A DNA stretch of 64,000 bases, from positions 84,228 through 148,227 of IMG/VR virus record IMGVR_UViG_3300042341_001202; one strand, 5' to 3'. Both the position numbers and the translations under genes were made by a program. Source of the DNA: a virus. Shown here piece after piece: positions 1 to 64,000 of the stretch (its first letter is position 1; each line of letters begins with the position of its first letter). Under the pieces are notes generated by a model. That model made no database searches. It was given only the letters and a program-made list of their open reading frames with translations, and was not told where the DNA came from.

Positions 1-333
1 AGGGCTTATGATAATCAGGACCCGTGTCCTGTTCACCCGCTACGCCCTACTCTGGGTCCCAATCCCAGTGCAGGAGAGGCTCAGGCATATGCTGATGCGC
101 TCACGCATTATGAGAAGGTAGCTCTACCCGAACACGAGGTGGCTTATAAGCTATACATAGCTCAATGTGCCGAGTTGGCTGCACCTTTCCAAGATGATCT
201 CGAAGAGTATTATGGCATGAAGGGTCATCCCAAAGCAGAGCTGCTCTACTGGAAGAGCTATGAGCGTGGTCACTACGCGGGCTTCAGTCAGATTGCCAGC
301 GCCTACAGTGACCTTGTGGAACTTGTGAAGTGA
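1..333 (+). CDS. Hypothetical protein, 5'-truncated by window edge
   Basis: The reading frame is open from the first base to the TGA at 331-333, giving at least 110 residues. A GTG at 139 could serve as a start, but the frame upstream is also open, so the gene most likely begins outside the window. The visible protein is Pro- and Tyr-rich at first, then a mixed alpha-helical stretch with YYGMKGHPKAELLYWKSYE. I do not recognise a family. The next small gene follows directly downstream on the same strand. Confidence 0.6.
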   Translation, partial: RAYDNQDPCPVHPLRPTLGPNPSAGEAQAYADALTHYEKVALPEHEVAYKLYIAQCAELAAPFQDDLEEYYGMKGHPKAELLYWKSYERGHYAGFSQIASAYSDLVELVK

Positions 334-364
334 GAGAAAGCTGCTGTTGCCCCAGCCTGTCACT

Positions 365-520
365 GTGCAGAGTAACCGACAACAGTTGGATGCTCAAATA
401 GAGTGGTGCCAGCAGAATCTGCCACGCTATACCTGGCGATGTTATGTCACTCATTTTTGGTTTGACAGTCAAGAAACTGCTACCCATTTTGCCTTGATAT
501 GGAGCACAAACGATGGTTGA
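365..520 (+). CDS. Small W/F-motif protein, dispersed member of a phage paralogue family
   Basis: Short frame of 51 residues from GTG 365; the true start is uncertain, and upstream TTG or CTG codons in the same frame are possible. The C-terminus has aromatic-FWF, then ATHFALIWS. This matches the endings of four tandem small genes at 49.1-50.3 kb (FWFLTEDDAVKFSLVW and variants), so I place it in that family. Function is unknown. Its stop overlaps the ATG of the RNA methyltransferase at 513, suggesting translational coupling. Confidence 0.5.
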   Translation: MQSNRQQLDAQIEWCQQNLPRYTWRCYVTHFWFDSQETATHFALIWSTNDG

Positions 521-1142
521 CGTTCGACTGCTGCGTGATGCTGCTATTGCAGAGAGCAACAACGGCTTCAACGTGCATGATGAGCTAAAAACTCTCACAG
601 TTGAAGAGCTCAAGAATGTAACCCAAGCTAGCCTCAAAAATTTTGAAGTTCTGTGCCTCAACGTGCTGGGCGACTTGAACATTAGCACCATTATCAGAAG
701 CAGTCACCTTTTTGGGGCTCGTAAGGTGCATGTGTTTGGTCGCCGACGCACTGACAACAGAGGCCTAGTGGGAGCTCAAAATTACACCCAAGTGGACCGG
801 GTACAAGGACTCCTAGAGGATGGGGTTACTATCGATCCTGATGCCTTTTGGCGTTATGTGGACCAGGAGAGGCTCTATCCTGTTTTTGTTGAGCAGGGAG
901 GCACCAATGTTTATGAGTTTGATTGGAATGAGAGCCTACTAGATGCCAACAGCCTTGGTCGAACCATGTGCTTGATCATGGGCACTGAGAACAGCGGCAT
1001 TCCACAAAGCATTCTCAAGGATGTTGACATGGTAGACCAAGCTGTGAGCATTCCTCAAACCGGCGTCATCCGAAGCCATAATGTAAGCATGGCTTTTGCT
1101 GTTGTGTGCGGTCAGATGGTTAGCGCACTTAAATGGTATTGA
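513..1142 (+). CDS. SpoU/TrmH-type RNA 2'-O-methyltransferase
   Basis: A 209-residue protein with the three SPOUT-knot signatures of the SpoU family. Motif 1 is around residues 49-68 (NVLGDLNISTIIRSSHLFGA). Motif 2 is GTENSGIP at about 157-164. Motif 3 is SIPQTGVIRSHNVSMAFAV at about 178-196. The family transfers methyl from AdoMet to ribose 2'-OH in tRNA or rRNA, using the trefoil knot as cofactor site. The N-terminal 45 residues are non-canonical. The phage target is unknown; modification of host tRNA or rRNA is inferred. The ATG overlaps the preceding small gene by 8 nt. Confidence 0.85.
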   Translation: MVDVRLLRDAAIAESNNGFNVHDELKTLTVEELKNVTQASLKNFEVLCLNVLGDLNISTIIRSSHLFGARKVHVFGRRRTDNRGLVGAQNYTQVDRVQGLLEDGVTIDPDAFWRYVDQERLYPVFVEQGGTNVYEFDWNESLLDANSLGRTMCLIMGTENSGIPQSILKDVDMVDQAVSIPQTGVIRSHNVSMAFAVVCGQMVSALKWY

Positions 1143-1145
1143 CGT

Positions 1146-1212
1146 AGCGAAGATATTTCGCTATAAATGAATTGAGCGTTGTGCTCGATCTTGTGAAAGT
1201 GGTTTTCACAAG
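1146..1212 (+). promoter_or_regulatory. Late-type promoter element and structured leader upstream of the 1252 gene
   Basis: TATAAATG at 1162-1169 is one base off the T4 late promoter octamer TATAAATA. It is flanked by a 6-bp hairpin (1146-1151 with 1157-1162) and followed by a perfect 9-bp hairpin, CTTGTGAAA (1190-1198) with TTTCACAAG (1204-1212). No U-run follows either hairpin, so they look like leader structure rather than terminators. The downstream gene has a good Shine-Dalgarno AGGAGA before ATG 1252. Confidence 0.45.
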
Positions 1213-1251
1213 TTAACTCCAAAAAATGCTGCGGCATAGGAGAAGACTAAA

Positions 1252-1446
1252 ATGGCTCGTAATTTTGATATCGCTCAGCGTGCTTTTGATAACCGTTTTG
1301 TTGTCTGGGCAGAAATTGATCACCCCGAAGCAGACCGTGATTGGTACCTGAAGAACGGACTTGCAGTACCCCAGCAGTGGGTGGCTGTAGCTGTTACTCA
1401 TACCAAGGAGGCTGCTATCCGCGCCACCAAACAGGTTAAGATTTAA
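1252..1446 (+). CDS. Hypothetical small protein (64 aa)
   Basis: ATG 1252 is preceded by a strong AGGAGA ribosome site. The 64-residue product is soluble and compact, beginning MARNFDIAQRAFDNRFVVWA and ending in a basic ATKQVKI. No family is recognised. It stands alone between a late-type promoter with leader hairpins and a clear intrinsic terminator, which suggests a monocistronic, probably abundant transcript. Confidence 0.7.
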   Translation: MARNFDIAQRAFDNRFVVWAEIDHPEADRDWYLKNGLAVPQQWVAVAVTHTKEAAIRATKQVKI

Positions 1447-1476
1447 CCTCAAAAACAAAAAACTTGGATACTACCT

Positions 1477-1508
1477 GAGCTGGGAATTATTTTCCCAGCT
1501 CTTTTTTT
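1477..1508 (+). terminator. Intrinsic terminator
   Basis: A perfect 10-bp stem, GAGCTGGGAA (1477-1486) with TTCCCAGCTC (1492-1501), has a 5-nt loop and is followed by seven T residues. It lies 30 bp after the 1252 gene. Its stem overlaps the last codons of the convergent minus-strand gene, so it may act on both strands. Confidence 0.85.
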
Positions 1509-1873
1509 CTGATGGCTTGATCAAACAGCTCTAGTATCTGTTGTTTTGTTTGAGGTTCAATTTGCTGGCAACGGGTGATTTCCGCATCAGGAAAATACTG
1601 CAAGATTTCAGTCACAGCTTGATTTTCTGACTCGGCAACAATAAACGAAGCCAACTCCACATCTTGAATATAATTTTGGTTGATTTCATCTAGCAGTGAT
1701 TGGTTCTTGGTTTGAAACGCATCAGCTACCAATTCCTCAGTTACAGTCAATGAGCTCTTGCAGGATGTTCTTTTTTTATACATGTGGCCCTGTTGTAAGG
1801 GATACCAGACCCAAGGAGTAGTAACTTCCTCTTCTTGCCATGTTCGCCAACTTATGTAGTGGATGCTGTTCAT
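1487..1873 (-). CDS. Hypothetical protein
   Basis: Minus-strand frame. I prefer the ATG at 1873 (MNSIHYISWRTWQEEE), giving 128 residues; a TTG at 1936 would add 21. The N-terminal part is aromatic and has YKKRTSCKSS. The C-terminal half is acidic and helical, ending LELFDQAIRKKELGK. No family is recognised. It converges on the 1252 gene, and its 3' end is inside the terminator hairpin. Confidence 0.6.
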   Translation of the reverse strand: MNSIHYISWRTWQEEEVTTPWVWYPLQQGHMYKKRTSCKSSLTVTEELVADAFQTKNQSLLDEINQNYIQDVELASFIVAESENQAVTEILQYFPDAEITRCQQIEPQTKQQILELFDQAIRKKELGK

Positions 1874-2013
1874 AATAGGTTGAAGCCTTAAATCATCTTC
1901 TGAGATGAGTCTACTGGACTCCCTGGAGCTATGCAAAAATAACTGTCAATGCTTTCATATTACACTTAATGGTGTTGAGGAAAAAGGCTATCAGGATGGT
2001 ACATAACGACTTG

Positions 2014-2021
2014 CCTAAATA
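2014..2021 (+). promoter_or_regulatory. Late-type promoter element directly before the IF-1 gene
   Basis: CCTAAATA matches six of eight positions of the T4 late octamer TATAAATA. Its last base is 7 nt before the ATG at 2028, so a transcript starting at the usual distance would begin within a base or two of the start codon. No Shine-Dalgarno is visible between the element and the ATG. Confidence 0.45.
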
Positions 2022-2027
2022 CCTTAT

Positions 2028-2276
2028 ATGAGCAAAGAAGATTACATCACAGTCAACGGCACAGTTATTGAAGTTTGTCCCAACAGTCTGTTCAGAGTAC
2101 AATTGGAAAACGGACTTACAATACTAGCTCACTTGGCTGGCAAATTGAGAATCAACAACATCAATGTCCATCATCTTGATCATGTGACCGTAGAGCTAAG
2201 CGCATATGATTTGACGAAAGGACGCATTGTCTACCGACAAAAGCGCCCTCCTCGGAATTCCAACGCTACTCATTGA
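2028..2276 (+). CDS. infA: Translation initiation factor IF-1 homologue
   Basis: An 82-residue protein that aligns along its length with bacterial IF-1, an S1/OB-fold factor binding the 30S A site. It opens [20 protein letters not shown], then [40 protein letters not shown], all at the expected spacing. It has about 12 extra residues at the C-terminus ([12 protein letters not shown]). IF-1 is normally chromosomal; here it sits among phage genes on its own promoter element. It could bias host ribosomes toward phage messages. Recognition is by eye but strong. Confidence 0.9.
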
Positions 2277-3444
2277 CCTCAGTTGAGTCCAGTGTAGCCT
2301 CATTATCGTTCAGGACTACTGCCACATCATTGTCTGTATTTTGAAGGTTGGGCACTAAGACAACAGTTTCTGTTGATTTTTCCACATTGCTGTCAAACCA
2401 ATCTTGGATAATCTTAAGGTTGTTTTTTAGTCTGCCATCATTTGAATTGTGTTCAACCGCCTTGGAAGCGTAATCTAAGCTTTCTGTTCTTAACCCCAAA
2501 TTCCAAGCACTTATGCTGGCAAGATCATGTGGTAACCAACTCCATGAGTCTTCGTTACAAGTGTAGTCCATTGGATGTTGAGTGATCTCTAGGGCTTTTA
2601 CAGCATGTTTGTAGCATTCACCCCAATTGGCTTTTGTATAATAATATCGAGCTAGCTCAACCAATGGCTCTCTATGATTTGGAGTTTCCATAGTAGCCAT
2701 CTTCAACCAGAACTCTTTGTTTTCATCATCCACTGATGCCAAGTTTTGCATTGCAAATCCTCGCTCTACATTCCAGCAAGGCATTGTCAAGAACTCTTTG
2801 TAAGTTTTGATGCAATCTTCCTTCATACCTCGATACATATATTCTCTGCCCAGATAAGCTCGCATGCGTGCATCGTGAGGATATTCTCTCACTGCTTCCT
2901 GAAGCAATGGTAGATCGCCGTTTTTGTTTTTGAATTCAGGGTAGTGGAGGATACGCAGCTCGGGGCAACTGGTTTGAACTTCAGGCACACGGCTGCATAA
3001 CCCTTCGTGAGTCGCACCTACCCATCGAAAACCTCGTCGCGCATGGATGCGATCTCCATTCCAGATGCGGCCAGGCACACCAGGTGACAACCAATTCCAA
3101 ATATATGTATATCTAAGTCTAGTGGTTTCTGGTGTCCATGACTTTTCCAACAGTTCTCGCCAGCCGTTATCAAGACGTTCATCCATATGAAGACAAATGC
3201 ATACATCACAATCAGCTGGTAACAAACTCATTGCGATATTATATGCATCATCAAAACGCCAAGGACTGATCAATGTATCATATACAGAAACTTTATTCTC
3301 TTGTAAAATTTGTTTTGTATCATCTGTGCTGCCTGTATCTATTACTACTCGGTAATCAGCATCTGCACATGACAGGGCCCAAGCAGCAGCATTTTTGTTC
3401 TCGTTCAATGCCGGAGCATAGACGCCTATTTTCAATTTTGTCAT
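2266..3444 (-). CDS. Family 2 glycosyltransferase with C-terminal TPR-like helices
   Basis: A 392-residue protein. The N-terminal GT-A domain (about 1-150) has [11 protein letters not shown], the nucleotide-site DTGSTDDT, and an HMDERLD element in place of DxD. The C-terminal half holds helical repeats, as in GT2 enzymes fused to TPRs. It is a paralogue of the next gene upstream (3441-4505), with the same order of motifs, and overlaps it by 4 nt. It is the last gene of a minus-strand surface-glycan operon and ends overlapping the IF-1 gene tail. Sugar and acceptor are unknown; virion-protein or host-envelope glycosylation is inferred. Confidence 0.75.
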
Positions 3445-4505
3445 CCTTTGTTCTCCAGGACAGATTTCACAAACTCATAATTGGATTTGATGCGGCCATC
3501 TTCTGGCTCAAGACGTGCAGCTTCTTCAAACATTCTGAGGCTTTCGTCCTTTAGGCCGAGGTTCCAAGCACCTAATCCGCATAGATCATACATTCTTCCT
3601 CCCCAAGCGTGCGAATAATCAAGATAGCTGTTGCTCTTGTGAGCACATTTCAAACCTTCTTTAGCAGCCGCATAGAGATTGGGCCAATCAGCATTGTTGT
3701 AGTAATATTCGGCTAGATTTAACCAAACTTCTCGTCGTGTGGGACTTTCAACAGAACTTAGTCTCAGCCACTTCAATTCTTCATGGGGTAGACATTTGGC
3801 TAACCACTTCATAGCCTCGCTCCGTTCATCAGCCCAACCACTTTCAGGCATGGCAAGATACTTTTGGAAATGTTCAGCAGCATTTTCAGGCTGATTATAC
3901 CAAGCATACTCTCTTGCCAACCAATAGCACAATTGACTGTCACGTGGCATCTCTTTGTAGCTTGTTTCCAGCAAGGGTAGATATTGGCCACGACTTTTGC
4001 TAGGATCTTGTTTGTGCCACATAACAACACTGGGGGCTACGACGGTTTTTTCATCACCAATGGGAAAAATAGTTTCATGCACTGCACGCTTCCATCGATA
4101 ACCAAATCTACTATGCAGCTTGTCTGCAAGGAATTGACTAAGTGGTTGGTCATTGGCATCAAAGTTGTGAACATAATGATAGCGCAGTCTTGTTGTGCCA
4201 GGTAACCAATGTTTTTCCAGCTCTTCTCGCCAACCGGGGGCCATCATCTCATCCATGTCCATAGAGATACAGACATCAACATCTTCTGGAACCAATGCTA
4301 GTGCCATGTTGCGTGCATCATCAAACCTCCAAGGTTTGATTTTAATAACACTTACTTGTACACCACGTTCTCGCAATGCCTCCACAGTGCCATCTGTGCT
4401 GCCAGTGTCAGCTACGACTAGATAGTCAGCTTCTTTGACACTGTCACACCAACGCTCTACAAAATGTCTTTCGTTAAGGGAGATAGTATATACAGCTAGT
4501 TTCAT
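3441..4505 (-). CDS. Family 2 glycosyltransferase with TPR-like C-terminus (paralogue)
   Basis: A 354-residue protein. The GT-A motifs are YTISLNERHFV at the N-terminus, ADTGSTDGT around residues 34-42, and SMDMDEMM as the metal-site equivalent. The C-terminal part contains helical repeats such as AEHFQKYLAMP and NLAEYYYNNADWPNLY. It shares fold order and many positions with the 2266-3444 gene, so the two arose by duplication. Starts and stops overlap by 4 nt on both sides, indicating tight coupling within the operon. Confidence 0.75.
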   Translation of the reverse strand: MKLAVYTISLNERHFVERWCDSVKEADYLVVADTGSTDGTVEALRERGVQVSVIKIKPWRFDDARNMALALVPEDVDVCISMDMDEMMAPGWREELEKHWLPGTTRLRYHYVHNFDANDQPLSQFLADKLHSRFGYRWKRAVHETIFPIGDEKTVVAPSVVMWHKQDPSKSRGQYLPLLETSYKEMPRDSQLCYWLAREYAWYNQPENAAEHFQKYLAMPESGWADERSEAMKWLAKCLPHEELKWLRLSSVESPTRREVWLNLAEYYYNNADWPNLYAAAKEGLKCAHKSNSYLDYSHAWGGRMYDLCGLGAWNLGLKDESLRMFEEAARLEPEDGRIKSNYEFVKSVLENKG

Positions 4506-5245
4506 GTAATCACCTTTGGCAAAGAATCAGGATCAGAAATATATGGAGTATACCACCATCCTGTATATCTACGTTGTACCACATTTAACGGCAAATCTGC
4601 AAAACAGACTTCAATATTATGGTGTTTTAAATGGGTATCAAACGCTTTGTGAGGATGAAAGTCTTTGTCTGAGAAGCAGGAAAATCTTTTGCCTGCTTGA
4701 TTTGCTGTGCTGCTGTTGCCTATAAACCAAAAATCGCAAGGACTGCCACACCCAAATTTACGTTGAACCAGAAGTTGGTTGTAATCAAAACACCACTGAG
4801 GCAAGGAGTTTTGATAGATGACATCAGCTCGGCTTACAATGACAAAATCGTATTTTTGAGAAAAACAGCTTGCCATCTCAACAACTCTTTCTTGTGCCCA
4901 TAAATTGGCCCACATTGCTAGAGGATAATCTTCAACAGAGCCAATATTTGATTTCAACTGTGCAAGTGAGTTTGAAAAACACTGGGAATCCAAGCTAAAT
5001 GTCTCAGATTGTAAAGGACATAAGCTTGATAACATTGAAAAATCCTGGTGTGTTGGAAAACCACCAGGATTTTTATGTGTGTATCGTGGATGGTTTGAAT
5101 CTGCAGGATACATTCCCAAGGACGATGCATCGTAAACACAGGCAAACAGGTCTATGTTCAAACAGCTAAACAAATGAGTTCGCAAGCTAGCTGCAACATT
5201 GTTGAAATGTCGATAAGGGCCATACAGGCACAGTGCTAGTTTCAT
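4502..5245 (-). CDS. Putative glycosyltransferase-like protein (LCLYGPYRHF type)
   Basis: The start is chosen at ATG 5245, which shares one base with the TAA of the upstream gene (TAATG); 247 residues. The N-terminus MKLALCLYGPYRHF and an internal DFVIVSRADVIYQ match the layout of the 6419-7087 protein (LCFSGLPRFVR ... DVIIRARFDWF). Both belong to a family I associate with viral and bacterial surface-glycan loci of uncertain activity. The R(A/F)D element may be the metal-binding motif of a GT-A-like fold. This is inference from context. Confidence 0.55.
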   Translation of the reverse strand: MKLALCLYGPYRHFNNVAASLRTHLFSCLNIDLFACVYDASSLGMYPADSNHPRYTHKNPGGFPTHQDFSMLSSLCPLQSETFSLDSQCFSNSLAQLKSNIGSVEDYPLAMWANLWAQERVVEMASCFSQKYDFVIVSRADVIYQNSLPQWCFDYNQLLVQRKFGCGSPCDFWFIGNSSTANQAGKRFSCFSDKDFHPHKAFDTHLKHHNIEVCFADLPLNVVQRRYTGWWYTPYISDPDSLPKVIT

Positions 5246-5952
5246 TATACTACCTTGATCCAAGGAGTGTATTTTTGAATATCATGTTGCTCATAAGTGA
5301 ACTGACTGTTTCGAGTAGTGTGATAGTAGATTTTTTTATGAGTTAGCAGTTCGCCAACGCTGTGAATGAAGTTGAAAACACTGCTATCAATGAGGTGTAT
5401 CTCTTGTGCATTTTCAATTACACGTATCCAGGAAAGAAGATTTGATGTAACATTATGTGAGACTTTTACAATACGTACATCGTGAGCACTTTCATCTACC
5501 CATTTCAAAGGCACCCTTCCACCAATGCTGGGCTCGTCATGGACTAATCTATACGGGGTAGAGTCTCCCACAACCATATCATACACTGCGTCAACATCAG
5601 GAATACATTGTGGTAATTTGAATTGGGAGAATCGGTATTCATAAGGTAAGCCAAATTGCTCATAGTACCACCTGTACCACCGTGCACTTGTGGGTCGATG
5701 CATATACACATCAGCTTCGATTATAGGTATGCCAAAACAATCTAAGCTGTTTTCAACAGTCTCACTAATACCGTCTATTTTTAGTAGTTTTACTTTGGGA
5801 TTGTCTTGATATAAACAGGAAACTGTGGGCCAGTTGTGAGGTTTCACAGGCACAAATACCTGATCGTATATTTCTGAGAAATAGTTGACTAAGCCATTAC
5901 AAATGAAATAATCACCCAATCCCAGTTGGTGTGCTACTATTACTTCTTTCAT
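5245..5952 (-). CDS. Putative glycosyltransferase, GT-B/GT9-like
   Basis: A 235-residue protein starting MKEVIVAHQLGLGDYFICNG, a Gly-rich N-terminal turn typical of heptosyltransferase-like GT-B folds. Near the end, EIHLIDSSVFNFIHSV resembles the conserved nucleotide-binding serine region of GT9-like enzymes. The protein is short for the family. It overlaps both neighbours by 1-4 nt in the glycan operon. Donor and acceptor cannot be told from sequence. Confidence 0.55.
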   Translation of the reverse strand: MKEVIVAHQLGLGDYFICNGLVNYFSEIYDQVFVPVKPHNWPTVSCLYQDNPKVKLLKIDGISETVENSLDCFGIPIIEADVYMHRPTSARWYRWYYEQFGLPYEYRFSQFKLPQCIPDVDAVYDMVVGDSTPYRLVHDEPSIGGRVPLKWVDESAHDVRIVKVSHNVTSNLLSWIRVIENAQEIHLIDSSVFNFIHSVGELLTHKKIYYHTTRNSQFTYEQHDIQKYTPWIKVV

Positions 5953-6422
5953 TGTGCACCTACAGGATGCAACAGGCTTATCCAGTCAGAGCATATTCCA
6001 AACGCATCCCAGCTCAAGCATTCAGCTAATTTATCAAGTGGGGTGTGCCATTCAGGCATTACTGCTATACTATTTGAGAACAATGGTTTGTTTGGTGATG
6101 TCCACCAGTAATTTTGGCTTGTTAATACACGCTCATCATTTTCATGCCAAAAATAGTTCAACATTGGGTGCAAGTGGTGTAACTGGCTCAACTCTTGGCA
6201 AGCTTTTGCATTCTTAGCGTGAATCCATAAGTTTTGCTGTGTTAGGAAATCAGTTGTTACTCTAATTGATGGAGCATCATGCCCCAACATCCAGCCGTCT
6301 GTGTACCAAACATCAATTTCCACGTCAATTCCCAACTCCAAACAAGTGTGGATTGATTGGGGAGTGTTTTCAGCTTTGGGATCAGGACCATACAAAAGTC
6401 CTCGATGTGCAATCAATCTCAT
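5949..6422 (-). CDS. Glycerophosphodiester phosphodiesterase-like protein
   Basis: A 157-residue protein with the GDPD core in order: AHRG at residues 5-8, ENTPQSI at about 18-24, GIDVEIDVW with the paired acidic metal ligands, then LGHD. These are the residues that bind metal and substrate in GDPD TIM-barrel enzymes. It is much shorter than the usual 230-300 residues, so the barrel is reduced. In a glycan operon it may cleave or transfer a phosphodiester on a surface polymer; that role is inferred. Confidence 0.75.
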   Translation of the reverse strand: MRLIAHRGLLYGPDPKAENTPQSIHTCLELGIDVEIDVWYTDGWMLGHDAPSIRVTTDFLTQQNLWIHAKNAKACQELSQLHHLHPMLNYFWHENDERVLTSQNYWWTSPNKPLFSNSIAVMPEWHTPLDKLAECLSWDAFGICSDWISLLHPVGAQ

Positions 6423-7087
6423 GGTATAATTCCTGTTGGTCTTACTATTCCGTTATGCCAGTTGTGTTCTTTGACTGGTATGTTGTGTAACAAAAGATGG
6501 CTTTTCAAAAACAACTCGCCACAAAAATCCACCTTGTAGTCTTGATAGAGTGTAGGAAGCCAATCCACTAGTTGTGCGTAAGTTTTCATAGTTGTACTGC
6601 TGCCATATGCAAATTGGTCACTTATGCCCAGATACTCTTGGTCCAAGAACTGGAATCGATGCCCAGATAATCCCGGTGTATGGGCTACATTTACTGCGTT
6701 GTTCAATTCCAGCTCCACAGTTTGAAGGAACCAATCAAATCTTGCACGGATAATCACGTCATACTCAAACCCAAAATTAGTTTGATAGTCAAGCGCCAAG
6801 CCAATGGCTTTTTGAATTCCAGTATATTGTGCAAGTTGATTTTGTGGTATAGTACGGTATGCCCAAATGCGGTCTGTGTACAGGCTTACATCATATTTTT
6901 TAGGTTGTTCCCAGGACAGGATTTTGGGTTGATATAAGCTCCAAAAATTATTGGGGTCAAAATCTAGATTTTGCCAAGTGTGAATGAATACGTCAGGTTG
7001 ATATACGTCTAATAGACATCGTTTCCAGTAACGATGCGTTTCCCTTACAAATCTTGGTAAACCTGAAAAACAAAGTGCCACACGCAC
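6419..7087 (-). CDS. Putative glycosyltransferase-like protein (LCFSGLPRF type)
   Basis: A 222-residue protein opening MRVALCFSGLPRFVR, followed by YQPDVFIHTWQ and YDVIIRARFDWF. This is the pattern of a family found in virus and bacterial polysaccharide loci, and it pairs with the 4502-5245 gene. The RARFD element is a candidate metal or sugar-nucleotide site. ATGA overlap with the GDPD-like gene indicates coupled translation. Enzymatic role is inferred from context only. Confidence 0.5.
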   Translation of the reverse strand: MRVALCFSGLPRFVRETHRYWKRCLLDVYQPDVFIHTWQNLDFDPNNFWSLYQPKILSWEQPKKYDVSLYTDRIWAYRTIPQNQLAQYTGIQKAIGLALDYQTNFGFEYDVIIRARFDWFLQTVELELNNAVNVAHTPGLSGHRFQFLDQEYLGISDQFAYGSSTTMKTYAQLVDWLPTLYQDYKVDFCGELFLKSHLLLHNIPVKEHNWHNGIVRPTGIIP

Positions 7088-7417
7088 CTAGTCACCCAAG
7101 GTCAAGAGTTGTTTGTCATTCATACTGGGAACCTTGACACAAATAATACTTGTGTCCTCAAGAAACTCAGGATTGGTGATTTCCCAAGGATACAGAATAA
7201 AAATATCTCCAGAGCTGAGCTCAGTGTCTTGAATTCTCATTCTCCCGCTGGTAATGAGATTGATCTCAGTAACTTTTGTGTGAAAGTGCGGATCAGGAGG
7301 ATCACTGGATTTGTGTGTGCGAAAACCAACTTCAAAGTCTTTTGTGGGCCAAGCAGTGGGCTCAAAATCGCCCACAAACCATCCTCGTAGCATATTGTTG
7401 TGTTTCAACAACTTCAT
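7088..7417 (-). CDS. Cupin-fold protein
   Basis: A 109-residue protein. Cupin motif 1 reads PHFHTKVTEINLITSGRM, with H-x-H, a downstream Glu and Gly as metal-binding positions. Motif 2 is represented by SGDIFILYPWEITN, where the usual His is replaced. Single-domain cupins in glycan loci are often sugar isomerases or binding proteins. With an incomplete second metal motif, a catalytic role is uncertain. It lies between the sugar nucleotidyltransferase and a glycosyltransferase-like gene. Confidence 0.7.
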   Translation of the reverse strand: MKLLKHNNMLRGWFVGDFEPTAWPTKDFEVGFRTHKSSDPPDPHFHTKVTEINLITSGRMRIQDTELSSGDIFILYPWEITNPEFLEDTSIICVKVPSMNDKQLLTLGD

Positions 7418-8514
7418 AGACCAAATGACTCCCAGTTCACAATTCCAAACCCTTGATCAGTTAATACATTTACAGCCAGTGCTCTATTACTGTCAGCTTC
7501 ACTAAGCTTGTCATTTACAATTACTCTTGTACCACTTGTAACACCCATCAACAGTTGATCATACGCTATACCAATACTCTCAAGCTGTGCAACTGTGGCA
7601 GCTCTAGTACTTTCTTTTCTGGCTGTAACAAGTATAATAGTGTGCCCTTGGCTATCCCATTGGTTGAACTTTTCTCGTACACCGTGTAGTATTTTTGGCT
7701 CAACTCGCAATGCCTCACTTATGGAATGCTGATGTTGAATAAGGGTGCCGTCAATGTCGCAAAAAATTGTTTTGGGCTTGCTGCTGTAAAACTCCTTCAC
7801 CTTACCCAAATACCGTGCCACATCTTCTGGAGTGCCCAACGGAATATAAATGTTTGGAGCAACAAAATATGGGAAAATGCTTGAGCCTTGTTGAATGAGA
7901 TAGTTGTAAGTTTCGCTTATGTAACACTCAGGCCGGCCGTGAAATGTAAATTCTGACAGGAGTTTTTCTGCACTTTCTACAAAATCACAGCCGCGTTTCC
8001 AATAGTGAAAACCAATTAGTGCATCATCTGAGATGGGATTTTTCTCCACAACCTGTACTACTCGACTGTTTTTGATCTCAGCAAAGCTGTTCTTGGGATC
8101 CCTTTCTTTGTGAAGCACAACTGCCCCATCAACTCCGGTATCGCTTGTAAATTTTAAAAACTCTCGAGGATCCCAATTGATGATTTGATCGCAATTATAA
8201 ATCACTAGCGGCTCATTGTTGTTGATAAACTCTCGAGCACACAATGCTGTTTGGCTGGCACCATTTGTGACACGATCTATTTCAATTATCTCACATTCAG
8301 GGCGTAGTTGCTTCAATAGACTGTTCAGCTGGTGTGAATATGCTGGGTTCTCATATTTGCGTGTTACAAAAATAAATTTTCCATCAACATCAAAGCTTTT
8401 GATGCTATGCTCAATCAGTGTGCGAGAGTTAACCTCAATAAGCGGTTTAGGCTCTTGTATCCCAATGTTGGAAAATCTAGAGCCCAACCCTGCCATTGGT
8501 ATGAGAATATTCAT
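7414..8514 (-). CDS. Sugar nucleotidyltransferase / HAD phosphatase fusion
   Basis: A 366-residue, two-domain protein. Residues 1 to about 235 form an NTP-transferase fold: MNILIPMAGLGSRF with the Gly-rich nucleotide loop, then EPKPLIEV, and YNCDQI as the metal-binding Asp. Residues about 245-366 are HAD-like: IFCDIDGTLI with the catalytic Asp pair, LVTARKES as the Thr/Ser motif, and VIVNDK near the end. Together they could make an NDP-activated sugar and remove a phosphate in the same pathway. It is the first gene of the glycan operon, with a TAAGGA ribosome site. Confidence 0.8.
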   Translation of the reverse strand: MNILIPMAGLGSRFSNIGIQEPKPLIEVNSRTLIEHSIKSFDVDGKFIFVTRKYENPAYSHQLNSLLKQLRPECEIIEIDRVTNGASQTALCAREFINNNEPLVIYNCDQIINWDPREFLKFTSDTGVDGAVVLHKERDPKNSFAEIKNSRVVQVVEKNPISDDALIGFHYWKRGCDFVESAEKLLSEFTFHGRPECYISETYNYLIQQGSSIFPYFVAPNIYIPLGTPEDVARYLGKVKEFYSSKPKTIFCDIDGTLIQHQHSISEALRVEPKILHGVREKFNQWDSQGHTIILVTARKESTRAATVAQLESIGIAYDQLLMGVTSGTRVIVNDKLSEADSNRALAVNVLTDQGFGIVNWESFGL

Positions 8515-8555
8515 GACTGATCCTTATCTACAAAATAAATTGTAGTGGATGTCAG

Positions 8556-9227
8556 CTATCTATCAAATATTCGGCCCAGTTGATCTGCCGTTTGTTTCAC
8601 AATGTCTTCGTTATTACGTACTTGAGCAGCAGGAGTGGGCTCTGTATAGTCAACACCAACAAAGCCCAAAAGGTCACCATTATTTGAGAAAAATGCACAA
8701 CGGGTTATGTGCAATGCTGCTCTGGATTCATAATACCAATAGAGTGCACTATCTGGTCGAGCATTGATATTGGTCAAACTCACGCATTTTCTCTTGAGAA
8801 ATTCAGTACTCATGTTGGTGATCAAACTGCTGGGCAGCCTTTGCCCAAAGTTCATGATCCTATTGGTACCAGGTTTAATTACTTCGTGAGTATTTGTGTG
8901 GAAAATAAATGGCACATTATTGGGGCTAGGAATACCATTGTGAAATCGGAAAATATATGCACGGTTGGAATTGGTAGTTGTAAGTATTTGATTTAGTGAT
9001 TGATTGGCTGCTGTATCCACTGCAACGCTGACTTGTAATTCTCTTGCAAAGTTGTTCATGCTGTTACTGCGTTGCCAAAGATCAATCACAGGTTGAAAAT
9101 GAAAAGCAACAATGTAGCTGGTGCTTATCATGCACAGCAGGCAGAAAATCACAAACAAATGCCACAGCATCTTCAAGGGATGAACCGTTCGAAAATATGA
9201 TATTAGGACGCGAGCAATATCAGACAT
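8556..9227 (-). CDS. Candidate T4 T-type holin (one membrane span, periplasmic domain)
   Basis: A 223-residue protein with a short cytoplasmic N-terminus, one hydrophobic span at about residues 19-42, and a large soluble C-terminal domain. Size (T4 T is 218 aa), topology and the ending (a short beta strand, then a helix closing TADQLGRIFDR) parallel T4 holin T, which ends AARILGRAK. The soluble part also resembles a GAF/PAS-like fold. A late-type promoter element lies 13-26 nt upstream. A sensory GAF membrane protein is the alternative. Confidence 0.5.
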   Translation of the reverse strand: MSDIARVLISYFRTVHPLKMLWHLFVIFCLLCMISTSYIVAFHFQPVIDLWQRSNSMNNFARELQVSVAVDTAANQSLNQILTTTNSNRAYIFRFHNGIPSPNNVPFIFHTNTHEVIKPGTNRIMNFGQRLPSSLITNMSTEFLKRKCVSLTNINARPDSALYWYYESRAALHITRCAFFSNNGDLLGFVGVDYTEPTPAAQVRNNEDIVKQTADQLGRIFDR

Positions 9228-9245
9228 GTAATTTTCCCATCAACA

Positions 9246-9253
9246 TATTTACA
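9246..9253 (-). promoter_or_regulatory. Late-type promoter element for the holin candidate
   Basis: On the minus strand this reads TGTAAATA, close to the T4 late octamer. The expected start is near 9240, leaving a 13-nt leader that contains GATGGGA before ATG 9227. Late control fits a lysis gene. Confidence 0.45.
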
Positions 9254-9292
9254 AAGTTTTGTGTGTTCAATAAGTTGCTAGTTTTTCCTGCA

Positions 9293-9321
9293 TTGACAAG
9301 GCAGCAATATAAAAATATAAT
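9293..9321 (+). promoter_or_regulatory. Consensus sigma70 promoter for the dnaJ-like gene
   Basis: TTGACA (9293-9298), a 17-bp spacer and TATAAT (9316-9321) match the bacterial consensus exactly. The predicted start, 7 nt past the -10, is 9328, which is the A of the dnaJ start codon. There is no room for a Shine-Dalgarno, so the mRNA would be leaderless. Confidence 0.75.
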
Positions 9322-9327
9322 ATACAT

Positions 9328-10185
9328 ATGAAAGATTATTATAGTATCCTTGCCGTGCAAGAAAATGCAACTCAAGATGAGTTGAAAAAGGCTTATCGCA
9401 CACTTGCAATGCAGTATCATCCAGACCGTAACAAAAGCAGTGAATCTGAGAGTAAATTCAAAGAGATCAATGAGGCTTATGATACTCTAGGTAACGAAGA
9501 CAAGCGTCAAGCTTACGATCAGCAACGCAAGTTTGGTGGAAGTCAGCCAGGTGGATTCCATTTTGAATTCCGTGGAGGAGGATCACCCTTTGGTGATATT
9601 TTTGAACAAATCTTCCGAGGTCAAGGATTTGACCACTTTAGCCAACGACCAAGTCGTAATCCTGACACGCAAGTTCAGTTGAATATAACCTTGGAAGAAG
9701 CGTTCACAGGAAAAAGTGTACCAATTCAATTTACTGATAGTGCTGGCCAAAACATCAATTTAGTTGTGAACATACCTGCAGGTATTGATAGTGGGTATAG
9801 GTTACGATATGCTGGCAACGGTAGCCGAACACATGCCAATTTAGCACCTGGAGATTTGTATATTACTGTGTTTGTTACGCCGCACTCTGTGTTCGAGAGG
9901 AGTGGGCCTCATTTGTTGACTACACTGAAGGCCAACATTTGGGAAACATTAGTGGGGGTTGACAAGCTTGTTAGTGTGATTGAAGGCGGTGCAGTTTCCA
10001 TGAAAGTCCCGCCTTTGTCCAAAGATCAAACTCTACTTAACGTCAAAGGCAAGGGCATGCCGCTCAGTAGTAATAGTTCTTCACGTGGTGACCTCATGGT
10101 CAGACTCCATGTAGAGCTGCCACAAAAGCTGGATCAAGATCAGCTTGATGCCATTTCAAAATGGGCACACCCCCAAACATCTTAA
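9328..10185 (+). CDS. dnaJ: DnaJ-like (type II/CbpA-like) co-chaperone
   Basis: A 285-residue protein. The J domain is at 1-65, with HPD at 31-33, the motif that stimulates DnaK ATPase. A Gly/Phe-rich linker follows (about 70-105), then two beta-sandwich client-binding domains (about 110-280). There is no CxxCxGxG zinc finger, so it is type II. The start is fixed by the canonical MKDYYSIL opening. The phage encodes no DnaK here, so it should work with host DnaK. It overlaps no gene; the clpA-like gene begins 22 bp later, pointing to a chaperone/unfoldase pair. Confidence 0.92.
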   Translation: MKDYYSILAVQENATQDELKKAYRTLAMQYHPDRNKSSESESKFKEINEAYDTLGNEDKRQAYDQQRKFGGSQPGGFHFEFRGGGSPFGDIFEQIFRGQGFDHFSQRPSRNPDTQVQLNITLEEAFTGKSVPIQFTDSAGQNINLVVNIPAGIDSGYRLRYAGNGSRTHANLAPGDLYITVFVTPHSVFERSGPHLLTTLKANIWETLVGVDKLVSVIEGGAVSMKVPPLSKDQTLLNVKGKGMPLSSNSSSRGDLMVRLHVELPQKLDQDQLDAISKWAHPQTS

Positions 10186-10207
10186 ATCTTTCACCAGGAC
10201 AGCACAT

Positions 10208-12514
10208 ATGAAAGAGCCCTTTAATTCAAAAAATGATTTTGAGCAAGTAATAAATCGAAGTTACTCTATTGCAATAAAACATCATCACGAATATGTGGTG
10301 GTAGAGCATGTGCTGATAGCACTATTGGAATTTCAAGACATTGACACCATGTTAACAGCCTTGGGTTGTTCTCCAAAAAAGCTCAAAGCTGATGTAGTCA
10401 GTTATCTCAAAGATTCCAAATATCATAGTATTGTGCCTGACGGAGTGTATCAACCCAAATACACCTCCACACTGATGAGTGTAATCAAGCAAGCCAAAGC
10501 GCAAAGCTTGTTCATGGGCAAAACTGTTATGAACAGTGTGGACATGTTGCTGGCACTTTACAATGCAGAACAAAGTTGGGCTGTGTATTTTTTACAAAAA
10601 CACAACATCAACAAAAGCAATATCACCTCGTATCTTACACAAAATAGTCAAGAAACGGATGAGATGGGCATGAGTGAAGACGATGCAAGAATGGTGTTGT
10701 TTCAATTTGCCACCAATTTAAATCAACGTGCCAAACAGGGCAAGATCACTGCACTTATTGGTAGAGACACTGATGTTGATCAACTAGTTGAAACGCTGGC
10801 CCGAAAACTCAAGAACAATGTTATACTTGTGGGCCATCCAGGGGTAGGCAAAACACAACTTGTGGAAGGACTTGCCAAGAGAATAGTGGAACAAACCGTG
10901 CCAAAAGTTCTTTTGAATCAAGAAATCTGGAGCTTGGATATCAATAGCATTGTTGCTGGGACCAAATATCGTGGCGACTTTGAAGACAGAATGAAAAACA
11001 TTATTACGGCGTTAAAAAGTTTGCCCAATGTTATTATTTTCATTGATGAAATTCATATGATTATGGGTGCTGGCGGCAACAGCAGCAATGCAATGGATGC
11101 AGCCAATATTCTCAAGCCAGCGTTGGGTCGGGGAGAAATTCGCACTATTGGTTCCACAACATATGACGAATATCGGAAGTATTTTGAAAAGGATCGAGCA
11201 CTACTTCGGCGTTTTGAGAAACAAGATGTAGTTGAGCCCAGTGTAAGTGATGCTAAAAAAGTAATTCAAGGATTGATCAAAACTTTTGAAAAGTTTCACA
11301 ATGTAACTTATGCACCAGGATGTGCAGAGGCAGCAGTTGATCTCAGTGTAAAATATATTTTCAACAAGTATCTGCCAGATAAGGCAATTGATTTGATTGA
11401 TGCAGCTGGTGCAACAGTGAAAATCAAAGGAAAAACCAAAAAGGTTGTTCAAGTAGAGAATATTGAACAACAAGTTTGTAGGATTGCCAAAGTCAGCCTT
11501 GAAAACTTGGAAACATCTGAGAGTAATAAATTATCTACTCTAGATAATGATCTCAAAAAAGTAATTTACGGCCAAGACACAGCAGTAGACACTCTTGTTG
11601 ATGCAGTGTATTTGGCTTATAGTGGACTACGAGAACAAAACAAAACACTGGGAAGCTTCTTGTTCACAGGGCCAAGTGGTGTGGGCAAGACTGAACTGGC
11701 CAAGATGTTAGCAGACAAACTGGGTTATAGTTTTGTTCGCTTTGACATGAGCGAGTTTCAAGAAAAACATTCTGTTGCTAGATTTATTGGCAGTCCCCCT
11801 GGATATGTGGGTTACAGCGACGGCAGTGCTGGCAGTGGTGCTCTTATCAACGCACTAGAGCAAACACCCAGTTGTGTGCTGCTGTGTGACGAAGTGGAAA
11901 AAGCTCATCCTGATGTATTGAATGTTTTTCTGCAAGCGATGGATCAAGGCAGCATCACAAGCCAAAATCAAAAAACAGTGAGTTTGAAAAATGCAATCTT
12001 GATTTTTACCAGTAATCTTGGTGCTGTGGAAATGGAAAAGCATAGTATTGGCTTTGGTGCTACCAAAAACAGTGATGCAGACAAAGAAGCTGTAAAACAA
12101 TTTTTCCGTCCAGAGTTCAGGAATCGATTGGATGCAGTAGTGCCATTTGGTGCGTTGAACAAAGAAACCATGCAGAAAGTTGTTATCAAATTCATTCAAC
12201 AACTGAATCAAGCTTCACAAAGCAAAAATGTGTGTGTAGTAGTTGATCCTGATGCGCAAGAATGGTTGGTGAAGAATGGTTTTGACCCTTCGATGGGAGC
12301 TAGGCCTTTGAGTCGGGTAATTGACAACCATATCAAAAAGCCCATGAGCCGCCAGATGTTATTTGGAAAGTTGAAGTCAGGAGGAAGAGTGTTAGTTACA
12401 CTTGATGCAGCAGCACATAAGCTGAAATTGGAATTTTTAGGCACAGTATGTAGTCTCCCCACAGGCCCAAATGAGGCCTTTAATGAAAACAACTCAGAGG
12501 TGTCTGCGCAATGA
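10208..12514 (+). CDS. clpA: ClpA-like AAA+ unfoldase subunit
   Basis: A 768-residue protein from ATG 10208 (AGGA 9 nt upstream), close to the 758 of E. coli ClpA. Order: N-terminal Clp repeat domain (1-140); AAA-1 with GHPGVGKT at about 209-216 and IFIDEIH; AAA-2 with GPSGVGKT at about 488-495 and LLCDEVEKAHPDV; C-terminal small domain. There is no ClpB-type middle coiled coil. The loop SIGFGATK, with IGF near 613-615, sits where E. coli ClpA has its IGL ClpP-docking loop. No ClpP is present here, so host ClpP is the likely partner. Stop and next start overlap (ATGA). Confidence 0.92.
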   Translation: MKEPFNSKNDFEQVINRSYSIAIKHHHEYVVVEHVLIALLEFQDIDTMLTALGCSPKKLKADVVSYLKDSKYHSIVPDGVYQPKYTSTLMSVIKQAKAQSLFMGKTVMNSVDMLLALYNAEQSWAVYFLQKHNINKSNITSYLTQNSQETDEMGMSEDDARMVLFQFATNLNQRAKQGKITALIGRDTDVDQLVETLARKLKNNVILVGHPGVGKTQLVEGLAKRIVEQTVPKVLLNQEIWSLDINSIVAGTKYRGDFEDRMKNIITALKSLPNVIIFIDEIHMIMGAGGNSSNAMDAANILKPALGRGEIRTIGSTTYDEYRKYFEKDRALLRRFEKQDVVEPSVSDAKKVIQGLIKTFEKFHNVTYAPGCAEAAVDLSVKYIFNKYLPDKAIDLIDAAGATVKIKGKTKKVVQVENIEQQVCRIAKVSLENLETSESNKLSTLDNDLKKVIYGQDTAVDTLVDAVYLAYSGLREQNKTLGSFLFTGPSGVGKTELAKMLADKLGYSFVRFDMSEFQEKHSVARFIGSPPGYVGYSDGSAGSGALINALEQTPSCVLLCDEVEKAHPDVLNVFLQAMDQGSITSQNQKTVSLKNAILIFTSNLGAVEMEKHSIGFGATKNSDADKEAVKQFFRPEFRNRLDAVVPFGALNKETMQKVVIKFIQQLNQASQSKNVCVVVDPDAQEWLVKNGFDPSMGARPLSRVIDNHIKKPMSRQMLFGKLKSGGRVLVTLDAAAHKLKLEFLGTVCSLPTGPNEAFNENNSEVSAQ

Positions 12515-12828
12515 ACAAAACATCAGCTATTCAAAGCTTGTGCCAAAAAGGATTGATAAGCAAAGGCACAGTCATAGGGGTTGCTGAGTCAGCATCCTCT
12601 AGAGTCTATCATAGATTTGTAGTTGCACATGCTATACTTGCGCCCTGTGTAAAAATTACAGGAGTGCATACACAAAACAACAGCAGTCTTGACTTGGATA
12701 TCAACAAGATTGTGGAAGTGGATGGCATGGGGCTAGATCGCTATCTGCAACATGCAGATCTTGACGCCAATGGCCTACAAATCAATCGTGGAAAAAAGCG
12801 TGGCAGAAGGCCAAAAAACAGAGGATAA
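12511..12828 (+). CDS. Hypothetical protein coupled to clpA
   Basis: A 105-residue protein overlapping the clpA-like stop by 4 nt. The N-terminal half is neutral (SLCQKGLISKGTVIGVAES). The last 15 residues are strongly basic (RGKKRGRRPKNRG), suggesting nucleic-acid or acidic-partner binding. No family is recognised. Its translational coupling makes an adaptor role for the Clp machine possible, but nothing in the sequence proves it. Confidence 0.65.
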   Translation: MNKTSAIQSLCQKGLISKGTVIGVAESASSRVYHRFVVAHAILAPCVKITGVHTQNNSSLDLDINKIVEVDGMGLDRYLQHADLDANGLQINRGKKRGRRPKNRG

Positions 12829-12831
12829 ATA
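12824..12831 (+). promoter_or_regulatory. Late-type promoter element
   Basis: GATAAATA, seven of eight to the T4 late octamer, overlaps the end of the preceding gene. The expected start near 12837 leaves a short leader with AAGGA (12840-12844) before the ATG at 12853. Confidence 0.5.
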
Positions 12832-12852
12832 CTCTAATCAAGGACCTTATAA

Positions 12853-13029
12853 ATGGCACAAATAGCCTGTCAAACTATTTCAATTTCCATCAGCAAACTT
12901 ATCAAGGATGATGAACAACTGGCTAGTGTGCTCTCTTCTGAGCAGCTTTTGGCATTGTTTGAAAGCTTGCCCAGTGTTGTAGAGCAGCTACTTGAAGACA
13001 GTAAACTGGTTATTGAAGTCTCTATTTGA
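12853..13029 (+). CDS. Small hypothetical protein (58 aa)
   Basis: ATG 12853 follows AAGGA by 8 nt and runs to TGA 13027-13029. The product begins MAQIACQTISISISKLIKDD and continues with an acidic, leucine-rich helical stretch (SSEQLLALFESLPSVVEQLLED). No family is recognised. It has its own late-type promoter element and precedes the structural genes. Confidence 0.6.
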   Translation: MAQIACQTISISISKLIKDDEQLASVLSSEQLLALFESLPSVVEQLLEDSKLVIEVSI

Positions 13030-13035
13030 CCTTTC

Positions 13036-13043
13036 CATAAATA
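13036..13043 (+). promoter_or_regulatory. Late-type promoter element before the first tail-fibre-like gene
   Basis: CATAAATA is seven of eight to TATAAATA. It lies 26 bp upstream of ATG 13069, giving a leader of about 20 nt. Confidence 0.5.
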
Positions 13044-13068
13044 TCGACAAATCAATTGTTGAGAAATT

Positions 13069-13776
13069 ATGGAAAGTCTTGTCTTATTACCAACTACTAG
13101 CGGTAAGGTCAATGTAACTGGCGAAAAGCAAAAAGGCGCAGGCTACACCAATTTTCTTGGCGGTAGTCATACAGTAGCCCTAACGTTAACAAATTTTACA
13201 GGCCGGATTTTAATTCAAGCCTCGTTGGCAGATAATCCAGTTGAACAAGACTGGTTTCCTGTTTATCTACAGTCAGACCTGCCTTATGTACAATTCCCTA
13301 GAGATTTGTTCAATCCCAGTGGCCTATTTGGTGGGGACACCGGCAGCTTTGCATATACATTTGTAGGCAATTATGTTTGGGTAAGAGCTGTTGTAAGCAG
13401 AGATTATTTGACTCCAGCACCTATTGACGACAGCACGGTTGGCAGTGTTTCTGAAATACTTTTGAACTTTGGTGCCCTGAGTCCTGGATTTATCCCCAAA
13501 GGCCCCATACAAGGTCCCACCGGTCCTGCTGGCCCTCCTGGGTCTGCCCCAGTCACCAGCTTCCAAATGCCGTTTTCATCTCAAAATATTGTGACCGATG
13601 TGTTGACCGTTGTTCATGGCCTTGCACAGAGACTTGTGTTTGTTCAAGTATATGACACCAACTACCAACTGGTAAATCCCACAACAATAACCTTAATTGA
13701 TGAGATGACTTGCCAATTGAATTTATCTGGGCAAGTGCCTATTTCTGGAGTTTGGTATGTTTTGGTGTCTAAATGA
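13069..13776 (+). CDS. Virion appendage protein with short collagen-like segment
   Basis: A 235-residue, beta-rich protein. Residues about 1-140 read as a beta-sandwich (TVALTLTNFTGRILIQASLA, VWVRAVVSRDY). At about 146-160 there is a collagen-like GPTGPAGPPG. A small C-terminal beta domain follows (DVLTVVHGLAQRLVFVQVYD). This architecture is common in phage tail or neck fibres, with the GxY stretch as trimer hinge. It opens the fibre cluster. Confidence 0.65.
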   Translation: MESLVLLPTTSGKVNVTGEKQKGAGYTNFLGGSHTVALTLTNFTGRILIQASLADNPVEQDWFPVYLQSDLPYVQFPRDLFNPSGLFGGDTGSFAYTFVGNYVWVRAVVSRDYLTPAPIDDSTVGSVSEILLNFGALSPGFIPKGPIQGPTGPAGPPGSAPVTSFQMPFSSQNIVTDVLTVVHGLAQRLVFVQVYDTNYQLVNPTTITLIDEMTCQLNLSGQVPISGVWYVLVSK

Positions 13777-13797
13777 CAAACATATGTGGTGTAAAAT

Positions 13798-14127
13798 ATG
13801 AGAGCTAAAGAATTTATTCGAGAATTTACTGTAAATGTGCCTGTTACAATCAACATCCCCTTGGGCGATGTGTTGAAAGCGCAAGCTGACAGTGATGTGA
13901 TAAATCCTGGAGTGCGTTATGGTGAAGAGGGCGATGCCAAGTGGAGTCCACCACTCCAACAACACCTTGACACTGTAAAAGACAGCGTGGGGCCCACAAC
14001 TGAAGATCCCACTGTGATAAACCCAGAGGATGATTTTCATACACCTCAACAGTCCAATATCTCAAAAATTACAGCAAAAAAAGATTTCATACCAACTGTA
14101 AGTATCAAACCCTCTATTTTGGGTTGA
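13798..14127 (+). CDS. Small protein with capsid-targeting-like N-terminus
   Basis: A 109-residue protein starting MRAKEFIREFTVNVP. The opening resembles the T4 capsid-targeting sequence of internal proteins (MKTYQEFIAE), with a possible (L/I)xE prohead-protease site (FIRE). The rest is polar and Pro/Asp-rich without recognised domains. The same kind of tag appears on the large proteins at 52.7-62.5 kb. Location among tail-fibre genes is unexpected for a head protein. Function unknown. Confidence 0.6.
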   Translation: MRAKEFIREFTVNVPVTINIPLGDVLKAQADSDVINPGVRYGEEGDAKWSPPLQQHLDTVKDSVGPTTEDPTVINPEDDFHTPQQSNISKITAKKDFIPTVSIKPSILG

Positions 14128-14134
14128 AGCTCTT

Positions 14135-16147
14135 GTGACTCAAATTCGTAAAATTTGGACCAGCAAGTTCACAAATGATATAAATGAGTATGTTGGTCGC
14201 GATGGGGAGATATTCTACGCAAGCGGGGAAGTTGAGTTACGTTTTTCTGACGGCGTAACTCCTGGTGGGTTACCATTTACCCCTGGCGGTGGAGGGGGTA
14301 CTGGCACAACTGGCGCACAAGGACCCACTGGGCCAACAGGGGCAAGAGGCATTAGTGGTTATTCTGGGGTAAGCACCCTTGGCTCAACTGGACCAACTGG
14401 GCCCAACAGTGCTAGTGGTTATTCTGGGATATCAGGTTACTCAGGCGAGTCTGGAACAAGCGGCTACTCTGGCAGCGGAGTATCAGGCTACTCTGGTCAA
14501 GGTGGTTATTCAGGAACTTCAGGAAAATCTGGAGAATCTGGGTATTCTGGTGCCAGTGGGTATTCTGGTGCCAGTGGGTATTCTGGTGCCAGTGGGTATT
14601 CAAGTGAGTCTGGCCGGTCAGGTTACTCTGGTGAAAGTGGTTATTCTGGCAGTGGAGTATCAGGCTACTCTGGAGAGAGTGGGTACTCTGGAGAGAGTGG
14701 GTACTCTGGAGAGAGTGGGTACTCTGGAGAGAGTGGTTATTCAGGTTATTCAGGTTACTCTGGTTATTCAGGTTACTCTGGTTATTCAGGTTATTCTGGA
14801 GAGAGTGGTTATTCAGGTTATTCTGGAGAGAGTGGTTATTCTGGGATATCAGGTGAGTCAGGCTATTCTGGAGAGTCAGGTGTCTCTGGATATTCTGCCT
14901 ATTCAGGATACTCTGGAGAGAGTGGTTATTCAGGGGCATCAGGTGAGTCTGGCTATTCAGGAGAGAGCGGATATTCTGGAGGCAGCGGAACTAGTGGAAC
15001 TAGTGGTGTAAGTGGATGGAGCGGCACAAGTGGAACTAGTGGATGGAGCGGCACAAGTGGAACTAGTGGATGGAGCGGCACAAGTGGAACCAGTGGATGG
15101 AGCGGCACAAGTGGAACTAGTGGAACAAGTGGCACAAGCGGCTGGAGTGGCACAAGTGGAACTAGTGGATGGAGCGGAACAAGCGGCTTTAGTGGTGTCA
15201 GCGGAACTAGTGGGTTCAGCGGAACTAGCGGAGCAAGCGGCTTTAGTGGTGTCAGCGGAGCAAGCGGCTTTAGTGGTGTCAGCGGATTCAGTGGAGCAAC
15301 TGGCTTAATAGGACCTACTGGTAGTGGCGCAACTGGTGCAACTGGCACCCCAGGTGTAACAGGTGTAACAGGACCAACAGGTCCTGTTGGTCCTGCGTCT
15401 ACATTAGCAGCTAGTTCTTACATTTTAACTGCTATCTTAACAAGTGATCAAACAGTTGCTAGCGCAAGTACGTTAGTTTTACCCTTAGCTGATTATTATG
15501 ATCCACAAAACTGGTGGAACGCCAGCACATATACATTCAAACCAACTGTTGCAGGTTATTATAATTTAAGTTTCGGTGTTTGGGTCAGTGCAGCGTCTGT
15601 GGCAACTAATCAATATAACGGCCAGATACTTAAAAACTCTGGAACTATATTAATTGCCCAAGTTCAAACTGTAACGTCTACGGGAATTTCACTTGGTGGC
15701 AGCAAAGTTGTTTACTTCAATGGATCTACTGACTCTGCTCAAGTTACTGCCTTTAACGGTACCGGAAGTAATGTTACAGTGCAATATGGCACTGCTGACG
15801 GTCCAGGAACTTGGCTTTCAGCACATTTAATTGCATATGGCGCTGATGGAGTAACAGGACCTACAGGCGCTAGCGGAACTAGTGGCGTAAGTGGATGGAG
15901 TGGCACAAGTGGCTGGAGTGGCACCTCTGGGTTCAGTGGATTCAGTGGCACAAGTGGATTCAGTGGCACAAGTGGATTCAGTGGAACAAGCGGCTTTAGT
16001 GGTGTCAGCGGAACTAGTGGCACAAGCGGCTTCAGCGGAGCAAGCGGCTGTAGTGGTGTCAGCGGCTTTAGCGGAACTAGTGGATTCAGTGGCGGAGCAG
16101 GTGTTACTACAGGCAAAGCTATTGCGATGGCAATTGTTTTTGGATAA
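14135..16147 (+). CDS. Collagen-like fibre protein with C1q/TNF-like domain
   Basis: A 670-residue protein from GTG 14135. Residues 1-55 form a virion-attachment-type head (GRDGEIFYASGEVELRFSDG). About 55-420 is Gly-x-y collagen-like: GPTGPTG, then long Gly-Tyr-Ser and Gly-Glu-Ser triplets, then Gly-Thr-Ser/Gly-Trp-Ser. About 420-575 is a beta jelly-roll with the spacing of C1q/TNF domains (WNASTYTFKPTVAGYYNLSF ... GTWLSAHLIAYG). A second collagen-like stretch closes the protein. The design, collagen stalk plus trimeric head, mirrors animal C1q and bacterial BclA. Likely a host-binding fibre. Confidence 0.8.
   Translation: MTQIRKIWTSKFTNDINEYVGRDGEIFYASGEVELRFSDGVTPGGLPFTPGGGGGTGTTGAQGPTGPTGARGISGYSGVSTLGSTGPTGPNSASGYSGISGYSGESGTSGYSGSGVSGYSGQGGYSGTSGKSGESGYSGASGYSGASGYSGASGYSSESGRSGYSGESGYSGSGVSGYSGESGYSGESGYSGESGYSGESGYSGYSGYSGYSGYSGYSGYSGESGYSGYSGESGYSGISGESGYSGESGVSGYSAYSGYSGESGYSGASGESGYSGESGYSGGSGTSGTSGVSGWSGTSGTSGWSGTSGTSGWSGTSGTSGWSGTSGTSGTSGTSGWSGTSGTSGWSGTSGFSGVSGTSGFSGTSGASGFSGVSGASGFSGVSGFSGATGLIGPTGSGATGATGTPGVTGVTGPTGPVGPASTLAASSYILTAILTSDQTVASASTLVLPLADYYDPQNWWNASTYTFKPTVAGYYNLSFGVWVSAASVATNQYNGQILKNSGTILIAQVQTVTSTGISLGGSKVVYFNGSTDSAQVTAFNGTGSNVTVQYGTADGPGTWLSAHLIAYGADGVTGPTGASGTSGVSGWSGTSGWSGTSGFSGFSGTSGFSGTSGFSGTSGFSGVSGTSGTSGFSGASGCSGVSGFSGTSGFSGGAGVTTGKAIAMAIVFG
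14340..15310 (+). repeat. Collagen-type triplet-coding DNA repeat
   Basis: Short tandem units of 9-18 nt built on GGTTATTCTGGAGAGAGT-like blocks, then AGTGGATGGAGCGGCACAA-like blocks, encode Gly-x-Ser triplets. Copies are nearly identical over dozens of units, so length variation by slippage or recombination is expected. A shorter block recurs at 15.88-16.1 kb, and a fragment at 19.77-19.85 kb. Confidence 0.85.
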
Positions 16148-16161
16148 GGATTTAAAAAGTT

Positions 16162-16521
16162 ATGTCAGCCCCTAATATAGTAAATGTCACAACAATTATT
16201 GGTAAAACTGCGGTACAAGCAGTTGGTACAAGTGCTACAGCAATAGTTACCAATTCAGCAGCAAGTAACAAAGTCTTTAAAATCAACAGTCTAGTAATTT
16301 CAAATGTTGACGGGACCAACAATGCAGACATTACTGTGGATTTGTTCAGAAGTTCTGTAGCGTATAGACTAGCGAATACCATTTCCGTACCAGCAGACGC
16401 ATCGCTAGTTGTTATCAGCAAAGATACTTCAATTTATCTTGAAGAAGGCGACAGCATACGTTTGACTGCTAGTGCTGTAAGTGATCTGGAAGCTGTGTGT
16501 AGCTATGAGGAAATCAGTTAG
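16162..16521 (+). CDS. Small beta-rich virion protein
   Basis: A 119-residue protein with a TAAGGA ribosome site. It is almost entirely short beta strands (IVNVTTIIGKTAVQAVG, INSLVISNVDGTNNADITVDLF, VICKDTS-like segments) and ends AVCSYEEIS. It resembles small fibre-tip or decoration proteins seen in marine T4-like phages. No catalytic motif. It shares its last base with the GTG of the next gene. Confidence 0.6.
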   Translation: MSAPNIVNVTTIIGKTAVQAVGTSATAIVTNSAASNKVFKINSLVISNVDGTNNADITVDLFRSSVAYRLANTISVPADASLVVISKDTSIYLEEGDSIRLTASAVSDLEAVCSYEEIS

Positions 16522-17552
16522 TGAATACTAACTTTGATAACGGCGGTGTTATTGGGATTGAAAATAATCCTACATCAACTACGGCCAAAGGAGTCTGGAG
16601 CTCAGAAGCACAAGCTGATGCAAAATACGGGAATACCTGGCCTGGGCAAGCACTCTACGGATTTACGTCAGCTACATTTACACCTGGCACTGCTAGCGGC
16701 AGTTCAGGACCAACACTGGCACAGGCACAGGGTGGGATGACCGGCACGCCTACACCGTCAGGATGGAACACCAACACAGCATATTTCAGCGTAACATCCG
16801 GGATACAGCTATGGACGGTTCCTTTGACAGCGTCATACCGGATAACAGCAATAGGTGCTAGGGGAGGCAGCGGTGCTACCGGTGTTGGTGCCGGTGCACG
16901 CATGATAGGCACCTTCTCCCTTACCCAGGGCGAAAAACTCAAGATATTGGTAGGACAACAGGGTGTCACCGGTAATAATGCGTGCGGTGGTAGCAAGGGC
17001 GGCGGCGGCGGCAGCAGCTTCGTGACTAAACAGGACAACACCATACTGATCATAGCTGGCGGAGGCGGCGGAGGTTCGGCAGGCACATGGGCCAACAAGG
17101 ATGCCAGCATACTCACCTCTGGCAATGCCGGGGGAGATACCGGAGGAGGTGGAGGCACACTTGGTTCTGGCGGTGGTGCCACCAATGGATGTGTTTCAGT
17201 TGGTGGTGGCGGTGGTGGCTATAGCGGCAACGGCGCAGCTGGCGGCGGCGGTGAAGGCGCTTCAAGCGGCGGTAACAGTTTTCTCAATGGCGGCACGGGG
17301 GGGACCGGAGGTGTGCAATACGGTGGCACGGCGGCTAACGGCGGGTTTGGCGGTGGAGGCGGTGCCAGCAGCTACCTAGGTGGTGGTGGTGGTGGCTACA
17401 GTGGCGGCGGTGCTGGCGGTGTGGGGGCGTGTACCTGTCCTGCCTTGGGACCAGGAGGTGGCGGTGGCAGCATCAACAACGGCAGCAACCAATCCAACAC
17501 AGCCGGGGTAAACACCACCGGAAATGGCAGCGTACTCATTGAAAAACTCTAG
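16521..17552 (+). CDS. Glycine-rich tail adhesin, ALK/gp38-like
   Basis: A 343-residue protein from GTG 16521, overlapping the preceding TAG by one base. An N-terminal GVWSSEAQADA segment is followed by a beta region (YRITAIGARGGSGATG, LKILVGQQG). About 180 residues then have runs of four to seven glycines split by short variable loops. Poly-Gly-II sandwiches of this kind form the receptor-binding tips of T-even gp38 adhesins and the glycine-rich domain of ALK receptors. Likely a host-receptor adhesin. Confidence 0.7.
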   Translation: MNTNFDNGGVIGIENNPTSTTAKGVWSSEAQADAKYGNTWPGQALYGFTSATFTPGTASGSSGPTLAQAQGGMTGTPTPSGWNTNTAYFSVTSGIQLWTVPLTASYRITAIGARGGSGATGVGAGARMIGTFSLTQGEKLKILVGQQGVTGNNACGGSKGGGGGSSFVTKQDNTILIIAGGGGGGSAGTWANKDASILTSGNAGGDTGGGGGTLGSGGGATNGCVSVGGGGGGYSGNGAAGGGGEGASSGGNSFLNGGTGGTGGVQYGGTAANGGFGGGGGASSYLGGGGGGYSGGGAGGVGACTCPALGPGGGGGSINNGSNQSNTAGVNTTGNGSVLIEKL

Positions 17553-17571
17553 CAGATAAAAGACCGTATAA

Positions 17572-18447
17572 ATGGGCAAAGGCAATATCATAGGCAAACC
17601 AAATGATCCAACTACTTCAGTAGCTTCAGGAGTATGGTCTTTGAGAGAAAATTTTTTGGCAGTAAAGCATAATCGTTGGCCACCCGTAATTCTTTCCCTT
17701 GGACAACAGGCATATACCACTCCCGGTACATACACATGGACATGCCCTGCGGGAGTAAATAGCGTGAGTGTAGTATGCGTTGGGGGAGGGGGCGGAAAAG
17801 GTGCCACAGCGACCACATATCTAGGTGGCGGTGGCGGTGGTTTGGGTTATAAAAATAACATCAGTGTTACGCCAGGCACATTATATACTGTGGTTGTTGG
17901 TGCAGGTGGCGGTGCTGGTGCAAATGGTGCTGCTAGCTATTTCATATCCGCTTTAACCGTACAAGGTGGAGGTGGAACTTATGCAGGTGCAGGTGGAACT
18001 TATGTTGGAGACGGCGGAGGTAATGGTGGTGCTTCAAATACTGGCGCGTATTCTGGTGGTGGTGGCGCAGGTGGCTACACAGGTAATGGTGGTGCTGCGG
18101 GCGTTACAAGTGGCGCATCAGGACCTGGCAACGCTGGTTCCGGCGGTGGCGGCGGTGGAGGTAGCTCTTATTATGCAACAGCTGGGGGCGGCGTAGGAAT
18201 ACTGGGACAAGGAGCAAATGGAACAGCAGGGGGTAATGGGGGAGCGAGTAGCAGTGCAGGCGGCGGCGGCGGCAGTGGTGGCGAAAATGGCAAGGGTTAC
18301 ACAGGTACAGGTGTGGGTGCATTGTATGGCGGCGGTGGGCTTCAGAGTGACGGCGGCGGTAGCGTTAGTGGCGGGAATGGGGCCGTTCGCATAATATGGC
18401 CAGGAACCACTAGACTGTTCCCGACAACCCAGACTGGGAATCTATAA
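17572..18447 (+). CDS. Glycine-rich tail adhesin, second copy
   Basis: A 291-residue protein. Its N-terminal NDPTTSVASGVWSLREN parallels NNPTSTTAKGVWSSEAQ in the preceding gene. A PGTYTWTCPAGVNSVSVVCV strand pair leads into a glycine-rich region with variable loops, and the end GAVRIIWPGTTRLFPTTQT is a common tail-fibre terminus. The variable loops between Gly runs are the expected receptor-contact positions. It is a paralogue of the 16521 gene by architecture rather than close sequence. Confidence 0.7.
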   Translation: MGKGNIIGKPNDPTTSVASGVWSLRENFLAVKHNRWPPVILSLGQQAYTTPGTYTWTCPAGVNSVSVVCVGGGGGKGATATTYLGGGGGGLGYKNNISVTPGTLYTVVVGAGGGAGANGAASYFISALTVQGGGGTYAGAGGTYVGDGGGNGGASNTGAYSGGGGAGGYTGNGGAAGVTSGASGPGNAGSGGGGGGGSSYYATAGGGVGILGQGANGTAGGNGGASSSAGGGGGSGGENGKGYTGTGVGALYGGGGLQSDGGGSVSGGNGAVRIIWPGTTRLFPTTQTGNL

Positions 18448-18448
18448 G

Positions 18449-18622
18449 ATGTTGTTGACAAACCTCAAGCTGCTGGATGACCCTTCAAAATACCATGAAC
18501 GGAAGGATTCATGCCAATCATGTTCGAGATTTACTATAATGAAGACTTGCCAGGAATGCGGATGCATCATGCTAGCGAAATGGAAGTTCCATTTCGCCAA
18601 ATGCCCATTGGGCAAGTGGTAG
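18449..18622 (+). CDS. Small zinc-ribbon-like protein (57 aa)
   Basis: ATG 18449 to TAG 18620-18622, one base after the preceding stop. The protein carries two metal-type cysteine pairs, CQSC and CQECGC, then a final cysteine in FAKCPLGKW. The layout C-x2-C ... C-x2-C-x-C ... CPxGKW recurs in small phage proteins that I recognise by pattern, function unknown. A longer ORF in another frame (from 18511) overlaps it and is probably a shadow. Confidence 0.65.
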   Translation: MLLTNLKLLDDPSKYHERKDSCQSCSRFTIMKTCQECGCIMLAKWKFHFAKCPLGKW

Positions 18623-18802
18623 ATTACAAGATGATATTTGTCAAGACAATCACTACTGTCGCAGTCAATTACTATTGCAATCATTCACTATTGCAAAATA
18701 GTGCTTATAGTATCTCACTTGATAACAACAACAAAAACTCTATCTCGGAGGTCTCATCAATACTACTATGCCAAGATTCTCAGGAACTTAAGGAGACATA
18801 AT
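18623..18802. other. Intergenic stretch without a confident gene
   Basis: A 180-bp AT-rich stretch. It contains a 7-bp hairpin (CACTATT, loop GCAA, AATAGTG), direct repeats of CTATTGCAA, and the AAGGAG ribosome site of the 18803 gene. An open frame from 18511 crosses it but lacks a ribosome site and overlaps the zinc-ribbon gene. Confidence 0.5.
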
Positions 18803-19306
18803 ATGCTGTATTCCTATAAAAACCAATGGCCTCAGTCGTTGCCATTCAGGATAAGACTATTAGATGGTAGAACACGAACTGATCCTAGCACTTTCACTCC
18901 AGAAGAAATTGATGATGCTGGATATGTGCCTGTAAGTGATCCTCCTCAACTACAGGACAATGAGAAATTGTTGTGGAATGATATCACAGGTGCGTGGATA
19001 GTGACCGAATATACCCTGGAAGAACTTGAAATGCTGAAGCAGACAAAATGGAAAGATGTGCGACAACAGAGAGATATACTTATTCAGTCGGTTGCATGGA
19101 GAGTTGAACGCTGTAATCGATACTTAAGATTGGGTCTCACTCCAATTGATGATATCCTCACTCTCGAACGCTATATTCAAGAACTAGCTGATATACCTCA
19201 AACACAACAAGATCCTTTCAATATTATTTGGCCTAGTTTACACATTGTTCCTGTGGAATCAGTGAATCCTTATCCTCCGGGATTCCTTCCGGAGATGAAC
19301 GTGTAG
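18803..19306 (+). CDS. Tail fibre assembly chaperone-like protein
   Basis: A 167-residue protein from ATG 18803, placed by AAGGAGA 8 nt upstream; an in-frame extension from 18638 lacks a site. The N-terminal part reads FRIRLLDGRTRTDPSTFTPEE, GYVPVSDPP and WNDITGAWIV. The C-terminal helical part reads WKDVRQQRDILI, VAWRVERCNRYLRLGL and YIQELADIPQTQQDPF. This matches the tail-assembly chaperone family that follows fibre genes. It fits the position after the adhesin genes. Confidence 0.7.
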   Translation: MLYSYKNQWPQSLPFRIRLLDGRTRTDPSTFTPEEIDDAGYVPVSDPPQLQDNEKLLWNDITGAWIVTEYTLEELEMLKQTKWKDVRQQRDILIQSVAWRVERCNRYLRLGLTPIDDILTLERYIQELADIPQTQQDPFNIIWPSLHIVPVESVNPYPPGFLPEMNV

Positions 19307-19320
19307 TTTCAATCTCTAAA

Positions 19321-19349
19321 TTGTAGTGCTATCAAAAAGTTTGTATAAT
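19321..19349 (+). promoter_or_regulatory. Sigma70-type promoter before the glycosyltransferase remnant
   Basis: TTGTAG (19321-19326), a 17-bp spacer and TATAAT (19344-19349). The expected start is 19356, the G of the GTG that opens the glycosyltransferase frame, so this too would give a leaderless message. Confidence 0.6.
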
Positions 19350-19355
19350 TTTGTT

Positions 19356-19760
19356 GTGACTCTACAATTCAAATACTCTATTATCATACCAACCTACAAC
19401 CACTGCAATGACTTGTTAGAACCTTGCACTACAAGCCTTTGCTCTCATAACAAAATGACTGACGTTGAATTGATAGTCAGCGCCAATGGTTGCACAGACA
19501 ACAAATGTGACTATCTACAAGATCTACAACAGCAATTTGTCAGTGTTGGCATGGCTGATCACTGTCAAATTGTATGGAGTGATCAACCCTTGGGATAAAG
19601 TGGTGCCAACAATCTAGCTATCAAGCTAGCCAAAGGTCAACGCATAATTTTGCTCAACAATGATGTTGTGTTTCTGCCTCAAGAGAGAAATTTTTGAATT
19701 TGAGCTCTCAATCAACCATTTGAAATCAACCCCCGAGCAGGAATAAGCTGTGTATTCAAA
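19356..19760 (+). pseudogene. Family 2 glycosyltransferase remnant with in-frame stops
   Basis: GTG 19356 opens a GT2 frame (YSIIIPTYNHCNDLLEP, VELIVSANGCTDN, SDQPLG). It stops at TAA 19596. The same frame continues as SGANNLAIKLAKGQRIILLNNDVVFLPQERNF, where the LLNND metal site is intact, then meets two TGA codons three bases apart (19698 and 19704), then continues ALNQPFEINPRAGISCVFK. Restoring the three stops gives a coherent GT2 domain, so this is a decayed gene. At 19761 it runs in frame into collagen-like tail-fibre sequence. Confidence 0.75.
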
Positions 19761-20300
19761 AGCTGGAGCGGAACAAGTGGATGGAGCGGATTTAGCGGTG
19801 CGGGCACAAGTGGATTTTCTGGCACTAGTGGATGGAGCGGAACAGCCGGCAGCTCAACCTCAATTACTGCTACAAATACCACAACAAATTCAACATTTTA
19901 TCCGGTTTTTGTGGACACTGCTGGCTCTAGCACTACTCCTAGGATACGCAGCACTGCAACAGCATTCACCTATAATCCTGGCACTGGTGAAGTGGCTGCT
20001 GTTGACTTCAACAGCATCAGTGATGCTGCGTTCAAAACAAACATCTCAACAATTACCGACAGTTGGGCTATTCTCAAGGAACTCAATCCCGTTAGTTTTG
20101 ACTGGAAGCATGCCAGCAAACACAGTTTTGGTTTATTGGCTCAAGAAGTAGAGCAAGTTATACCATCTCTTGTGAGTACAACCGCGTCAGGGAAAACTGT
20201 GGCATATATTCAGTTGATACCGCTGTTGTTGAAGGCATTGCAAGAGCAGGCCGAAAGTATTGAAGTATTGAAAAAACACTTGGGACTAAATCAAAGTTAA
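19761..20300 (+). pseudogene. Tail-fibre C-terminal fragment with S74-type chaperone domain
   Basis: In the same frame as the glycosyltransferase remnant, the sequence turns to collagen-like SWSGTSGWSGFSG and then a beta segment (TATNTTTNSTFYPVFVDTAG). It ends in a Peptidase_S74-type intramolecular chaperone: TNISTITDSWAILKELNPVSFDWK, SFGLLAQEVEQVIPSLV, a helix LIPLLLKALQEQAESIEVLKK. S74 domains trimerise fibres and cut themselves off. No ribosome site or good start is visible; the GTG at 19911 is internal to the domain. It may be a relic or a donor cassette for fibre recombination. Confidence 0.65.
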
Positions 20301-20318
20301 GTAATGTTCTCACGTCTC

Positions 20319-20326
20319 TATAAATA
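20319..20326 (+). promoter_or_regulatory. Perfect T4-type late promoter octamer
   Basis: TATAAATA matches the T4 late consensus exactly. The expected start is near 20332, followed by AAAAGGAGCG before ATG 20360. It would drive the small virion gene and the RCC1 array. Confidence 0.7.
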
Positions 20327-20359
20327 AGTGCAACCGAGTACTCTAAAAGGAGCGCGAAG

Positions 20360-20617
20360 ATGGCCATAAAAATATCAGGCGTTACAGTCATCGCCGATAA
20401 CCAAAATTTGACTATTACTGGGTATGCCAATTTCAGCGGCACATCTGCACTAAAATTGCCTGTGGGCACAGATGGTGAAAGACCAACAGCAGCAACAGGA
20501 CAAATCCGTTACAATACTACGCAAGCCAGTTTTGAAGGCTACGACGGCACAGTTTGGGGCAGTTTTGGTGGCCAAGACAACACTGCTCGAACACTAGCTT
20601 TGTTGGCACTGACTTAA
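20360..20617 (+). CDS. Small virion structural protein
   Basis: An 85-residue protein with a strong AAGGAG site. It begins MAIKISGVTVIADNQNLTIT and holds ALKLPVGTDGERPTAATGQI followed by RYNTTQASFEGYDGTVWGSFG. That is the widespread fibre-base repeat (RP.A..GQIRYNT...FEGY.G..W) of marine phage structural proteins. It probably links or caps the propeller proteins that follow. Confidence 0.7.
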   Translation: MAIKISGVTVIADNQNLTITGYANFSGTSALKLPVGTDGERPTAATGQIRYNTTQASFEGYDGTVWGSFGGQDNTARTLALLALT

Positions 20618-20621
20618 TCAC

Positions 20622-21971
20622 ATGTCTGTGGCTGCTGGCAAACTCATCACACAAGCCAACGCATGCATTGTCTTGGCCAATCAAGATGTTCTGCAAACTG
20701 CTCAGTTGGCAGGTATTCAAGCGGCTTTGAATGGGATCTATTGTGTAGCAAATTGTGCAGCATTGCCAACAGCATGTGACAATACAGGCAGGTTTATTTG
20801 GATAACGGACATTGGCGACTATCGCTACAGTGATGGCACCCAATGGACCAATGACTTCAATACAAATTGGACAGGCGCATGTGTGTTTGGGTGGGGTTGG
20901 AACCTCTGTGGAGGTTTGGGCAATAATACAACAACTTCCCAGAGTTCACCTGTTCGAGAAATAAGCTCAAGCTGCAATTGGGTTACTGTCACTAGCAATA
21001 CAACATCAGCAGGAATAAAATCAGACCTTTCACTATGGACTTGGGGTTACAACAATTGTGGTGCACTGGGCAATAATGCAACAGCTAACCAAAGTAGTCC
21101 AGTTCGTGAAATAAGTAGTTCTTCAACCTGGACAAGTGTAGGGTCATTTGCGTTCCATCTTTTGGCTTTAAAATGTGATAGCACACTGTGGGCATGGGGC
21201 GACAACTTTTGCGGTAATTTGGGCGATGGCACCAAAACAACCCGCAGTTCTCCAATCCGCGAGGTATCATCAAGTACAAATTGGTGTTCAATCAGCAGTG
21301 GAGGGCTGCGACACTCTGCTGCTGTCAAGTCTGATGGCAGTCTGTGGACCTGGGGAGTCAACACATGTGGAGTACTGGGAACCAACAACACAACTAACTT
21401 CAGTTCACCAGTGCGAGAAATAACAAGCGGAACCTCCTGGTGCAGAATACAAAACGGTTACAACCTAGCAGTTGCGTTGAAAAAAGACAATACACTTTGG
21501 AGCTGGGGCTCAGGTGGATATGGCGTTCTCGGTAACAACTCTACCTCAAATGCCAGCAGCCCAGTTCGAGAAGTTTCCAGCTCTACAAATTGGTGCACAT
21601 TTGGGCCTGGCAAGTATCATTCAAATGCTATAAAAACCGATGGCACTCTGTGGGCATGGGGTTTAAATACATGTGGAGAGCTGGGAAATAATACTGCAAC
21701 CAGCCGGAGCAGTCCTATACAAGAAATTTCATCATCAACAACTTGGTGTCAAGTATCTGGTGGATGCGCGCATACCGCGGCGTTAAAAACAGATGGCACA
21801 TTGTGGACCTGGGGAAATGCATCATGTGGCGCGTTGGGGAACAACACAGTTACATCAGTTTCCAGTCCTGTGAGAGAGATAACATCAGCCACGTCGTGGA
21901 GTTGTGTAACTAGCAGTACAAGGCAAACAATGGCCATTCAAGGTAAAATTTCAGGATTTGTAGCACTATGA
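20622..21971 (+). CDS. RCC1-repeat beta-propeller protein 1
   Basis: A 449-residue protein. Residues 1-85 form a fibre-type N-terminus (LPTACDNTGRFIWITDIGDYRYSDGTQW). About seven RCC1-like blades of 50-52 residues follow, each with LGNNT..S.SSPVREISSS..W, a variable loop, then a LWAWG-type strand and N.CG. RCC1 domains are seven-bladed propellers used for protein or glycan contacts. This copy is more divergent than the four downstream. No signal peptide. A virion receptor-binding role is inferred from position. Confidence 0.8.
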   Translation: MSVAAGKLITQANACIVLANQDVLQTAQLAGIQAALNGIYCVANCAALPTACDNTGRFIWITDIGDYRYSDGTQWTNDFNTNWTGACVFGWGWNLCGGLGNNTTTSQSSPVREISSSCNWVTVTSNTTSAGIKSDLSLWTWGYNNCGALGNNATANQSSPVREISSSSTWTSVGSFAFHLLALKCDSTLWAWGDNFCGNLGDGTKTTRSSPIREVSSSTNWCSISSGGLRHSAAVKSDGSLWTWGVNTCGVLGTNNTTNFSSPVREITSGTSWCRIQNGYNLAVALKKDNTLWSWGSGGYGVLGNNSTSNASSPVREVSSSTNWCTFGPGKYHSNAIKTDGTLWAWGLNTCGELGNNTATSRSSPIQEISSSTTWCQVSGGCAHTAALKTDGTLWTWGNASCGALGNNTVTSVSSPVREITSATSWSCVTSSTRQTMAIQGKISGFVAL

Positions 21972-23287
21972 ACTTAAATCAAATTGAATTTGCCCTTAGC
22001 CAAAAAATCGCAGCAGGCAACGACAATCTAGATTTGCTCACATATACACGGGCTATTCAACAACTGAGAACAGGCGCTATGTTTGTTGTAGCCTGTTCTC
22101 AATTATTACCTACTGCATCAGCCAGCAATGGTAAATTGTATTTGGTTGAAGACGCTCAAAGAGTAGTTTTCAGTAATTCTGTATTTTGGATTCCTATTGT
22201 ATCACAGTCTAACACAGGTTGGGCGTGGGGGTCAAACAGTTGTGGACAATTGGGCACAAGTAATACAACCAATCAATCAAGTCCTGTCAGAGAGATTACA
22301 AGCTCCTGCAACTGGCTGCAACTCAGAGCTGGTTCGGTAAATTCAATGGGGTTAAAACAGGATAGTTCCTTATGGCTTTGGGGCAATAACGTATGTGGTC
22401 AGTTGGGAGACAACACTGTTACCAGTAAGTCAAGTCCTGTAAGAGAAATCACCAGCAGCACAACTTGGTGTCAAATAGGTACGTCTTTTTACACAATGTC
22501 TGGTGTTAAAAGTGATGGCAGTTTGTGGGCATGGGGAAAGAACACATATGGCCAAGTGGGTGATAACACTATAGTTAACAAATCTAGCCCAGTGCGTGAA
22601 ATCAGCAGCAGTGCCACTTGGTGCCAAACCTCACCTGGATATTCGCATACTGCTGCACTAAAAACAGATGGAACCCTTTGGGGTTGGGGAAATAATGGGA
22701 CTGGGCAACTGGGCACATGCAATCTGTCTAATAGGTCTAGTCCTGTGCGAGAAATTTCCAGTTCAACCAATTGGTGTCAAGTTTCTGCCGGCCTCTACGG
22801 TACCCTAGCACTCAAAACAAGTGGTACTTTATGGGGATGGGGGTCAAACGAGTGTGGCAAATTTGGCAATAATAGCACTAGCAATGTATCAAGTCCCGTT
22901 CAAGAGATAAGTAGCTCCACCACTTGGTGTCAAACTTCCGCTGGGTTTGCTCACTCTATTGCCTTAAAAACAACTAACACACTATGGGCATGGGGTTGCA
23001 ACGCTTGTGGTGCTTTAGGAGACAACTCTACTGTATCCAGGAGCTCACCAATTCAGGAAGCAACAAGTGCAACCAATTGGTGCCAAGTCACTGCCGGCTT
23101 TGGCAGAAGTGGCGCTTTAACAACCGCAAGCACTTTATGGATGTGGGGTAATAACAATTGTGGCCAACTTGGTAACAACTCTACAATCAGAAGTTTATTG
23201 CCTATACGTGAAATATCCAGTTCAAGCTCCTGGAGTGAAGTTAGCATAGGACAGGGCCTGTTTACTGTAGCCCGGCAAACAATTTAA
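21968..23287 (+). CDS. RCC1-repeat beta-propeller protein 2
   Basis: A 439-residue protein with ATGA overlap to copy 1. The N-terminal helix-rich domain (QIEFALSQKIAAGNDNLDLLTYTRAIQQLRTG) recurs in copy 5. Seven RCC1 blades follow, with W.WG.N.CGQLG and SSPVREI as the repeated core. The last blade (LLPIREISSSSSWSEV) is degenerate. It is separated from copy 3 by a DUF4376-type tail gene. Confidence 0.8.
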   Translation: MNLNQIEFALSQKIAAGNDNLDLLTYTRAIQQLRTGAMFVVACSQLLPTASASNGKLYLVEDAQRVVFSNSVFWIPIVSQSNTGWAWGSNSCGQLGTSNTTNQSSPVREITSSCNWLQLRAGSVNSMGLKQDSSLWLWGNNVCGQLGDNTVTSKSSPVREITSSTTWCQIGTSFYTMSGVKSDGSLWAWGKNTYGQVGDNTIVNKSSPVREISSSATWCQTSPGYSHTAALKTDGTLWGWGNNGTGQLGTCNLSNRSSPVREISSSTNWCQVSAGLYGTLALKTSGTLWGWGSNECGKFGNNSTSNVSSPVQEISSSTTWCQTSAGFAHSIALKTTNTLWAWGCNACGALGDNSTVSRSSPIQEATSATNWCQVTAGFGRSGALTTASTLWMWGNNNCGQLGNNSTIRSLLPIREISSSSSWSEVSIGQGLFTVARQTI

Positions 23288-23304
23288 GATAAAAGGAATA
23301 AAAT

Positions 23305-23955
23305 ATGTATGTGTTAGTACATAACGAAAGAGTGTTGGTAGGTCCAATGAGTTGGAATAGGCCAATGTTTGAAGGCGGTCTGGACCGCCTTAAGATTTCA
23401 GCATTGCTGCCGCGCAATGACCCTGAAACCGTTCCTATTGTGATAGACGATGCCACCTATTTGACCACAGCACAGCTGGTGATACCCGATCATAACTCTC
23501 GAACACAAACCTATTATGGTCCGTTCTGGGATTTCACTAATCCTGCAATTGCCGTTGGTACATTTGAGATCAAATACAAGCAAATTTGGGAGATACAAGC
23601 TCAGTTGCGAGACGAGGCACAAGCCAATCGCTACACTGCTGAAGTGGGTGGCACACACACTGTGATACAAGGTAAAAAAGTTACTATTGACACTAGCAGA
23701 GAAGGTAGGAACATTTTTGTGCAAAAATACTCTCTTATGGCAACTGATGAAACAGTGAATTGGAAGTTTCCGGAAACTTGGCTCACTCTCACAAAAGATG
23801 AATTAGGCCAATGCGTCGCTGCTGGTGCAGCGCATATTCAAGCCACATTTGACTGGGAAAAACTCAAAGATGATGAAATCACTGCCTCAACCACTATAGA
23901 GGAGTTGGAAGTGTTAGTGGTAGGCAACGTGCCCAATCTAGTGAGTGGTGGTTAA
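23305..23955 (+). CDS. DUF4376-like tail fibre protein
   Basis: A 216-residue protein with AAAGGA before ATG 23305. The N-terminal beta region (YVLVHNERVLVGPMSWNRP) is followed by LVIPDHNSRTQTYYGPFWDF. A C-terminal helical domain has KQIWEIQAQLRDEAQANRYTA and GKKVTIDTSREGRNIF. This pattern of a short beta head and a DUF4376-like helical domain is typical of phage tail-fibre or chaperone proteins. It interrupts the RCC1 series, and may serve them. Confidence 0.6.
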   Translation: MYVLVHNERVLVGPMSWNRPMFEGGLDRLKISALLPRNDPETVPIVIDDATYLTTAQLVIPDHNSRTQTYYGPFWDFTNPAIAVGTFEIKYKQIWEIQAQLRDEAQANRYTAEVGGTHTVIQGKKVTIDTSREGRNIFVQKYSLMATDETVNWKFPETWLTLTKDELGQCVAAGAAHIQATFDWEKLKDDEITASTTIEELEVLVVGNVPNLVSGG

Positions 23956-23966
23956 GGAAGCGCAAG

Positions 23967-25340
23967 ATGGCCAATAACCTCTGCTGTGCAACACTTCTCA
24001 ACTCTGTGGTGAGCGAAATATGCTCAAGTGGCACACTCACATGCAGTATGGATGTGGTGTTAGCAGCAGCATCACAAGACGCTGTTGACAGTAATCGGAG
24101 TAGTTTCATCAGCATAGATACCTTATTTGGTTGCAGTTGTTCAACTGGGTTACCAAATGGGCATGTTGTTTTTTTGTGCGATGCACTTGTGCCCGTAGTG
24201 AGCCTCAATGGCTGTTGGATTGGTTTTGATGGCAGGAATTTCACTCCTACAGTGGGAGGAGCTCTTTGGAGTTGGGGCGGCAACAACAACGGTCGATTGG
24301 GAGACAACACTATTACCAATCGCTCAAGCCCAGTAAGAGAAATCACCAGCAGCACCACTTGGTGTCAAACTTCAGCTGGCTTTTATCATACCAGTGCATT
24401 AAAAACAGATGGCACACTTTGGAGTTGGGGCAGAGGCAACTACGGTCGATTGGGAGACAACACTGCTACAAGTAAGTCAAGTCCTGTAAGAGAAATCACC
24501 AGCAGCACCACTTGGTGTCAAACTACGTCTGATAACAGAAGTACACATGCAATAAAAACAGATGGTTCACTTTGGAGTTGGGGCAGCAATGCCTCTGGTC
24601 AGTTGGGAGACAACACTATTACCAATCGCTCAAGCCCAGTAAGAGAAATCACCAGCAGCACCACTTGGTGTCAAACAGCATCCAGTAATTATACTGCCAG
24701 TGCAGTAAAAACAGATGGCACACTTTGGAGTTGGGGCTCCGGCGGCTATGGTCGATTGGGAGACAACACTGCTACAAGTAAGTCAAGTCCTGTAAGAGAA
24801 ATCACCAGCAGCACCACTTGGTGTCAAACTTCAGCTGGTGGTATAAGCACTAGTGCTATAAAAAAAGACGGCACACTTTGGAGTTGGGGAGGAGGTTTGC
24901 AGTTGGGAGACAACACAACAACAAACCGGTCAAGTCCAGTGAGAGAAGCCAGCAGCAGCACTACTTGGTGTCAAACATCAGTTGGATATCGGCACGCGTC
25001 TGCAATAAAAACAGATGGCGCTCTTTGGAGTTGGGGCTCTAACGGGTGTGGTCAGTTGGGAGACAACACAACAACTGGTCGCTCAAGTCCAGTGAGAGAA
25101 ATCACCAGCAGCACCACTTGGTGTCAAACTTCGGCTGGTTGTGTCAATAACAGTGCATTAAAAACAGATGGTACACTTTGGACTTGGGGAGGCAATTTGT
25201 GTGGTCAGTTGGGAGACAACACTATTACCAATCGATCAAGTCCAGTGAGAGAAATCACCAGCAGCACCACTTGGTGTCAAACTTCGGCTGGTAAAGTGGA
25301 TACTAGTGCTATTAAAACTATATTAGTTGTTCCGCAATAA
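23967..25340 (+). CDS. RCC1-repeat beta-propeller protein 3
   Basis: A 457-residue protein. The N-terminal 90 residues are Cys-rich (NNLCCATLLNSVVSEICSSG). Seven to eight RCC1 blades follow and are nearly identical to each other (LGDNT.T.RSSPVREITSST, TWCQTSAG, variable loop, KTDGTLWSWG). Differences concentrate in the 4-7 residues after CQTSAG and at the N-x-x-G turn. The DNA of neighbouring blades is also nearly identical, implying recent expansion. Confidence 0.82.
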   Translation: MANNLCCATLLNSVVSEICSSGTLTCSMDVVLAAASQDAVDSNRSSFISIDTLFGCSCSTGLPNGHVVFLCDALVPVVSLNGCWIGFDGRNFTPTVGGALWSWGGNNNGRLGDNTITNRSSPVREITSSTTWCQTSAGFYHTSALKTDGTLWSWGRGNYGRLGDNTATSKSSPVREITSSTTWCQTTSDNRSTHAIKTDGSLWSWGSNASGQLGDNTITNRSSPVREITSSTTWCQTASSNYTASAVKTDGTLWSWGSGGYGRLGDNTATSKSSPVREITSSTTWCQTSAGGISTSAIKKDGTLWSWGGGLQLGDNTTTNRSSPVREASSSTTWCQTSVGYRHASAIKTDGALWSWGSNGCGQLGDNTTTGRSSPVREITSSTTWCQTSAGCVNNSALKTDGTLWTWGGNLCGQLGDNTITNRSSPVREITSSTTWCQTSAGKVDTSAIKTILVVPQ

Positions 25341-25341
25341 C

Positions 25342-26703
25342 ATGACCACATCAGCAAAAACACTACAAACACAAATTACTTCACGTTTGGCAGCAGGTGG
25401 GCTTACTCCATTAAGCTGTTGTCAGTTGCAGGGTGCACAATGTATTCTCGACACTCAAGCAGTGGTTTCTTTTTCCAATCTCGCTGCTTTGCCCACTGCG
25501 ACCTTGAATCAAGGAAGGATGGTGTATCTACAAGACACTTGCCAGTATCGCGTCAGTGATGGCATTTGTTGGACAACAGACTTTCGAAGCATCGTGCAGC
25601 GTGTTGAACCCAGCGTTTTTTCTTGGGGAGCCAATGGGTTTGGTCAGTTGGGAGACAACACTGTTACTTGTCGGTCAAGTCCGGTGAGAGAAATCAGCAA
25701 CAGCGGCAATTGGTGTCAAACTTCGGCTGGTGGTGGTCACACCAGTGCAATAAAAACAGATGGCTCGCTTTGGAGTTGGGGCTATAACACGGGTGGTTCG
25801 TTAGGAGACAACACAACAACAAGTCGCTCAAGTCCCGTAAGAGAAATCAGCAGCAGCAGTAATTGGTGCCAAACTGCGGCTGGTAGTAATAGTCCCACTA
25901 GTGCAATAAAAACTGATGGCACACTTTGGGTGTGGGGACTCAATCTCTGTGGGCAGTTGGGCGATAACACAACAACAAGTCGCTCAAGTCCGGTAAGAGA
26001 AATCAGCAGCAGCAGCAATTGGTGCCAAATTGCCTTTGGTGCGAGCATAGCTAGTGCAGTTAAAACAGATGGTTCACTATGGACTTGGGGATGTGGTATT
26101 TGGGGTCAGTTAGGAGACAACTCCACCAATACGCGGTCAAGTCCAGTGAGAGAAATCACCAGTTCCACCAATTGGTGCCAAACTTCCCCTGGAAGTCAAG
26201 TATCCAGTGCAGTGAAAACAGACTCCACATTGTGGGTTTGGGGACGCAATTTCTGCGGTACATTGGGAGACGGAACCTCAACCAATAGATCAAGTCCAGT
26301 GAGAGAAGCCCTCTCTAGTACTTCTTGGTGTCAAACTGCCTCAGGTTCCAATGCCGGCACCGCAGTAAAAACAGATGGCACACTTTGGACCTGGGGGTAC
26401 GGCAGTTGTGGTGTGTTGGGAAACAACACCACCGCATGTACTGGAGTACCAGGGCGAGAAATCACCAGCAGCAATAATTGGTGTCGAACCTCAACTTCCA
26501 GAAATCAGACAGTCAGTGCATTGAAAACCGATGGTTCACTTTGGAATTGGGGCCGGAACCAGTATGGTCAGTTGGGAGACAACACAACAACTGGTCGCTC
26601 AAGTCCAGTAAGAGAAATCAGCAGTTTTACTACTTGGTTTCAAACTTCGGCATCTGCCCATATTAGTGCCTTAAAAATCCTAACCTGCAAAGGATTCCTT
26701 TGA
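25342..26703 (+). CDS. RCC1-repeat beta-propeller protein 4
   Basis: The ATG at 25342 is chosen, one base after the preceding TAA; 453 residues. N-terminal domain: TLQTQITSRLAAGGLTPLSCCQLQ, then FSNLAALPTATLNQGRMVYL, a fibre-type beta segment. Seven or more RCC1 blades follow, with the SSPVREISSSSNWCQT core. Its stop shares bases with the start of copy 5 (TGATG). Confidence 0.8.
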   Translation: MTTSAKTLQTQITSRLAAGGLTPLSCCQLQGAQCILDTQAVVSFSNLAALPTATLNQGRMVYLQDTCQYRVSDGICWTTDFRSIVQRVEPSVFSWGANGFGQLGDNTVTCRSSPVREISNSGNWCQTSAGGGHTSAIKTDGSLWSWGYNTGGSLGDNTTTSRSSPVREISSSSNWCQTAAGSNSPTSAIKTDGTLWVWGLNLCGQLGDNTTTSRSSPVREISSSSNWCQIAFGASIASAVKTDGSLWTWGCGIWGQLGDNSTNTRSSPVREITSSTNWCQTSPGSQVSSAVKTDSTLWVWGRNFCGTLGDGTSTNRSSPVREALSSTSWCQTASGSNAGTAVKTDGTLWTWGYGSCGVLGNNTTACTGVPGREITSSNNWCRTSTSRNQTVSALKTDGSLWNWGRNQYGQLGDNTTTGRSSPVREISSFTTWFQTSASAHISALKILTCKGFL

Positions 26704-28043
26704 TGTCTACCATCAATGTAGCTAATCTAGTGTTCACAATGCAGCAAAAAATATCCAGCACTACTAATGAGCAGGATTTGTTTTACTACAGCAAGGTATT
26801 GCAGCAGTTGAGAAGCGGCAAGGTGTATGTGGTGAACGCAGTGACTGATTTACCAACAGCCGCCGCAAATGTGGGTGAATTGTATTATGTTGTGTTGAAT
26901 ACCTCACTGTATGTGGCCACAGTTACGGGATGGGGTGTTATAGGTACTACTCCCCTAAACCAAATTTGGAGTTGGGGCTTTAACGGGTGTGGTCGGTTAG
27001 GAGACAACACTGTCACTAGTCGCTCAAGTCCAGTGAGAGAAATCACCAGTTCCACCACTTGGTGTCAAACTTCAGCCGCCGCTGCCAACGGTGGTAGGAC
27101 TAGTGCAATAAAAACAGATAGCACACTGTGGACTTGGGGCTACAATGTCTCTGGTCAGTTGGGAGATAACACTGTTACAAGTCGCTCAAGTCCTGTAAGG
27201 GAAATCACAAGCTCAACCACTTGGTGTCAAACTTCAGCTGGTAATGCCCACACAAGCGCATTGAAAACAGATAGCACACTTTGGAGTTGGGGAAATGCAT
27301 CCTGTGGTACGCTGGGAAACAACACTGTCACTAGTCGCTCAAGCCCAGTGAGAGAAATCACCAGCTCAACTACTTGGTGTCAAACTTCGTCAGGCGGGTT
27401 TAACAGCGGCAGCCATACCAGTGCATTAAAAACAGATGGCACACTTTGGACTTGGGGCTGGAACGGTTGGGGTCAGTTGGGAGACAACACTGTTACGGCT
27501 AAGTCAAGTCCAGTGAGAGAAAGTAGCAGTTCAACCACTTGGTGTCAAACTTCAGCAGGCCCTACGAATACTGCTGCAATAAAAACAAATGGCACACTTT
27601 GGACTTGGGGAGAAAACGGGTCGGGCCAGCTGGGAAACAACACCATCACTAATAGTTCAAATCCAAACATAGAAATTACCAACAGCACCAATTGGTGTCG
27701 AACTTCAGCTGGTATCCATACCGCTGCAATAAAAACAGATGGCTCCCTGTGGACTTGGGGATACAATGGCTCTGGTCAGTTGGGAGACACCACTGTTACC
27801 AATCGCTCAAGTCCTGTAAGGGAAATCACCAGTTCCACCACTTGGTGTCAAACTTCTGTCGGGTGGATACATACCAGTGCATTAAAAATATATGGCACAC
27901 TTTGGACTTGGGGCGGCAATGGCTCTGGTCAGTTGGGAGACACCACTGTTACCAATCGCTCAAGTCCTGTAAGGGAAATCACCAGTTCCACCACTTGGCG
28001 TCAAACATCAGCTGGTGGTTTTCACACCAGTGCCTTGAAGTAA
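26703..28043 (+). CDS. RCC1-repeat beta-propeller protein 5
   Basis: A 446-residue protein from ATG 26703. The N-terminal domain (LVFTMQQKISSTTNEQDLFYYSKVLQQLRSG) is clearly homologous to that of copy 2. About seven blades of 52 residues follow. One blade carries SSNPNIEITNSTNWCRT, a local divergence. The protein ends abruptly inside a blade (GGFHTSALK), so the last strand must come from the N-terminal part, as in closed propellers, or is missing. Confidence 0.82.
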   Translation: MSTINVANLVFTMQQKISSTTNEQDLFYYSKVLQQLRSGKVYVVNAVTDLPTAAANVGELYYVVLNTSLYVATVTGWGVIGTTPLNQIWSWGFNGCGRLGDNTVTSRSSPVREITSSTTWCQTSAAAANGGRTSAIKTDSTLWTWGYNVSGQLGDNTVTSRSSPVREITSSTTWCQTSAGNAHTSALKTDSTLWSWGNASCGTLGNNTVTSRSSPVREITSSTTWCQTSSGGFNSGSHTSALKTDGTLWTWGWNGWGQLGDNTVTAKSSPVRESSSSTTWCQTSAGPTNTAAIKTNGTLWTWGENGSGQLGNNTITNSSNPNIEITNSTNWCRTSAGIHTAAIKTDGSLWTWGYNGSGQLGDTTVTNRSSPVREITSSTTWCQTSVGWIHTSALKIYGTLWTWGGNGSGQLGDTTVTNRSSPVREITSSTTWRQTSAGGFHTSALK

Positions 28044-28056
28044 ATGGAGACAGAAC

Positions 28057-29406
28057 ATGCCAACACCCTCTGAAATCCAAACTAGTATTGACTCATTAAT
28101 AACTGCTTGCGACAGTGTTTGTTTTCCTTTGTTAGCAGCCCAAACCAGTGCTGCTGGAGTTGGCATTAGTTTTGTTGTTAACACAGTATCAGACTTACCT
28201 GACCTAGCTACAAAGTGCATAGGTTTTGGTCAAACAGTTTTTGTCAAAAGTATTTGTGTACCTGTAATATCCACTTGTACTTCATGGGTGGGATTGGATG
28301 GTAGGGTTTTACGTCGAGATTGGCCTCTTAGACAGATGTGGACTTGGGGTCGTAATATATGCGGTCCGTTAGGAGACAACACTGTTACAAGTCGCTCAAG
28401 TCCAGTGAGAGAAATCACCAGTTCTGTCACTTGGTGTCAAACTTCGGCAGGCAGCGCCTTCACTAGTGCAATAAAAACAGATAGCACACTGTGGACTTGG
28501 GGATACAATGTCCAGGGTCAGTTGGGAGTCAACACTGTTACAAGTCGCTCAAGTCCTGTAAGGGAAATCACCAGTTCAACTACTTGGTGTCAAACTTCAG
28601 CTGGTAATTCTCACAACAGTGCATTAAAAACAGATGGTACACTTTGGACTTGGGGATATAACGGGTGTGGCAGATTGGGAGATAACACTGTTACAAGTCG
28701 CTCAAGTCCAGTGAGAGAAATCACCAGTTCAACCACTTGGTGTCAAACATCAAGTGGTAGTTTTCACACCAGTGCATTAAAAACAGATGGTACACTTTGG
28801 AGTTGGGGAAATAACTATTGCGGTATGTTAGGAGACACCACTGTTACCAATCGCTCAAGTCCTGTAAGGGAAATCACCAGTTCCACCACTTGGCGTCAAA
28901 CATCAGCTGGTAAAGGTATTACCATCAGTGCAGTAAAGACAGATGGCACACTTTGGAGTTGGGGGTGTAATAGGTGTGGGCAGTTGGGAGATAACACTGT
29001 TACCAATCGCTCAAGTCCGGTGAGAGAAATAAGCAGCAGCACCACTTGGTGTCAAACTTCGGCAAGCGCCTGGACTAGTGCAATAAAAACAGATGGCACA
29101 CTTTGGAGTTGGGGATTTAACCAGTGTGGGCAGTTAGGAATCAACAACACAGGTCTACTATCAAGTCCAGGGAGAGAAATCACCAATTCCACCACTTGGT
29201 GTCAAACTTCAGCTGGTAGTAATCACAACACTGCAATAAAGACAGATGGCACACTTTGGACTTGGGGATTTAACGATTGCGGTGTGTTAGGAGATAACAC
29301 TGTTACCAATCGCTCAAGTCCGGTGAGAGAAATAAGCAGCAGCACCGCGTGGTGTCAAACTTCGGCCGGTTCCATGACGGCTGCAATTCTCCAGTGCTAT
29401 AACTAG
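28057..29406 (+). CDS. RCC1-repeat beta-propeller protein 6
   Basis: A 449-residue protein with GGAGACAG before the ATG. The N-terminal domain has SEIQTSIDSLITACDSVCFPLLAA and FGQTVFVKSICVPVISTCTSW, similar in plan to copy 3. Seven to eight near-identical blades follow, and it ends within a blade at SAGSMTAAILQCYN. It is the last gene of the array; a glycosyltransferase-like gene follows 32 bp later. Confidence 0.82.
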   Translation: MPTPSEIQTSIDSLITACDSVCFPLLAAQTSAAGVGISFVVNTVSDLPDLATKCIGFGQTVFVKSICVPVISTCTSWVGLDGRVLRRDWPLRQMWTWGRNICGPLGDNTVTSRSSPVREITSSVTWCQTSAGSAFTSAIKTDSTLWTWGYNVQGQLGVNTVTSRSSPVREITSSTTWCQTSAGNSHNSALKTDGTLWTWGYNGCGRLGDNTVTSRSSPVREITSSTTWCQTSSGSFHTSALKTDGTLWSWGNNYCGMLGDTTVTNRSSPVREITSSTTWRQTSAGKGITISAVKTDGTLWSWGCNRCGQLGDNTVTNRSSPVREISSSTTWCQTSASAWTSAIKTDGTLWSWGFNQCGQLGINNTGLLSSPGREITNSTTWCQTSAGSNHNTAIKTDGTLWTWGFNDCGVLGDNTVTNRSSPVREISSSTAWCQTSAGSMTAAILQCYN

Positions 29407-29438
29407 CACACAGTCAAATCGCCAACTAAGCTTACTGG

Positions 29439-30269
29439 ATGACCCTTACTCTATTCACCATCACAAACATCCAGCACGAACTCACTAGTTTCTCACTTCA
29501 AAAAACCCTTGCCTCTACACCGATCACCACCACAATTGTGGTGTCAGATCAACCATTAACTCTTGCACAACCCCATACACAATATCCAATTCCAGAAAAC
29601 TTTGGCATGCTGGAATACTGTGATTTCTGCCTCAAGAGCATGCACAGCTACATCAACACTGATTTTGTGTTGATAGCACACTATGATGGCATAGCCACAA
29701 ACCCCAAAGCCTGGACTGATGAATATTTTGAATATGATTACGTGGGCAGCCTCTCGCATCCTGAATTTCCGCCAATGAAAGGCAGCCTGCAAGCCAGTGG
29801 CCACTACCAAGAATTTAAAAACGCAGATTGGTTCACCTGTGGCGGAGGATTAAGCTTGCGAAGCCGTCGCCTCCTCAAAATCCTAGCTGAAGATCCCCAG
29901 ATCAAAACCCGGAACTACACCCCCAATCACAACACGCCCTTCATCAGTGAGGATGCTGTGATTACACTGCTCAACCAGAATTACCTTGAAACTGCCTACA
30001 ACATTCGATTCGCTCCAGCACATATCAGCTTAAAATTCTGTGCAGAAGTGCTCACTGGTTACACCTCAGCATTGGGATTTCATGGTTGGTACAACGCACC
30101 TTTGTATCTCAGCGAACAAGAATGCCTCTTCTACTTTGAACATTTGGAAAAAATTGACTACAACAAAAACACCATGCAAGGGCAATTATTGAAATTTCAC
30201 ACCATGATGAAGGGATATTTACATTTACGTGATTATTTGATTTCTCAGGACAAATGGCTATTATACTAA
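29439..30269 (+). CDS. DUF5672-like glycosyltransferase
   Basis: A 276-residue protein. Landmarks are HYDGIATNPKAWTDEYFEYDYVG, then the loop CGGGLSLRSRRLL at about residues 130-142, and FISEDAVI at about 169-176. These match the N-G-G-F-S-L-R-S and E-D pattern of DUF5672 proteins, regarded as GT-A-like transferases. It sits between the RCC1 array and the carbamoyltransferase, opening the second glycan operon. Acceptor unknown; decoration of the tail proteins is possible. Confidence 0.7.
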   Translation: MTLTLFTITNIQHELTSFSLQKTLASTPITTTIVVSDQPLTLAQPHTQYPIPENFGMLEYCDFCLKSMHSYINTDFVLIAHYDGIATNPKAWTDEYFEYDYVGSLSHPEFPPMKGSLQASGHYQEFKNADWFTCGGGLSLRSRRLLKILAEDPQIKTRNYTPNHNTPFISEDAVITLLNQNYLETAYNIRFAPAHISLKFCAEVLTGYTSALGFHGWYNAPLYLSEQECLFYFEHLEKIDYNKNTMQGQLLKFHTMMKGYLHLRDYLISQDKWLLY

Positions 30270-30272
30270 GTT

Positions 30273-31877
30273 ATGAACATATTGGGAATGAATTTTTCTC
30301 ACGACGGTGCTGTGGCAGTTGTGAAAAATGGCAGATTAACAGCAGCTTTGGGAACAGAACGTGTTACTAGAGAAAAAAAGGCTTTTGGTGTAACCAACAA
30401 AACAATTGAGGCTATACTTCAGGAAGCTTCACTTAAACCTGAGGACATCAGTTGCATAGCATTGGCTGACTACAAGGCCAACCACAGCAACGGTGTCTTG
30501 GCACTATATGACAGTGATGGCAACACTGTGGAGAGAACTGCCTACTCACTCTACAACAACGACGTGCGAACGCTTACAGGTGTTTTCCTCGGCAGCCACA
30601 AAATACCAGTGTATGTGCTGCCACATCATTTGGCGCATGCCAGCAGTGCCTACTACACTAGCAATTTTGATAAGGCCATTTGTTTCAGCTTAGACAGCAG
30701 TTTTGGCGAACTTGGCGACAACAACATGGTGTTTTTTGGTGAAGGCACTAAGCTTCAAGCTCAAATGTGCCCAACACTCATCTCAGGTATTGGGTATGCC
30801 ATCTTCACCGAGCTGTTGGGTTTCTCCCCAGCCTACAGCAAGGCAGGCACCACCATGGGACTCAGCAGTTATGGTAAATCACTCACTGGCCCTATTTTTG
30901 ATGAGATTTTGAAAAAACAATGGTTCAGTGTTCAAGAACACGCTGAGTTGGAATACAGGAAGTTCTGGAGCAATGTGTGGGAAAAACTCATTGCCAAGCA
31001 CCCACATGAGCTCACACACAAGGAAAGCAGTGATTTGGCTGCTACTATTCAAGAGCTACTGGAGAAGAGTGTTCTGGAAACACTAGCTACACTGCACCAA
31101 ATTTATCCGCAACGACAGTTATGCCTCAGTGGTGGCAGCATGCTGAACTGCATCTTGAACAGCCGGATAGCTGAAAGCAAGCTTTGGGAGGGCATTCATC
31201 ACTTTCCTGCATGTGGCGATGACGGCAATGCGGTGGGCGCCGCTCTTTGGGTAGCGCACCATTTGTTTGACTTACCAAGGCAAAATTATCAACCGCAGAA
31301 TTTATGTTATTTGGGACCTTCTCAAAACACTACCTCCATTGTGGACTACACTAGAGTTTGTGAGCTACTGGCTCAAGGAGCTATAGTGGCCTGGCACTGG
31401 GGCAGAAGCGAATATGGGCCTCGAGCACTGGGCCACAGAAGTCTTTTGGCTGATGCACAAAGCTATCACATGCGTGAGAAAATAAATTTCGCAGTGAAAA
31501 ACAGAGAATGGTTTCGACCTATTGCGCCTGTGGTGTTGCAGGAACACGCCCACGATTGGTTCTCCTTGCCAATACCCTCGAGCCCCTACATGCTTTACAC
31601 TGCACAAGTGCTGAAGCCGCAACTGATTCCAGCAGTGTGTCATGTGGACAACAGTGCACGCCCGCAAACTGTTACAGCTGAACAAAATCCCCAGTTGCAC
31701 CAACTGCTCACTTGTTACCATCAATTGACAGGCGTTCCTGTGCTGTGCAACACCAGCTTGAATGGCGCTGGAGAGCCCATTATGGAAACTCCTGAACAGA
31801 GTTTGAGATTTTTTGAAACCAATGACAGCGTTGCCGCACTGATGTTGAATGGACAGCTTTTGGAGAAATCACAATGA
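30273..31877 (+). CDS. NodU/CmcH-family O-carbamoyltransferase
   Basis: A 534-residue protein. N-terminal actin-like part: GMNFSHDGAVAVV, GTERVTREKKAFG, HHLAHASSAYYTS (metal-binding His). Middle: CLSGGSMLNCILNSRI and ACGDDGNAVGAA. C-terminal Sua5-like part: GRSEYGPRALGHRSLLAD, REWFRPIAP, CNTSLNGAGEPIMETP. This is the full motif set of carbamoyltransferases, which use carbamoyl-phosphate and ATP to carbamoylate sugar hydroxyls. It starts 3 nt after the preceding stop with no Shine-Dalgarno; TATACT ends 6 nt before the ATG. Confidence 0.92.
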   Translation: MNILGMNFSHDGAVAVVKNGRLTAALGTERVTREKKAFGVTNKTIEAILQEASLKPEDISCIALADYKANHSNGVLALYDSDGNTVERTAYSLYNNDVRTLTGVFLGSHKIPVYVLPHHLAHASSAYYTSNFDKAICFSLDSSFGELGDNNMVFFGEGTKLQAQMCPTLISGIGYAIFTELLGFSPAYSKAGTTMGLSSYGKSLTGPIFDEILKKQWFSVQEHAELEYRKFWSNVWEKLIAKHPHELTHKESSDLAATIQELLEKSVLETLATLHQIYPQRQLCLSGGSMLNCILNSRIAESKLWEGIHHFPACGDDGNAVGAALWVAHHLFDLPRQNYQPQNLCYLGPSQNTTSIVDYTRVCELLAQGAIVAWHWGRSEYGPRALGHRSLLADAQSYHMREKINFAVKNREWFRPIAPVVLQEHAHDWFSLPIPSSPYMLYTAQVLKPQLIPAVCHVDNSARPQTVTAEQNPQLHQLLTCYHQLTGVPVLCNTSLNGAGEPIMETPEQSLRFFETNDSVAALMLNGQLLEKSQ

Positions 31878-32416
31878 AAATCTATATTGGCGCAGGTGAA
31901 GACAGGATTGATGGATATGTGCACTGTGACTACGATCCCAACTGCAATCCTGATTTTTGTTTTGACCTTGAAAAAGACATTTTCCCATTTCCCACCAACA
32001 GTGTAGATGTGTTGAGAGCCACTCATGTGTTAGAGCACTTGGGCGAGGGGTATTTTCACTGTCTGCAGGAAATTTATCGAGTGTGCAAACCTGGGGCAAG
32101 AGTACATATTCATGTACCTCATCACCGCAGTGATGACTTCTTCAGCGACCCCACGCACAAACGCCCAGTCACTGTAGATGGCTTGCGCTTGTTTGGCTGC
32201 AAATACAACCAATTGGCACGCAAGCAAGGTGCACATGCCAGTAGGCTTGCCGAACGCTACAATGTGGATTTTGAGGTGGTGGACTACAGCTTGCGACCCA
32301 TGGAAAAATACAAAGATCAATTTGTGGGGCAACCTAAAGAACAGGTAGAGCAGTATCTTGAACAGCACTGTAACATAATCGACGAAGTCTACATTCAGTT
32401 AGTGGTAGTAAAGTAA
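31874..32416 (+). CDS. SAM-dependent methyltransferase (Methyltransf_11/COG4627-like)
   Basis: A 180-residue protein overlapping the carbamoyltransferase by 4 nt. The Gly motif is reduced to MKIYIGAGEDRIDGYVHCDY. LEKDIFPFPTNSVDVLRATHVLEHL supplies motifs II-IV, and YRVCKPGARVHIHVPHH is the post-motif strand. Small enzymes of this type act in glycan loci. The substrate is probably a sugar or sugar nucleotide of the same pathway. Confidence 0.8.
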   Translation: MKIYIGAGEDRIDGYVHCDYDPNCNPDFCFDLEKDIFPFPTNSVDVLRATHVLEHLGEGYFHCLQEIYRVCKPGARVHIHVPHHRSDDFFSDPTHKRPVTVDGLRLFGCKYNQLARKQGAHASRLAERYNVDFEVVDYSLRPMEKYKDQFVGQPKEQVEQYLEQHCNIIDEVYIQLVVVK

Positions 32417-32419
32417 CCC

Positions 32420-33775
32420 ATGAGCTCAACATTTGAGCATGTGAAAACCACAGCACTGGAGTTGGCCAAACAGGAAAATCATCCACTGGCATTTCAACTC
32501 TTGGACCATTATTGGCCCAGAGCGCAAACACTGCTAGAGCTGGAAACTTTGGGCACAGTGAGCCTAAAGATTGGTCATACAGACTTGGCTGTCAAGTGTG
32601 CTGAAACTGTTGCAGGTATGTGCACTACACCTGAAGAATCTTATGTAGCAAGAGTGAACTTAGGCAAAGCCTATTATCGTGCAAATCAGCCAGAAAAAGC
32701 ATTATTTTACAATAAGATAAATTTGGAAATGCGCCCAAATGACTTTGACGCTATAGTGAGTTATGCTGCCAGTTTGAAGTTAAATGGTGAGCGTGGCGAG
32801 AGCGAAAGAGTAATAAATGATTTGAAGTGTCAGCCTTGGGTCACAGCTGACCAGTGCGAGAATCTGCGCATAACTGACACTCATCCACTGCTCCGAGCTG
32901 GACAAACTGCTGAAGGAATTCGGTGGTTCCTACACACGGACAGAGATCGCACAACTGTTTTTGACATCAAAGGAATGAGAATTTGGAATGGAGTGAAGGT
33001 GCCAGGCCAAACTCTCTATGTGAATGCCTGCGGAGGAGCTGGTGACGAGCTCATCAACATCAGGTTCTTCAACCATCTCAAAAACTTGGGTATGCAACCA
33101 AAACTTTTCAGCATATTAGACCGCCCTGGATTAGCCCAAGTGTTCCGCCGACATGGATTTGAAGTGTTGGTGAATGAGGAGGAGATTGATGTTCATCAGC
33201 CCTGGACTTATCTCATGAACTTGCCTATTGATTTGGGTGTTGGCGAACAAGACCTTTGGAAAGGGCCTTATCTCACAGCGTCTGGCCAACCTCATACCAA
33301 ACTGCCTGCGTCAAAAAAACTACGTGTTGGGGTAAAATGTCAAGGCAACCCTTATTTTGAGCAGGACATTTATCGCTGTATTCCTTTGGAGCAGATGCTG
33401 AGTGTGATACCCTCGGATGTTGAAATCTACAATTTTGATCTACAGCACACGCACGAGAGATGCCATAATCTTCGAGCCAGGATCAACTCCTGGGACGACA
33501 CACTGGACTATCTCAGTCAAATGGATATTGTGCTCAGCAGTTGTACTAGTATAATACATGCAGCCGCCAGTATGGGAGTGCCTGGGATTGTGTGTGTGCC
33601 TATTTTGGAATATTATGTTTGGACCAGCACACATACTGACGAGAGCACGCCATGGTATTCAAAAAGCTTACGTGTACTGAAGCAACAGACTCCAGGGTGT
33701 TGGTCTACACCATTGCAGAGAGCAGGTGAAATTATTAAAACAACTCTACGAGAAAAACAACAAAATGACAACTGA
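32420..33775 (+). CDS. TPR protein with GT-B-like glycosyltransferase domain
   Basis: A 451-residue protein. Helical TPR-like repeats fill residues 1-150 (YVARVNLGKAYYRANQPEKAL). A GT-B-like C-terminal domain follows: LYVNACGGAGDELINIRFFNH, LRVGVKCQGNPYFEQDIYR, and SQMDIVLSSCTSIIHAAASM, the usual nucleotide-sugar site. TPR-GT combinations act in O-linked glycosylation of proteins. Virion protein glycosylation is one candidate role. Confidence 0.75.
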   Translation: MSSTFEHVKTTALELAKQENHPLAFQLLDHYWPRAQTLLELETLGTVSLKIGHTDLAVKCAETVAGMCTTPEESYVARVNLGKAYYRANQPEKALFYNKINLEMRPNDFDAIVSYAASLKLNGERGESERVINDLKCQPWVTADQCENLRITDTHPLLRAGQTAEGIRWFLHTDRDRTTVFDIKGMRIWNGVKVPGQTLYVNACGGAGDELINIRFFNHLKNLGMQPKLFSILDRPGLAQVFRRHGFEVLVNEEEIDVHQPWTYLMNLPIDLGVGEQDLWKGPYLTASGQPHTKLPASKKLRVGVKCQGNPYFEQDIYRCIPLEQMLSVIPSDVEIYNFDLQHTHERCHNLRARINSWDDTLDYLSQMDIVLSSCTSIIHAAASMGVPGIVCVPILEYYVWTSTHTDESTPWYSKSLRVLKQQTPGCWSTPLQRAGEIIKTTLREKQQNDN

Positions 33776-34544
33776 AAAACACTATCACATGATAAGCGGG
33801 CTACCACGGAGCGGAAGCACCTTGCTAAGCAGCATTTTGCGGCAGAATCCAGTGATGCATGCCAGCATTACTGATCCACTGGCCACTATGGTTCGAGGAG
33901 TGATTGAAACTAGTGTAGACAGTCCTGGTATGCGAACAGAAGTACCAGTGAGTCGCAGAAAAAATCTTGTGCGAGCATTGTTTGACGGCTACTACCAAGA
34001 TGTAGACAAAAGTATTTGTTGGAACACCAACCGAGCCTGGACCCGACTCTTGCCACAAATCCAGGAGGTTTATCCCAGCTCACGAGTGTTGGTTTGTGTG
34101 CGTGACCTCAAATGGGTTTTGGACAGTTTTGAAACTGCACATCGACGACACCCTTTTGACAAAAACACCATTTTTGGTGGGATTGGCGACAGTGTGTATG
34201 ATCGGATGAACTTGTTGATGGAGAAGAATGGCATAGTGGAATTTGCCTATACTGGAGTGAAACAAGCTATTACTAGTGCAGAAAAACATATGTTGATGTT
34301 GATCGAATACGAACAGTTGTGTCGAAATCCCCAAGGCGTGCTCCAGGCAGTGTATAATTTCATCGGAGAACCCTACTACCCTCATGATTTTGACGCGGTA
34401 GAGGCCAGTTGGGACGAGTATGATGCAGAGATTGGTATGCAATTACATAAAATACACAGCAGAGTAGAATGGCGGCCTAGAGAAACTATTTTGCCTCCAG
34501 ATATCTTAAGCCAATACTCCAATATGGAAGTTTGGAGATATTGA
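33765..34544 (+). CDS. Sulfotransferase
   Basis: A 259-residue protein from ATG 33765, overlapping the preceding stop. The PAPS-binding P-loop is GLPRSGSTLLSSIL near residues 11-24. LVCVRDLKWVLDSF gives the 3'-phosphate-binding motif (R and S). The C-terminal part has LMLIEYEQLCRNPQGVL, typical of the Sulfotransfer fold. It would move sulfate from PAPS to a sugar or protein. A degenerate APS-kinase-like protein is encoded 4 kb downstream. Confidence 0.85.
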   Translation: MTTEKHYHMISGLPRSGSTLLSSILRQNPVMHASITDPLATMVRGVIETSVDSPGMRTEVPVSRRKNLVRALFDGYYQDVDKSICWNTNRAWTRLLPQIQEVYPSSRVLVCVRDLKWVLDSFETAHRRHPFDKNTIFGGIGDSVYDRMNLLMEKNGIVEFAYTGVKQAITSAEKHMLMLIEYEQLCRNPQGVLQAVYNFIGEPYYPHDFDAVEASWDEYDAEIGMQLHKIHSRVEWRPRETILPPDILSQYSNMEVWRY

Positions 34545-34546
34545 GC

Positions 34547-35362
34547 ATGAGTATTCAAAATACCAATCCTCTTGAGTTGCATGTGATTTTGCGCACTTGT
34601 GATCGAGCCAATGTACACAATGATTGGCGGGTGCGCTATTGTGACATGGAAAAAATTGACTTGGTAAAGGGCTGTTTCAACAGCCTTGTGGCTGCCATCC
34701 TACACTGCACTTGGTTTCACGTAAAACTCACTGTGTTGGACGACAGCAGCAGCCCGGCGTTAGTGGAATTTCTTAAGGAAAAGGGATCTCTCTTACCAAA
34801 TTTTGAACTGGTTCAATTGGAAACGCAAGGCTATCAAAACTCAGGACATGAGGTGTTTTTGCGTGCCAAAAACAGCAGTAGTGACTTAGTGTATTGTGTG
34901 GAAGATGACTACTTACATGCGCCATCCTCTCTACAAGAGATGGTGGACAGCTATTTCCTCTTCAAACAAAAATTGAACAATGATCAGATAGTATTATATC
35001 CATTCGACGCGCCTGAATGCTATGATCCACCTACCCCACCCTGTTGGCTAGTGCATGGCACAGCTCGCCACTGGAGAAGCGGCATCTACACAACTTTTGT
35101 GATGTTGACTGTGCCAAGCTTGATAGAACAAAATTGGGGTTTGTTTGAGGCCTTGAGTTTGAACTACAGCGGCATGTATTTGCGCAAGGGCAAGGAAAAT
35201 GAGTTTCGCTACACAGAAGACAACACTATCTGGAATATTTGGCGGAACGGACCAGCCATTAGATTCAATCCTATTCCCAGCTTGGCTCTGCACATGCAAT
35301 TTGATGCGCAAATGGATCCATTCTTAGACTGGAAACAGTGGTGGCAAAATTATGCCCAATAG
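34547..35362 (+). CDS. Glycosyltransferase family 2-like protein
   Basis: The ATG at 34547 follows GGAG by about 9 nt; 271 residues. HVILRTCDRANVH, VKLTVLDDSSSP and DLVYCVEDDYLHAP give the GT-A order, with the nucleotide site and a metal-binding EDD. CWLVHGTARHWRSGIYTTFVML is a plausible acceptor region. It is in a run of tightly packed glycan genes and overlaps the next gene by 11 nt. Confidence 0.75.
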   Translation: MSIQNTNPLELHVILRTCDRANVHNDWRVRYCDMEKIDLVKGCFNSLVAAILHCTWFHVKLTVLDDSSSPALVEFLKEKGSLLPNFELVQLETQGYQNSGHEVFLRAKNSSSDLVYCVEDDYLHAPSSLQEMVDSYFLFKQKLNNDQIVLYPFDAPECYDPPTPPCWLVHGTARHWRSGIYTTFVMLTVPSLIEQNWGLFEALSLNYSGMYLRKGKENEFRYTEDNTIWNIWRNGPAIRFNPIPSLALHMQFDAQMDPFLDWKQWWQNYAQ

Positions 35363-35729
35363 AAGTTGCGGGAGTTGCACTGCCTGTTGTGAAGGCCATC
35401 TCTATGGCAATGCCTATGGAAACATTCAAACTCGCGGCACCCCCTGCAGATTTTTGCACACCACAGGTTGCACCATTTACATCACTAAACCTGAATTCTG
35501 CACTCGGTTTCAATGCCTTTGGCTACAAGGGCTGTTGGACGACAGCATGCGTCCCAGTGAGTGCGGGCTCTTGGTCACTGTTGAAAGAATGGCAGACAAA
35601 ACACAAAGGTTGCATGCGACAGAAGTTTGGCCGCAAGTGCCTCTCAGCAGCTATCAAAACTTGGCAAAATGGGCCAAAGACTTAGACACCACCTGGGAAT
35701 TGCGAAAGTACCATGAGCTACAATCCTGA
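35352..35729 (+). CDS. YkgJ-type Cys-cluster protein
   Basis: A 125-residue protein with the CxxCC signature of the YkgJ/UPF0153 family near the N-terminus (CGSCTACCEG), then TPCRFLHTTGCTIYITKP and FCTRFQCLWL. The family is predicted to bind zinc or an iron-sulfur cluster; biochemical function is not settled. It lies between a glycosyltransferase and a methyltransferase, 1.6 kb before an Mrp-type Fe-S carrier, so delivery of a cluster is conceivable. Confidence 0.8.
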   Translation: MPNRSCGSCTACCEGHLYGNAYGNIQTRGTPCRFLHTTGCTIYITKPEFCTRFQCLWLQGLLDDSMRPSECGLLVTVERMADKTQRLHATEVWPQVPLSSYQNLAKWAKDLDTTWELRKYHELQS

Positions 35730-36378
35730 TTTTTTCAAACCCGAAAGTTTTGAACATGCACAAAGCTTGATCTTAACTCCTGAAGGTGGCACCACTGCTG
35801 GCAGATGGGAAAAAGAAACCCAATGGGCACTCAATATGTTGACCACATTCTCCCCTGTTGATGAAAACAGTAGAGTGCTGGATTGGGGGTGTGGTGTGGG
35901 TCGATTAAGCCAGGCATTGATTCAAGCGCATAGCTGTAGTGTAGTGGGTGTGGATCTGCAACCAGAGATGCTGGAATTGGCAAATGATTATGTGAATCAC
36001 AAAAACTTCTCTTCTGTGGCATTGAGTGATGCGCCTGGCTTGTTGAAATCAGGAACTTTCACTCATGTGATGTGTGTTTGGGTTTTGCAACATAGTCCTT
36101 ATATAGAGCAGGAAATTCCCCTTCTGTGGCACCTTTTGCAGCCAGGGGGAACAATTTTTGTGGTGGAAAACATCACTAAAGCCATTCCCAATCAAACAAG
36201 TTTTTATGATGATGGGGTTCCCACCACTACAGTTTTGGAGAAAACAGGATTTGAAACACAAGCACAAGGGCTCATCCCTTCCCACGTTACCACACCAAGA
36301 GTTCACAAAAACAGCTGGTGGCGATTGCTCACCAAACCCAACAAAAGGATCCTCAATGAACACGACATTCATCATTAA
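35713..36378 (+). CDS. Class I SAM-dependent methyltransferase
   Basis: A 221-residue protein. Motif I is VLDWGCGVGRLSQAL at about residues 55-69; motif II VVGVDLQPEMLELA; motif IV HVMCVWVLQHSPY; then LLQPGGTIFVVENI. It is a Rossmann-fold small-molecule methyltransferase. It overlaps both neighbours (17 and 23 nt), consistent with a tight operon. A sugar substrate is inferred from context. Confidence 0.85.
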   Translation: MSYNPDFFKPESFEHAQSLILTPEGGTTAGRWEKETQWALNMLTTFSPVDENSRVLDWGCGVGRLSQALIQAHSCSVVGVDLQPEMLELANDYVNHKNFSSVALSDAPGLLKSGTFTHVMCVWVLQHSPYIEQEIPLLWHLLQPGGTIFVVENITKAIPNQTSFYDDGVPTTTVLEKTGFETQAQGLIPSHVTTPRVHKNSWWRLLTKPNKRILNEHDIHH

Positions 36379-37285
36379 CGGTGGCGCCGGCCGTGTGATT
36401 GCAGCCATACCAGCACTGGAGAAATATGCACGATTGAACCCAACAGACGACTTCAAGGTGCTGATACATGGCTGGGAGTTGCTGTTCTGGAGCCACCCAT
36501 TACTGCAAAATCGCAGTTTTAGTATTAGCCAAAAAGGTGCGTTTGACTTGTTCATCCGAAACAATCGTGTGGTGTGTCCAGAGCCTTATTATATTCACGG
36601 CTACTACAATCAGCGTTTGAGCTTAGCTGAGGCCTTTGATGAGGAAATCAACAAAACTGATGATCACTGTGATTTGGAACATCCACATCTCTACATCAGC
36701 AATCTGGAAAGAGACACTGTGAGACGACTTATCAAGGAAAAGCTAGCCGAAACCAACAAACGTCGACTTGTTGTAATCCAACCCTACGGCAGCGGCATTG
36801 GCATGATGAATGGAAAACCCTATGACAGCAGCCATCGCAGCATGGATCCTGATGACTATCTCAGCCTGGTTCAAAAATTCAACAAAGACATTTTGGTAGT
36901 GTATTTTGGCTTGCGTGAGCTTAAGCACCCTGGAGACAAAACCAGTATTGATCTTGACACCATGAATCCAGATCTCAGAATGTATTTGAGTTTTATAGCA
37001 GAGTGTGACTATTTTGTTGGGTGCGACAGCGTAGGGCAACACATGGCGCGCTCTATGGCGAAGCCTGGTTTGGTGATGATGGGCAGTACAGATGAAATCA
37101 ATGTCAGCTATCCCAACCATTTCAAAATCTACCGTAATGGGCAAAAGCCAGTATATAGCCCTATCAGACTTACTGGCACAGATTGTGAATTTGCGGACCG
37201 GATGAATGATGGCATAATGCGGTTCAGCAACAAACAAATTGACGAAATCGCACAAATTGTAAATTTTGAAGTGTTTAAAAACTGA
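36356..37285 (+). CDS. GT9-like (heptosyltransferase-type) protein
   Basis: The start is set at ATG 36356 (MNTTFIINGGAGRVIAAIPA); 309 residues. The upstream in-frame extension lies within the methyltransferase and is ignored. The Gly-rich N-terminal turn, a central VVIQPYGSGIGMMNG loop and ECDYFVGCDSVGQHMARSM resemble the two Rossmann halves of GT9 enzymes. The D-S-x-x-Q-H element is the expected sugar-nucleotide contact. Confidence 0.65.
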   Translation: MNTTFIINGGAGRVIAAIPALEKYARLNPTDDFKVLIHGWELLFWSHPLLQNRSFSISQKGAFDLFIRNNRVVCPEPYYIHGYYNQRLSLAEAFDEEINKTDDHCDLEHPHLYISNLERDTVRRLIKEKLAETNKRRLVVIQPYGSGIGMMNGKPYDSSHRSMDPDDYLSLVQKFNKDILVVYFGLRELKHPGDKTSIDLDTMNPDLRMYLSFIAECDYFVGCDSVGQHMARSMAKPGLVMMGSTDEINVSYPNHFKIYRNGQKPVYSPIRLTGTDCEFADRMNDGIMRFSNKQIDEIAQIVNFEVFKN

Positions 37286-38070
37286 TGACAGGGTCAAGTG
37301 GATTGACAGGTGTGAAGCACCATTTGCTGGTCAGCAGTGGCAAAGGCGGTGTAGGCAAAAGCACTGTAGCTGCAAACTTGGCAGCCAGCTTAGCTCATCA
37401 AGGCTTGCGTATAGGACTATTGGATGCTGATATTTCTGGTCCCAGTCAAGCAGTGATGTGGGCATTACCAGAAAACACCAGTGTAAAAGTCAGCACTGAC
37501 CCCCAGCTGAGCTTGCCTTTTGTTCAATATGGTGTAAAAATAACCACGTTGGCCACGAGAATAAGTGAAAGTCAAGCTGTTAGTTGGCGAGGTCCAATGA
37601 TGAGTATGGGTGTAATCAATTTGTTGTGCCACACTGATTGGGGAGAACTAGACTGTTTAGTAGTGGACATGCCTCCAGGCACTGGAGATGTTCACACCAG
37701 CATTTGTGACAAATTACCCTCTGCAGGAGTAGTGACTGTGACAACCCCGCAACGGGTGGCTGTTGCTGATACAAGACGAGGCATGCAAATGTATCAAAAC
37801 AGAGGATTACGGTTGTTGGGCGTCGTGGAAAACATGAGCACACATGTTTGTGAGAATTGCGGACATACTAATCATGTTTTTGGTCACTCTGGTGCAGCCA
37901 CGTTGTGCCAAGAATTTGATACCAAAATTTTGTGCAGTTTGCCCTTGAATGCTGAGTTGCGATGGCAAGGAGATGAAGGCGCTCCACTGGTGGTAGCTGA
38001 CCCCTCACATATTTTGAGTGCCTTGTTCCTAGATACAGCCAGTGAGATTTGGAGACTTTTGAATGACTAG
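37285..38070 (+). CDS. Mrp/NBP35-type Fe-S cluster carrier ATPase
   Basis: A 261-residue protein sharing one base with the upstream stop. It has the deviant Walker A SSGKGGVGKST at about 13-23, LLDADISGPSQ as switch I, and VVDMPPGTGD as Walker B. HVCENCGHTNHVFG holds the CxxC that bridges a cluster between subunits. This is the Mrp/ApbC type rather than ParA or MinD. RfbH-like and YkgJ-like proteins nearby are possible clients. Phage-encoded Mrp is uncommon. Confidence 0.88.
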   Translation: MTGSSGLTGVKHHLLVSSGKGGVGKSTVAANLAASLAHQGLRIGLLDADISGPSQAVMWALPENTSVKVSTDPQLSLPFVQYGVKITTLATRISESQAVSWRGPMMSMGVINLLCHTDWGELDCLVVDMPPGTGDVHTSICDKLPSAGVVTVTTPQRVAVADTRRGMQMYQNRGLRLLGVVENMSTHVCENCGHTNHVFGHSGAATLCQEFDTKILCSLPLNAELRWQGDEGAPLVVADPSHILSALFLDTASEIWRLLND

Positions 38071-38992
38071 CACACCAATGGTGAGAGGCATGGTGAAATT
38101 GATCCATGCTGACAATTTTTTAAATCCACAGGATGCACAACGAGCCGCACAAGTGGTGCAGGGGCTGAGATTCACGCCCAACAGTTATGGAATGGAGTTG
38201 GAAAACTTCAACATGGTGCTGGATCGACTTGAGCCGGTAATGAGCAAGGTATTGGGCGAGCGTGTGGTTATTGATCACAAGCGCAGCGGAGTGTTTCGCC
38301 GTCCCTTGAACAACGTGATTCATTTTGAAGAGTTTGACTCACCCAATGAGTGGGCCTTTGTCTGTGCACTGGAGAGAACAACTCTCAACCTCTATCATCA
38401 TATTAACTCCTCTGGCGAAGTTGATGCAGAAACAGCACTTGACGGCTACAACTTCAACTACATGAATTTGTTTGAGTGGAATTTGCACACCAACATTTTG
38501 TTGGAACCCAGCCAAGGTGTGTTTTTCAGGCCGTGGGTATTTCACAGCCTTGATCAGGGTATGGTGCAGTATTATCGTCTGTGTACTGATCGCAAGTTTA
38601 GAGTGTTGGTGATGGGTGCACCTGGCAGCAATCGTGCAGAGATGTCTCGAAAGCTGCATGAGAAATTGCCAAGCAGTGCTTTGATGCGCAGTTGGGACGT
38701 GAGAGTGCGTGACAAAGACATTGATTTTAGCATTGATGGCAGAATGAGACAAAGCTATCGCATGCTAACTATGGCACGTAACGATCGAAGCAGTTGTGTG
38801 ATTTTAGATCATGCATGTCCTCTTGACGATCAACGGCAAGTCATCAATCCTGATGTGTTGGTGTGGATGCGCAGCGGTGATGAAGCTGAGCTTGAGCCAC
38901 CACAATATTATGATTTTGAGCTGCTCACAGCGGATGACGAGTCTGTGGACAAAATAATCAAAAAGATTGAAACCAAAAAAATCACACTCTAA
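38063..38992 (+). CDS. Two-domain protein with degenerate APS-kinase-like P-loop domain
   Basis: A 309-residue protein. Residues about 1-185 carry VFRRPLNNVIHFEEF, ALERTTLNLYHHINSSGEVD, NLFEWNLHTNILLEPSQ and RPWVFHSLDQGMVQYYRL, a conserved phage domain of unknown role. Residues about 190-309 look like an adenylylsulfate-kinase fold. The P-loop reads GAPGSNRAEMSRKL, without the Walker Lys-Ser/Thr, so it is probably not a normal kinase. It overlaps the Mrp gene and may serve the sulfotransferase pathway or act as a regulator. Confidence 0.65.
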   Translation: MTSTPMVRGMVKLIHADNFLNPQDAQRAAQVVQGLRFTPNSYGMELENFNMVLDRLEPVMSKVLGERVVIDHKRSGVFRRPLNNVIHFEEFDSPNEWAFVCALERTTLNLYHHINSSGEVDAETALDGYNFNYMNLFEWNLHTNILLEPSQGVFFRPWVFHSLDQGMVQYYRLCTDRKFRVLVMGAPGSNRAEMSRKLHEKLPSSALMRSWDVRVRDKDIDFSIDGRMRQSYRMLTMARNDRSSCVILDHACPLDDQRQVINPDVLVWMRSGDEAELEPPQYYDFELLTADDESVDKIIKKIETKKITL

Positions 38993-38995
38993 ATA
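38988..38995 (+). promoter_or_regulatory. Late-type promoter element
   Basis: TCTAAATA overlaps the stop of the preceding gene. The predicted start near 39001 leaves a leader with CAAGGAG before ATG 39022. Confidence 0.5.
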
Positions 38996-39021
38996 ACCAA
39001 AAACCTCAAGGAGTAAATTAT

Positions 39022-39345
39022 ATGGATACAACCGTCGCTCTGGAAGAAGCTCTTGAAGAACCAGTAGTGGAGCCTGTTATTTGTTGGTGCCTGCATCTTA
39101 TTGATGCCACAGGTAGGCATTATGTGTTCAATATTGACCAGGAACCTATCACAATGTTGGTGAATCAAGACCAGTTTGTATGGAATGGGGGTGACAACAA
39201 TTTGCACGGTAAATTTGTAGATCTCTATAACCGACTTATGGTTGAAAAACAAAGCATATGCGTGATGACTCTACGCAACAGTTTGATGTTGGGTAGTGAC
39301 AAAATTGCAGGAGTTCAGTTGTGTATGGATGCATGCTATTTGTGA
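39022..39345 (+). CDS. Hypothetical protein
   Basis: A 107-residue protein with an acidic N-terminus (ALEEALEEPVVEP), then CWCLHLIDATGRHYVFNIDQ and a C-terminal LCMDACYL. Ribosome site CAAGGAG and a late-type promoter element lie directly upstream. No family recognised. It precedes the RyR-domain gene by 28 bp. Confidence 0.65.
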   Translation: MDTTVALEEALEEPVVEPVICWCLHLIDATGRHYVFNIDQEPITMLVNQDQFVWNGGDNNLHGKFVDLYNRLMVEKQSICVMTLRNSLMLGSDKIAGVQLCMDACYL

Positions 39346-39360
39346 CCTCAAACCAATTTG

Positions 39361-39368
39361 AATAAATA
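39361..39368 (+). promoter_or_regulatory. Late-type promoter element abutting the RyR-domain gene start
   Basis: AATAAATA, seven of eight to the T4 octamer. It ends 6 nt before ATG 39374, so the transcript is predicted to begin at the start codon. No Shine-Dalgarno is present. Confidence 0.5.
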
Positions 39369-39373
39369 GCTGC

Positions 39374-39952
39374 ATGAGTAATTATATATCGTTGATTGTG
39401 CCACAAAAACTGTCTAAATCTGTTGTATTGCAGTGGTTTACCTGTGTTGAAACACAACTACCTAGTGGTCTTATTGGAAAGACCACTTTATACAGTCACG
39501 ATATCACACGAGAAAGTAATTTTTATGCCAAAAAAACCCGTTCAGGCAAATTTTGTTATACAATTCCTTTGGTTCGCGACATAACTGATAGTGAATTGTA
39601 CTTCCTGGTTCAAGAATGGAACAAAACTTTCCCCAAAGGCGACTTCCTCATTGACAGTAGCCAAAATACTGTTACAGCCTCTCCTGGAGCTACACGCATA
39701 CAAGACACTGCTATTGACGAAATCTTAAATCTTTGGGCAAAACACCAGCACACTCGCTGGATGAAAGAAGCAGTTGACAAGGGATGGAAATTTGGTATCA
39801 AAATGAGCACAGCCCAGAAAACACACCCACTTATACAACCTTGGGAACAATTGCCCTCTACAGCTAGAGAACAAAACATAGAGGCTGTAAAAGACTTATT
39901 GAGTATCCTAGACAATTTTGGTTACCAGATCAGTCAAAAAACTACCGCCTAA
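39374..39952 (+). CDS. RyR-domain protein
   Basis: A 192-residue protein. The N-terminal 110 residues are a beta-rich region without a recognised family. Residues about 115-187 match the RyR domain: LAKHQHTRW-type helix, GWKFGIKMSTAQKTHPLIQPWEQLP, then TAREQNIEAVKDLLSILDNFGY. RyR domains are known from ryanodine receptors and from bacterial and phage proteins, where they are suspected to bind nucleotide-type ligands. Probably leaderless. Confidence 0.75.
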   Translation: MSNYISLIVPQKLSKSVVLQWFTCVETQLPSGLIGKTTLYSHDITRESNFYAKKTRSGKFCYTIPLVRDITDSELYFLVQEWNKTFPKGDFLIDSSQNTVTASPGATRIQDTAIDEILNLWAKHQHTRWMKEAVDKGWKFGIKMSTAQKTHPLIQPWEQLPSTAREQNIEAVKDLLSILDNFGYQISQKTTA

Positions 39953-39978
39953 AAACTTGCACCCTTAAAATTATCACC

Positions 39979-40041
39979 GTTAAATAAACATGCTGGATAC
40001 AGTGTTCAGCATGTTTGTATCTCCAGGCAGTTTAGACCTGG
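39979..40041 (+). promoter_or_regulatory. Late-type promoter element and hairpin leader of the vWA gene
   Basis: GTTAAATA at 39979-39986 is followed by a 10-bp inverted repeat, AAACATGCTG (39986-39995) with CAGCATGTTT (40007-40016), and a 5-bp hairpin at 40023-40041. The predicted start falls inside the first arm, so the first repeat may be a protein site on DNA rather than an RNA hairpin. ATG 40061 follows AGAAGG. Confidence 0.4.
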
Positions 40042-40060
40042 ACGTGAAAGAAGGCAAGTA

Positions 40061-40813
40061 ATGCAACAAAATAATAACCCAGTCTGGGCAAATCCTTTTC
40101 CTGCACAATCACTAGTGAATTGGACACCAGCCGCAGCTGGTCGCAATGGAACTCTTATTGCAGTGGTTCTTGATGAAAGTGGAAGCATGGGCCGTGTGCG
40201 CGATGCTACAATTTCTGGATTGAATGAGTTTGTTGAAGGACAAAAGACTGCCGAAGGCGCTGGTGATGCCTATCTCACTATTGTTAAATTTGACGCCCCA
40301 CAAATCACTACATTGTTTGAAAATCAACATGTGAAGTCTGTTAAGGCACTTACATCAGCTGACTATCAGCCTGGTGGTGGCACCAACCTAATGGATGCTA
40401 TTGGGCACACTTTGGAAAAGATCAACAAGGTTCTTAACTCAGTGCCTCAGGCCGAACGGCCAGGTGTGCTGGTTGTGATTGTAACTGACGGCGAGGAAAA
40501 CTCAAGCCGCAGCTACAACACAGCTCAAATCAAGGAAATGGTCAAGCTGAGTGAAGCCTCTGACTGGACTTTCACCTTCCTTGGTGCCAATGTAGATGCA
40601 TTTGCAATGGGTCACACATTTGGTATGCAACAAAGTAACACAGTAACCTACTCAACCAACAGCATGGCAGACACCATGGATGTGCTAAGCAAGACCACTA
40701 CTCGTGTTCGCATGGCCAAAAGTGCTGGAGTATCTACCGCTGATCTCTATGCAAGCGAGACTATGTATAGCGCAGTTGATCGCAACACGGTAATGGGCAA
40801 CAAAAATGCGTAA
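40061..40813 (+). CDS. von Willebrand factor A domain protein (TerY-like)
   Basis: A 250-residue protein. The metal-ion-dependent adhesion site is complete: DESGSMG at about residues 40-46, GGGTNLMDAIG for the Thr, and VTDGEENSS for the final Asp. The vWA fold spans about 30-205; the C-terminal 45 residues are helical and polar. TerY-type vWA proteins work with AAA+ ATPases or in stress and metal-response systems. No MoxR ATPase is seen next to it. The following gene overlaps by 8 nt. Confidence 0.85.
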   Translation: MQQNNNPVWANPFPAQSLVNWTPAAAGRNGTLIAVVLDESGSMGRVRDATISGLNEFVEGQKTAEGAGDAYLTIVKFDAPQITTLFENQHVKSVKALTSADYQPGGGTNLMDAIGHTLEKINKVLNSVPQAERPGVLVVIVTDGEENSSRSYNTAQIKEMVKLSEASDWTFTFLGANVDAFAMGHTFGMQQSNTVTYSTNSMADTMDVLSKTTTRVRMAKSAGVSTADLYASETMYSAVDRNTVMGNKNA

Positions 40814-41543
40814 CGGCTATGGGTTGGATTTTATTATTCGGCCCAAAGGTCGCTCTCCAGCTGATGAATACCCTCATCGTGGCCAAACCTGGATTGAGGG
40901 TCGAGCGGGCAGTAACTATGTTATTGAACTTCAAAACCACACCTTAAGCCCAGTGATGGCTGTAGTGTCTGTTGACGGCATCTGCGTAATTGATGGCAAG
41001 CCCGCCAGTTATGAAAGCAATGGGTTTTTGATTCCAGCACAGGGAACCACAAGCGTTCCTGGCTGGATGTTGAATAGGGAACAGGCAGCTGAGTTTGTAT
41101 TTGGCAGCAAGAAGCATAGTTATGCAGCAGAATCTGGTTCAGACACCAGCAATGTTGGGGTGATTGGTGTAGCTTGGTTTCTCCAAAAAGAGCCCAGCTA
41201 CACTGGGCAACCCTTTCCATTTTATGGAGCCGTTGACATTCATCAACTTGGCAAGAGTGTGCTGCGAGCCTCTGGGTCAATAGCTGCTAGTTCAATGAGT
41301 ATAGGCAGTGTTGGTACTGGATTTGGTCAAGAAACGTCCTTCAATACCACTCATGTGAGATTTGAACGAAACAGCAATCAACCGCAGGTTGTTCAAACCA
41401 TCTTTTATGACAGTGCTGACAACCTTCAAAAAATGGGTATCCGTCTCAAGGAAAGAAACAGTTATCAGACTCGAGTCGCCTTCCCAGGTAGCGAGCCTGG
41501 CTTCTGCAAGCCTCCACCCAGTTGGGTACGAAAAACTCAATGA
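40806..41543 (+). CDS. Conserved phage protein, beta-rich, unknown function
   Basis: A 245-residue protein beginning MRNGYGLDFIIRPKGRS. YPHRGQTWIEGRAGSNYVIE is followed by VMAVVSVDGICVIDGKPAS and IPAQGTTSVPGWMLN, a beta-sandwich-like series. VGVIGVAWFLQKEP is next, then a low-complexity Ser/Gly stretch and a C-terminal RVAFPGSEPGFCKPP. I recognise the block pattern from other phages without an assigned function. Coupled to the vWA gene by overlap. Confidence 0.6.
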   Translation: MRNGYGLDFIIRPKGRSPADEYPHRGQTWIEGRAGSNYVIELQNHTLSPVMAVVSVDGICVIDGKPASYESNGFLIPAQGTTSVPGWMLNREQAAEFVFGSKKHSYAAESGSDTSNVGVIGVAWFLQKEPSYTGQPFPFYGAVDIHQLGKSVLRASGSIAASSMSIGSVGTGFGQETSFNTTHVRFERNSNQPQVVQTIFYDSADNLQKMGIRLKERNSYQTRVAFPGSEPGFCKPPPSWVRKTQ

Positions 41544-41567
41544 CAAATTGACATTGCTGTTTCTGTG

Positions 41568-41575
41568 CACAAATA
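41568..41575 (+). promoter_or_regulatory. Late-type -10 element abutting the epimerase start
   Basis: CACAAATA ends 7 nt before ATG 41582. A TTGACA at 41548-41553 with a 20-bp spacing to TATAAT (41574-41579) is the alternative reading, but that TATAAT is too close to the ATG. Confidence 0.3.
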
Positions 41576-41581
41576 TAATGC

Positions 41582-42427
41582 ATGGAAACAGCAATTTCAG
41601 TTTTTGGGGCCACAGGATTTGTGGGCAGTGCATTTGTTCAAAAAACCCAACACAAATGCATAGGTGTTCCTCGAAATTCCCGAACTCCTCCCACAAACAA
41701 CATACTGTATCTCATCTCTACAACTGACAATTATAATGTATTCAGTGACCTGCACAAGGACATCAATACAAATTTAAATGTATTGATGGAGACCCTACAA
41801 CACTGCAATCAACCAGATGTTGTTTTCAATTTTGTGTCATCTTGGTTTGTGTATGGAAGTCATACACAATTACCTGTTCCTGAAACTGCGCATTGTGATC
41901 CTCGGGGATTTTACAGCATTACCAAGAGAACAGCAGAGCAGCTCTTGATGAGCTGGTGCAACACCTTTGGCGTCAAGTATCGTATCCTGCGTTTGTCTAA
42001 CATTTATGGGCCAGGAGACGCTGGAGCAAGCACAAAGAAAAACGCTATCCAACACATGGTCTCACAATTGTATCATAACAAACCCATTGACTTGTATGAG
42101 AATGGTATGGTTTACAGAGACTTACTCTATATTGACGACGCAGTAAGAGCCATCAGCTTGGTGCTTGAAAAAGGTGAGCTCAACACTATCTACAACATTG
42201 GCTCAGGGCATGCCACGCTATTGCGTGATGTGATTGACATATCTGCCCATCTAACAAATAGTAGATCTCAGATCAATGGCATACCAACACCTGAATTTCA
42301 TCAAAAAATACAAAGTCGAGATTTTTGGCTTGATACGACCCTGCTTCAAAGTTTGGGGTTTGCGCCTCAAGTGTGTTTGACACAAGGCTTAACTGATCTT
42401 ATCCGCAGCATTTCCACACACTCTTAA
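41582..42427 (+). CDS. NAD-dependent sugar epimerase/dehydratase (extended SDR)
   Basis: A 281-residue protein. The Rossmann motif ISVFGATGFVGSAF sits at the N-terminus, FNFVSSWFVYGSH gives the catalytic Ser region, and FYSITKRTAEQLL holds the YxxxK pair. RLSNIYGPGD and DLLYIDDAVRAI follow as in GDP/UDP-sugar SDRs. It precedes the RfbH-like gene by 21 bp, so the pair could build a deoxy-sugar nucleotide. Confidence 0.88.
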   Translation: METAISVFGATGFVGSAFVQKTQHKCIGVPRNSRTPPTNNILYLISTTDNYNVFSDLHKDINTNLNVLMETLQHCNQPDVVFNFVSSWFVYGSHTQLPVPETAHCDPRGFYSITKRTAEQLLMSWCNTFGVKYRILRLSNIYGPGDAGASTKKNAIQHMVSQLYHNKPIDLYENGMVYRDLLYIDDAVRAISLVLEKGELNTIYNIGSGHATLLRDVIDISAHLTNSRSQINGIPTPEFHQKIQSRDFWLDTTLLQSLGFAPQVCLTQGLTDLIRSISTHS

Positions 42428-42448
42428 CAAAAAGGCCTTGAGTTTTTC

Positions 42449-43753
42449 ATGAGCATTCGCGCCCACATACAAGATTTTCTTAACCAAGTTGGTAATGAAG
42501 AACCCAATTTGTTTCCTTACATGGCCAACTCAGGTGATTTTGAACCTGGTAAATCCACTGTTTATTATTCTGGTCCCTACTGGGATCAAGATGAAATTGC
42601 CGAAATGATGCACAGCATATTGAAGGGCAAATGGTTGAGCAGTGGTGAAAAGGTTGCTCGCTTTGAAAAGGGTTTTGGCGAAAAGTTCAATCTACCCCAT
42701 AATGTGATGGTAAACAGCGGGAGCTCGGCCAATCTCGCAATGATTGCAGCACTGAAAAAGAGTTTTGGGTGGAGTGACGACAGCGAGATTTTGGTTTGTG
42801 TGTGTGGCTTCCCCACTACTATTGCTCCCATTGTACAAAACAATCTCAAGCCAGTTTTTGTGGACATTGACTTCTCTGATCTCAACTGGGATTTGACACA
42901 ACTGGAGTCAAAAATCACATCAAAAACGGTTGCGGTGTTCAGCAGTCCCGTGTTGGGCAATCCCTATGACTTTGATAGGATTCAAGAGATTGCAGCCCGG
43001 CACAAGCTCCAGCTCATCTCAGACAACTGTGACAGCCTAGGCAGCAAGTGGCGAGGACAGTATCTCACCGACTTCAGTGTGGCAGCATCTTGTAGCTTTT
43101 ATCCAGCACACCATCTCTGCACCATGGAAGGCGGTATGGTGAGCAGCAAGAGTAAAGAGATCGTCACCCTGGCACGGAGCATCAGCTGGTGGGGTCGCGA
43201 CTGCCATTGTGTGGGGGCACAAAATCTCATTCAGTGTGGCATGTGTGGCGAGAGGTTCAAAAAGTGGATCCAAGAGTATGACACGGTCATGGACCACAAA
43301 TATTTGTTCAGCAACATGGGCTATAATCTCAAGCCACTAGACATGCAAGGTGGAGTTGGCTTAGTTCAGCTGAAAAAATGGGAAAAGATACACGCTCTTC
43401 GCCGTATCAACAAAACTCGCATCCAAGATATTTTAGAAACTGTGCCGGGGGTGCGTGTGGTGAATGAGCGAAGAGAAGCCGAGACCAGTTGGTTCGGTGT
43501 GCCTGTGATTTGTGAAAGCAAAGAACAGAAAGAGCACCTTGTGAGCTTCCTAGAGGGAAATAGGATTCAAACCAGAAATTATTTTGCTGGCAATATCCTA
43601 GTGCATCCTGGGTATCGCCATCTCGGTGACTATCGAGATTATTCCAATGCCAACTTGGTGCTCGACCGCGTGTTTTTCCTGGGTTGCAGTCCCACAATCA
43701 CAGAGGGTATGTGCGACTACATCGCTTCAGTGGTGCAGCGAGCCACAAGCTAA
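42449..43753 (+). CDS. rfbH: RfbH-like CDP-4-keto-6-deoxyglucose-3-dehydratase
   Basis: A 434-residue protein of the DegT/DnrJ PLP fold, the same length as RfbH/E1. The PLP-binding Lys is replaced by His in SFYPAHH (about 216-222), the hallmark of the 3-dehydratase branch. A four-cysteine set, RDCHC and QCGMCGERF at about 252-270, corresponds to the [2Fe-2S] ligands of E1. VNSGSSANL is the phosphate loop. The reaction removes the C3 hydroxyl on the way to 3,6-dideoxyhexoses such as those in O antigens. No E3 reductase is seen nearby. Confidence 0.85.
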   Translation: MSIRAHIQDFLNQVGNEEPNLFPYMANSGDFEPGKSTVYYSGPYWDQDEIAEMMHSILKGKWLSSGEKVARFEKGFGEKFNLPHNVMVNSGSSANLAMIAALKKSFGWSDDSEILVCVCGFPTTIAPIVQNNLKPVFVDIDFSDLNWDLTQLESKITSKTVAVFSSPVLGNPYDFDRIQEIAARHKLQLISDNCDSLGSKWRGQYLTDFSVAASCSFYPAHHLCTMEGGMVSSKSKEIVTLARSISWWGRDCHCVGAQNLIQCGMCGERFKKWIQEYDTVMDHKYLFSNMGYNLKPLDMQGGVGLVQLKKWEKIHALRRINKTRIQDILETVPGVRVVNERREAETSWFGVPVICESKEQKEHLVSFLEGNRIQTRNYFAGNILVHPGYRHLGDYRDYSNANLVLDRVFFLGCSPTITEGMCDYIASVVQRATS

Positions 43754-43761
43754 ATCTCCTG

Positions 43762-43789
43762 TTGACATTTTTCCTGAGTCAGCTATTAT
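43762..43789 (+). promoter_or_regulatory. Sigma70-like early promoter
   Basis: TTGACA (43762-43767), a 16-bp spacer and TATTAT (43784-43789). Downstream come ACAGGAGGC and ATG 43813. It marks the switch from the glycan operon to a GC-richer block with its own promoters. Confidence 0.75.
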
Positions 43790-43827
43790 GAGCTCCATAA
43801 CAGGAGGCACATATGCTGACTCAGGAA
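43771..43827 (+). promoter_or_regulatory. Twin operator candidate, 13-bp inverted repeat
   Basis: TTCCTGAGTCAGC (43771-43783) lies in the -35/-10 spacer, and its exact reverse complement GCTGACTCAGGAA (43815-43827) covers the start codon and next codons. Each arm contains the near-palindrome CTGA(G/C)TCAG. The centres are 44 bp (about four helical turns) apart. The left arm is upstream of the expected RNA start, so this is a DNA-level feature. Confidence 0.6.
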
Positions 43828-44172
43828 GCTTTGGTTGAGAGTGGCTACAAGAGGTTTCCTAATCCTCTTCCTTCCCGACTTGATCCAGAGTTCAACCAAT
43901 ACGGGTATCAAAAGCGTGTGTCAGATGAAAAGGGCATTCGTTATTTCATCGATGTGATCCAGTACAACTGGAAGAATGTGCCTGGCTATCCGGGTGCGCA
44001 ACTCACTTATGAGCCGGAAGTGCATCTATACACCAGCGATTGTGCAGCGTTGATTCGGGTCATTGTGCTCAATGACGCGCATTGCGCTAGTGTTGAAGCC
44101 CTTGAAGCATATGTGGATCAACTTTGGCGTCAAACAGGCGCCGGATATTACGAAAGGTTTGGCTATGAGTGA
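43813..44172 (+). CDS. Hypothetical early protein
   Basis: A 119-residue protein with a strong ACAGGAGGC site. It reads as an alpha/beta protein (YGYQKRVSDEKGIRYFIDVIQY, YEPEVHLYTSDCAALIRVIVL, VEALEAYVDQLWRQTG). No family recognised. It is the first gene of the early block, and overlaps the HD-hydrolase start by 8 nt. Confidence 0.7.
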   Translation: MLTQEALVESGYKRFPNPLPSRLDPEFNQYGYQKRVSDEKGIRYFIDVIQYNWKNVPGYPGAQLTYEPEVHLYTSDCAALIRVIVLNDAHCASVEALEAYVDQLWRQTGAGYYERFGYE

Positions 44173-44704
44173 TCTAGTTCACAGTGCAAAGATCTTCTCA
44201 ATTGCTGCTCACTCTGCTGTGGGACAGCGACGCAAGTATTCAGATGCACCTTACTGGACACACTGCGAGCGTGTGGTGGCTACCTTGGACAAGTTCAGCC
44301 AGGCCCCTGTCTCGGATGAGATGCGTGCTGCCGCCTGGCTTCACGACGCAGTTGAGGACACCAATGTGGACCTTGAACTGATTCGTGACCTGTTTGGTAA
44401 CAATGTGTATCACCTCGTGGAGATGCTAACTGATGTTAGTCGGCCTGAAGATGGGAACCGGCGAGCACGCAAAGCTCTAGACCTGGAGCACACCAAGCTA
44501 GCTAGCACAGAGGCTCGGAACATCAAGCTTGCAGATCTTATTGATAATGCTGAGAGTATTGTTGACAATGACCCAGGTTTCGCTGTAGTATGGCTTCGAG
44601 AGAAGCGTGCTCTCCTAGAGGTGCTGGCGGATGCTGATCCAGGTCTATATGCTGAGGCACTTCGTGTATATAAGGAGTGTGATCGGAAACTGAACAAAAA
44701 TTGA
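44165..44704 (+). CDS. MESH1/SpoT-like HD-domain hydrolase
   Basis: A 179-residue protein from ATG 44165. The HD-domain ligands occur in order: AHSAVGQRRKYSDAPYWTHCERV, AAWLHDAVEDTNVDL (the HD pair and the ED), and IKLADLIDNAESI. This is the order in the (p)ppGpp hydrolase domain of SpoT and stand-alone MESH1 proteins. No synthetase or TGS/ACT domain is present. Removing host alarmone during infection is the likely role; other nucleotide substrates such as NADPH are possible. Confidence 0.82.
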   Translation: MSDLVHSAKIFSIAAHSAVGQRRKYSDAPYWTHCERVVATLDKFSQAPVSDEMRAAAWLHDAVEDTNVDLELIRDLFGNNVYHLVEMLTDVSRPEDGNRRARKALDLEHTKLASTEARNIKLADLIDNAESIVDNDPGFAVVWLREKRALLEVLADADPGLYAEALRVYKECDRKLNKN

Positions 44705-44737
44705 TAACTCTTTGAAACGTTTTTGACTGGCAGGGTG

Positions 44738-44766
44738 TTGACAGCACAAAAACTACGCGCTATATA
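44738..44766 (+). promoter_or_regulatory. Sigma70-like early promoter
   Basis: TTGACA (44738-44743), a 17-bp spacer and TATATA (44761-44766), followed by AAAGGAGAG before ATG 44802. Confidence 0.7.
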
Positions 44767-44801
44767 CAGATACACTACAAACACACAAAGGAGAGACTCA
44801 A

Positions 44802-44996
44802 ATGGTAATTTATTCTGCTGAACCTCGTCGGGGCTTTGTGGCCAACATTGGTGATCGAGTTGTGTATGGCGAAGATGAAAACAACCTCCGCGGTGTGGGC
44901 TCAGTGACAGTGAACGAAAAGGGTCGACTGGTGGTAAATGAGCAGCCGCTGGAAACACTGCTTCGCAAATATGGCTACCTGCGCCTAGCAGCCTAA
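44802..44996 (+). CDS. Hypothetical small early protein (64 aa)
   Basis: A 64-residue, beta-rich protein (GFVANIGDRVVYGEDENNLRG, GSVTVNEKGRLVVNEQ) ending in a basic LLRKYGYLRLAA. It has its own promoter and a strong ribosome site. It resembles SH3-like or KOW-like small barrels in spacing, but I cannot assign it. Small early proteins like this often target host enzymes. Confidence 0.65.
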   Translation: MVIYSAEPRRGFVANIGDRVVYGEDENNLRGVGSVTVNEKGRLVVNEQPLETLLRKYGYLRLAA

Positions 44997-45001
44997 ATTT
45001 T

Positions 45002-45036
45002 GTGCGGGAGTCACAATTTGGTGTTGACTCCCGCAC
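45002..45036 (+). promoter_or_regulatory. 12-bp inverted repeat overlapping the ligase -35 box
   Basis: GTGCGGGAGTCA (45002-45013) and TGACTCCCGCAC (45025-45036) pair perfectly around an 11-nt loop. There is no U-run on either strand. The right arm covers the -35 TTGACT of the ligase promoter, so an operator is more likely than a terminator. It shares GAGTCA with the operator candidate at 43.77 kb. Confidence 0.55.
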
Positions 45037-45051
45037 ACACTGCTGTATAGT
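45024..45051 (+). promoter_or_regulatory. Sigma70-like early promoter for DNA ligase
   Basis: TTGACT (45024-45029), 16 bp, TATAGT (45046-45051). ATG 45078 follows a GAGGGAAGAG purine run. Confidence 0.7.
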
Positions 45052-45077
45052 GTGCTGACAAAGAGGGAAGAGAGCGT

Positions 45078-46427
45078 ATGCAAACCGCAGCTGACGTAAT
45101 TGTTGCACTAGAAGCCACCAACAGTCGGCTGGACAAGGAAGCGATTGTTGAGCAGGCTTGGAAGCTGGGCATCACAGACTTTTTTAAAGGTGCAATGCTG
45201 GCGTTTGATGCGCTCGTGACCTTTGGCATCAAGAAGGTTCCGCTTATTGATGATACTGAGCAGGGACCAGCTGCGGGCAGCTACACGTTTGCACACTTCA
45301 AAACTCTCGCAGATGCACTGAAGAATCGCAAGCTTACCGGGCATGATGCTCGTGACGCTGTGTTGGAAGCTGCTGAAAGCTGCAACACGCACGAGTGGAA
45401 CAATTGGTATAGGCGCGTGCTACTCAAGGACTTCAAGTGCGGCCTGAGTGAGACCACCATCAACAAGGTGCTAGGCAAGCTCGGCAAAGACGCCAAAGCT
45501 TACACTGTGCCAGTGTTCACTTGCCAGCTGGCCAAGGACAGTGACGATCACCCCAATGACATGCGGGGCAAGAAGCTGTGCGACTTCAAGCTGGATGGAG
45601 CAAGGTTGCTCACTGTGTTGAACAAGGCTACTGGCGAAGTAATCCAATACAGCCGGAATGGCCACATCAACAATAACTTCCCTCAACTAACTGAGGCGCT
45701 GGCTACACTCTTGCCCCAACTAACTGAAAGCGTTGTGCTGGATGGGGAGGTTGTGTCTGCCAGCTTTCAGGCTATGATGAAGCAGTTCAAGCGCAAGAAG
45801 AACGTTGACACTTCTGATGCACATCTTGCACTGTTTGACATTGTGCCCTTGAGTGCATTTCTCAAGGGCGAATACAAGGTCTCGCAGCGTGATCGTCACC
45901 TCGCACTGTGTGAGCTGGAACCGCTCCTGAAGTCTGCTACCAAGGACCAGGTCAGTGTTGTGCCCAAGGTGGAAATTGACCTAGACACAGAGGAGGGGCA
46001 GGCTCGCCTCAGCGAGTTCAACCGCGAGGCACTTGACAGTGGCGTAGAAGGAATCATGGTGAAGGATCCCGGGGCTCCTTACAAGTGCAAGCGAAGCTCA
46101 AATTGGTTGAAGACAAAACCATTTATTTTTGTAGACCTTGAGGTAACTGCTGTTGTTCCAGGTAAACCTGGCACCAAGTATGAACACACCATGGGTGCTG
46201 TGGAGTTTGGTGGCGAGGATCAAGGACGAGTGATCTCGGTTAGTGTAGGCAGCGGCTGGAGCGACGAGGATCGTGATGTGATCTGGAAGCACCGGAAAAA
46301 GGCAGTTGGGCGTATTGGTGAGATACGAGCAGATCTCATCTCCAAGAGTGAGAACGGTGACACGTATAGCCTGCGCTTTCCTCGCTTTGAGCGTTGGCGT
46401 GGCTGGGCCCCAGGCGAGAAGATCTAA
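45078..46427 (+). CDS. ATP-dependent DNA ligase
   Basis: A 449-residue protein. N-terminal helical domain about 1-160. The adenylation motif is KLDGARLL with the nucleotidylated Lys near 171. Motif III/IIIa is LDGEVV and HLALFDIVP; motif IV EGIMVKD; motif V NWLKTKP. The C-terminal OB fold starts at VDLEVTAVVPG. This is the ATP-dependent family used by T4 and T7 for repair and Okazaki-fragment joining. The TAA shares bases with the next ATG. Confidence 0.92.
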   Translation: MQTAADVIVALEATNSRLDKEAIVEQAWKLGITDFFKGAMLAFDALVTFGIKKVPLIDDTEQGPAAGSYTFAHFKTLADALKNRKLTGHDARDAVLEAAESCNTHEWNNWYRRVLLKDFKCGLSETTINKVLGKLGKDAKAYTVPVFTCQLAKDSDDHPNDMRGKKLCDFKLDGARLLTVLNKATGEVIQYSRNGHINNNFPQLTEALATLLPQLTESVVLDGEVVSASFQAMMKQFKRKKNVDTSDAHLALFDIVPLSAFLKGEYKVSQRDRHLALCELEPLLKSATKDQVSVVPKVEIDLDTEEGQARLSEFNREALDSGVEGIMVKDPGAPYKCKRSSNWLKTKPFIFVDLEVTAVVPGKPGTKYEHTMGAVEFGGEDQGRVISVSVGSGWSDEDRDVIWKHRKKAVGRIGEIRADLISKSENGDTYSLRFPRFERWRGWAPGEKI

Positions 46428-46687
46428 TGAAGTATGAGAAACTGCCCAAGAGCCCAGGCTGGATATTTTTCAGCACTGCAACAAATGCCAAGGAAAGGCG
46501 TGCTGAGCTCAAGCCCATTATGGTGCTATGCAAGAGTACCCTGGGACGCAGCCATGGACCCCACAATCAAGGCAGTCGGTGGTATTACTGCCATGCTCGC
46601 AGTCCCAACGGCTGGCTCAACAATAGAGACAGTGTGGTGATCGTGGACCCTGGCGTGGCTGCCCAGGTTATTTTGACATTTTTCTGA
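46427..46687 (+). CDS. Hypothetical small protein
   Basis: An 86-residue protein starting in the ligase stop (TAATG). It begins MKYEKLPKSPGWIFFSTATN and has YYCHARSPNGWLNNRDSVVIV; basic, no recognised family. Its coupling suggests co-expression with ligase. Confidence 0.65.
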   Translation: MKYEKLPKSPGWIFFSTATNAKERRAELKPIMVLCKSTLGRSHGPHNQGSRWYYCHARSPNGWLNNRDSVVIVDPGVAAQVILTFF

Positions 46688-46703
46688 AAAAGGAAACCCA
46701 GAG

Positions 46704-47102
46704 ATGCTACTAGCTACCCTGCCCAACTTCCTGCTGTATTTTGGCAGCAGCCTTGTGATGATTGTCATCAGCCTCTACATCTACATCCGGATCACGCCCT
46801 ATGATGAGATCCAACTCATCCGAGAAGGGAACACAGCCGCAGCACTGAGTTTTGCTGGCACCCTGCTGGGCATGACAGTAGCTATGGCCTCTGTGATCAT
46901 CTACAGCACTGGTTGGCTTGACAAGGTCATTTGGTGTGCTGTGGCACTGGCTATGCAACTCCTAATGTGGGAGATCATGAACTGGGTGTTTGGCAACCTA
47001 CAGCGCAGTATTGCAGTTGACCGCTGCATGGCTGATGCAATCATGTTGGGTACCAGCAGCCTGGCTGTTGGTATCCTACAGGCAGCCTGCTTCACCTACT
47101 AA
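46704..47102 (+). CDS. DUF350 (YjfL-like) membrane protein
   Basis: A 132-residue, very hydrophobic protein with four predicted membrane spans (about 4-27, 44-66, 74-94, 108-130). The second reads NTAAALSFAGTLLGMTVAMASVI, the conserved polar-small helix of DUF350, and IMNWVFGNLQ follows. YjfL in E. coli is next to YjfM (a YgiB relative) and YjfC (a YgiC relative). Here the next two genes are YgiB- and YgiC-like. Function of DUF350 is unknown; a membrane partner for the ATP-grasp enzyme is inferred. Confidence 0.8.
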   Translation: MLLATLPNFLLYFGSSLVMIVISLYIYIRITPYDEIQLIREGNTAAALSFAGTLLGMTVAMASVIIYSTGWLDKVIWCAVALAMQLLMWEIMNWVFGNLQRSIAVDRCMADAIMLGTSSLAVGILQAACFTY

Positions 47103-47104
47103 GC

Positions 47105-47132
47105 TTGACACTTTCCTTAAACCTGCTATAGT
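47105..47132 (+). promoter_or_regulatory. Sigma70-like early promoter for the YgiB-like gene
   Basis: TTGACA (47105-47110), 16 bp, TATAGT (47127-47132), then GCAGGAGAC and ATG 47150. The -35 begins 2 bp after the DUF350 stop. Confidence 0.75.
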
Positions 47133-47149
47133 CCTCGCAGGAGACACAC

Positions 47150-47866
47150 ATGCGACACAGTCAAAAAATTGCTCTAGTGCTGTTGGGCTCAGTAAGCGCC
47201 ATCAGCCTCACAGCTTGTGATGACAAGCCCAAGGATGGTGATCCCATCTACGAGAGTGCTGACCAATGCAAGAGCATGGGAGGCACAAATTGTGATGATC
47301 GCTGGTACAAGGCCATGAGCGATCATGTGTCTACAGCGCCGAAATACAATGACGAGCAAAGCTGTATTGCTCGTGGACACGAGCGTTGCACGTCGGTAAC
47401 TGGACCGGGAAATTCGGGCAACATTTGGCTACCAGCCATGGTTGGCTTCATGGCAGGACGCATGACAGCAGATACTCGGCCGGTTTACTTTCAAGGCTAC
47501 AACAGCCCTACAAATGCCCGAGAGCGCGAAGATCGTCGAGTGATGGCTGGTGGTTACCACGGCGGCGGTGGGGCCACTACACCAGTTATGGTAGGAAACT
47601 ACTACGGAGGCGGCTCGAGTTATGACAGCGGGCGCTTGGGCAGTGGCATGAACCAGGGCGCAGCCCGCGCTGGATGGAATGTAAAGCCCGCCTCTCCAGG
47701 TGCTCCGGCTGCAAGCAGTGCAGGCACAGTGGCCCGGACTATGCCCACCTCTGTAAGCCGCGCGAGTGTCCCCTCTAGTGGCTCAAGTGCTGTGAGCACC
47801 AGCAGTGCTAGCCGCGGTGGATTTGGTGGTAGTGGTGCTGGTATGGGCAGCTCGGGCGGCGGTTGA
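47150..47866 (+). CDS. ygiB: YgiB/YjfM-like (DUF1190) lipoprotein
   Basis: A 238-residue protein. A signal peptide ends in a lipobox (SAISLTAC, Cys about 23). The DUF1190 body follows: YESADQCKSMGG, TAPKYNDEQSCIARGHERC, and NIWLPAMVGFMAGRM. A long Gly/Ser tail ends RGGFGGSGAGMGSSGGG. These match E. coli YgiB block by block, including TAPKY, W-P-x-M-x-G-x-M-x-G-R and the RGGFG tail. It probably sits in the envelope as a lipid-anchored partner of the YgiC-like enzyme encoded next. Confidence 0.85.
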   Translation: MRHSQKIALVLLGSVSAISLTACDDKPKDGDPIYESADQCKSMGGTNCDDRWYKAMSDHVSTAPKYNDEQSCIARGHERCTSVTGPGNSGNIWLPAMVGFMAGRMTADTRPVYFQGYNSPTNAREREDRRVMAGGYHGGGGATTPVMVGNYYGGGSSYDSGRLGSGMNQGAARAGWNVKPASPGAPAASSAGTVARTMPTSVSRASVPSSGSSAVSTSSASRGGFGGSGAGMGSSGGG

Positions 47867-47890
47867 CAAACCCAAAAATTCTGCTACAGT
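47863..47890 (+). promoter_or_regulatory. Sigma70-like early promoter for the YgiC-like gene
   Basis: TTGACA (47863-47868) overlaps the ygiB-like stop; 16-bp spacer; TACAGT (47885-47890); GAAGGAGAC before ATG 47913. Each cassette gene thus has the same promoter/ribosome-site style. Confidence 0.7.
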
Positions 47891-47912
47891 AAGGCTCAGA
47901 AGGAGACATCAT

Positions 47913-49064
47913 ATGCGACGTCACACAATGCAGGCCCGTCCCAACTGGCGCGAGCGTGCCGAGGAAGTGGGCTTCACGTTTCACACAAGTGGCAACCCCA
48001 GCACTGGTGGAGATGGCACCTACTGGGACGAGACTGTGGCCTACGAGTTCACCAGTGCCGAGATTGATGAGCTGGAAGCTGCTACCGAAGAGGTGCATGC
48101 TCGCTGCCTCGATGCTGTGGACCGAGTGTTCAATGACCGTGAGCTGATGACGCGCATGGGCATCCCAGCTGACTATCACGACTACATCCAGTGGAGTTGG
48201 GCACGGAACGACCCATCACTCTATGGGCGATTTGACTTCGCCTATGACGGCAAGGGTCCGCCCAAGATGCTGGAATACAACGCTGACACGCCCACTATGG
48301 TGATTGAGTCGGCTATGATGCAGTGGTTTTGGCTACAGGACGAGCGCCGTGGCGCAGATCAGTTCAACAGCCTACATGAGCGCCTCGTGGAGCGATTTAC
48401 TGAGATTCGCGTGCTCATGCCACCGGGTGAGCCCTTTTACTTTGCTGGCTTTGGGGACAATGAGGAAGAGCGGCAGACTTGTGTGTATCTTCAGGACCTG
48501 GCCACACAGGCTGGCCTTGATGCACGCTTCATCAACCTAGGCGACATTGGCTGGCTCAACAATCAGTTTGTGGACCTGGAAGATCGCCCCATCAAGTATT
48601 GGTTCAAGCTGTATCCGTGGGAGTGGATGTTCTCGGATGAGTTTGGCCAGCACACAAGGAATGATGTCAGCGGCATCATTGAACCCATCTGGAAGTGCAT
48701 ACTGAGCAACAAAGGCATTCTGCCTGTGCTCCACGAGATGTTCCCGGATCACCCCAACATTCTGCCTGCCTACTGGACCTCAACAGAAGCTGGTGGCAGC
48801 GACTACGTGGCTAAGCCCATGCTCAGCCGTGAGGGTGCCAACATCAGTATTGTGAGCAATGGACGCGAGGTAGCGAGCACTGCGGGCAAGTATCACGGGC
48901 ACCGGATCTACCAACAGCGGGCGCGACTGTTCCAGCAAGATGGCCATCATGCTGTGATTGGCAGTTGGGTGGTGGGAGACAAGCCAGCTGGGCTCATCAT
49001 TCGAGACAGTGCCCGAGAGATTGTGCAGGACACCAGCCGCGTGGTGCCACATTGGTTTCTGTGA
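47913..49064 (+). CDS. ygiC: YgiC/YjfC-like ATP-grasp ligase (glutathionylspermidine-synthase family)
   Basis: A 383-residue protein from ATG 47913, close to E. coli YgiC in length. It matches throughout: RPNWRERAEEVGFTFH, PSLYGRFDFAYDG, LEYNADTPT, SDQFNSLHERL-equivalent, FKLYPWEWM, ISNKGILPVLHEMFPDHPN, VAKPMLSREGANISI, VIGSWVVGDKPAG and QDTSRVVPH. The family has the ATP-grasp synthetase fold of glutathionylspermidine synthase but lacks its amidase half. The true substrate of YgiC is unknown; a peptide or polyamine ligation is assumed. GC is visibly above the rest of the window. Confidence 0.9.
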   Translation: MRRHTMQARPNWRERAEEVGFTFHTSGNPSTGGDGTYWDETVAYEFTSAEIDELEAATEEVHARCLDAVDRVFNDRELMTRMGIPADYHDYIQWSWARNDPSLYGRFDFAYDGKGPPKMLEYNADTPTMVIESAMMQWFWLQDERRGADQFNSLHERLVERFTEIRVLMPPGEPFYFAGFGDNEEERQTCVYLQDLATQAGLDARFINLGDIGWLNNQFVDLEDRPIKYWFKLYPWEWMFSDEFGQHTRNDVSGIIEPIWKCILSNKGILPVLHEMFPDHPNILPAYWTSTEAGGSDYVAKPMLSREGANISIVSNGREVASTAGKYHGHRIYQQRARLFQQDGHHAVIGSWVVGDKPAGLIIRDSAREIVQDTSRVVPHWFL

Positions 49065-49321
49065 GGGACTGGTTTGCACCAATTGGGACAGACATCAGCA
49101 AGTGGCGGAAACTGCCTCCGAACCAAAGAGTCTCTAGCAATAATCTATTGGCTGCTGGTTATCCGTATGTTCTGGTTCAAAATTCACAGAGTAATAAATG
49201 GAGTGAGATTCACGCATGGTGCCAAAATGTTTTGGGACAAGACAACTACACCTGGACTGGTGATGTGTTTTGGTTCCTCACAGAAGATGATGCAGTAAAA
49301 TTCTCACTTGTGTGGGGCTAA
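49061..49321 (+). CDS. W/F-motif small protein, copy 1
   Basis: GTG 49061 overlaps the YgiC-like stop (GTGA); 86 residues. N-terminal: DISKWRKLPPNQRVSSNNL, then AGYPYVLVQNSQSNKWSEIH, AWCQNVLGQDNYTW. The C-terminal signature is TGDVFWFLTEDDAVKFSLVW. Copy 2 shares the whole plan and has the same last 20 residues. Function unknown. Confidence 0.7.
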   Translation: MRDWFAPIGTDISKWRKLPPNQRVSSNNLLAAGYPYVLVQNSQSNKWSEIHAWCQNVLGQDNYTWTGDVFWFLTEDDAVKFSLVWG

Positions 49322-49401
49322 CATGGAAAAAAACATTGGTTTTCCTAGTTGACATTGATATTCGAGTTACCATATGGCCCTATCTTTCAGCAGAGACGCC
49401 C

Positions 49402-49638
49402 ATGTTTGATATAACAAAATGGACTCGGCTTCCTAAAGACAGAATTGTGTACGGCAAAGATCTTCAGGACGCCGAGTATCCTTTTGTCTACACGTCAAAA
49501 GAACATTTTGGCAAGTGGCAGGAGATACATCAATGGTGCAACACTGTGATTGGCGCTGACAGATACACTTGGACCGGTGATGTGTTTTGGTTTCTCACGG
49601 AAGATGATGCTGTGAAATTCTCATTGGTATGGGGGTAG
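49402..49638 (+). CDS. W/F-motif small protein, copy 2
   Basis: ATG 49402 is chosen; a frame extension to 49312 exists but lacks similarity to copy 1. 78 residues: FDITKWTRLPKDRIVYGKDL, AEYPFVYTSKEHFGKWQEIH, QWCNTVIGADRYTW, and the same C-terminal signature as copy 1. A weak promoter (TTGACA 49349-49354, 16 bp, CATATG) lies upstream. Confidence 0.7.
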   Translation: MFDITKWTRLPKDRIVYGKDLQDAEYPFVYTSKEHFGKWQEIHQWCNTVIGADRYTWTGDVFWFLTEDDAVKFSLVWG

Positions 49639-49639
49639 C

Positions 49640-49948
49640 ATGAAAATCCAAAGAAGTATTGATGGCTACGAGCGCAAAGACCTCTTGCAATATGTGTTTG
49701 CTTACTGTGTGAGTATTGAACAGGATATCCTCAACAGCGCCAAATTGCAAGAAATGCAGGCCTGGTGTGAAAAAGAGCTCTGTGAAGAAAGAGCAGGCAA
49801 CATCATCCAGGAGGCAATGTGGGGCTGGTTGGACTACTTTGAAGGAGATTGGTGTTTCATTTACGATGATCTCCACGACAATGGCGACTGGGTGTTTTGG
49901 TTCGCCAACAAAAGCGACATGACTAGGTTTCAACTCACATGGCTATAA
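49640..49948 (+). CDS. W/F-motif small protein, copy 3
   Basis: A 102-residue protein starting 1 nt after copy 2. It has AWCEKELCEERAGNIIQEA and ends DWVFWFANKSDMTRFQLTW, a divergent version of the family signature. It is acidic and Trp-rich. Overlaps copy 4 by 10 nt. Confidence 0.7.
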   Translation: MKIQRSIDGYERKDLLQYVFAYCVSIEQDILNSAKLQEMQAWCEKELCEERAGNIIQEAMWGWLDYFEGDWCFIYDDLHDNGDWVFWFANKSDMTRFQLTWL

Positions 49949-50280
49949 ACGAGATTCGCTGGCAAGACATCTTTGTGGAGAAGGTGCATGAGTTTGAAAA
50001 AGTGCTGCCCATCTACAGGTGGTGCCTAGAAAGCTGGGGCAAAGAAGTGCCCGCCAATGCCTACACGTGGTTCAGGGTAGTGTTCTCAGCTGGTGAGCCC
50101 GGTGGTTGGACCAACAGTTGGCGAGACAGTGGCTTCAGCTTGATACACATGAACAGCAAGGTAATTGAAGACATCAAAGAGGACGCGGGAAGCTATCCGG
50201 ACCTACTGAAACGCTTCCCACTCTATGTTCTATTTTATAGCCAAGAGGCAGTAACTGAGTTTCGGTTGACCTGGCAATAA
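49939..50280 (+). CDS. W/F-motif small protein, copy 4
   Basis: A 113-residue protein. IYRWCLESWGKEVPANAYTW corresponds to the central WC...YTW block of copies 1 and 2, and LYVLFYSQEAVTEFRLTW is the family end. It carries an extra loop (GEPGGWTNSWRDSGFS). The four tandem copies plus the one at 365-520 imply repeated duplication and divergence. Confidence 0.7.
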   Translation: MAINEIRWQDIFVEKVHEFEKVLPIYRWCLESWGKEVPANAYTWFRVVFSAGEPGGWTNSWRDSGFSLIHMNSKVIEDIKEDAGSYPDLLKRFPLYVLFYSQEAVTEFRLTWQ

Positions 50281-50334
50281 GTTTTGACGCAACAGCAAAC
50301 TATGTTAAAAAAGTGTGTAACACAGGAGACTCTG

Positions 50335-51360
50335 GTGACTGACAAGCGAATTGGTTTTTGCTGTAAATTTGTATCTGAAACAGAGTTCAAAGACAAGAAG
50401 AGCGCAGCAGAGTGGCACAGCCTCTACAACACAAAAGGCACAACTGTAACCTCACTGGAAAAGCTCACACGTACACAAGCCATTGACAAGCTGTGTGGCA
50501 TTGTGCGCTACAACACTGAGGTACTTATGAGGCAGTTTCAGCTTGTAGGCAGTTGGCCACAAGAACTCCGAATGATGCGAATTGGCAGTGAGATTCTCCC
50601 TGCTCGCACACACGCCAATTGGAGCTCTGCCTATCAAGAATCTGTGATGATTGAAGCACTGCGCGGATTTGGGGAGGTAGGCAAACTAGCACGTGACTTC
50701 GACATTCGACTCAGCACGCATCCTGGACAGTTCACTATGCTTGTGAGTCATGAGCCCGAGGTGGTGGAGCGTGCTATTGAAGACCTCGAGTACCACTCGG
50801 AGATTTTCCGGCTCATGGGCTTTGATGGAAGTGATCAGCGACAGGAGATCAACATCCATGGTGGTGCCCGTCGAGACGATTTCCTTGATTACTTTCAACA
50901 CAGCTTTGCTCGGCTGAGCAGTGACACAAAGCAATGGCTGAGTGTGGAGAATGATGAGTACAGTTACGGTCTCGATCATCTCTTGCCCTTGAAAGACAAG
51001 GTGAAGATCTGTCTCGACATCAACCACTACTGGATTCATCAAGGAACGTATCTCAGTCCAGATGACCCAAGGCTGACCCAGGTGATTGAAAGTTGGCGTG
51101 GTGCACGTCCAGAAATTCATGTGGCTTGGCCGCACGAAGATGTACTTCCCTCCCACAGCAACACAACCAGGCCAGACATTGCGTTGCTCGAGTCAAGTGG
51201 TATCAAACGAAGCAAGCTGCGTGCCCACAGCAAGCGACCTTGGAACAAGGCGTTGAACAGCTACTGTCTTGAGTTTTGGGATAGGATGGATCTCATGTGC
51301 GAAGCCAAGGAAAAGAATTTAGCTGCTAGAGAATTATATGACTATTCTCAAACACTATAA
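50335..51360 (+). CDS. uvsE: UV-damage endonuclease UvsE/UVDE
   Basis: The GTG at 50335, 9 nt after CAGGAG, is preferred over upstream TTG or ATG; 341 residues. Conserved metal-site blocks of this TIM-barrel repair nuclease: IGFCCKF, RIGSEILPARTH, FDIRLSTHPGQFTML, EINIHGGARRDD, WLSVENDEYSYG, KICLDINHYWIH, EIHVAWPHED and LRAHSKRPW. The enzyme nicks 5' of UV photoproducts. A TTGACG at 50284 may be its -35, but no convincing -10 is seen. Confidence 0.9.
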   Translation: MTDKRIGFCCKFVSETEFKDKKSAAEWHSLYNTKGTTVTSLEKLTRTQAIDKLCGIVRYNTEVLMRQFQLVGSWPQELRMMRIGSEILPARTHANWSSAYQESVMIEALRGFGEVGKLARDFDIRLSTHPGQFTMLVSHEPEVVERAIEDLEYHSEIFRLMGFDGSDQRQEINIHGGARRDDFLDYFQHSFARLSSDTKQWLSVENDEYSYGLDHLLPLKDKVKICLDINHYWIHQGTYLSPDDPRLTQVIESWRGARPEIHVAWPHEDVLPSHSNTTRPDIALLESSGIKRSKLRAHSKRPWNKALNSYCLEFWDRMDLMCEAKEKNLAARELYDYSQTL

Positions 51361-51363
51361 ATA
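51356..51363 (+). promoter_or_regulatory. Perfect T4-type late promoter octamer
   Basis: TATAAATA overlaps the uvsE stop. A leader of about 30 nt contains AAGGAG (51388-51393) before the start region. ATG 51399 opens a two-codon frame that stops by overlapping ATG 51404 (ATGAGATGA). Confidence 0.7.
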
Positions 51364-51403
51364 ACCACTTAAACCATCTTTTATACCAAGGAGCACATAT
51401 GAG

Positions 51404-51784
51404 ATGAAAAACCTACCAAGCTGGGGCAAACATTTGGTCGTCGATGCAGCAGGGTGCAATGAAGCCATCAACGACAAAGAGACTGTAACCAAATGGGTTG
51501 ACCAACTGGTTAACGATATTGATATGATTGCATTTGGTCGACCAGAGATTCATTGGTTCGCAGACCACGATGTTACTAAAGCTGGTATCAGTGCTGTGCA
51601 ACTTATTACTACATCGGCTATTGTATGTCATTTTGTACCTCACACTTGGACACTTCACCTAGACGTGTTTTCTTGTAAGGACTTTGATTCCAATATTGTG
51701 CTCAAGCTGTTGCAGGAATATTTTGGGGTGAAAGCTTGGAATATCAAGGAGTTTGAACGCGAAGCTCCTGACCTCAATAGCTGA
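51404..51784 (+). CDS. speD: Pyruvoyl-dependent AdoMet decarboxylase homologue
   Basis: A 126-residue protein of the SpeD/SpeH proenzyme family: GKHLVVDAAGCNEAINDK, FGRPEIHWFADHD, ISAVQLITTSAIVCHF, LHLDVFSCKDFD. The self-cleaving Ser lies in TTSAI, followed by His at +5 and Cys at +20, exactly the Ser63/His68/Cys83 spacing of the bacterial enzyme. Some phage and bacterial members of this family are reported to decarboxylate ornithine or arginine instead, so the substrate is open. Polyamine production is the expected output. Confidence 0.85.
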   Translation: MKNLPSWGKHLVVDAAGCNEAINDKETVTKWVDQLVNDIDMIAFGRPEIHWFADHDVTKAGISAVQLITTSAIVCHFVPHTWTLHLDVFSCKDFDSNIVLKLLQEYFGVKAWNIKEFEREAPDLNS

Positions 51785-51806
51785 ATTATATTATAAGGAA
51801 AAAGTA

Positions 51807-52394
51807 ATGCTTATAGGTTATGCAAGGACTAGCACACATGAACAATCCGCAAGTCTAGAATCTCAAATTGCAGCATTGCAACAGGCTGGGTGTGAAAAAA
51901 TCTTCGCAGAACAAACCAGTGCTGTTGGAAGTAGACCGCAGCTCACCGCAGCGATGTCATATATTCGTGAAAAAGATGTGTTTATGGTTACACGAGTAGA
52001 CCGGTTGGCTCGAAGTACATCAGATCTTCTCAAAATTGTAGAAGATTTGGAAAAGCGAGAAATTGGCCTAATAGTGCAGAGCATGAACGGCATGGAATTA
52101 GACACACGAAATGCAATATCCAAGTTGATGCTGACTGTTTTAGGCGCAGTAGCAGAGTTTGAGCGTCAAATGATGCTTGAGCGGCAGCGAGAGGGCATCG
52201 CCAAGGCAAAGGCAGAGCGGCGCTACAAGGGCAGGGCGCCAACAGCACGCAGGCAGCTGGCTGAGATTCAGTCACTAAAATCCCAAGGGGTTGGTGCAAG
52301 TGAGATCGCAAGGCGGCTTAAGATCAATAGGTCAAGCGTTTATCGAGTGTTGGCACCAAACTCTGTTATCAGCCCACTGGTTCAAGGTAAGTAA
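51807..52394 (+). CDS. Serine recombinase (resolvase family)
   Basis: ATG 51807 with AAGGA upstream; 195 residues. The resolvase domain begins IGYARTSTHEQ with the catalytic Ser; DRLARSTSDLLKI and GAVAEFERQMMLERQREGI are conserved. KGRAPTARR leads to a C-terminal helix-turn-helix (VGASEIARRLKINRSSVYRVL). No flanking inverted repeats or transposase are seen, so it is not clearly part of a mobile element. It could resolve phage multimers or invert a segment. It converges on the minus-strand cupin gene. Confidence 0.88.
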   Translation: MLIGYARTSTHEQSASLESQIAALQQAGCEKIFAEQTSAVGSRPQLTAAMSYIREKDVFMVTRVDRLARSTSDLLKIVEDLEKREIGLIVQSMNGMELDTRNAISKLMLTVLGAVAEFERQMMLERQREGIAKAKAERRYKGRAPTARRQLAEIQSLKSQGVGASEIARRLKINRSSVYRVLAPNSVISPLVQGK

Positions 52395-52413
52395 GTATAA
52401 TGGCCACTGGTAC

Positions 52414-52677
52414 CTAATCTTCAACTATCAACAATTTCAAATCCCCTGAGCCCTTCAATAGTCTATGGAAGGTGTCTCGGGGGATTCTCACGACATCGCC
52501 GGGCTTGAGATTGCAGGGCATGCAGTTGTCCATTTGAAGTTGCCAACCATTACCCTCAACCACTGTAATAAGTCTGTGACAGTGATCTCGATGCCACACT
52601 AGCTCATGAGAATCTACAGATTGAAAGAATGTTCTTTCCAAACCTTGAATTTGTTTCTTGTCACTGTAGGGATTCAT
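52414..52677 (-). CDS. Cupin-like small protein
   Basis: 87 residues from ATG 52677, sharing bases with the upstream TAA. VWHRDHCHRLITVVEGNGWQ gives a His-rich cupin motif 1, and LKPGDVVRIPRDTFHRLLKG is motif 2 with its His. Similar small cupins are frequent in T4-like cyanophages beside virion-type genes. Ligand unknown. Confidence 0.75.
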   Translation of the reverse strand: MNPYSDKKQIQGLERTFFQSVDSHELVWHRDHCHRLITVVEGNGWQLQMDNCMPCNLKPGDVVRIPRDTFHRLLKGSGDLKLLIVED

Positions 52678-53255
52678 TACCACCATTTGGCACTAATTGG
52701 ACTCAATCCCAAGGATTTAGTATAGCGGGGAACTCTACACGCCCAGTATCCAGCCTTCATTTTGTCTGTTTTTTGTTCACAGTTGTGACGAGAAGCAAAC
52801 GCTTTGCGTCGTTTGGGATCGCGGATTTTAACACTCAAACCTGACACATCACCAAAGGCAATTTTTTTGACCCTGCCTGTTTTGGGATTCTTGACGTAGA
52901 CGTAATACTTTTTAGGACCGCCTCTCTTGGGCTTGTTAAGCTCAACAGCTTTTCCTTGATACTCAGCCTCATCAAGACTTTCTGGAGTTTCAAAAATACA
53001 ATCCAACGGAACCATTCTGCCTTCATACACACCAAACGTGCCTAAATCACTCTCAATCATGTCCTGGTCAAGAGCGTGTTCCAAGAGTATATCTCCACAA
53101 GAAACACGACGTCGCATCTCACAAAAAAACTCAAACCAAGCTGGGCTGTGAATACGGAATATGTTATCAACTAGCGGAACTTTGTTATCCTGGTGCCATT
53201 GAATGGCTTGATTTACACTTTCATTCAAAGGTTGCGTAAGGTCTTGAATTTTCAT
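52677..53255 (-). CDS. Tagged virion-type protein with basic C-terminal module
   Basis: A 192-residue protein. N-terminus MKIQDLTQPLNESVNQAIQW carries a capsid-targeting-like tag with a possible LNE cleavage site. The middle has DGIL-like acidic stretches (GDILLEHALDQDM). The C-terminal basic module reads KPKRGGPKKYYVYVKNPKTG, FGDVSGLSVKIRDPKRRKAF, ASRHNCEQKTDKMKAGYWAC, a pattern I recognise from T4-like marine phages, function unknown. A late-type element lies 31-38 nt upstream. Confidence 0.65.
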   Translation of the reverse strand: MKIQDLTQPLNESVNQAIQWHQDNKVPLVDNIFRIHSPAWFEFFCEMRRRVSCGDILLEHALDQDMIESDLGTFGVYEGRMVPLDCIFETPESLDEAEYQGKAVELNKPKRGGPKKYYVYVKNPKTGRVKKIAFGDVSGLSVKIRDPKRRKAFASRHNCEQKTDKMKAGYWACRVPRYTKSLGLSPISAKWW

Positions 53256-53285
53256 TTGGTTTCCCAGATCTTGAAACGTTTGTGT

Positions 53286-53293
53286 TATTTAGA
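53286..53293 (-). promoter_or_regulatory. Late-type promoter element
   Basis: Read on the minus strand as TCTAAATA, overlapping the sirtuin stop. Expected start near 53280; ATG 53255 follows CTGGGA. Confidence 0.5.
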
Positions 53294-54020
53294 AACCAAA
53301 ATGCTCTTGTAAGATCTTGTCTATTTTGTGCAGTTGTTGAGTTACAGGCCCTAATAGGCAGTGAGTCCAGTGAGAAGGAACTATCGGAGGCAAGTAGCCG
53401 TCAATGTCCCGATTTAAATTTAACACGTTGATTACACTAGGACAATCCAACACTTTTGCGAAGTTATCAACAGGAACAACTGAGCCTGATGTTCCAATAC
53501 ACAGGAACAGGCTTTTGTCTGTAAGGCTGTCCAGTGTGTTGTAGAGATATTGGTATTTGGGTGCTGGTTCACCAAACAACACTACCGCAGGCTTGACATC
53601 AGTCAGGCTTTGGCAATTGGGACAACCTAGGGAGATGTTGTATCGAGTGTAGCCAATATTCCAAACATGGCCACAGTTTTCGCATTGCATTTCATCCAGC
53701 TGTCCGTGAACATGCACAACAGGGATGCAACCAGCCTCCTCTAGCAAGAGGTCTGCATTTTGAGTTATCACTGTTGCACTGTATTTTCTCTGCCATTCTG
53801 CCACCTGTTTGTGGGCGGCGTTTGGCTGAAACTTCAGAAGCATTTCCCGTAAGTCGCTGTGAAATTCATTTACAATTTGAAAGTTTTGTCGCCAAGTGGC
53901 GTAATTACTGTAAACCAATGGATCATAACGGCTCCATAAACCTTCGCTATCTTCTCTAAATGTGGGGATGCCGCTTTCAGCACTCAAACCAGCGCCGCTA
54001 AAAATCAATAATTGGGTCAT
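53289..54020 (-). CDS. Sir2-family NAD-dependent deacylase (sirtuin)
   Basis: 243 residues from ATG 54020. NAD site: LLIFSGAGLSAESGIPTFRE. TQNADLLLEEAG is the TQN(I/V)D motif with a small change. VVHVHGQ holds the catalytic His. The zinc ribbon is CENCGHVWN and CPNCQ. FGEPAP and CIGTSGSVVPV complete the NAD pocket. Sirtuins remove acyl groups from lysine or hydrolyse NAD. Divergently transcribed from the 54117 gene; a TTGCAA-18-CATAAT promoter on the minus strand predicts a leaderless mRNA. The packaged proteins downstream carry acetyltransferase modules. Confidence 0.88.
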   Translation of the reverse strand: MTQLLIFSGAGLSAESGIPTFREDSEGLWSRYDPLVYSNYATWRQNFQIVNEFHSDLREMLLKFQPNAAHKQVAEWQRKYSATVITQNADLLLEEAGCIPVVHVHGQLDEMQCENCGHVWNIGYTRYNISLGCPNCQSLTDVKPAVVLFGEPAPKYQYLYNTLDSLTDKSLFLCIGTSGSVVPVDNFAKVLDCPSVINVLNLNRDIDGYLPPIVPSHWTHCLLGPVTQQLHKIDKILQEHFGF

Positions 54021-54104
54021 AATTTTGATTATGCAACAAATTTCTGGAGGGTTGCAATCCAATTCTCATGTTTACTGCCTTTGTATTGTGCTCACTGTCC
54101 AGAC

Positions 54105-54112
54105 AATAAATA
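54105..54112 (+). promoter_or_regulatory. Late-type promoter element abutting ATG 54117
   Basis: AATAAATA (seven of eight) ends 5 nt before ATG 54117; predicted transcript start within a base of the codon. No Shine-Dalgarno lies between them. Confidence 0.5.
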
Positions 54113-54116
54113 TACT

Positions 54117-54755
54117 ATGCCATATTTGAATCATAATATCCCCGTTTTAACATGCCTAATACGTAACCAATACCTTTACAATCACACCAAAGGCCACGGC
54201 GAGTTCACTCCCTGTGATGTACACAGTGTCGCAAGTATGGAGAAACGCACGCCTTTATTTGAAGCATTTTTGGAAAATGGAGTGAACTGGACACGTCGAC
54301 CCATAACTGCTTTTTGTTGGCGTAATGATGCACCAGTAAGACCACTTGCAGAACATGTTTATTGGGACTGTTTCAGTCATTATATTGATGTGCAGGTCCG
54401 GCAACGCATGGCGGGGTTAAGGGCTACGTTGTTGGTTTACACTGGGGAACGTCGTCAAGGACAATACTGTATGACTTTAGACTGGGGTTGGGAAAACTCT
54501 GCTTTTACTGACACCAATTTCAGTGAAACGCCTGAACACAAATGCGCGCATTTGTTCAAAATGGATGAAGGAAACTATTATCTTTATCCCAACAATAGAA
54601 TCATTTGGCATGACAATGCTTGGGTGAAAAATCCTATAACCAGTAATCCTGGGTATCAAATAGACATGACAGTCTACAGTGTGGAGAACGCTGTGGACTT
54701 TTATACAGATGACAGCTATATGACACATGTGGAGCCTGTAAATGAAGCTGGTTGA
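54117..54755 (+). CDS. Conserved phage protein of unknown function
   Basis: The start is placed at ATG 54117 by the promoter element; an upstream extension to 54012 would run through the promoter. 212 residues: PYLNHNIPVLTCLIRNQYLY, NHTKGHGEFTPCDVHSVAS, PITAFCWRNDAPV, VYWDCFSHYIDV, then HKCAHLFKMDEGNYYLYPNN and RIIWHD. I recognise this block order from cyanophage-type genomes but know no function. It overlaps the first polyvalent-protein gene by 14 nt, suggesting a packaging partner. Confidence 0.7.
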   Translation: MPYLNHNIPVLTCLIRNQYLYNHTKGHGEFTPCDVHSVASMEKRTPLFEAFLENGVNWTRRPITAFCWRNDAPVRPLAEHVYWDCFSHYIDVQVRQRMAGLRATLLVYTGERRQGQYCMTLDWGWENSAFTDTNFSETPEHKCAHLFKMDEGNYYLYPNNRIIWHDNAWVKNPITSNPGYQIDMTVYSVENAVDFYTDDSYMTHVEPVNEAG

Positions 54756-57700
54756 TATTTTGGAAAACAAGGAGGACCAACAGAATCAAAAACCCAGTGT
54801 GTTCAGCCAGTGGGAAGACACTGACCCAAAGAATGACAAGCCGGAAGAGTCAAAAAATAATCCCAGTGAACTCTATCATAGCACTATACTAGACAATGCG
54901 CCTAATATCCTGCAATCAGGATATATAACAACCTCTATCTACAAAGATCCAGCCAAGGATATAGTGTTTGATTCTCGCTCTACAACACCCCATACATCAC
55001 CAACTATAGCTGTTCTCACTTCTTGTGGGACACTGATGCAAACCTACAACGAACAAATTTCTCGCCAGCTAACGACGGCAAGCAGTCAACTGGGAACGCA
55101 AAGCAAAGCCTATCGAGCCTTGCGTGCCATCAGTCACGTTTTGGAATCACAGAAGCTTTTTGAAAACGATCCACAACTAGGTAACAACAGCATTTGGCTC
55201 TACACTGAAGGTTGCCAAAGTGCATTGCACATACTGCTCGACAACAAGACAGCAAAAATCACTTGGTTAGGTAGTTTGAATGGCACTGGTAGGCAACTTT
55301 TGGAGCAGGGGTTAGCACAAAGCCAGAAACAAGGTGCCTTACTCGCTGTTGTGAAACCCATCTGGAACAGCCACAAATTTTATGAGAAGATGGGATTTCA
55401 AGATCAAGGAACTGGTTATTGGAACTTACCTCTTGAGGAATCAGCTAATCAACTGGATCGCGCAGATCTAGAAGACTTATTGGGTGCAATCACATATGAG
55501 CAAGAAGAGATTAACGACGCCAGCTATGATGCTGCGGGACCAAAGTATGAAAAACTTGACAAGGATTTCAAAGCCTTAGAGGCTGTTGCTTATGTGGTTA
55601 AAAATAACTTACGAGCACTTGACAATCCCAACTTGGGAAAAAATAGCATTTTCCTCTATAACTATACCCCAGATCTAGGCGTGTTCAGTGTAACTGCAAT
55701 ACATGTGGTGATTGAAAATCAAGTGGCGCATGTGAAATGGTTGGGCAGTTATGACAACAAACCTGGTGCTGGCAAAGCGTTGATGTTACAAGCCTTGACT
55801 ATCGCAAAGAACAAAGGGGCCACCAAGAGCGTCGTAGAGGCCAAATGGGAAAGCGAAGGCTTTTATCACAAGCTGGGTTACGATGTGGAGAACAGAGGAT
55901 CAAACAACCCATTTACAGGCACCAGTTTAGTCCAAATGGGAAAGAAGTTGGAAGAAGCTTGGACTGATGAAGACCAGCGTATGGTTCACAAAAATCCCAC
56001 AATTCAAGATTTGAAAAGGTTGGCACGCAACAACAAGTATCACAGTGCCAGATTTGTGATCTACAAAGATGGCAGTGTTGTGGCTGCGGATAGCGAACAT
56101 TATACTCACCACAGTGCTGCACCTGCCATGGGCGCTTGGGCTTTGAGAGGGTATGTGCAATACTTGGGTGGCAACGACTATGCCTATCGCAGCATGGAAG
56201 TCTACAGTCCCAAAAGTGTTGACCATCCTCTTTTCCGCAAGTGGGAATCTAGTGGTATAGAGAATGGCAATCCCTCTGTTGTTGAGGAAAAATGGACCAA
56301 AAAGTATAAGAAGAGTATCAACTGCTCTAATCCTCAAGGGTTCAGCCAACGTGCTCACTGTGCTGCTAGACGCAAACGACAAAAGGGCGGAAAGACAACT
56401 AGCAAGCCCTTGAATGAAAACAATAACGTAGAAATACACAACTATAAAAAGCTGGATCGCATCTTAGTTGCATTGTGTAACCTAGTTGACACCAGACGAA
56501 AGAAAAACCCTGACAAATACGGATGGGTAGCCGCAGGGTTGTTGGATCCCCGCAACCGTCTTGTAATAGGTTTCAGCACATTTGCCAATGACAAATGGTA
56601 TCATGCTGAACGATTGGCTATGAGGGCTTATCGTAAAAAATACGGAAGCATACCTGATGGCTGTATAATTGTAACCACATGCAGTCCATGCAGCGAGCAG
56701 ATGCCAAGATATGGTGAAAGTTGTACTGACCTAATCAACAAGAGTCCTGTCAAAAAAGTCTATTGCGGCTACTCTGATACAACTCAATCCCAAAGTCAAC
56801 GCACTTTCAATATTATGGTTACTGCTGATACAAACATACGAGAACGGTGCCAAAAATTTGCTGAAAACTTCATGGATTGGGAAGCGCAATATTTGGATGA
56901 AAGCTTGCGTGATTGGTTCAAACAAAAATGGGTGCGATTTGGGACAGATGGCAAGATCAGAGGCGACTGTGCTAGAGGCAGTGAAGGCGAAGGCAAGCCC
57001 AAATGCCTGCCACAGCGGAAGGCTTGGGCACTGGGCAAGAAAAAACGTGCAACTGCTGCTAGGCGCAAGCGTAGAGAAGATCCCAATCCTGAACGTGAAG
57101 GCAAGGCCCGGAACGTAGCCACAAAAGAAAGTGTTGGCTCTACAAAATTGGGAGATCTCTGCACTATCAAAACTAATTTTCCTGATGCTGACTTTTGGCT
57201 TGTGCGACGCAGTGATAGAACAAATGTGGGCACACCAGCCAAAGAATTCAGTCCCTATCATATTGGAATCAAAGTCACAGCTACTGAACAGCTGATGCCA
57301 GAATATCTCTACTATATGATGATGCATCTCCACAACCAAGGCTATTGGAACAGTCGAAGCATGGGCATGAGCAATCTTGTGCACATACGCACAGAAGATG
57401 TGAAAAACATACAACTGGCTTTGACAGAGCATGAGCTGAAAGAAAACTCCAGTTGTCCACATTGCGGAGGCCAAATGGTTAACTACTCTATGCTCAGTGA
57501 AAAACAAGATGCCTGCTACTACAAAGTCAAGAGTCGCTACAAAGTTTGGCCCAGTGCCTATGCCAGCGGTGCATTAGTGCAGTGCAGGAAAAAGGGTGCA
57601 AAAAACTGGGGCAAGAGCAAGACAAATGAAAGCATAAGCATTGATCAACAAGAGGAACATGGAGGTCTCGAAGCCTACATAACTGATACATCTACCCCAC

Positions 57701-58470
57701 AATTGGTCAATTATCTTGCAAGTGAAAATGCACCCGCCGACCTTGCAGAAAAATTGCAACGCAGATACAAAACAATAGCTGTGTTCAAAAACATATGGGT
57801 CGAGGAAGATCATCAAGGGTCTGGAGTAGGTAGCTGGATTTTAGAGGCTGGTATTGGGGATGCAATAGACAACCAGGCTCATGCTGTCATTCTCACTGCT
57901 GTCTCAGATGATCCCAAAAGACAATCACAACTTGAGAAATGGTATAAGTCTTATGACTTCAAAGAAATAGCTCGCAGTTCAACTGGGTATCCTGTGATGT
58001 TACTAGATTTAAACAAAGACCAGGTCTCAGAAGCTGCCCCGTGGCTCGGGCAGGGAGATGAGCCACTGCCCACTAAACTCTATCATGTCACAAGAACAAG
58101 AAACCGTTTGAGCATACGCCAGAGAGGACTTGTTCCCAAAACAAAGGAACATGATCATATATTGCGACAACCAGGTGTGTTTCTGTTTGAAACTTTTGAA
58201 CAAGCTGAAGATTGGGCTTACTATTGGAGTCAAGATGAGGGCGAGAGTATGGATATATGGGAAATCAAGGTTCAAGATCCCAATGATCTAACTCCTGATC
58301 CAGCATTGGATATTCAGCACGATTACGATGCATGGGTCATCTACAAGCCAATTCCTGCAGCCAATGTGAGGCTGAAATTTACGCAACGCTGGCCGGAACC
58401 TTGGGGAAAGCCTACTACAACGGTGAAAAAAATCCGCAACCTTGAAGAAGATCCTAATGAAACTGAATGA
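54742..58470 (+). CDS. Packaged polyvalent protein 1 (GNATs, deaminase, HsdS-like, ART-like)
   Basis: A 1242-residue modular protein. Capsid-targeting-like N-terminus MKLVDILEN. Modules: ART-like LYHSTILDNAPNILQSGYI (about 40-60); GNAT 1 (145-228); GNAT 2 (280-385); unknown module with HTHH-type His (405-520); basic KKSINCSNPQGFSQRAHC (525-550); deaminase-like with HAER and CSPC (560-705); basic WVRFGTDGKIRGDCARG module (720-790); HsdS-like FSPYHIGIKV ... YLYYMMMHLHNQGYW (800-895); zinc ribbon SCPHCGG (903-910); GNAT 3 with DHQGSGVGSWIL (960-1090); ART-like LYHVTRTRNRLSIRQRGL (1110-1225). LxE motifs near 231-233, 402-404, 557-559, 718-720 and 899-901 could be prohead-protease sites. Confidence 0.8.
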   Translation: MKLVDILENKEDQQNQKPSVFSQWEDTDPKNDKPEESKNNPSELYHSTILDNAPNILQSGYITTSIYKDPAKDIVFDSRSTTPHTSPTIAVLTSCGTLMQTYNEQISRQLTTASSQLGTQSKAYRALRAISHVLESQKLFENDPQLGNNSIWLYTEGCQSALHILLDNKTAKITWLGSLNGTGRQLLEQGLAQSQKQGALLAVVKPIWNSHKFYEKMGFQDQGTGYWNLPLEESANQLDRADLEDLLGAITYEQEEINDASYDAAGPKYEKLDKDFKALEAVAYVVKNNLRALDNPNLGKNSIFLYNYTPDLGVFSVTAIHVVIENQVAHVKWLGSYDNKPGAGKALMLQALTIAKNKGATKSVVEAKWESEGFYHKLGYDVENRGSNNPFTGTSLVQMGKKLEEAWTDEDQRMVHKNPTIQDLKRLARNNKYHSARFVIYKDGSVVAADSEHYTHHSAAPAMGAWALRGYVQYLGGNDYAYRSMEVYSPKSVDHPLFRKWESSGIENGNPSVVEEKWTKKYKKSINCSNPQGFSQRAHCAARRKRQKGGKTTSKPLNENNNVEIHNYKKLDRILVALCNLVDTRRKKNPDKYGWVAAGLLDPRNRLVIGFSTFANDKWYHAERLAMRAYRKKYGSIPDGCIIVTTCSPCSEQMPRYGESCTDLINKSPVKKVYCGYSDTTQSQSQRTFNIMVTADTNIRERCQKFAENFMDWEAQYLDESLRDWFKQKWVRFGTDGKIRGDCARGSEGEGKPKCLPQRKAWALGKKKRATAARRKRREDPNPEREGKARNVATKESVGSTKLGDLCTIKTNFPDADFWLVRRSDRTNVGTPAKEFSPYHIGIKVTATEQLMPEYLYYMMMHLHNQGYWNSRSMGMSNLVHIRTEDVKNIQLALTEHELKENSSCPHCGGQMVNYSMLSEKQDACYYKVKSRYKVWPSAYASGALVQCRKKGAKNWGKSKTNESISIDQQEEHGGLEAYITDTSTPQLVNYLASENAPADLAEKLQRRYKTIAVFKNIWVEEDHQGSGVGSWILEAGIGDAIDNQAHAVILTAVSDDPKRQSQLEKWYKSYDFKEIARSSTGYPVMLLDLNKDQVSEAAPWLGQGDEPLPTKLYHVTRTRNRLSIRQRGLVPKTKEHDHILRQPGVFLFETFEQAEDWAYYWSQDEGESMDIWEIKVQDPNDLTPDPALDIQHDYDAWVIYKPIPAANVRLKFTQRWPEPWGKPTTTVKKIRNLEEDPNETE

Positions 58471-61351
58471 CCTATTGAACAAGCCTACCAGTAGCGTAGC
58501 TGAGCTGGCTAAAAAATACAAAGTGTCAACAGACTCTGTGGAGAAACAGCTGGCACAGGGCATCAAAGTGGAGATGGAACACACCCGGTTGCGGAGTGTG
58601 GCGCGAGAAATAGCCTTGGATCACTTGGGTGAGGATCTTAACTATTACAAGAAATTGAGCAAACTTGAGAAAAAGCCTGCTCAAGAAGCTCTTCTGATAG
58701 AGCTGTTTGCCCTGCTAAATGAAGTAAAAATCGACAATGTGAGTGGCATTGGGGAAGTGCCTGACAATAAGAATGTGGATTATCTTGGCTTGAGAGTCGC
58801 GATGAAGCCCAGTGTATTTTTGAAATTGGCTAGCCCTTTGTCAAGAGAACATGCTGGGAGTGTGGATTATATCAAACAGCAACTAGATCAAGGGCAGGGA
58901 ATGGCCAGTCCTTGGCTGGTCTTAGACATACCAATAGAATGGGAAAAAGGTCGTTATAATAAATCCGCAAGAGTAATTGGGCACGAAGGCCGCAACAGAA
59001 TGTATGCGGTCCTAGAAACTGAAGGCGATGCACCTGTTGAAACTCATTTGTTTTTTGTCGGTGGATTGCGTGCTAGGCACATCAAACCTGAATGGATTGA
59101 AGCACTCAACCTGCGTCTTGTACCACAGAGAGCAAACACTAGTGTATCTGGCCCGTTTTTTGAACTGCTGTTAAAGACTCAAAAAAGTCTCTCAGAAGAA
59201 AATGAAAACAAAAGAGACACATACCGTGTAACCTGGAGAGGTAGATTGGGCGAATATGATCCCAATTATTTTGACATCAAAAGTGACCCACTTGAAGACG
59301 ATGATGGCAAAGTCATCGCCGTAAAAGATCAGCTTGTTCCCAAATCTCATTTGCGTGCCAATTTAAACATAACTCCAAATCCCAACCTAGTGTATAGGGG
59401 CATGAGTAATCATGAATTTCAAAATATCAAAAAAACAGGAGTGATACAAAGCAAAGGCGAGTATAACTTGGCTGGGCAACAGGGCTTAACCTATTTTTCA
59501 ACTGAACCCAGGTCAGCTGAAACTTATGCTCATAGTTTTGCACCATGGAATCAAAAAGCCAACTGGGACAATCCAGCATGGGTAATTGCAGTGCCCAAAC
59601 CTGATGAATCAAAAATTGTGCATGTGCAAGGCACAGGATCACATGAAGTGGGAGTCAAAGGCTCTATACCAGCGAATCAAATAAGGGAGATATACCGAGG
59701 AAAGGTTGTAGAATACGATCCTGGTGTGCACAACCAAGTTGCACCATCAGCATGGCTGCATTGGGAGAAAATGCCTGTTGATACATTGTTAACAGAGCGC
59801 AAAGGTGCGCCTGGCACTCTCAAATCCAAAATCACCAGACTGTATGGCGGAGGTGTCACATGTGACAAAACACAAAAACTCAAAACACGCCAGGGTGCTA
59901 CAACTCTAGACAAACGCCAAGCCAACTGGTTTCAAAACAAACATTGCGGCGGAGCAACTAGAGTTGATGAAATCATAAGTGGTGAGCATATTCCAGGCGA
60001 TTGGAAAAAATATGGAAGCGGCGACGCAGAAATGTTTGAAACAGAGTTTGATCTTCAAGGATATAAGATCACAATAAGTGTGAGTCGGGATTGGGCCCAA
60101 TCTGGTGCCTATGTGTTGATGAAGAAAAACATAGAGGCTGGAGCAAACCTGGTTGGCAGAGAAATAATATTCAGGGTAGATGGCGAAACTGATCCAACAG
60201 GCTTACTAGGCACAGGTGCAGCGAATGTAATTTCAATTGTTGTAGGAAAAATCATAGGACTACTACAAAATATAGAATGGGACTATTTGGTCTTCGCAGG
60301 TGCTGGGGACAGTAGACAAAGAGTATATACTAAAATATTGAGTCAGATATCTCCAGGACTTGATTCAGAGCCAATGCAATTTGGAGATTGGTTCCTGCTG
60401 ATCAAAAACCATTTGTTGGCAGCAAAATCTCAAGAGCTGGATGAAGTTTTTAAAGGCAAGCCACTTCCTGGAGATTGGCAATCAATAAAGGGCGGTTCAA
60501 CCCACTACACTGAATTTGAATTTGCTGGCAGTGAAGTGCAAATAGCAGTCGTAAAAGACGCTTCTTATGAGCTTCAAACTATCTTGCAAAAGCAAGTGCC
60601 AGAAAACTGGGTTGGATATGAAGTGTCCTTCTCTGTAGATCACAGCATCTCTGTAACAGGTATGTTTGACCAAAAAAGTGCCCAATTATTTGATTTGATT
60701 ATACGAAAACTCAAATGGTTTTTCCAGACCCACAGCTGGGACTACATCAACTTCAGTGGGGATGAGCGCAGCCGCAACAAGCTCTATCTCCGGCTGGCAA
60801 AACAGTTGGCACCTGCTGATAGCACAGTGTTGCACACTAACAAAAGCTTTGCAATTGTCAAGCAGGACAAGCTTGCATCATTCACTAACTTGGACGAAAG
60901 TTTAAGTTACAAAGGTTTGCGTCCTGGAGCAAATATTTGGTATGAGCCTGGCATGCAATATTCCCAATATAATTTATATCCAGGCAAAAGTATTGTGGGC
61001 CAGCGAGTATACCATATGACCAATAAGCTTACAAGTATAATAAAGTCAGGCGGACTGAAACCAAAATATGATGAGACTGGTGCTAGAGAATTTGGCCGAT
61101 ATAGCACTGTGGAATATCCTTTCACTCCAGTTATTGCTATATTTTTTGATGTTGGTGAGCATGATTGGTTTGGCAAATACATCTTAAGTTGGGAAATAAC
61201 ACCTGAGGATAAAACTGCACGAGCATATATGCCAGTAGATACCATGCAGCCTTCAGATAGAGATAATTTGCTGCCCAATTGTCAGGTAACACCTGTAAGT
61301 ATTGATAGGATTACTATCACAGATCTCAAAGGAAACCTTATAAAAGTATGA
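58457..61351 (+). CDS. Packaged polyvalent protein 2 (ADP-ribosyltransferase-like)
   Basis: ATG 58457 inside the preceding gene end; 964 residues. N-terminal tag MKLNDLLNKP, then a DUF5661-like helical domain (VEMEHTRLRSVAREIALDHLGED). Residues about 95-240 hold VDYLGLRVAMKPSVFLKL and IGHEGRNRMYAV, a conserved phage module. The ART-like domain (about 305-420) has VYRGMS, TYFSTEP and HEVGVKG, fitting the R-S-E order of T4 Alt-type enzymes. Then a basic module with GATTLDKRQANWF, two copies of a WDY module (535-810), and a C-terminal ART-like VYHMTNKLTSIIKSGGLKPK. LDE and LNE motifs lie near 87, 660 and 812. Confidence 0.75.
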   Translation: MKLNDLLNKPTSSVAELAKKYKVSTDSVEKQLAQGIKVEMEHTRLRSVAREIALDHLGEDLNYYKKLSKLEKKPAQEALLIELFALLNEVKIDNVSGIGEVPDNKNVDYLGLRVAMKPSVFLKLASPLSREHAGSVDYIKQQLDQGQGMASPWLVLDIPIEWEKGRYNKSARVIGHEGRNRMYAVLETEGDAPVETHLFFVGGLRARHIKPEWIEALNLRLVPQRANTSVSGPFFELLLKTQKSLSEENENKRDTYRVTWRGRLGEYDPNYFDIKSDPLEDDDGKVIAVKDQLVPKSHLRANLNITPNPNLVYRGMSNHEFQNIKKTGVIQSKGEYNLAGQQGLTYFSTEPRSAETYAHSFAPWNQKANWDNPAWVIAVPKPDESKIVHVQGTGSHEVGVKGSIPANQIREIYRGKVVEYDPGVHNQVAPSAWLHWEKMPVDTLLTERKGAPGTLKSKITRLYGGGVTCDKTQKLKTRQGATTLDKRQANWFQNKHCGGATRVDEIISGEHIPGDWKKYGSGDAEMFETEFDLQGYKITISVSRDWAQSGAYVLMKKNIEAGANLVGREIIFRVDGETDPTGLLGTGAANVISIVVGKIIGLLQNIEWDYLVFAGAGDSRQRVYTKILSQISPGLDSEPMQFGDWFLLIKNHLLAAKSQELDEVFKGKPLPGDWQSIKGGSTHYTEFEFAGSEVQIAVVKDASYELQTILQKQVPENWVGYEVSFSVDHSISVTGMFDQKSAQLFDLIIRKLKWFFQTHSWDYINFSGDERSRNKLYLRLAKQLAPADSTVLHTNKSFAIVKQDKLASFTNLDESLSYKGLRPGANIWYEPGMQYSQYNLYPGKSIVGQRVYHMTNKLTSIIKSGGLKPKYDETGAREFGRYSTVEYPFTPVIAIFFDVGEHDWFGKYILSWEITPEDKTARAYMPVDTMQPSDRDNLLPNCQVTPVSIDRITITDLKGNLIKV

Positions 61352-62463
61352 GAATTTACCATTTAGTGCCCTTAAAGAAGTTGCTAGAAGCTTATCAGCC
61401 ATTGACAACCAAATGGCAACAAGACAATGTGGGCTCAGTTTCAAGATATATTACAAGCTTTGAGTATGATGACCATTTAGTCGAACAAAGACTTACTCAA
61501 GATAAAAATCAAAAAGACTTACAGGATGCATTGGCTGCCAGTGATTTAGAGCCCAATCCACAAGCCAAGGGCTATGTTTGGTTATGGACAGTGGATGGGG
61601 AAATAGAACAAACTGGCACAATGGGCCTTAAGGCCATACCCTTGTGGAAAGAATTGGTGCGACGCCTCTTTGGTTGGCTTGGATCTCATGAATGGGACTA
61701 CTTGACTTTTATTGGTGGACGCGGCAGCAGGAACAAGCTCTATAGCGCATTGGGTCAAATGTTGGCGCAGAGAGCTGGTGCCAAAGTATATTTTGATTTT
61801 GACACAAGTGACTTTGTTGTATATAAGCCCAGTGCAATAGTTCAACCAAAATTGCAAGAGGCTTTTGATTACCAACTTCCCCGGGATAAATGGAAGATAA
61901 AAACAGAAGGCGACAGCTATATTGATTTTTTGTTTGAAATTGATGGCAACGAATACGAGCTTCGAATGTCTCGATTGCAAGAGCCTCAGAAGAGGGGTAT
62001 TTACGAGGTGGAATTTAGGCACACAGAGTATGGCATGGACATAAGTGGCACAGGTTCAGCCTTTAAAGTCTTCAGTGCTGTGTTTCAACTTCTCAAGTAT
62101 GCTATTGATCATCAAAAAACCTTACCTGTAAATGGACTTTGGTTCCAGGCTTGGGCCCCGAGCAGGAAAAAGCGTTATAAGAGTATGGCACCAAAATTAG
62201 CAAGACATCTGGGTTGGACTTGGGTAACCAAGCAAGAGAGTTTTCCCTACTCTCTCTCGCCAGGAACAGATGGCTACTTGATTCTCAAACCCAGTCTTGG
62301 CGAAACAGCTGGTGTGGGCAAGATAGTTAAAGGTGTGAACACTACCACCGATGTGGGACCTGATGCTGTTCAAAAACAAGCCCGGAAATTTCTCAACAAA
62401 GTCACAGCAGGAGGAGTTCCTCCTCAAACTCAAAGCAATGGCAAATTTCCCTCGGTTAAATAA
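61348..62463 (+). CDS. Packaged protein 3, tandem WDY modules
   Basis: A 371-residue protein with ATGA overlap. The N-terminus MRIYHLVPLKKLLEAYQPL has a targeting-like tag and an LLE site. Two copies of the module found in protein 2 follow: GTMGLKAIPLWKELVRRLFG, HEWDYLTFIGGRGSRNKLYS (first copy); DISGTGSAFKVFSAVFQLLK, FQAWAPSRKKRYKSMAPKL (second copy). An LQE motif near 169-171 separates them. The C-terminal 50 residues are polar (GVNTTTDVGPDAVQKQARKF). No catalytic motif is recognised. Confidence 0.7.
   Translation: MRIYHLVPLKKLLEAYQPLTTKWQQDNVGSVSRYITSFEYDDHLVEQRLTQDKNQKDLQDALAASDLEPNPQAKGYVWLWTVDGEIEQTGTMGLKAIPLWKELVRRLFGWLGSHEWDYLTFIGGRGSRNKLYSALGQMLAQRAGAKVYFDFDTSDFVVYKPSAIVQPKLQEAFDYQLPRDKWKIKTEGDSYIDFLFEIDGNEYELRMSRLQEPQKRGIYEVEFRHTEYGMDISGTGSAFKVFSAVFQLLKYAIDHQKTLPVNGLWFQAWAPSRKKRYKSMAPKLARHLGWTWVTKQESFPYSLSPGTDGYLILKPSLGETAGVGKIVKGVNTTTDVGPDAVQKQARKFLNKVTAGGVPPQTQSNGKFPSVK
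62455..62462 (+). promoter_or_regulatory. Late-type promoter element abutting ATG 62470
   Basis: GTTAAATA overlaps the preceding stop and ends 8 nt before ATG 62470, predicting a leader of about 2 nt. Confidence 0.4.
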
Positions 62464-62469
62464 GCTGAA

Positions 62470-63465
62470 ATGGCAACTTTGTATAGTTTTGGTATGGATC
62501 CCACACGGTGGTACAGCAGGGCATTATATGCCTTCTCTACCAATGAATTAGGCTGGACTACAGGCAATAGTCCAGTCAATGGACTGGGCAGCATACAATC
62601 CATGGCGTATGGAAACAATACGTGGGTTGGTGCTACAAATTTTGGAGACTTCACAGTAAGTGGTGATGGTGTAAATTGGTATTCCTACACTCCTGAAAAC
62701 AAAAGTTGGCTTGTTAACAAAATCACATGGGGACAAGGATTGTTCACAGTTGTGGGACATGAAAAAAACTTCAGTAACCTTGCAGAAACTGGATTTGTCG
62801 CAGTGTCTGGAAATGGTGGTCCAGCAACTTGGGTCAGAAAATTTGTCAGTTATCAAGAACCCATGACTTTGTTTGATATCAAACACTTGGGCCTAGGAAA
62901 ATGGATTGCTGTGGGCTGCACAAATCATCTGCGACAGCCTGTGGTAATCTATAGTGAAGACAACACTGACTCTTGGACAAGAATACTACTTCCAGATATT
63001 ATCCCTGGCGGTATTTACAGTATTGAAGCCCACGTAGGAAGTAGTGTAAAAGTTTGGCTGGGCGGCAAAGGCTGGATAGCCTATACCAACGATTTTCAAA
63101 CCACAAGCACAGAATGGACATTGTTTGATAATTTAAAAGATCAAGGCAAATCCAAACCATTTACGCGGTTATTATACCGATCCACACTGGGCAAAGAAGC
63201 TATTGTTGCACTGTCAGGATCTACAGTTTGGTTCAACGACACAGCTTTGAATTGGCGGAGCACTACACAAGAGGGCTATAGATTCCAGGACGTAGCTAAT
63301 TTCCAAAACCCCTTAACAAGCCAAGAGTCATTTAACTTTTCTGTTGGAGGCATGTTGAACCAGTACACTGGATTCAAAACTCCTTGGCAAGCCCAGAGCA
63401 CACAAGAATTCTCCCTCATTGGATATAACAATGGAGTCCAAGCCAGCAGCCTTATTGTTGTTTGA
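62470..63465 (+). CDS. Beta-propeller-like (BNR/WD-type) protein
   Basis: A 331-residue protein built of strand repeats around Ser/Gly-x-x-G-x-x-W motifs: MAYGNNTWVGATNFGDFTVS followed by GDGVNWYSYTP; WGQGLFTVVGHEKN; GLGKWIAVGCTNH; YSEDNTDSWTRILLP; VKVWLGGKGWIAYTNDFQTT. The pattern suggests a propeller like phage appendage proteins or sialidase BNR folds. No catalytic site is visible. Its place after the packaged proteins suggests a virion component. Confidence 0.6.
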   Translation: MATLYSFGMDPTRWYSRALYAFSTNELGWTTGNSPVNGLGSIQSMAYGNNTWVGATNFGDFTVSGDGVNWYSYTPENKSWLVNKITWGQGLFTVVGHEKNFSNLAETGFVAVSGNGGPATWVRKFVSYQEPMTLFDIKHLGLGKWIAVGCTNHLRQPVVIYSEDNTDSWTRILLPDIIPGGIYSIEAHVGSSVKVWLGGKGWIAYTNDFQTTSTEWTLFDNLKDQGKSKPFTRLLYRSTLGKEAIVALSGSTVWFNDTALNWRSTTQEGYRFQDVANFQNPLTSQESFNFSVGGMLNQYTGFKTPWQAQSTQEFSLIGYNNGVQASSLIVV

Positions 63466-63489
63466 CACATGTGCTGTCTGCCACACAAT
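63462..63489 (+). promoter_or_regulatory. Possible sigma70-like promoter for the DsbA-like gene
   Basis: TTGACA (63462-63467), 16 bp, CACAAT (63484-63489). The spacing matches the early promoters at 43.8-47.9 kb. It overlaps the stop of the propeller gene. Confidence 0.4.
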
Positions 63490-63521
63490 CATGGCATACA
63501 ACAAACGTGGAGCAAAAGTAG

Positions 63522-63797
63522 ATGGGTATCGGCACTCTAGGACCAAATGATCGCTCAAAGATTATGGCCCTTGTGAATTCAGGTATTGATGTGTTGCGCG
63601 AGATTGCTACCCTCAAAGAGGGACTAAAAGACCAAGTGGGATCAGTAAGTGAGGAACTGGATATTGACAAAAAGATCCTAAACATGGCTATCCGAACCGC
63701 CTACAAGATGAGCCAGCAGAATCAAGACACTTTGAACGATCTTCAAACACAGCTGGACAGTGTTGAAGAAGTGCTAAAAGCAGCAGGTGTTTCCTAA
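63522..63797 (+). CDS. T4 DsbA-like dsDNA-binding late-transcription protein
   Basis: A 91-residue, all-helical protein with GTGGAG before the ATG. RSKIMALVNSGIDVLREIAT, LKEGLKDQVGSVSEELDIDK and ILNMAIRTAYKMSQQNQDTL match the small dsDNA-binding proteins of T4-like phages. T4 DsbA binds near late promoters and stimulates late transcription. This fits the many TATAAATA-like elements in the window. It is unrelated to the disulfide-bond protein of the same name. Confidence 0.7.
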   Translation: MGIGTLGPNDRSKIMALVNSGIDVLREIATLKEGLKDQVGSVSEELDIDKKILNMAIRTAYKMSQQNQDTLNDLQTQLDSVEEVLKAAGVS

Positions 63798-63827
63798 GGC
63801 TGCACTCAAAGCAAGGATACATTTTTA

Positions 63828-63850
63828 TAGATCTTTGACTCAAAGATCTA
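63828..63850 (+). repeat. Perfect 9-bp hairpin
   Basis: TAGATCTTT and AAAGATCTA pair around GACTC. No T-run follows, so terminator function is doubtful. Confidence 0.5.
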
Positions 63851-63861
63851 AATGGATTGTA

Positions 63862-64000
63862 ATGTTTTTTTTGGAGATTTTAGGTACAGCCAGCATACTG
63901 CTGGCTGTCGCCGTTTAAGCCTTTCAAATATTACCTTTGAGCACATTGTATTTGTTTTGGTTGTTTGGCAGTGTAGCCTTGACCATCAGCAGTATTTTGC
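63862..64000 (+). pseudogene. Small membrane-protein frame interrupted by TAA, runs off the window
   Basis: ATG 63862 opens an 18-codon frame (MFFLEILGTASILLAVAV) closed by TAA 63916-63918. The same frame continues with a second hydrophobic stretch (AFQILPLSTLYLFWLFGSVA) to the window end. Together these look like a two-span membrane protein split by one stop. A perfect 10-bp hairpin with 3-nt loop (63886-63908) lies 8 nt before the stop. It could be a decayed gene, a real 18-residue peptide, or a sequencing error. Confidence 0.4.

Follow-up and report, generated by a model that had tools for sequence, protein, structure and literature searches.

How could a phage deliver several enzymatic activities that are encoded together in a few very long chains, and how would such chains come apart? 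This question is raised by three co-directional genes in the window, i.e., the 64,000-nucleotide stretch analyzed here, which covers bases 84,228-148,227 of a 148-kb viral contig. The genes (on the + strand, as are all window features below unless stated otherwise) encode protein 1 (1242 aa, 54742..58470), protein 2 (964 aa, 58457..61351), and protein 3 (371 aa, 61348..62463), with overlaps of 14 nt (proteins 1/2) and 4 nt (proteins 2/3). Their sum of 2,577 aa agrees with the roughly 2,570 residues in three overlapping genes reported in a preliminary description of this DNA. Based on gene calls and Pfam matches, and for protein 1 also PHROG matches, proteins 1 and 2 are tagged and multi-module; protein 3 consists of two repeat domains and a C-terminal GVGxVV module. 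The length of protein 2 is counted from an ATG, and an upstream TTG at 58442 would give 969 aa.

The operon is headed by a late-promoter-like motif, AATAAATA (54105..54112), and its first gene (54117..54755, 212 aa, phrog_3704) overlaps the start of protein 1 with its end. The motif at 54,105 lies only 12 nt upstream of the first gene's ATG, which would make the transcript nearly leaderless. The pattern [ACT][AT]TAAATA, which looks like the T4 late promoter, occurs in 36 copies on the + strand of a 328.6-kb contig (27 of them at most 130 nt from a gene start), and a similar motif lies upstream of portal, prohead-protease, and tail-sheath-like genes. The chance of such a motif at any given operon start is about 0.014. 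A sirtuin gene adjoins the three genes.

The 328.6-kb contig is 100% identical to the 148-kb contig across 76,091 bp, all three genes included. A profile search of the 148-kb contig found no S77 prohead protease; that contig is a fragment without head genes. In contrast, the 328.6-kb contig encodes a gp21-like (S77) prohead protease at 237,839-238,264 (PF03420, E=3.2e-23; phrog_207, E=4.5e-56) with both the GELDHP and SSRG motifs. Thus, the protease whose absence the preliminary description had named as evidence against its prediction is present in this virus, and we took an S77 protease in the same virus as the test for a T4-type head. The contig also encodes a portal (phrog_213), a core-like protein (phrog_10922) separate from the three proteins, and a T4-type capsid protein whose first 123 aa are 63% identical to that of the Pseudomonas jumbo phage MIJ3. 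The capsid protein reads GILFE/NATPG (here and below, a slash marks a putative cut), and its LFE/N is presumably equivalent to the T4 gp23 cut position, as judged from the conserved GVQPM block. The head cluster lies about 160 kb away from the three genes. Both contigs combined give a genome of at least 400 kb; judged by its sequence, the source is a very large T4-type phage, i.e., a jumbo phage.

Modules of the three proteins

Protein 1 contains three stretches that match GNAT acetyltransferases above the Pfam cut-off (PF13508, Acetyltransf_7, 51.9 bits). GNAT 1 (aa 100-230, 55039..55431, Acetyltransf_7/FR47) is followed by a linker site LEE/S (55432..55440), and GNAT 2 (about aa 255-402, 55504..55947, Acetyltransf_10) by LEE/A (55948..55956). 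GNAT 3 (57694..58011, Pfam) is absent in an otherwise nearly identical strain. Between GNATs 2 and 3, LNE/N (56410..56418), where homology breaks in the relatives L012 and L065, precedes a cytidine-deaminase-type domain (56419..56886) with intact HAE and CSPC motifs, which matches dCMP_cyt_deam_1 above the Pfam cut-off (PF00383, 38.7 bits) and PDB deaminases at E=4e-4. A further site, LDE/S (56893..56901), coincides with a homology break at residue 718 in five relatives and leads into a basic module, LRDWFKQKWVRFG...RRKRREDPNPER (56902..57129; phrog_727, phrog_23735). LKE/N (57436..57444) precedes a zinc ribbon with CPHCGG, an LSE/K site, and a WPSAYASG module (57445..57615, phrog_3477), and the LxE is kept in relatives. 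The zinc-ribbon/WPSAY and basic modules are common to hundreds of cyanophages (phrog_727, E=2e-40). The GNAT, deaminase-like, zinc-ribbon, and basic modules of the preliminary description are thus all borne out. The C-terminal module (58063..58449), which ends in LEE/DPNETE and is internal in the relative L066, is ART/KptA-like by a weak PF01885 match. A sequence search with region 808-913 returned no match, and the AlphaFold model of protein 1 (pLDDT 33) was unusable.

Protein 2 opens with its tag and a DUF5661 domain (58517..58690; PF18905, 44.2 bits), after which LNE/VKIDN (58715..58723) marks a point at which a gene starts in relatives. LSE/E (59189..59197; LSE or ISE in relatives) and LTE/R (59789..59797; VTE or IDE in relatives) flank an ART-like domain (59219..59782) with the motifs YRG, FST, and HEVG. 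LDE/V (60437..60445) lies ahead of the second repeat domain, and LDE/S (60890..60898) ahead of a C-terminal ART-like module. Both repeat domains of protein 2 are also present in protein 3, in which we found LQE/A (61852..61860) and LGE/T (62296..62304). These shared repeat domains account for the longer match that had suggested insertions in the relatives L006-L011, a possibility that was ruled out.

The ADP-ribosyltransferase assignments are weaker than the preliminary description had them. The ART-like block of protein 2 shares 46% identity (47% in alignment A3) with a Planktothrix phage protein named "large polyvalent protein", but Pfam and PDB profile searches with this block reach no significance; no ADP-ribosyltransferase profile matches above its cut-off, and the hits obtained are weak. 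AlphaFold gave a moderate model of protein 2 (pLDDT 53), for which Foldseek matches in PDB were not significant (best E=0.0085). The preliminary description had called these modules ART-like, and we retain this wording, as suggested by the motifs and by the similarity to the polyvalent protein.

The modules are exchanged between relatives. In strain L057, which is 98% identical elsewhere in protein 1, residues 965-1091 are missing, which is exactly GNAT 3, and other relatives carry the same modules in different orders and genes. Such turnover would be as expected for rapidly exchanged effectors.

N-terminal tags and the linker motif

The N-terminal tags were scored using a matrix trained on other phages only, over the 503 gene starts of both contigs. 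The tag of protein 2, MKLNDLLN (58457..58480, overlapping the end of protein 1), ranks first with 16.6 bits, and that of protein 1, MKLVDILE/N (54742..54765), ranks third with 11.2 bits, whereas the best score among 1,935 internal Met positions is 9.5 bits. Protein 3 scores -1.3 bits with the same matrix, so that a tag-like leader is clear for proteins 1 and 2 and weak for protein 3, and the claim of tags on all three goes too far. Only the tag of protein 1 closes with (L/I)xE (ILE/N); protein 2 reads LLN at this place, and the weak tag of protein 3 is followed further in by LLE/A (61381..61389). In T4, Asp at the position of the tag-end E permits targeting and prevents processing, and 10 residues are enough for targeting (PMC9026906). 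With a strict regular expression on greedy gene starts, no clear tag signal emerged, and the tags of proteins 1 and 2 were not picked up.

The leader is like the T4 capsid-targeting sequence (CTS) in its length, its basic start, and its hydrophobic pair. However, T4's own leaders and the capsid-protein leader do not score as tags with the same matrix, and for this reason we regard the tag as an analogue of the T4 CTS by design, not as a signal demonstrated to be the same.

Modules of proteins 1 and 2 occur as separate genes in related contigs, each with its own short leader, and the tag of protein 1 is itself swapped in relatives. Specifically, the block that is internal to protein 2 (LNE/VKIDN) is led in relatives by MKLWDFLQE/VKIDN, MRLIDLFEA/VKIDN, or MIDLFEA/VKIDN. 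Similarly, the leaders MKLSNLFD, MKLLDLFE/A (in L066, where the module opens a gene), and MKLQELLD precede sequence that matches protein 1 from residues 75, 402, and 510 on, respectively.

Other genes of the same genome are also tagged. A gene on the - strand (52677..53255, MKIQDLTQPLNES..., 192 aa) has the joint second tag score, and its product resembles the end of a tagged protein of phage Melnitz. A tagged 739-aa protein combines DUF6267, a cytidylyltransferase-like domain, and an Acb1 anti-CBASS domain (E=1.2e-18), and a tagged kinase-like gene matches the PF18762 Kinase-PolyVal profile at E=0.001, which is below the cut-off. A relative of the cytidylyltransferase, S-SZBM1_140 of the T4-like cyanophage S-SZBM1, has the N-terminus MRFRQFIIEAVAAA (MRFRQFIIEA), i.e., it is tagged, and together with its neighbor S-SZBM1_139 it was seen by LC-MS in CsCl-purified virions (PMC9146016). 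A cytidylyltransferase and a kinase were likewise detected in virions of S-CREM2, whose authors note that strong expression in infected cells might instead explain the presence of such proteins (PMC10665884).

T4 gp21 cleaves after L/I-X-E (PMC9026906), and the preliminary description had placed (L/I)xE motifs between the modules. In 14-residue windows directly before homologous module starts, we found [LIV]xE in 50 of 54 linkers, compared with 14.9% of control windows, in a set whose module anchors were picked after reading the sequences and whose sequences are related to each other. Among 480 residue-pair patterns, the only one with a higher enrichment was a pattern that occurred once and had a control rate close to zero. 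When the residues were shuffled within each window (2,000 trials), the motif appeared in 17.9 windows on average and in at most 28, which rules out Glu-rich linkers as its cause; it is the combination of [LIV] at -2 and E that is specific. In loci outside motif discovery, 21 of 29 linkers carry [LIV]xE against 18%, and the motif is second by z-score to a rarer feature of the zinc-ribbon module. The placement of the motif between modules therefore stands, with Val as an additional first residue.

The middle residue is free: at the junction of LGE/T in protein 3, five proteins read LGE, LDE, LQE, LSE, and VQE. Because codons differ between the window's own linker sites, the similarity of the linkers is at the protein level. 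In some phages, an EQGVAEG separator is encoded by a 21-base sequence that is conserved even at synonymous positions. This 21-mer is absent here and, given the differing codons, a shared DNA repeat was ruled out as the source of the linkers in this phage.

A predicted packaging and processing pathway

We consider it probable that the three proteins are effector polyproteins that are expressed late, targeted to the head, cut by the prohead protease, and injected. Specifically, an N-terminal tag of 7-10 residues would carry proteins 1 and 2, and possibly protein 3, into the prohead core, where the gp21-like protease would cut the linkers after [LIV]-x-E during head maturation. Cutting would free separate GNAT, deaminase, ART-like, and small basic or zinc modules, which would stay with the DNA, enter the host together with it, and modify host proteins or counter defenses ahead of phage gene expression. 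The domains, the motif positions, the tag swaps, and the protease in the identical longer contig are seen directly in the sequences, whereas packaging, cutting, injection, and targets are inferred from them; for packaging and cleavage the indirect support is good, and injection with the DNA is plausible. This reading is favored because the protease and T4-type head genes occur in the same virus, because the tags score far above background and swap modules in relatives, and because the capsid protein itself has LFE/N at the expected place. It is also favored because [LIV]xE is enriched in the linkers of both sets of loci, in line with the T4 gp21 cut site, because a late-promoter-like motif heads the operon, because tagged genes of the same genome bear Acb1, Kinase-PolyVal-type, and cytidylyltransferase domains, and because the tagged relative S-SZBM1_140 was detected in purified virions. 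Counted against it are the weak tag of protein 3, the ending of the protein 2 tag in N, not E, the likeness of the tag to the T4 and capsid-protein leaders by design but not by score, the choice of module anchors with the sequences already in view, and the distance of about 160 kb to the head cluster.

The main rival is that the proteins are packaged via the tag and injected uncut, as ordinary polyvalent proteins, with the linkers being gene-fusion scars of tags that end in LxE. Polyvalent proteins that travel unprocessed do exist (PMC5512222), and some linkers align exactly with tags of relatives (LNE/VKIDN with MKLWDFLQE/VKIDN; KKLEE/A with MKLLDLFE/A). Most linkers, however, are otherwise unlike a tag, and divergent homologues retain the motif even though its middle residue and neighbors vary, which would not be the case for scars. 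In addition, the gp21-like protease would encounter the sites inside the prohead. We therefore regard uncut packaging as unlikely. It is less likely still that late expression yields proteins that work inside the infected cell without ever being packaged, with the tag and linker motif serving some other function. The location of the genes, distant from the head genes and beside the sirtuin gene, would fit such a role, but the linker motif is specific and not mere Glu-richness, and a tagged relative is present in virions. Finally, a role as head core or scaffold parts that are cut in maturation and mostly lost, as happens to T4 gp22 and gp67, whose several fragments mostly exit the head (PMC9026906), is very improbable. 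The modules comprise complete enzyme domains (GNAT, deaminase) and differ between strains 95-98% identical elsewhere, and a core-like protein is encoded separately by the phage.

If the proteins are indeed cut and injected effector polyproteins, the protease that matures the capsid also serves to process polyproteins of injected effectors, which would explain the separation of multi-domain phage proteins that lack an embedded peptidase. The tag and the [LIV]xE punctuation would then provide a search rule for unknown early effectors among unannotated T4-type genes, including fused anti-defense enzymes such as Acb1. More tentatively, T4-type and many freshwater phages might run a general effector-polyprotein system, in which tagged, interchangeable modules carry capsid-protease separators and the cargo is freed by head maturation, with the EQGVAEG element suggesting both cutting and shuffling by recombination; we hold this to be possible, at somewhat less than even confidence.

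Comparison with known systems

The proteins of T4-GC 119 and its relatives in cyanophages contain the same basic and WPSAY modules, which are often preceded by [LIV]xE. They sit in the late terminase/neck cluster and are shorter, with fewer modules, and an N-terminal tag was not evident in the three proteins examined. The P1 DarB/DarA antirestriction system, compared here by its description, likewise has a very large protein that is packaged in the head and bears a capsid-targeting signal at its N-terminus, whereas targeting is predicted here; no array of inter-module motifs is described for it (PMC9024508).

Having several effector-type domains per chain in a phage, the three proteins qualify as polyvalent proteins, which are multi-domain mixes of ART, GNAT, kinase, and other domains and are predicted to be injected (PMC5512222). 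Polyvalent proteins have been likened to viral polyproteins, with processing ascribed to embedded peptidases (Iyer et al. 2017, PMC5512222). Such peptidases are frequent, not universal, and Pfam and PHROG profile searches found no peptidase domain in the three proteins. Release by an embedded metallopeptidase has been proposed there, and the capsid protease would serve here. In the literature searched, which covered few subscription journals, we found no description of a prohead protease as the processor of polyvalent proteins, and multi-module effectors apparently processed in this way, and not by an embedded peptidase, are new here. Iyer et al. place no Alt-like ART among genuine polyvalent proteins (PMC5512222).

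A close parallel is T4 itself, with its internal proteins IPI-III, Alt, and the gp21 prohead protease. As here, the genome encodes a PF03420-family protease; the short N-terminal targeting tag and the L/I-x-E cut motif of T4 have likely counterparts in the tag-like leaders and the linker motif, and Alt is a head-carried ART, to which the ART-like modules would correspond (PMC9026906). The difference is that each T4 gene supplies a single cargo protein that is trimmed at the ends, whereas the genes described here hold up to about ten modules each, with the motif between them.

Separator motif in freshwater viral contigs

In freshwater viral contigs (loci L085-L164), multi-module proteins are punctuated by EQGVAEG, and a single protein can carry as many as seven GVAEG-type motifs. 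The corresponding 21-mer, GAGCAAGGTGTGGCGGAAGGC, occurs in 86 copies in these loci. Since even the third positions are kept across the copies while the flanks are random, the nucleotide pattern suggests that GAGCAAGGTGTGGCGGAAGGC is under selection, or is copied, at the DNA level.

Gene runs and neighbors of the operon

A series of related genes of ~440 aa occupies window positions 20622-29406, and its first two members match RCC1-like phage families. On the minus strand of the 148-kb contig that contains the window, nine consecutive genes of ~200-270 aa each (contig positions 32393-38297) begin with MV(D/N/S)... and are apparently paralogous. A start resembling theirs is also found at the end of the 328.6-kb contig G001. 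The window further encodes a Nol-like carbamoyltransferase (30273-31877) and, adjoining the operon of the three multi-module proteins, a sirtuin (SIR2, 129 bits; 53289-54062, minus strand).

Tagged genes outside the operon

N-terminal tags also occur on other genes of the same virus. On the 148-kb contig, these are a gene starting MKISEITL... with a PolyVal-type kinase domain (25946-26431) and one starting MLIRELLSE... with an ART-like end (48520-49485); on G001, a tagged protein of 739 aa joins DUF6267 to a cytidylyltransferase-like domain and an anti-CBASS domain, Acb1 (216104-213885, minus strand). Locus L067 (4713-8360) encodes a related polyprotein, likewise tagged; its residues ~230-315 form a sigma-factor-like segment resembling annotated phage sigma factors.
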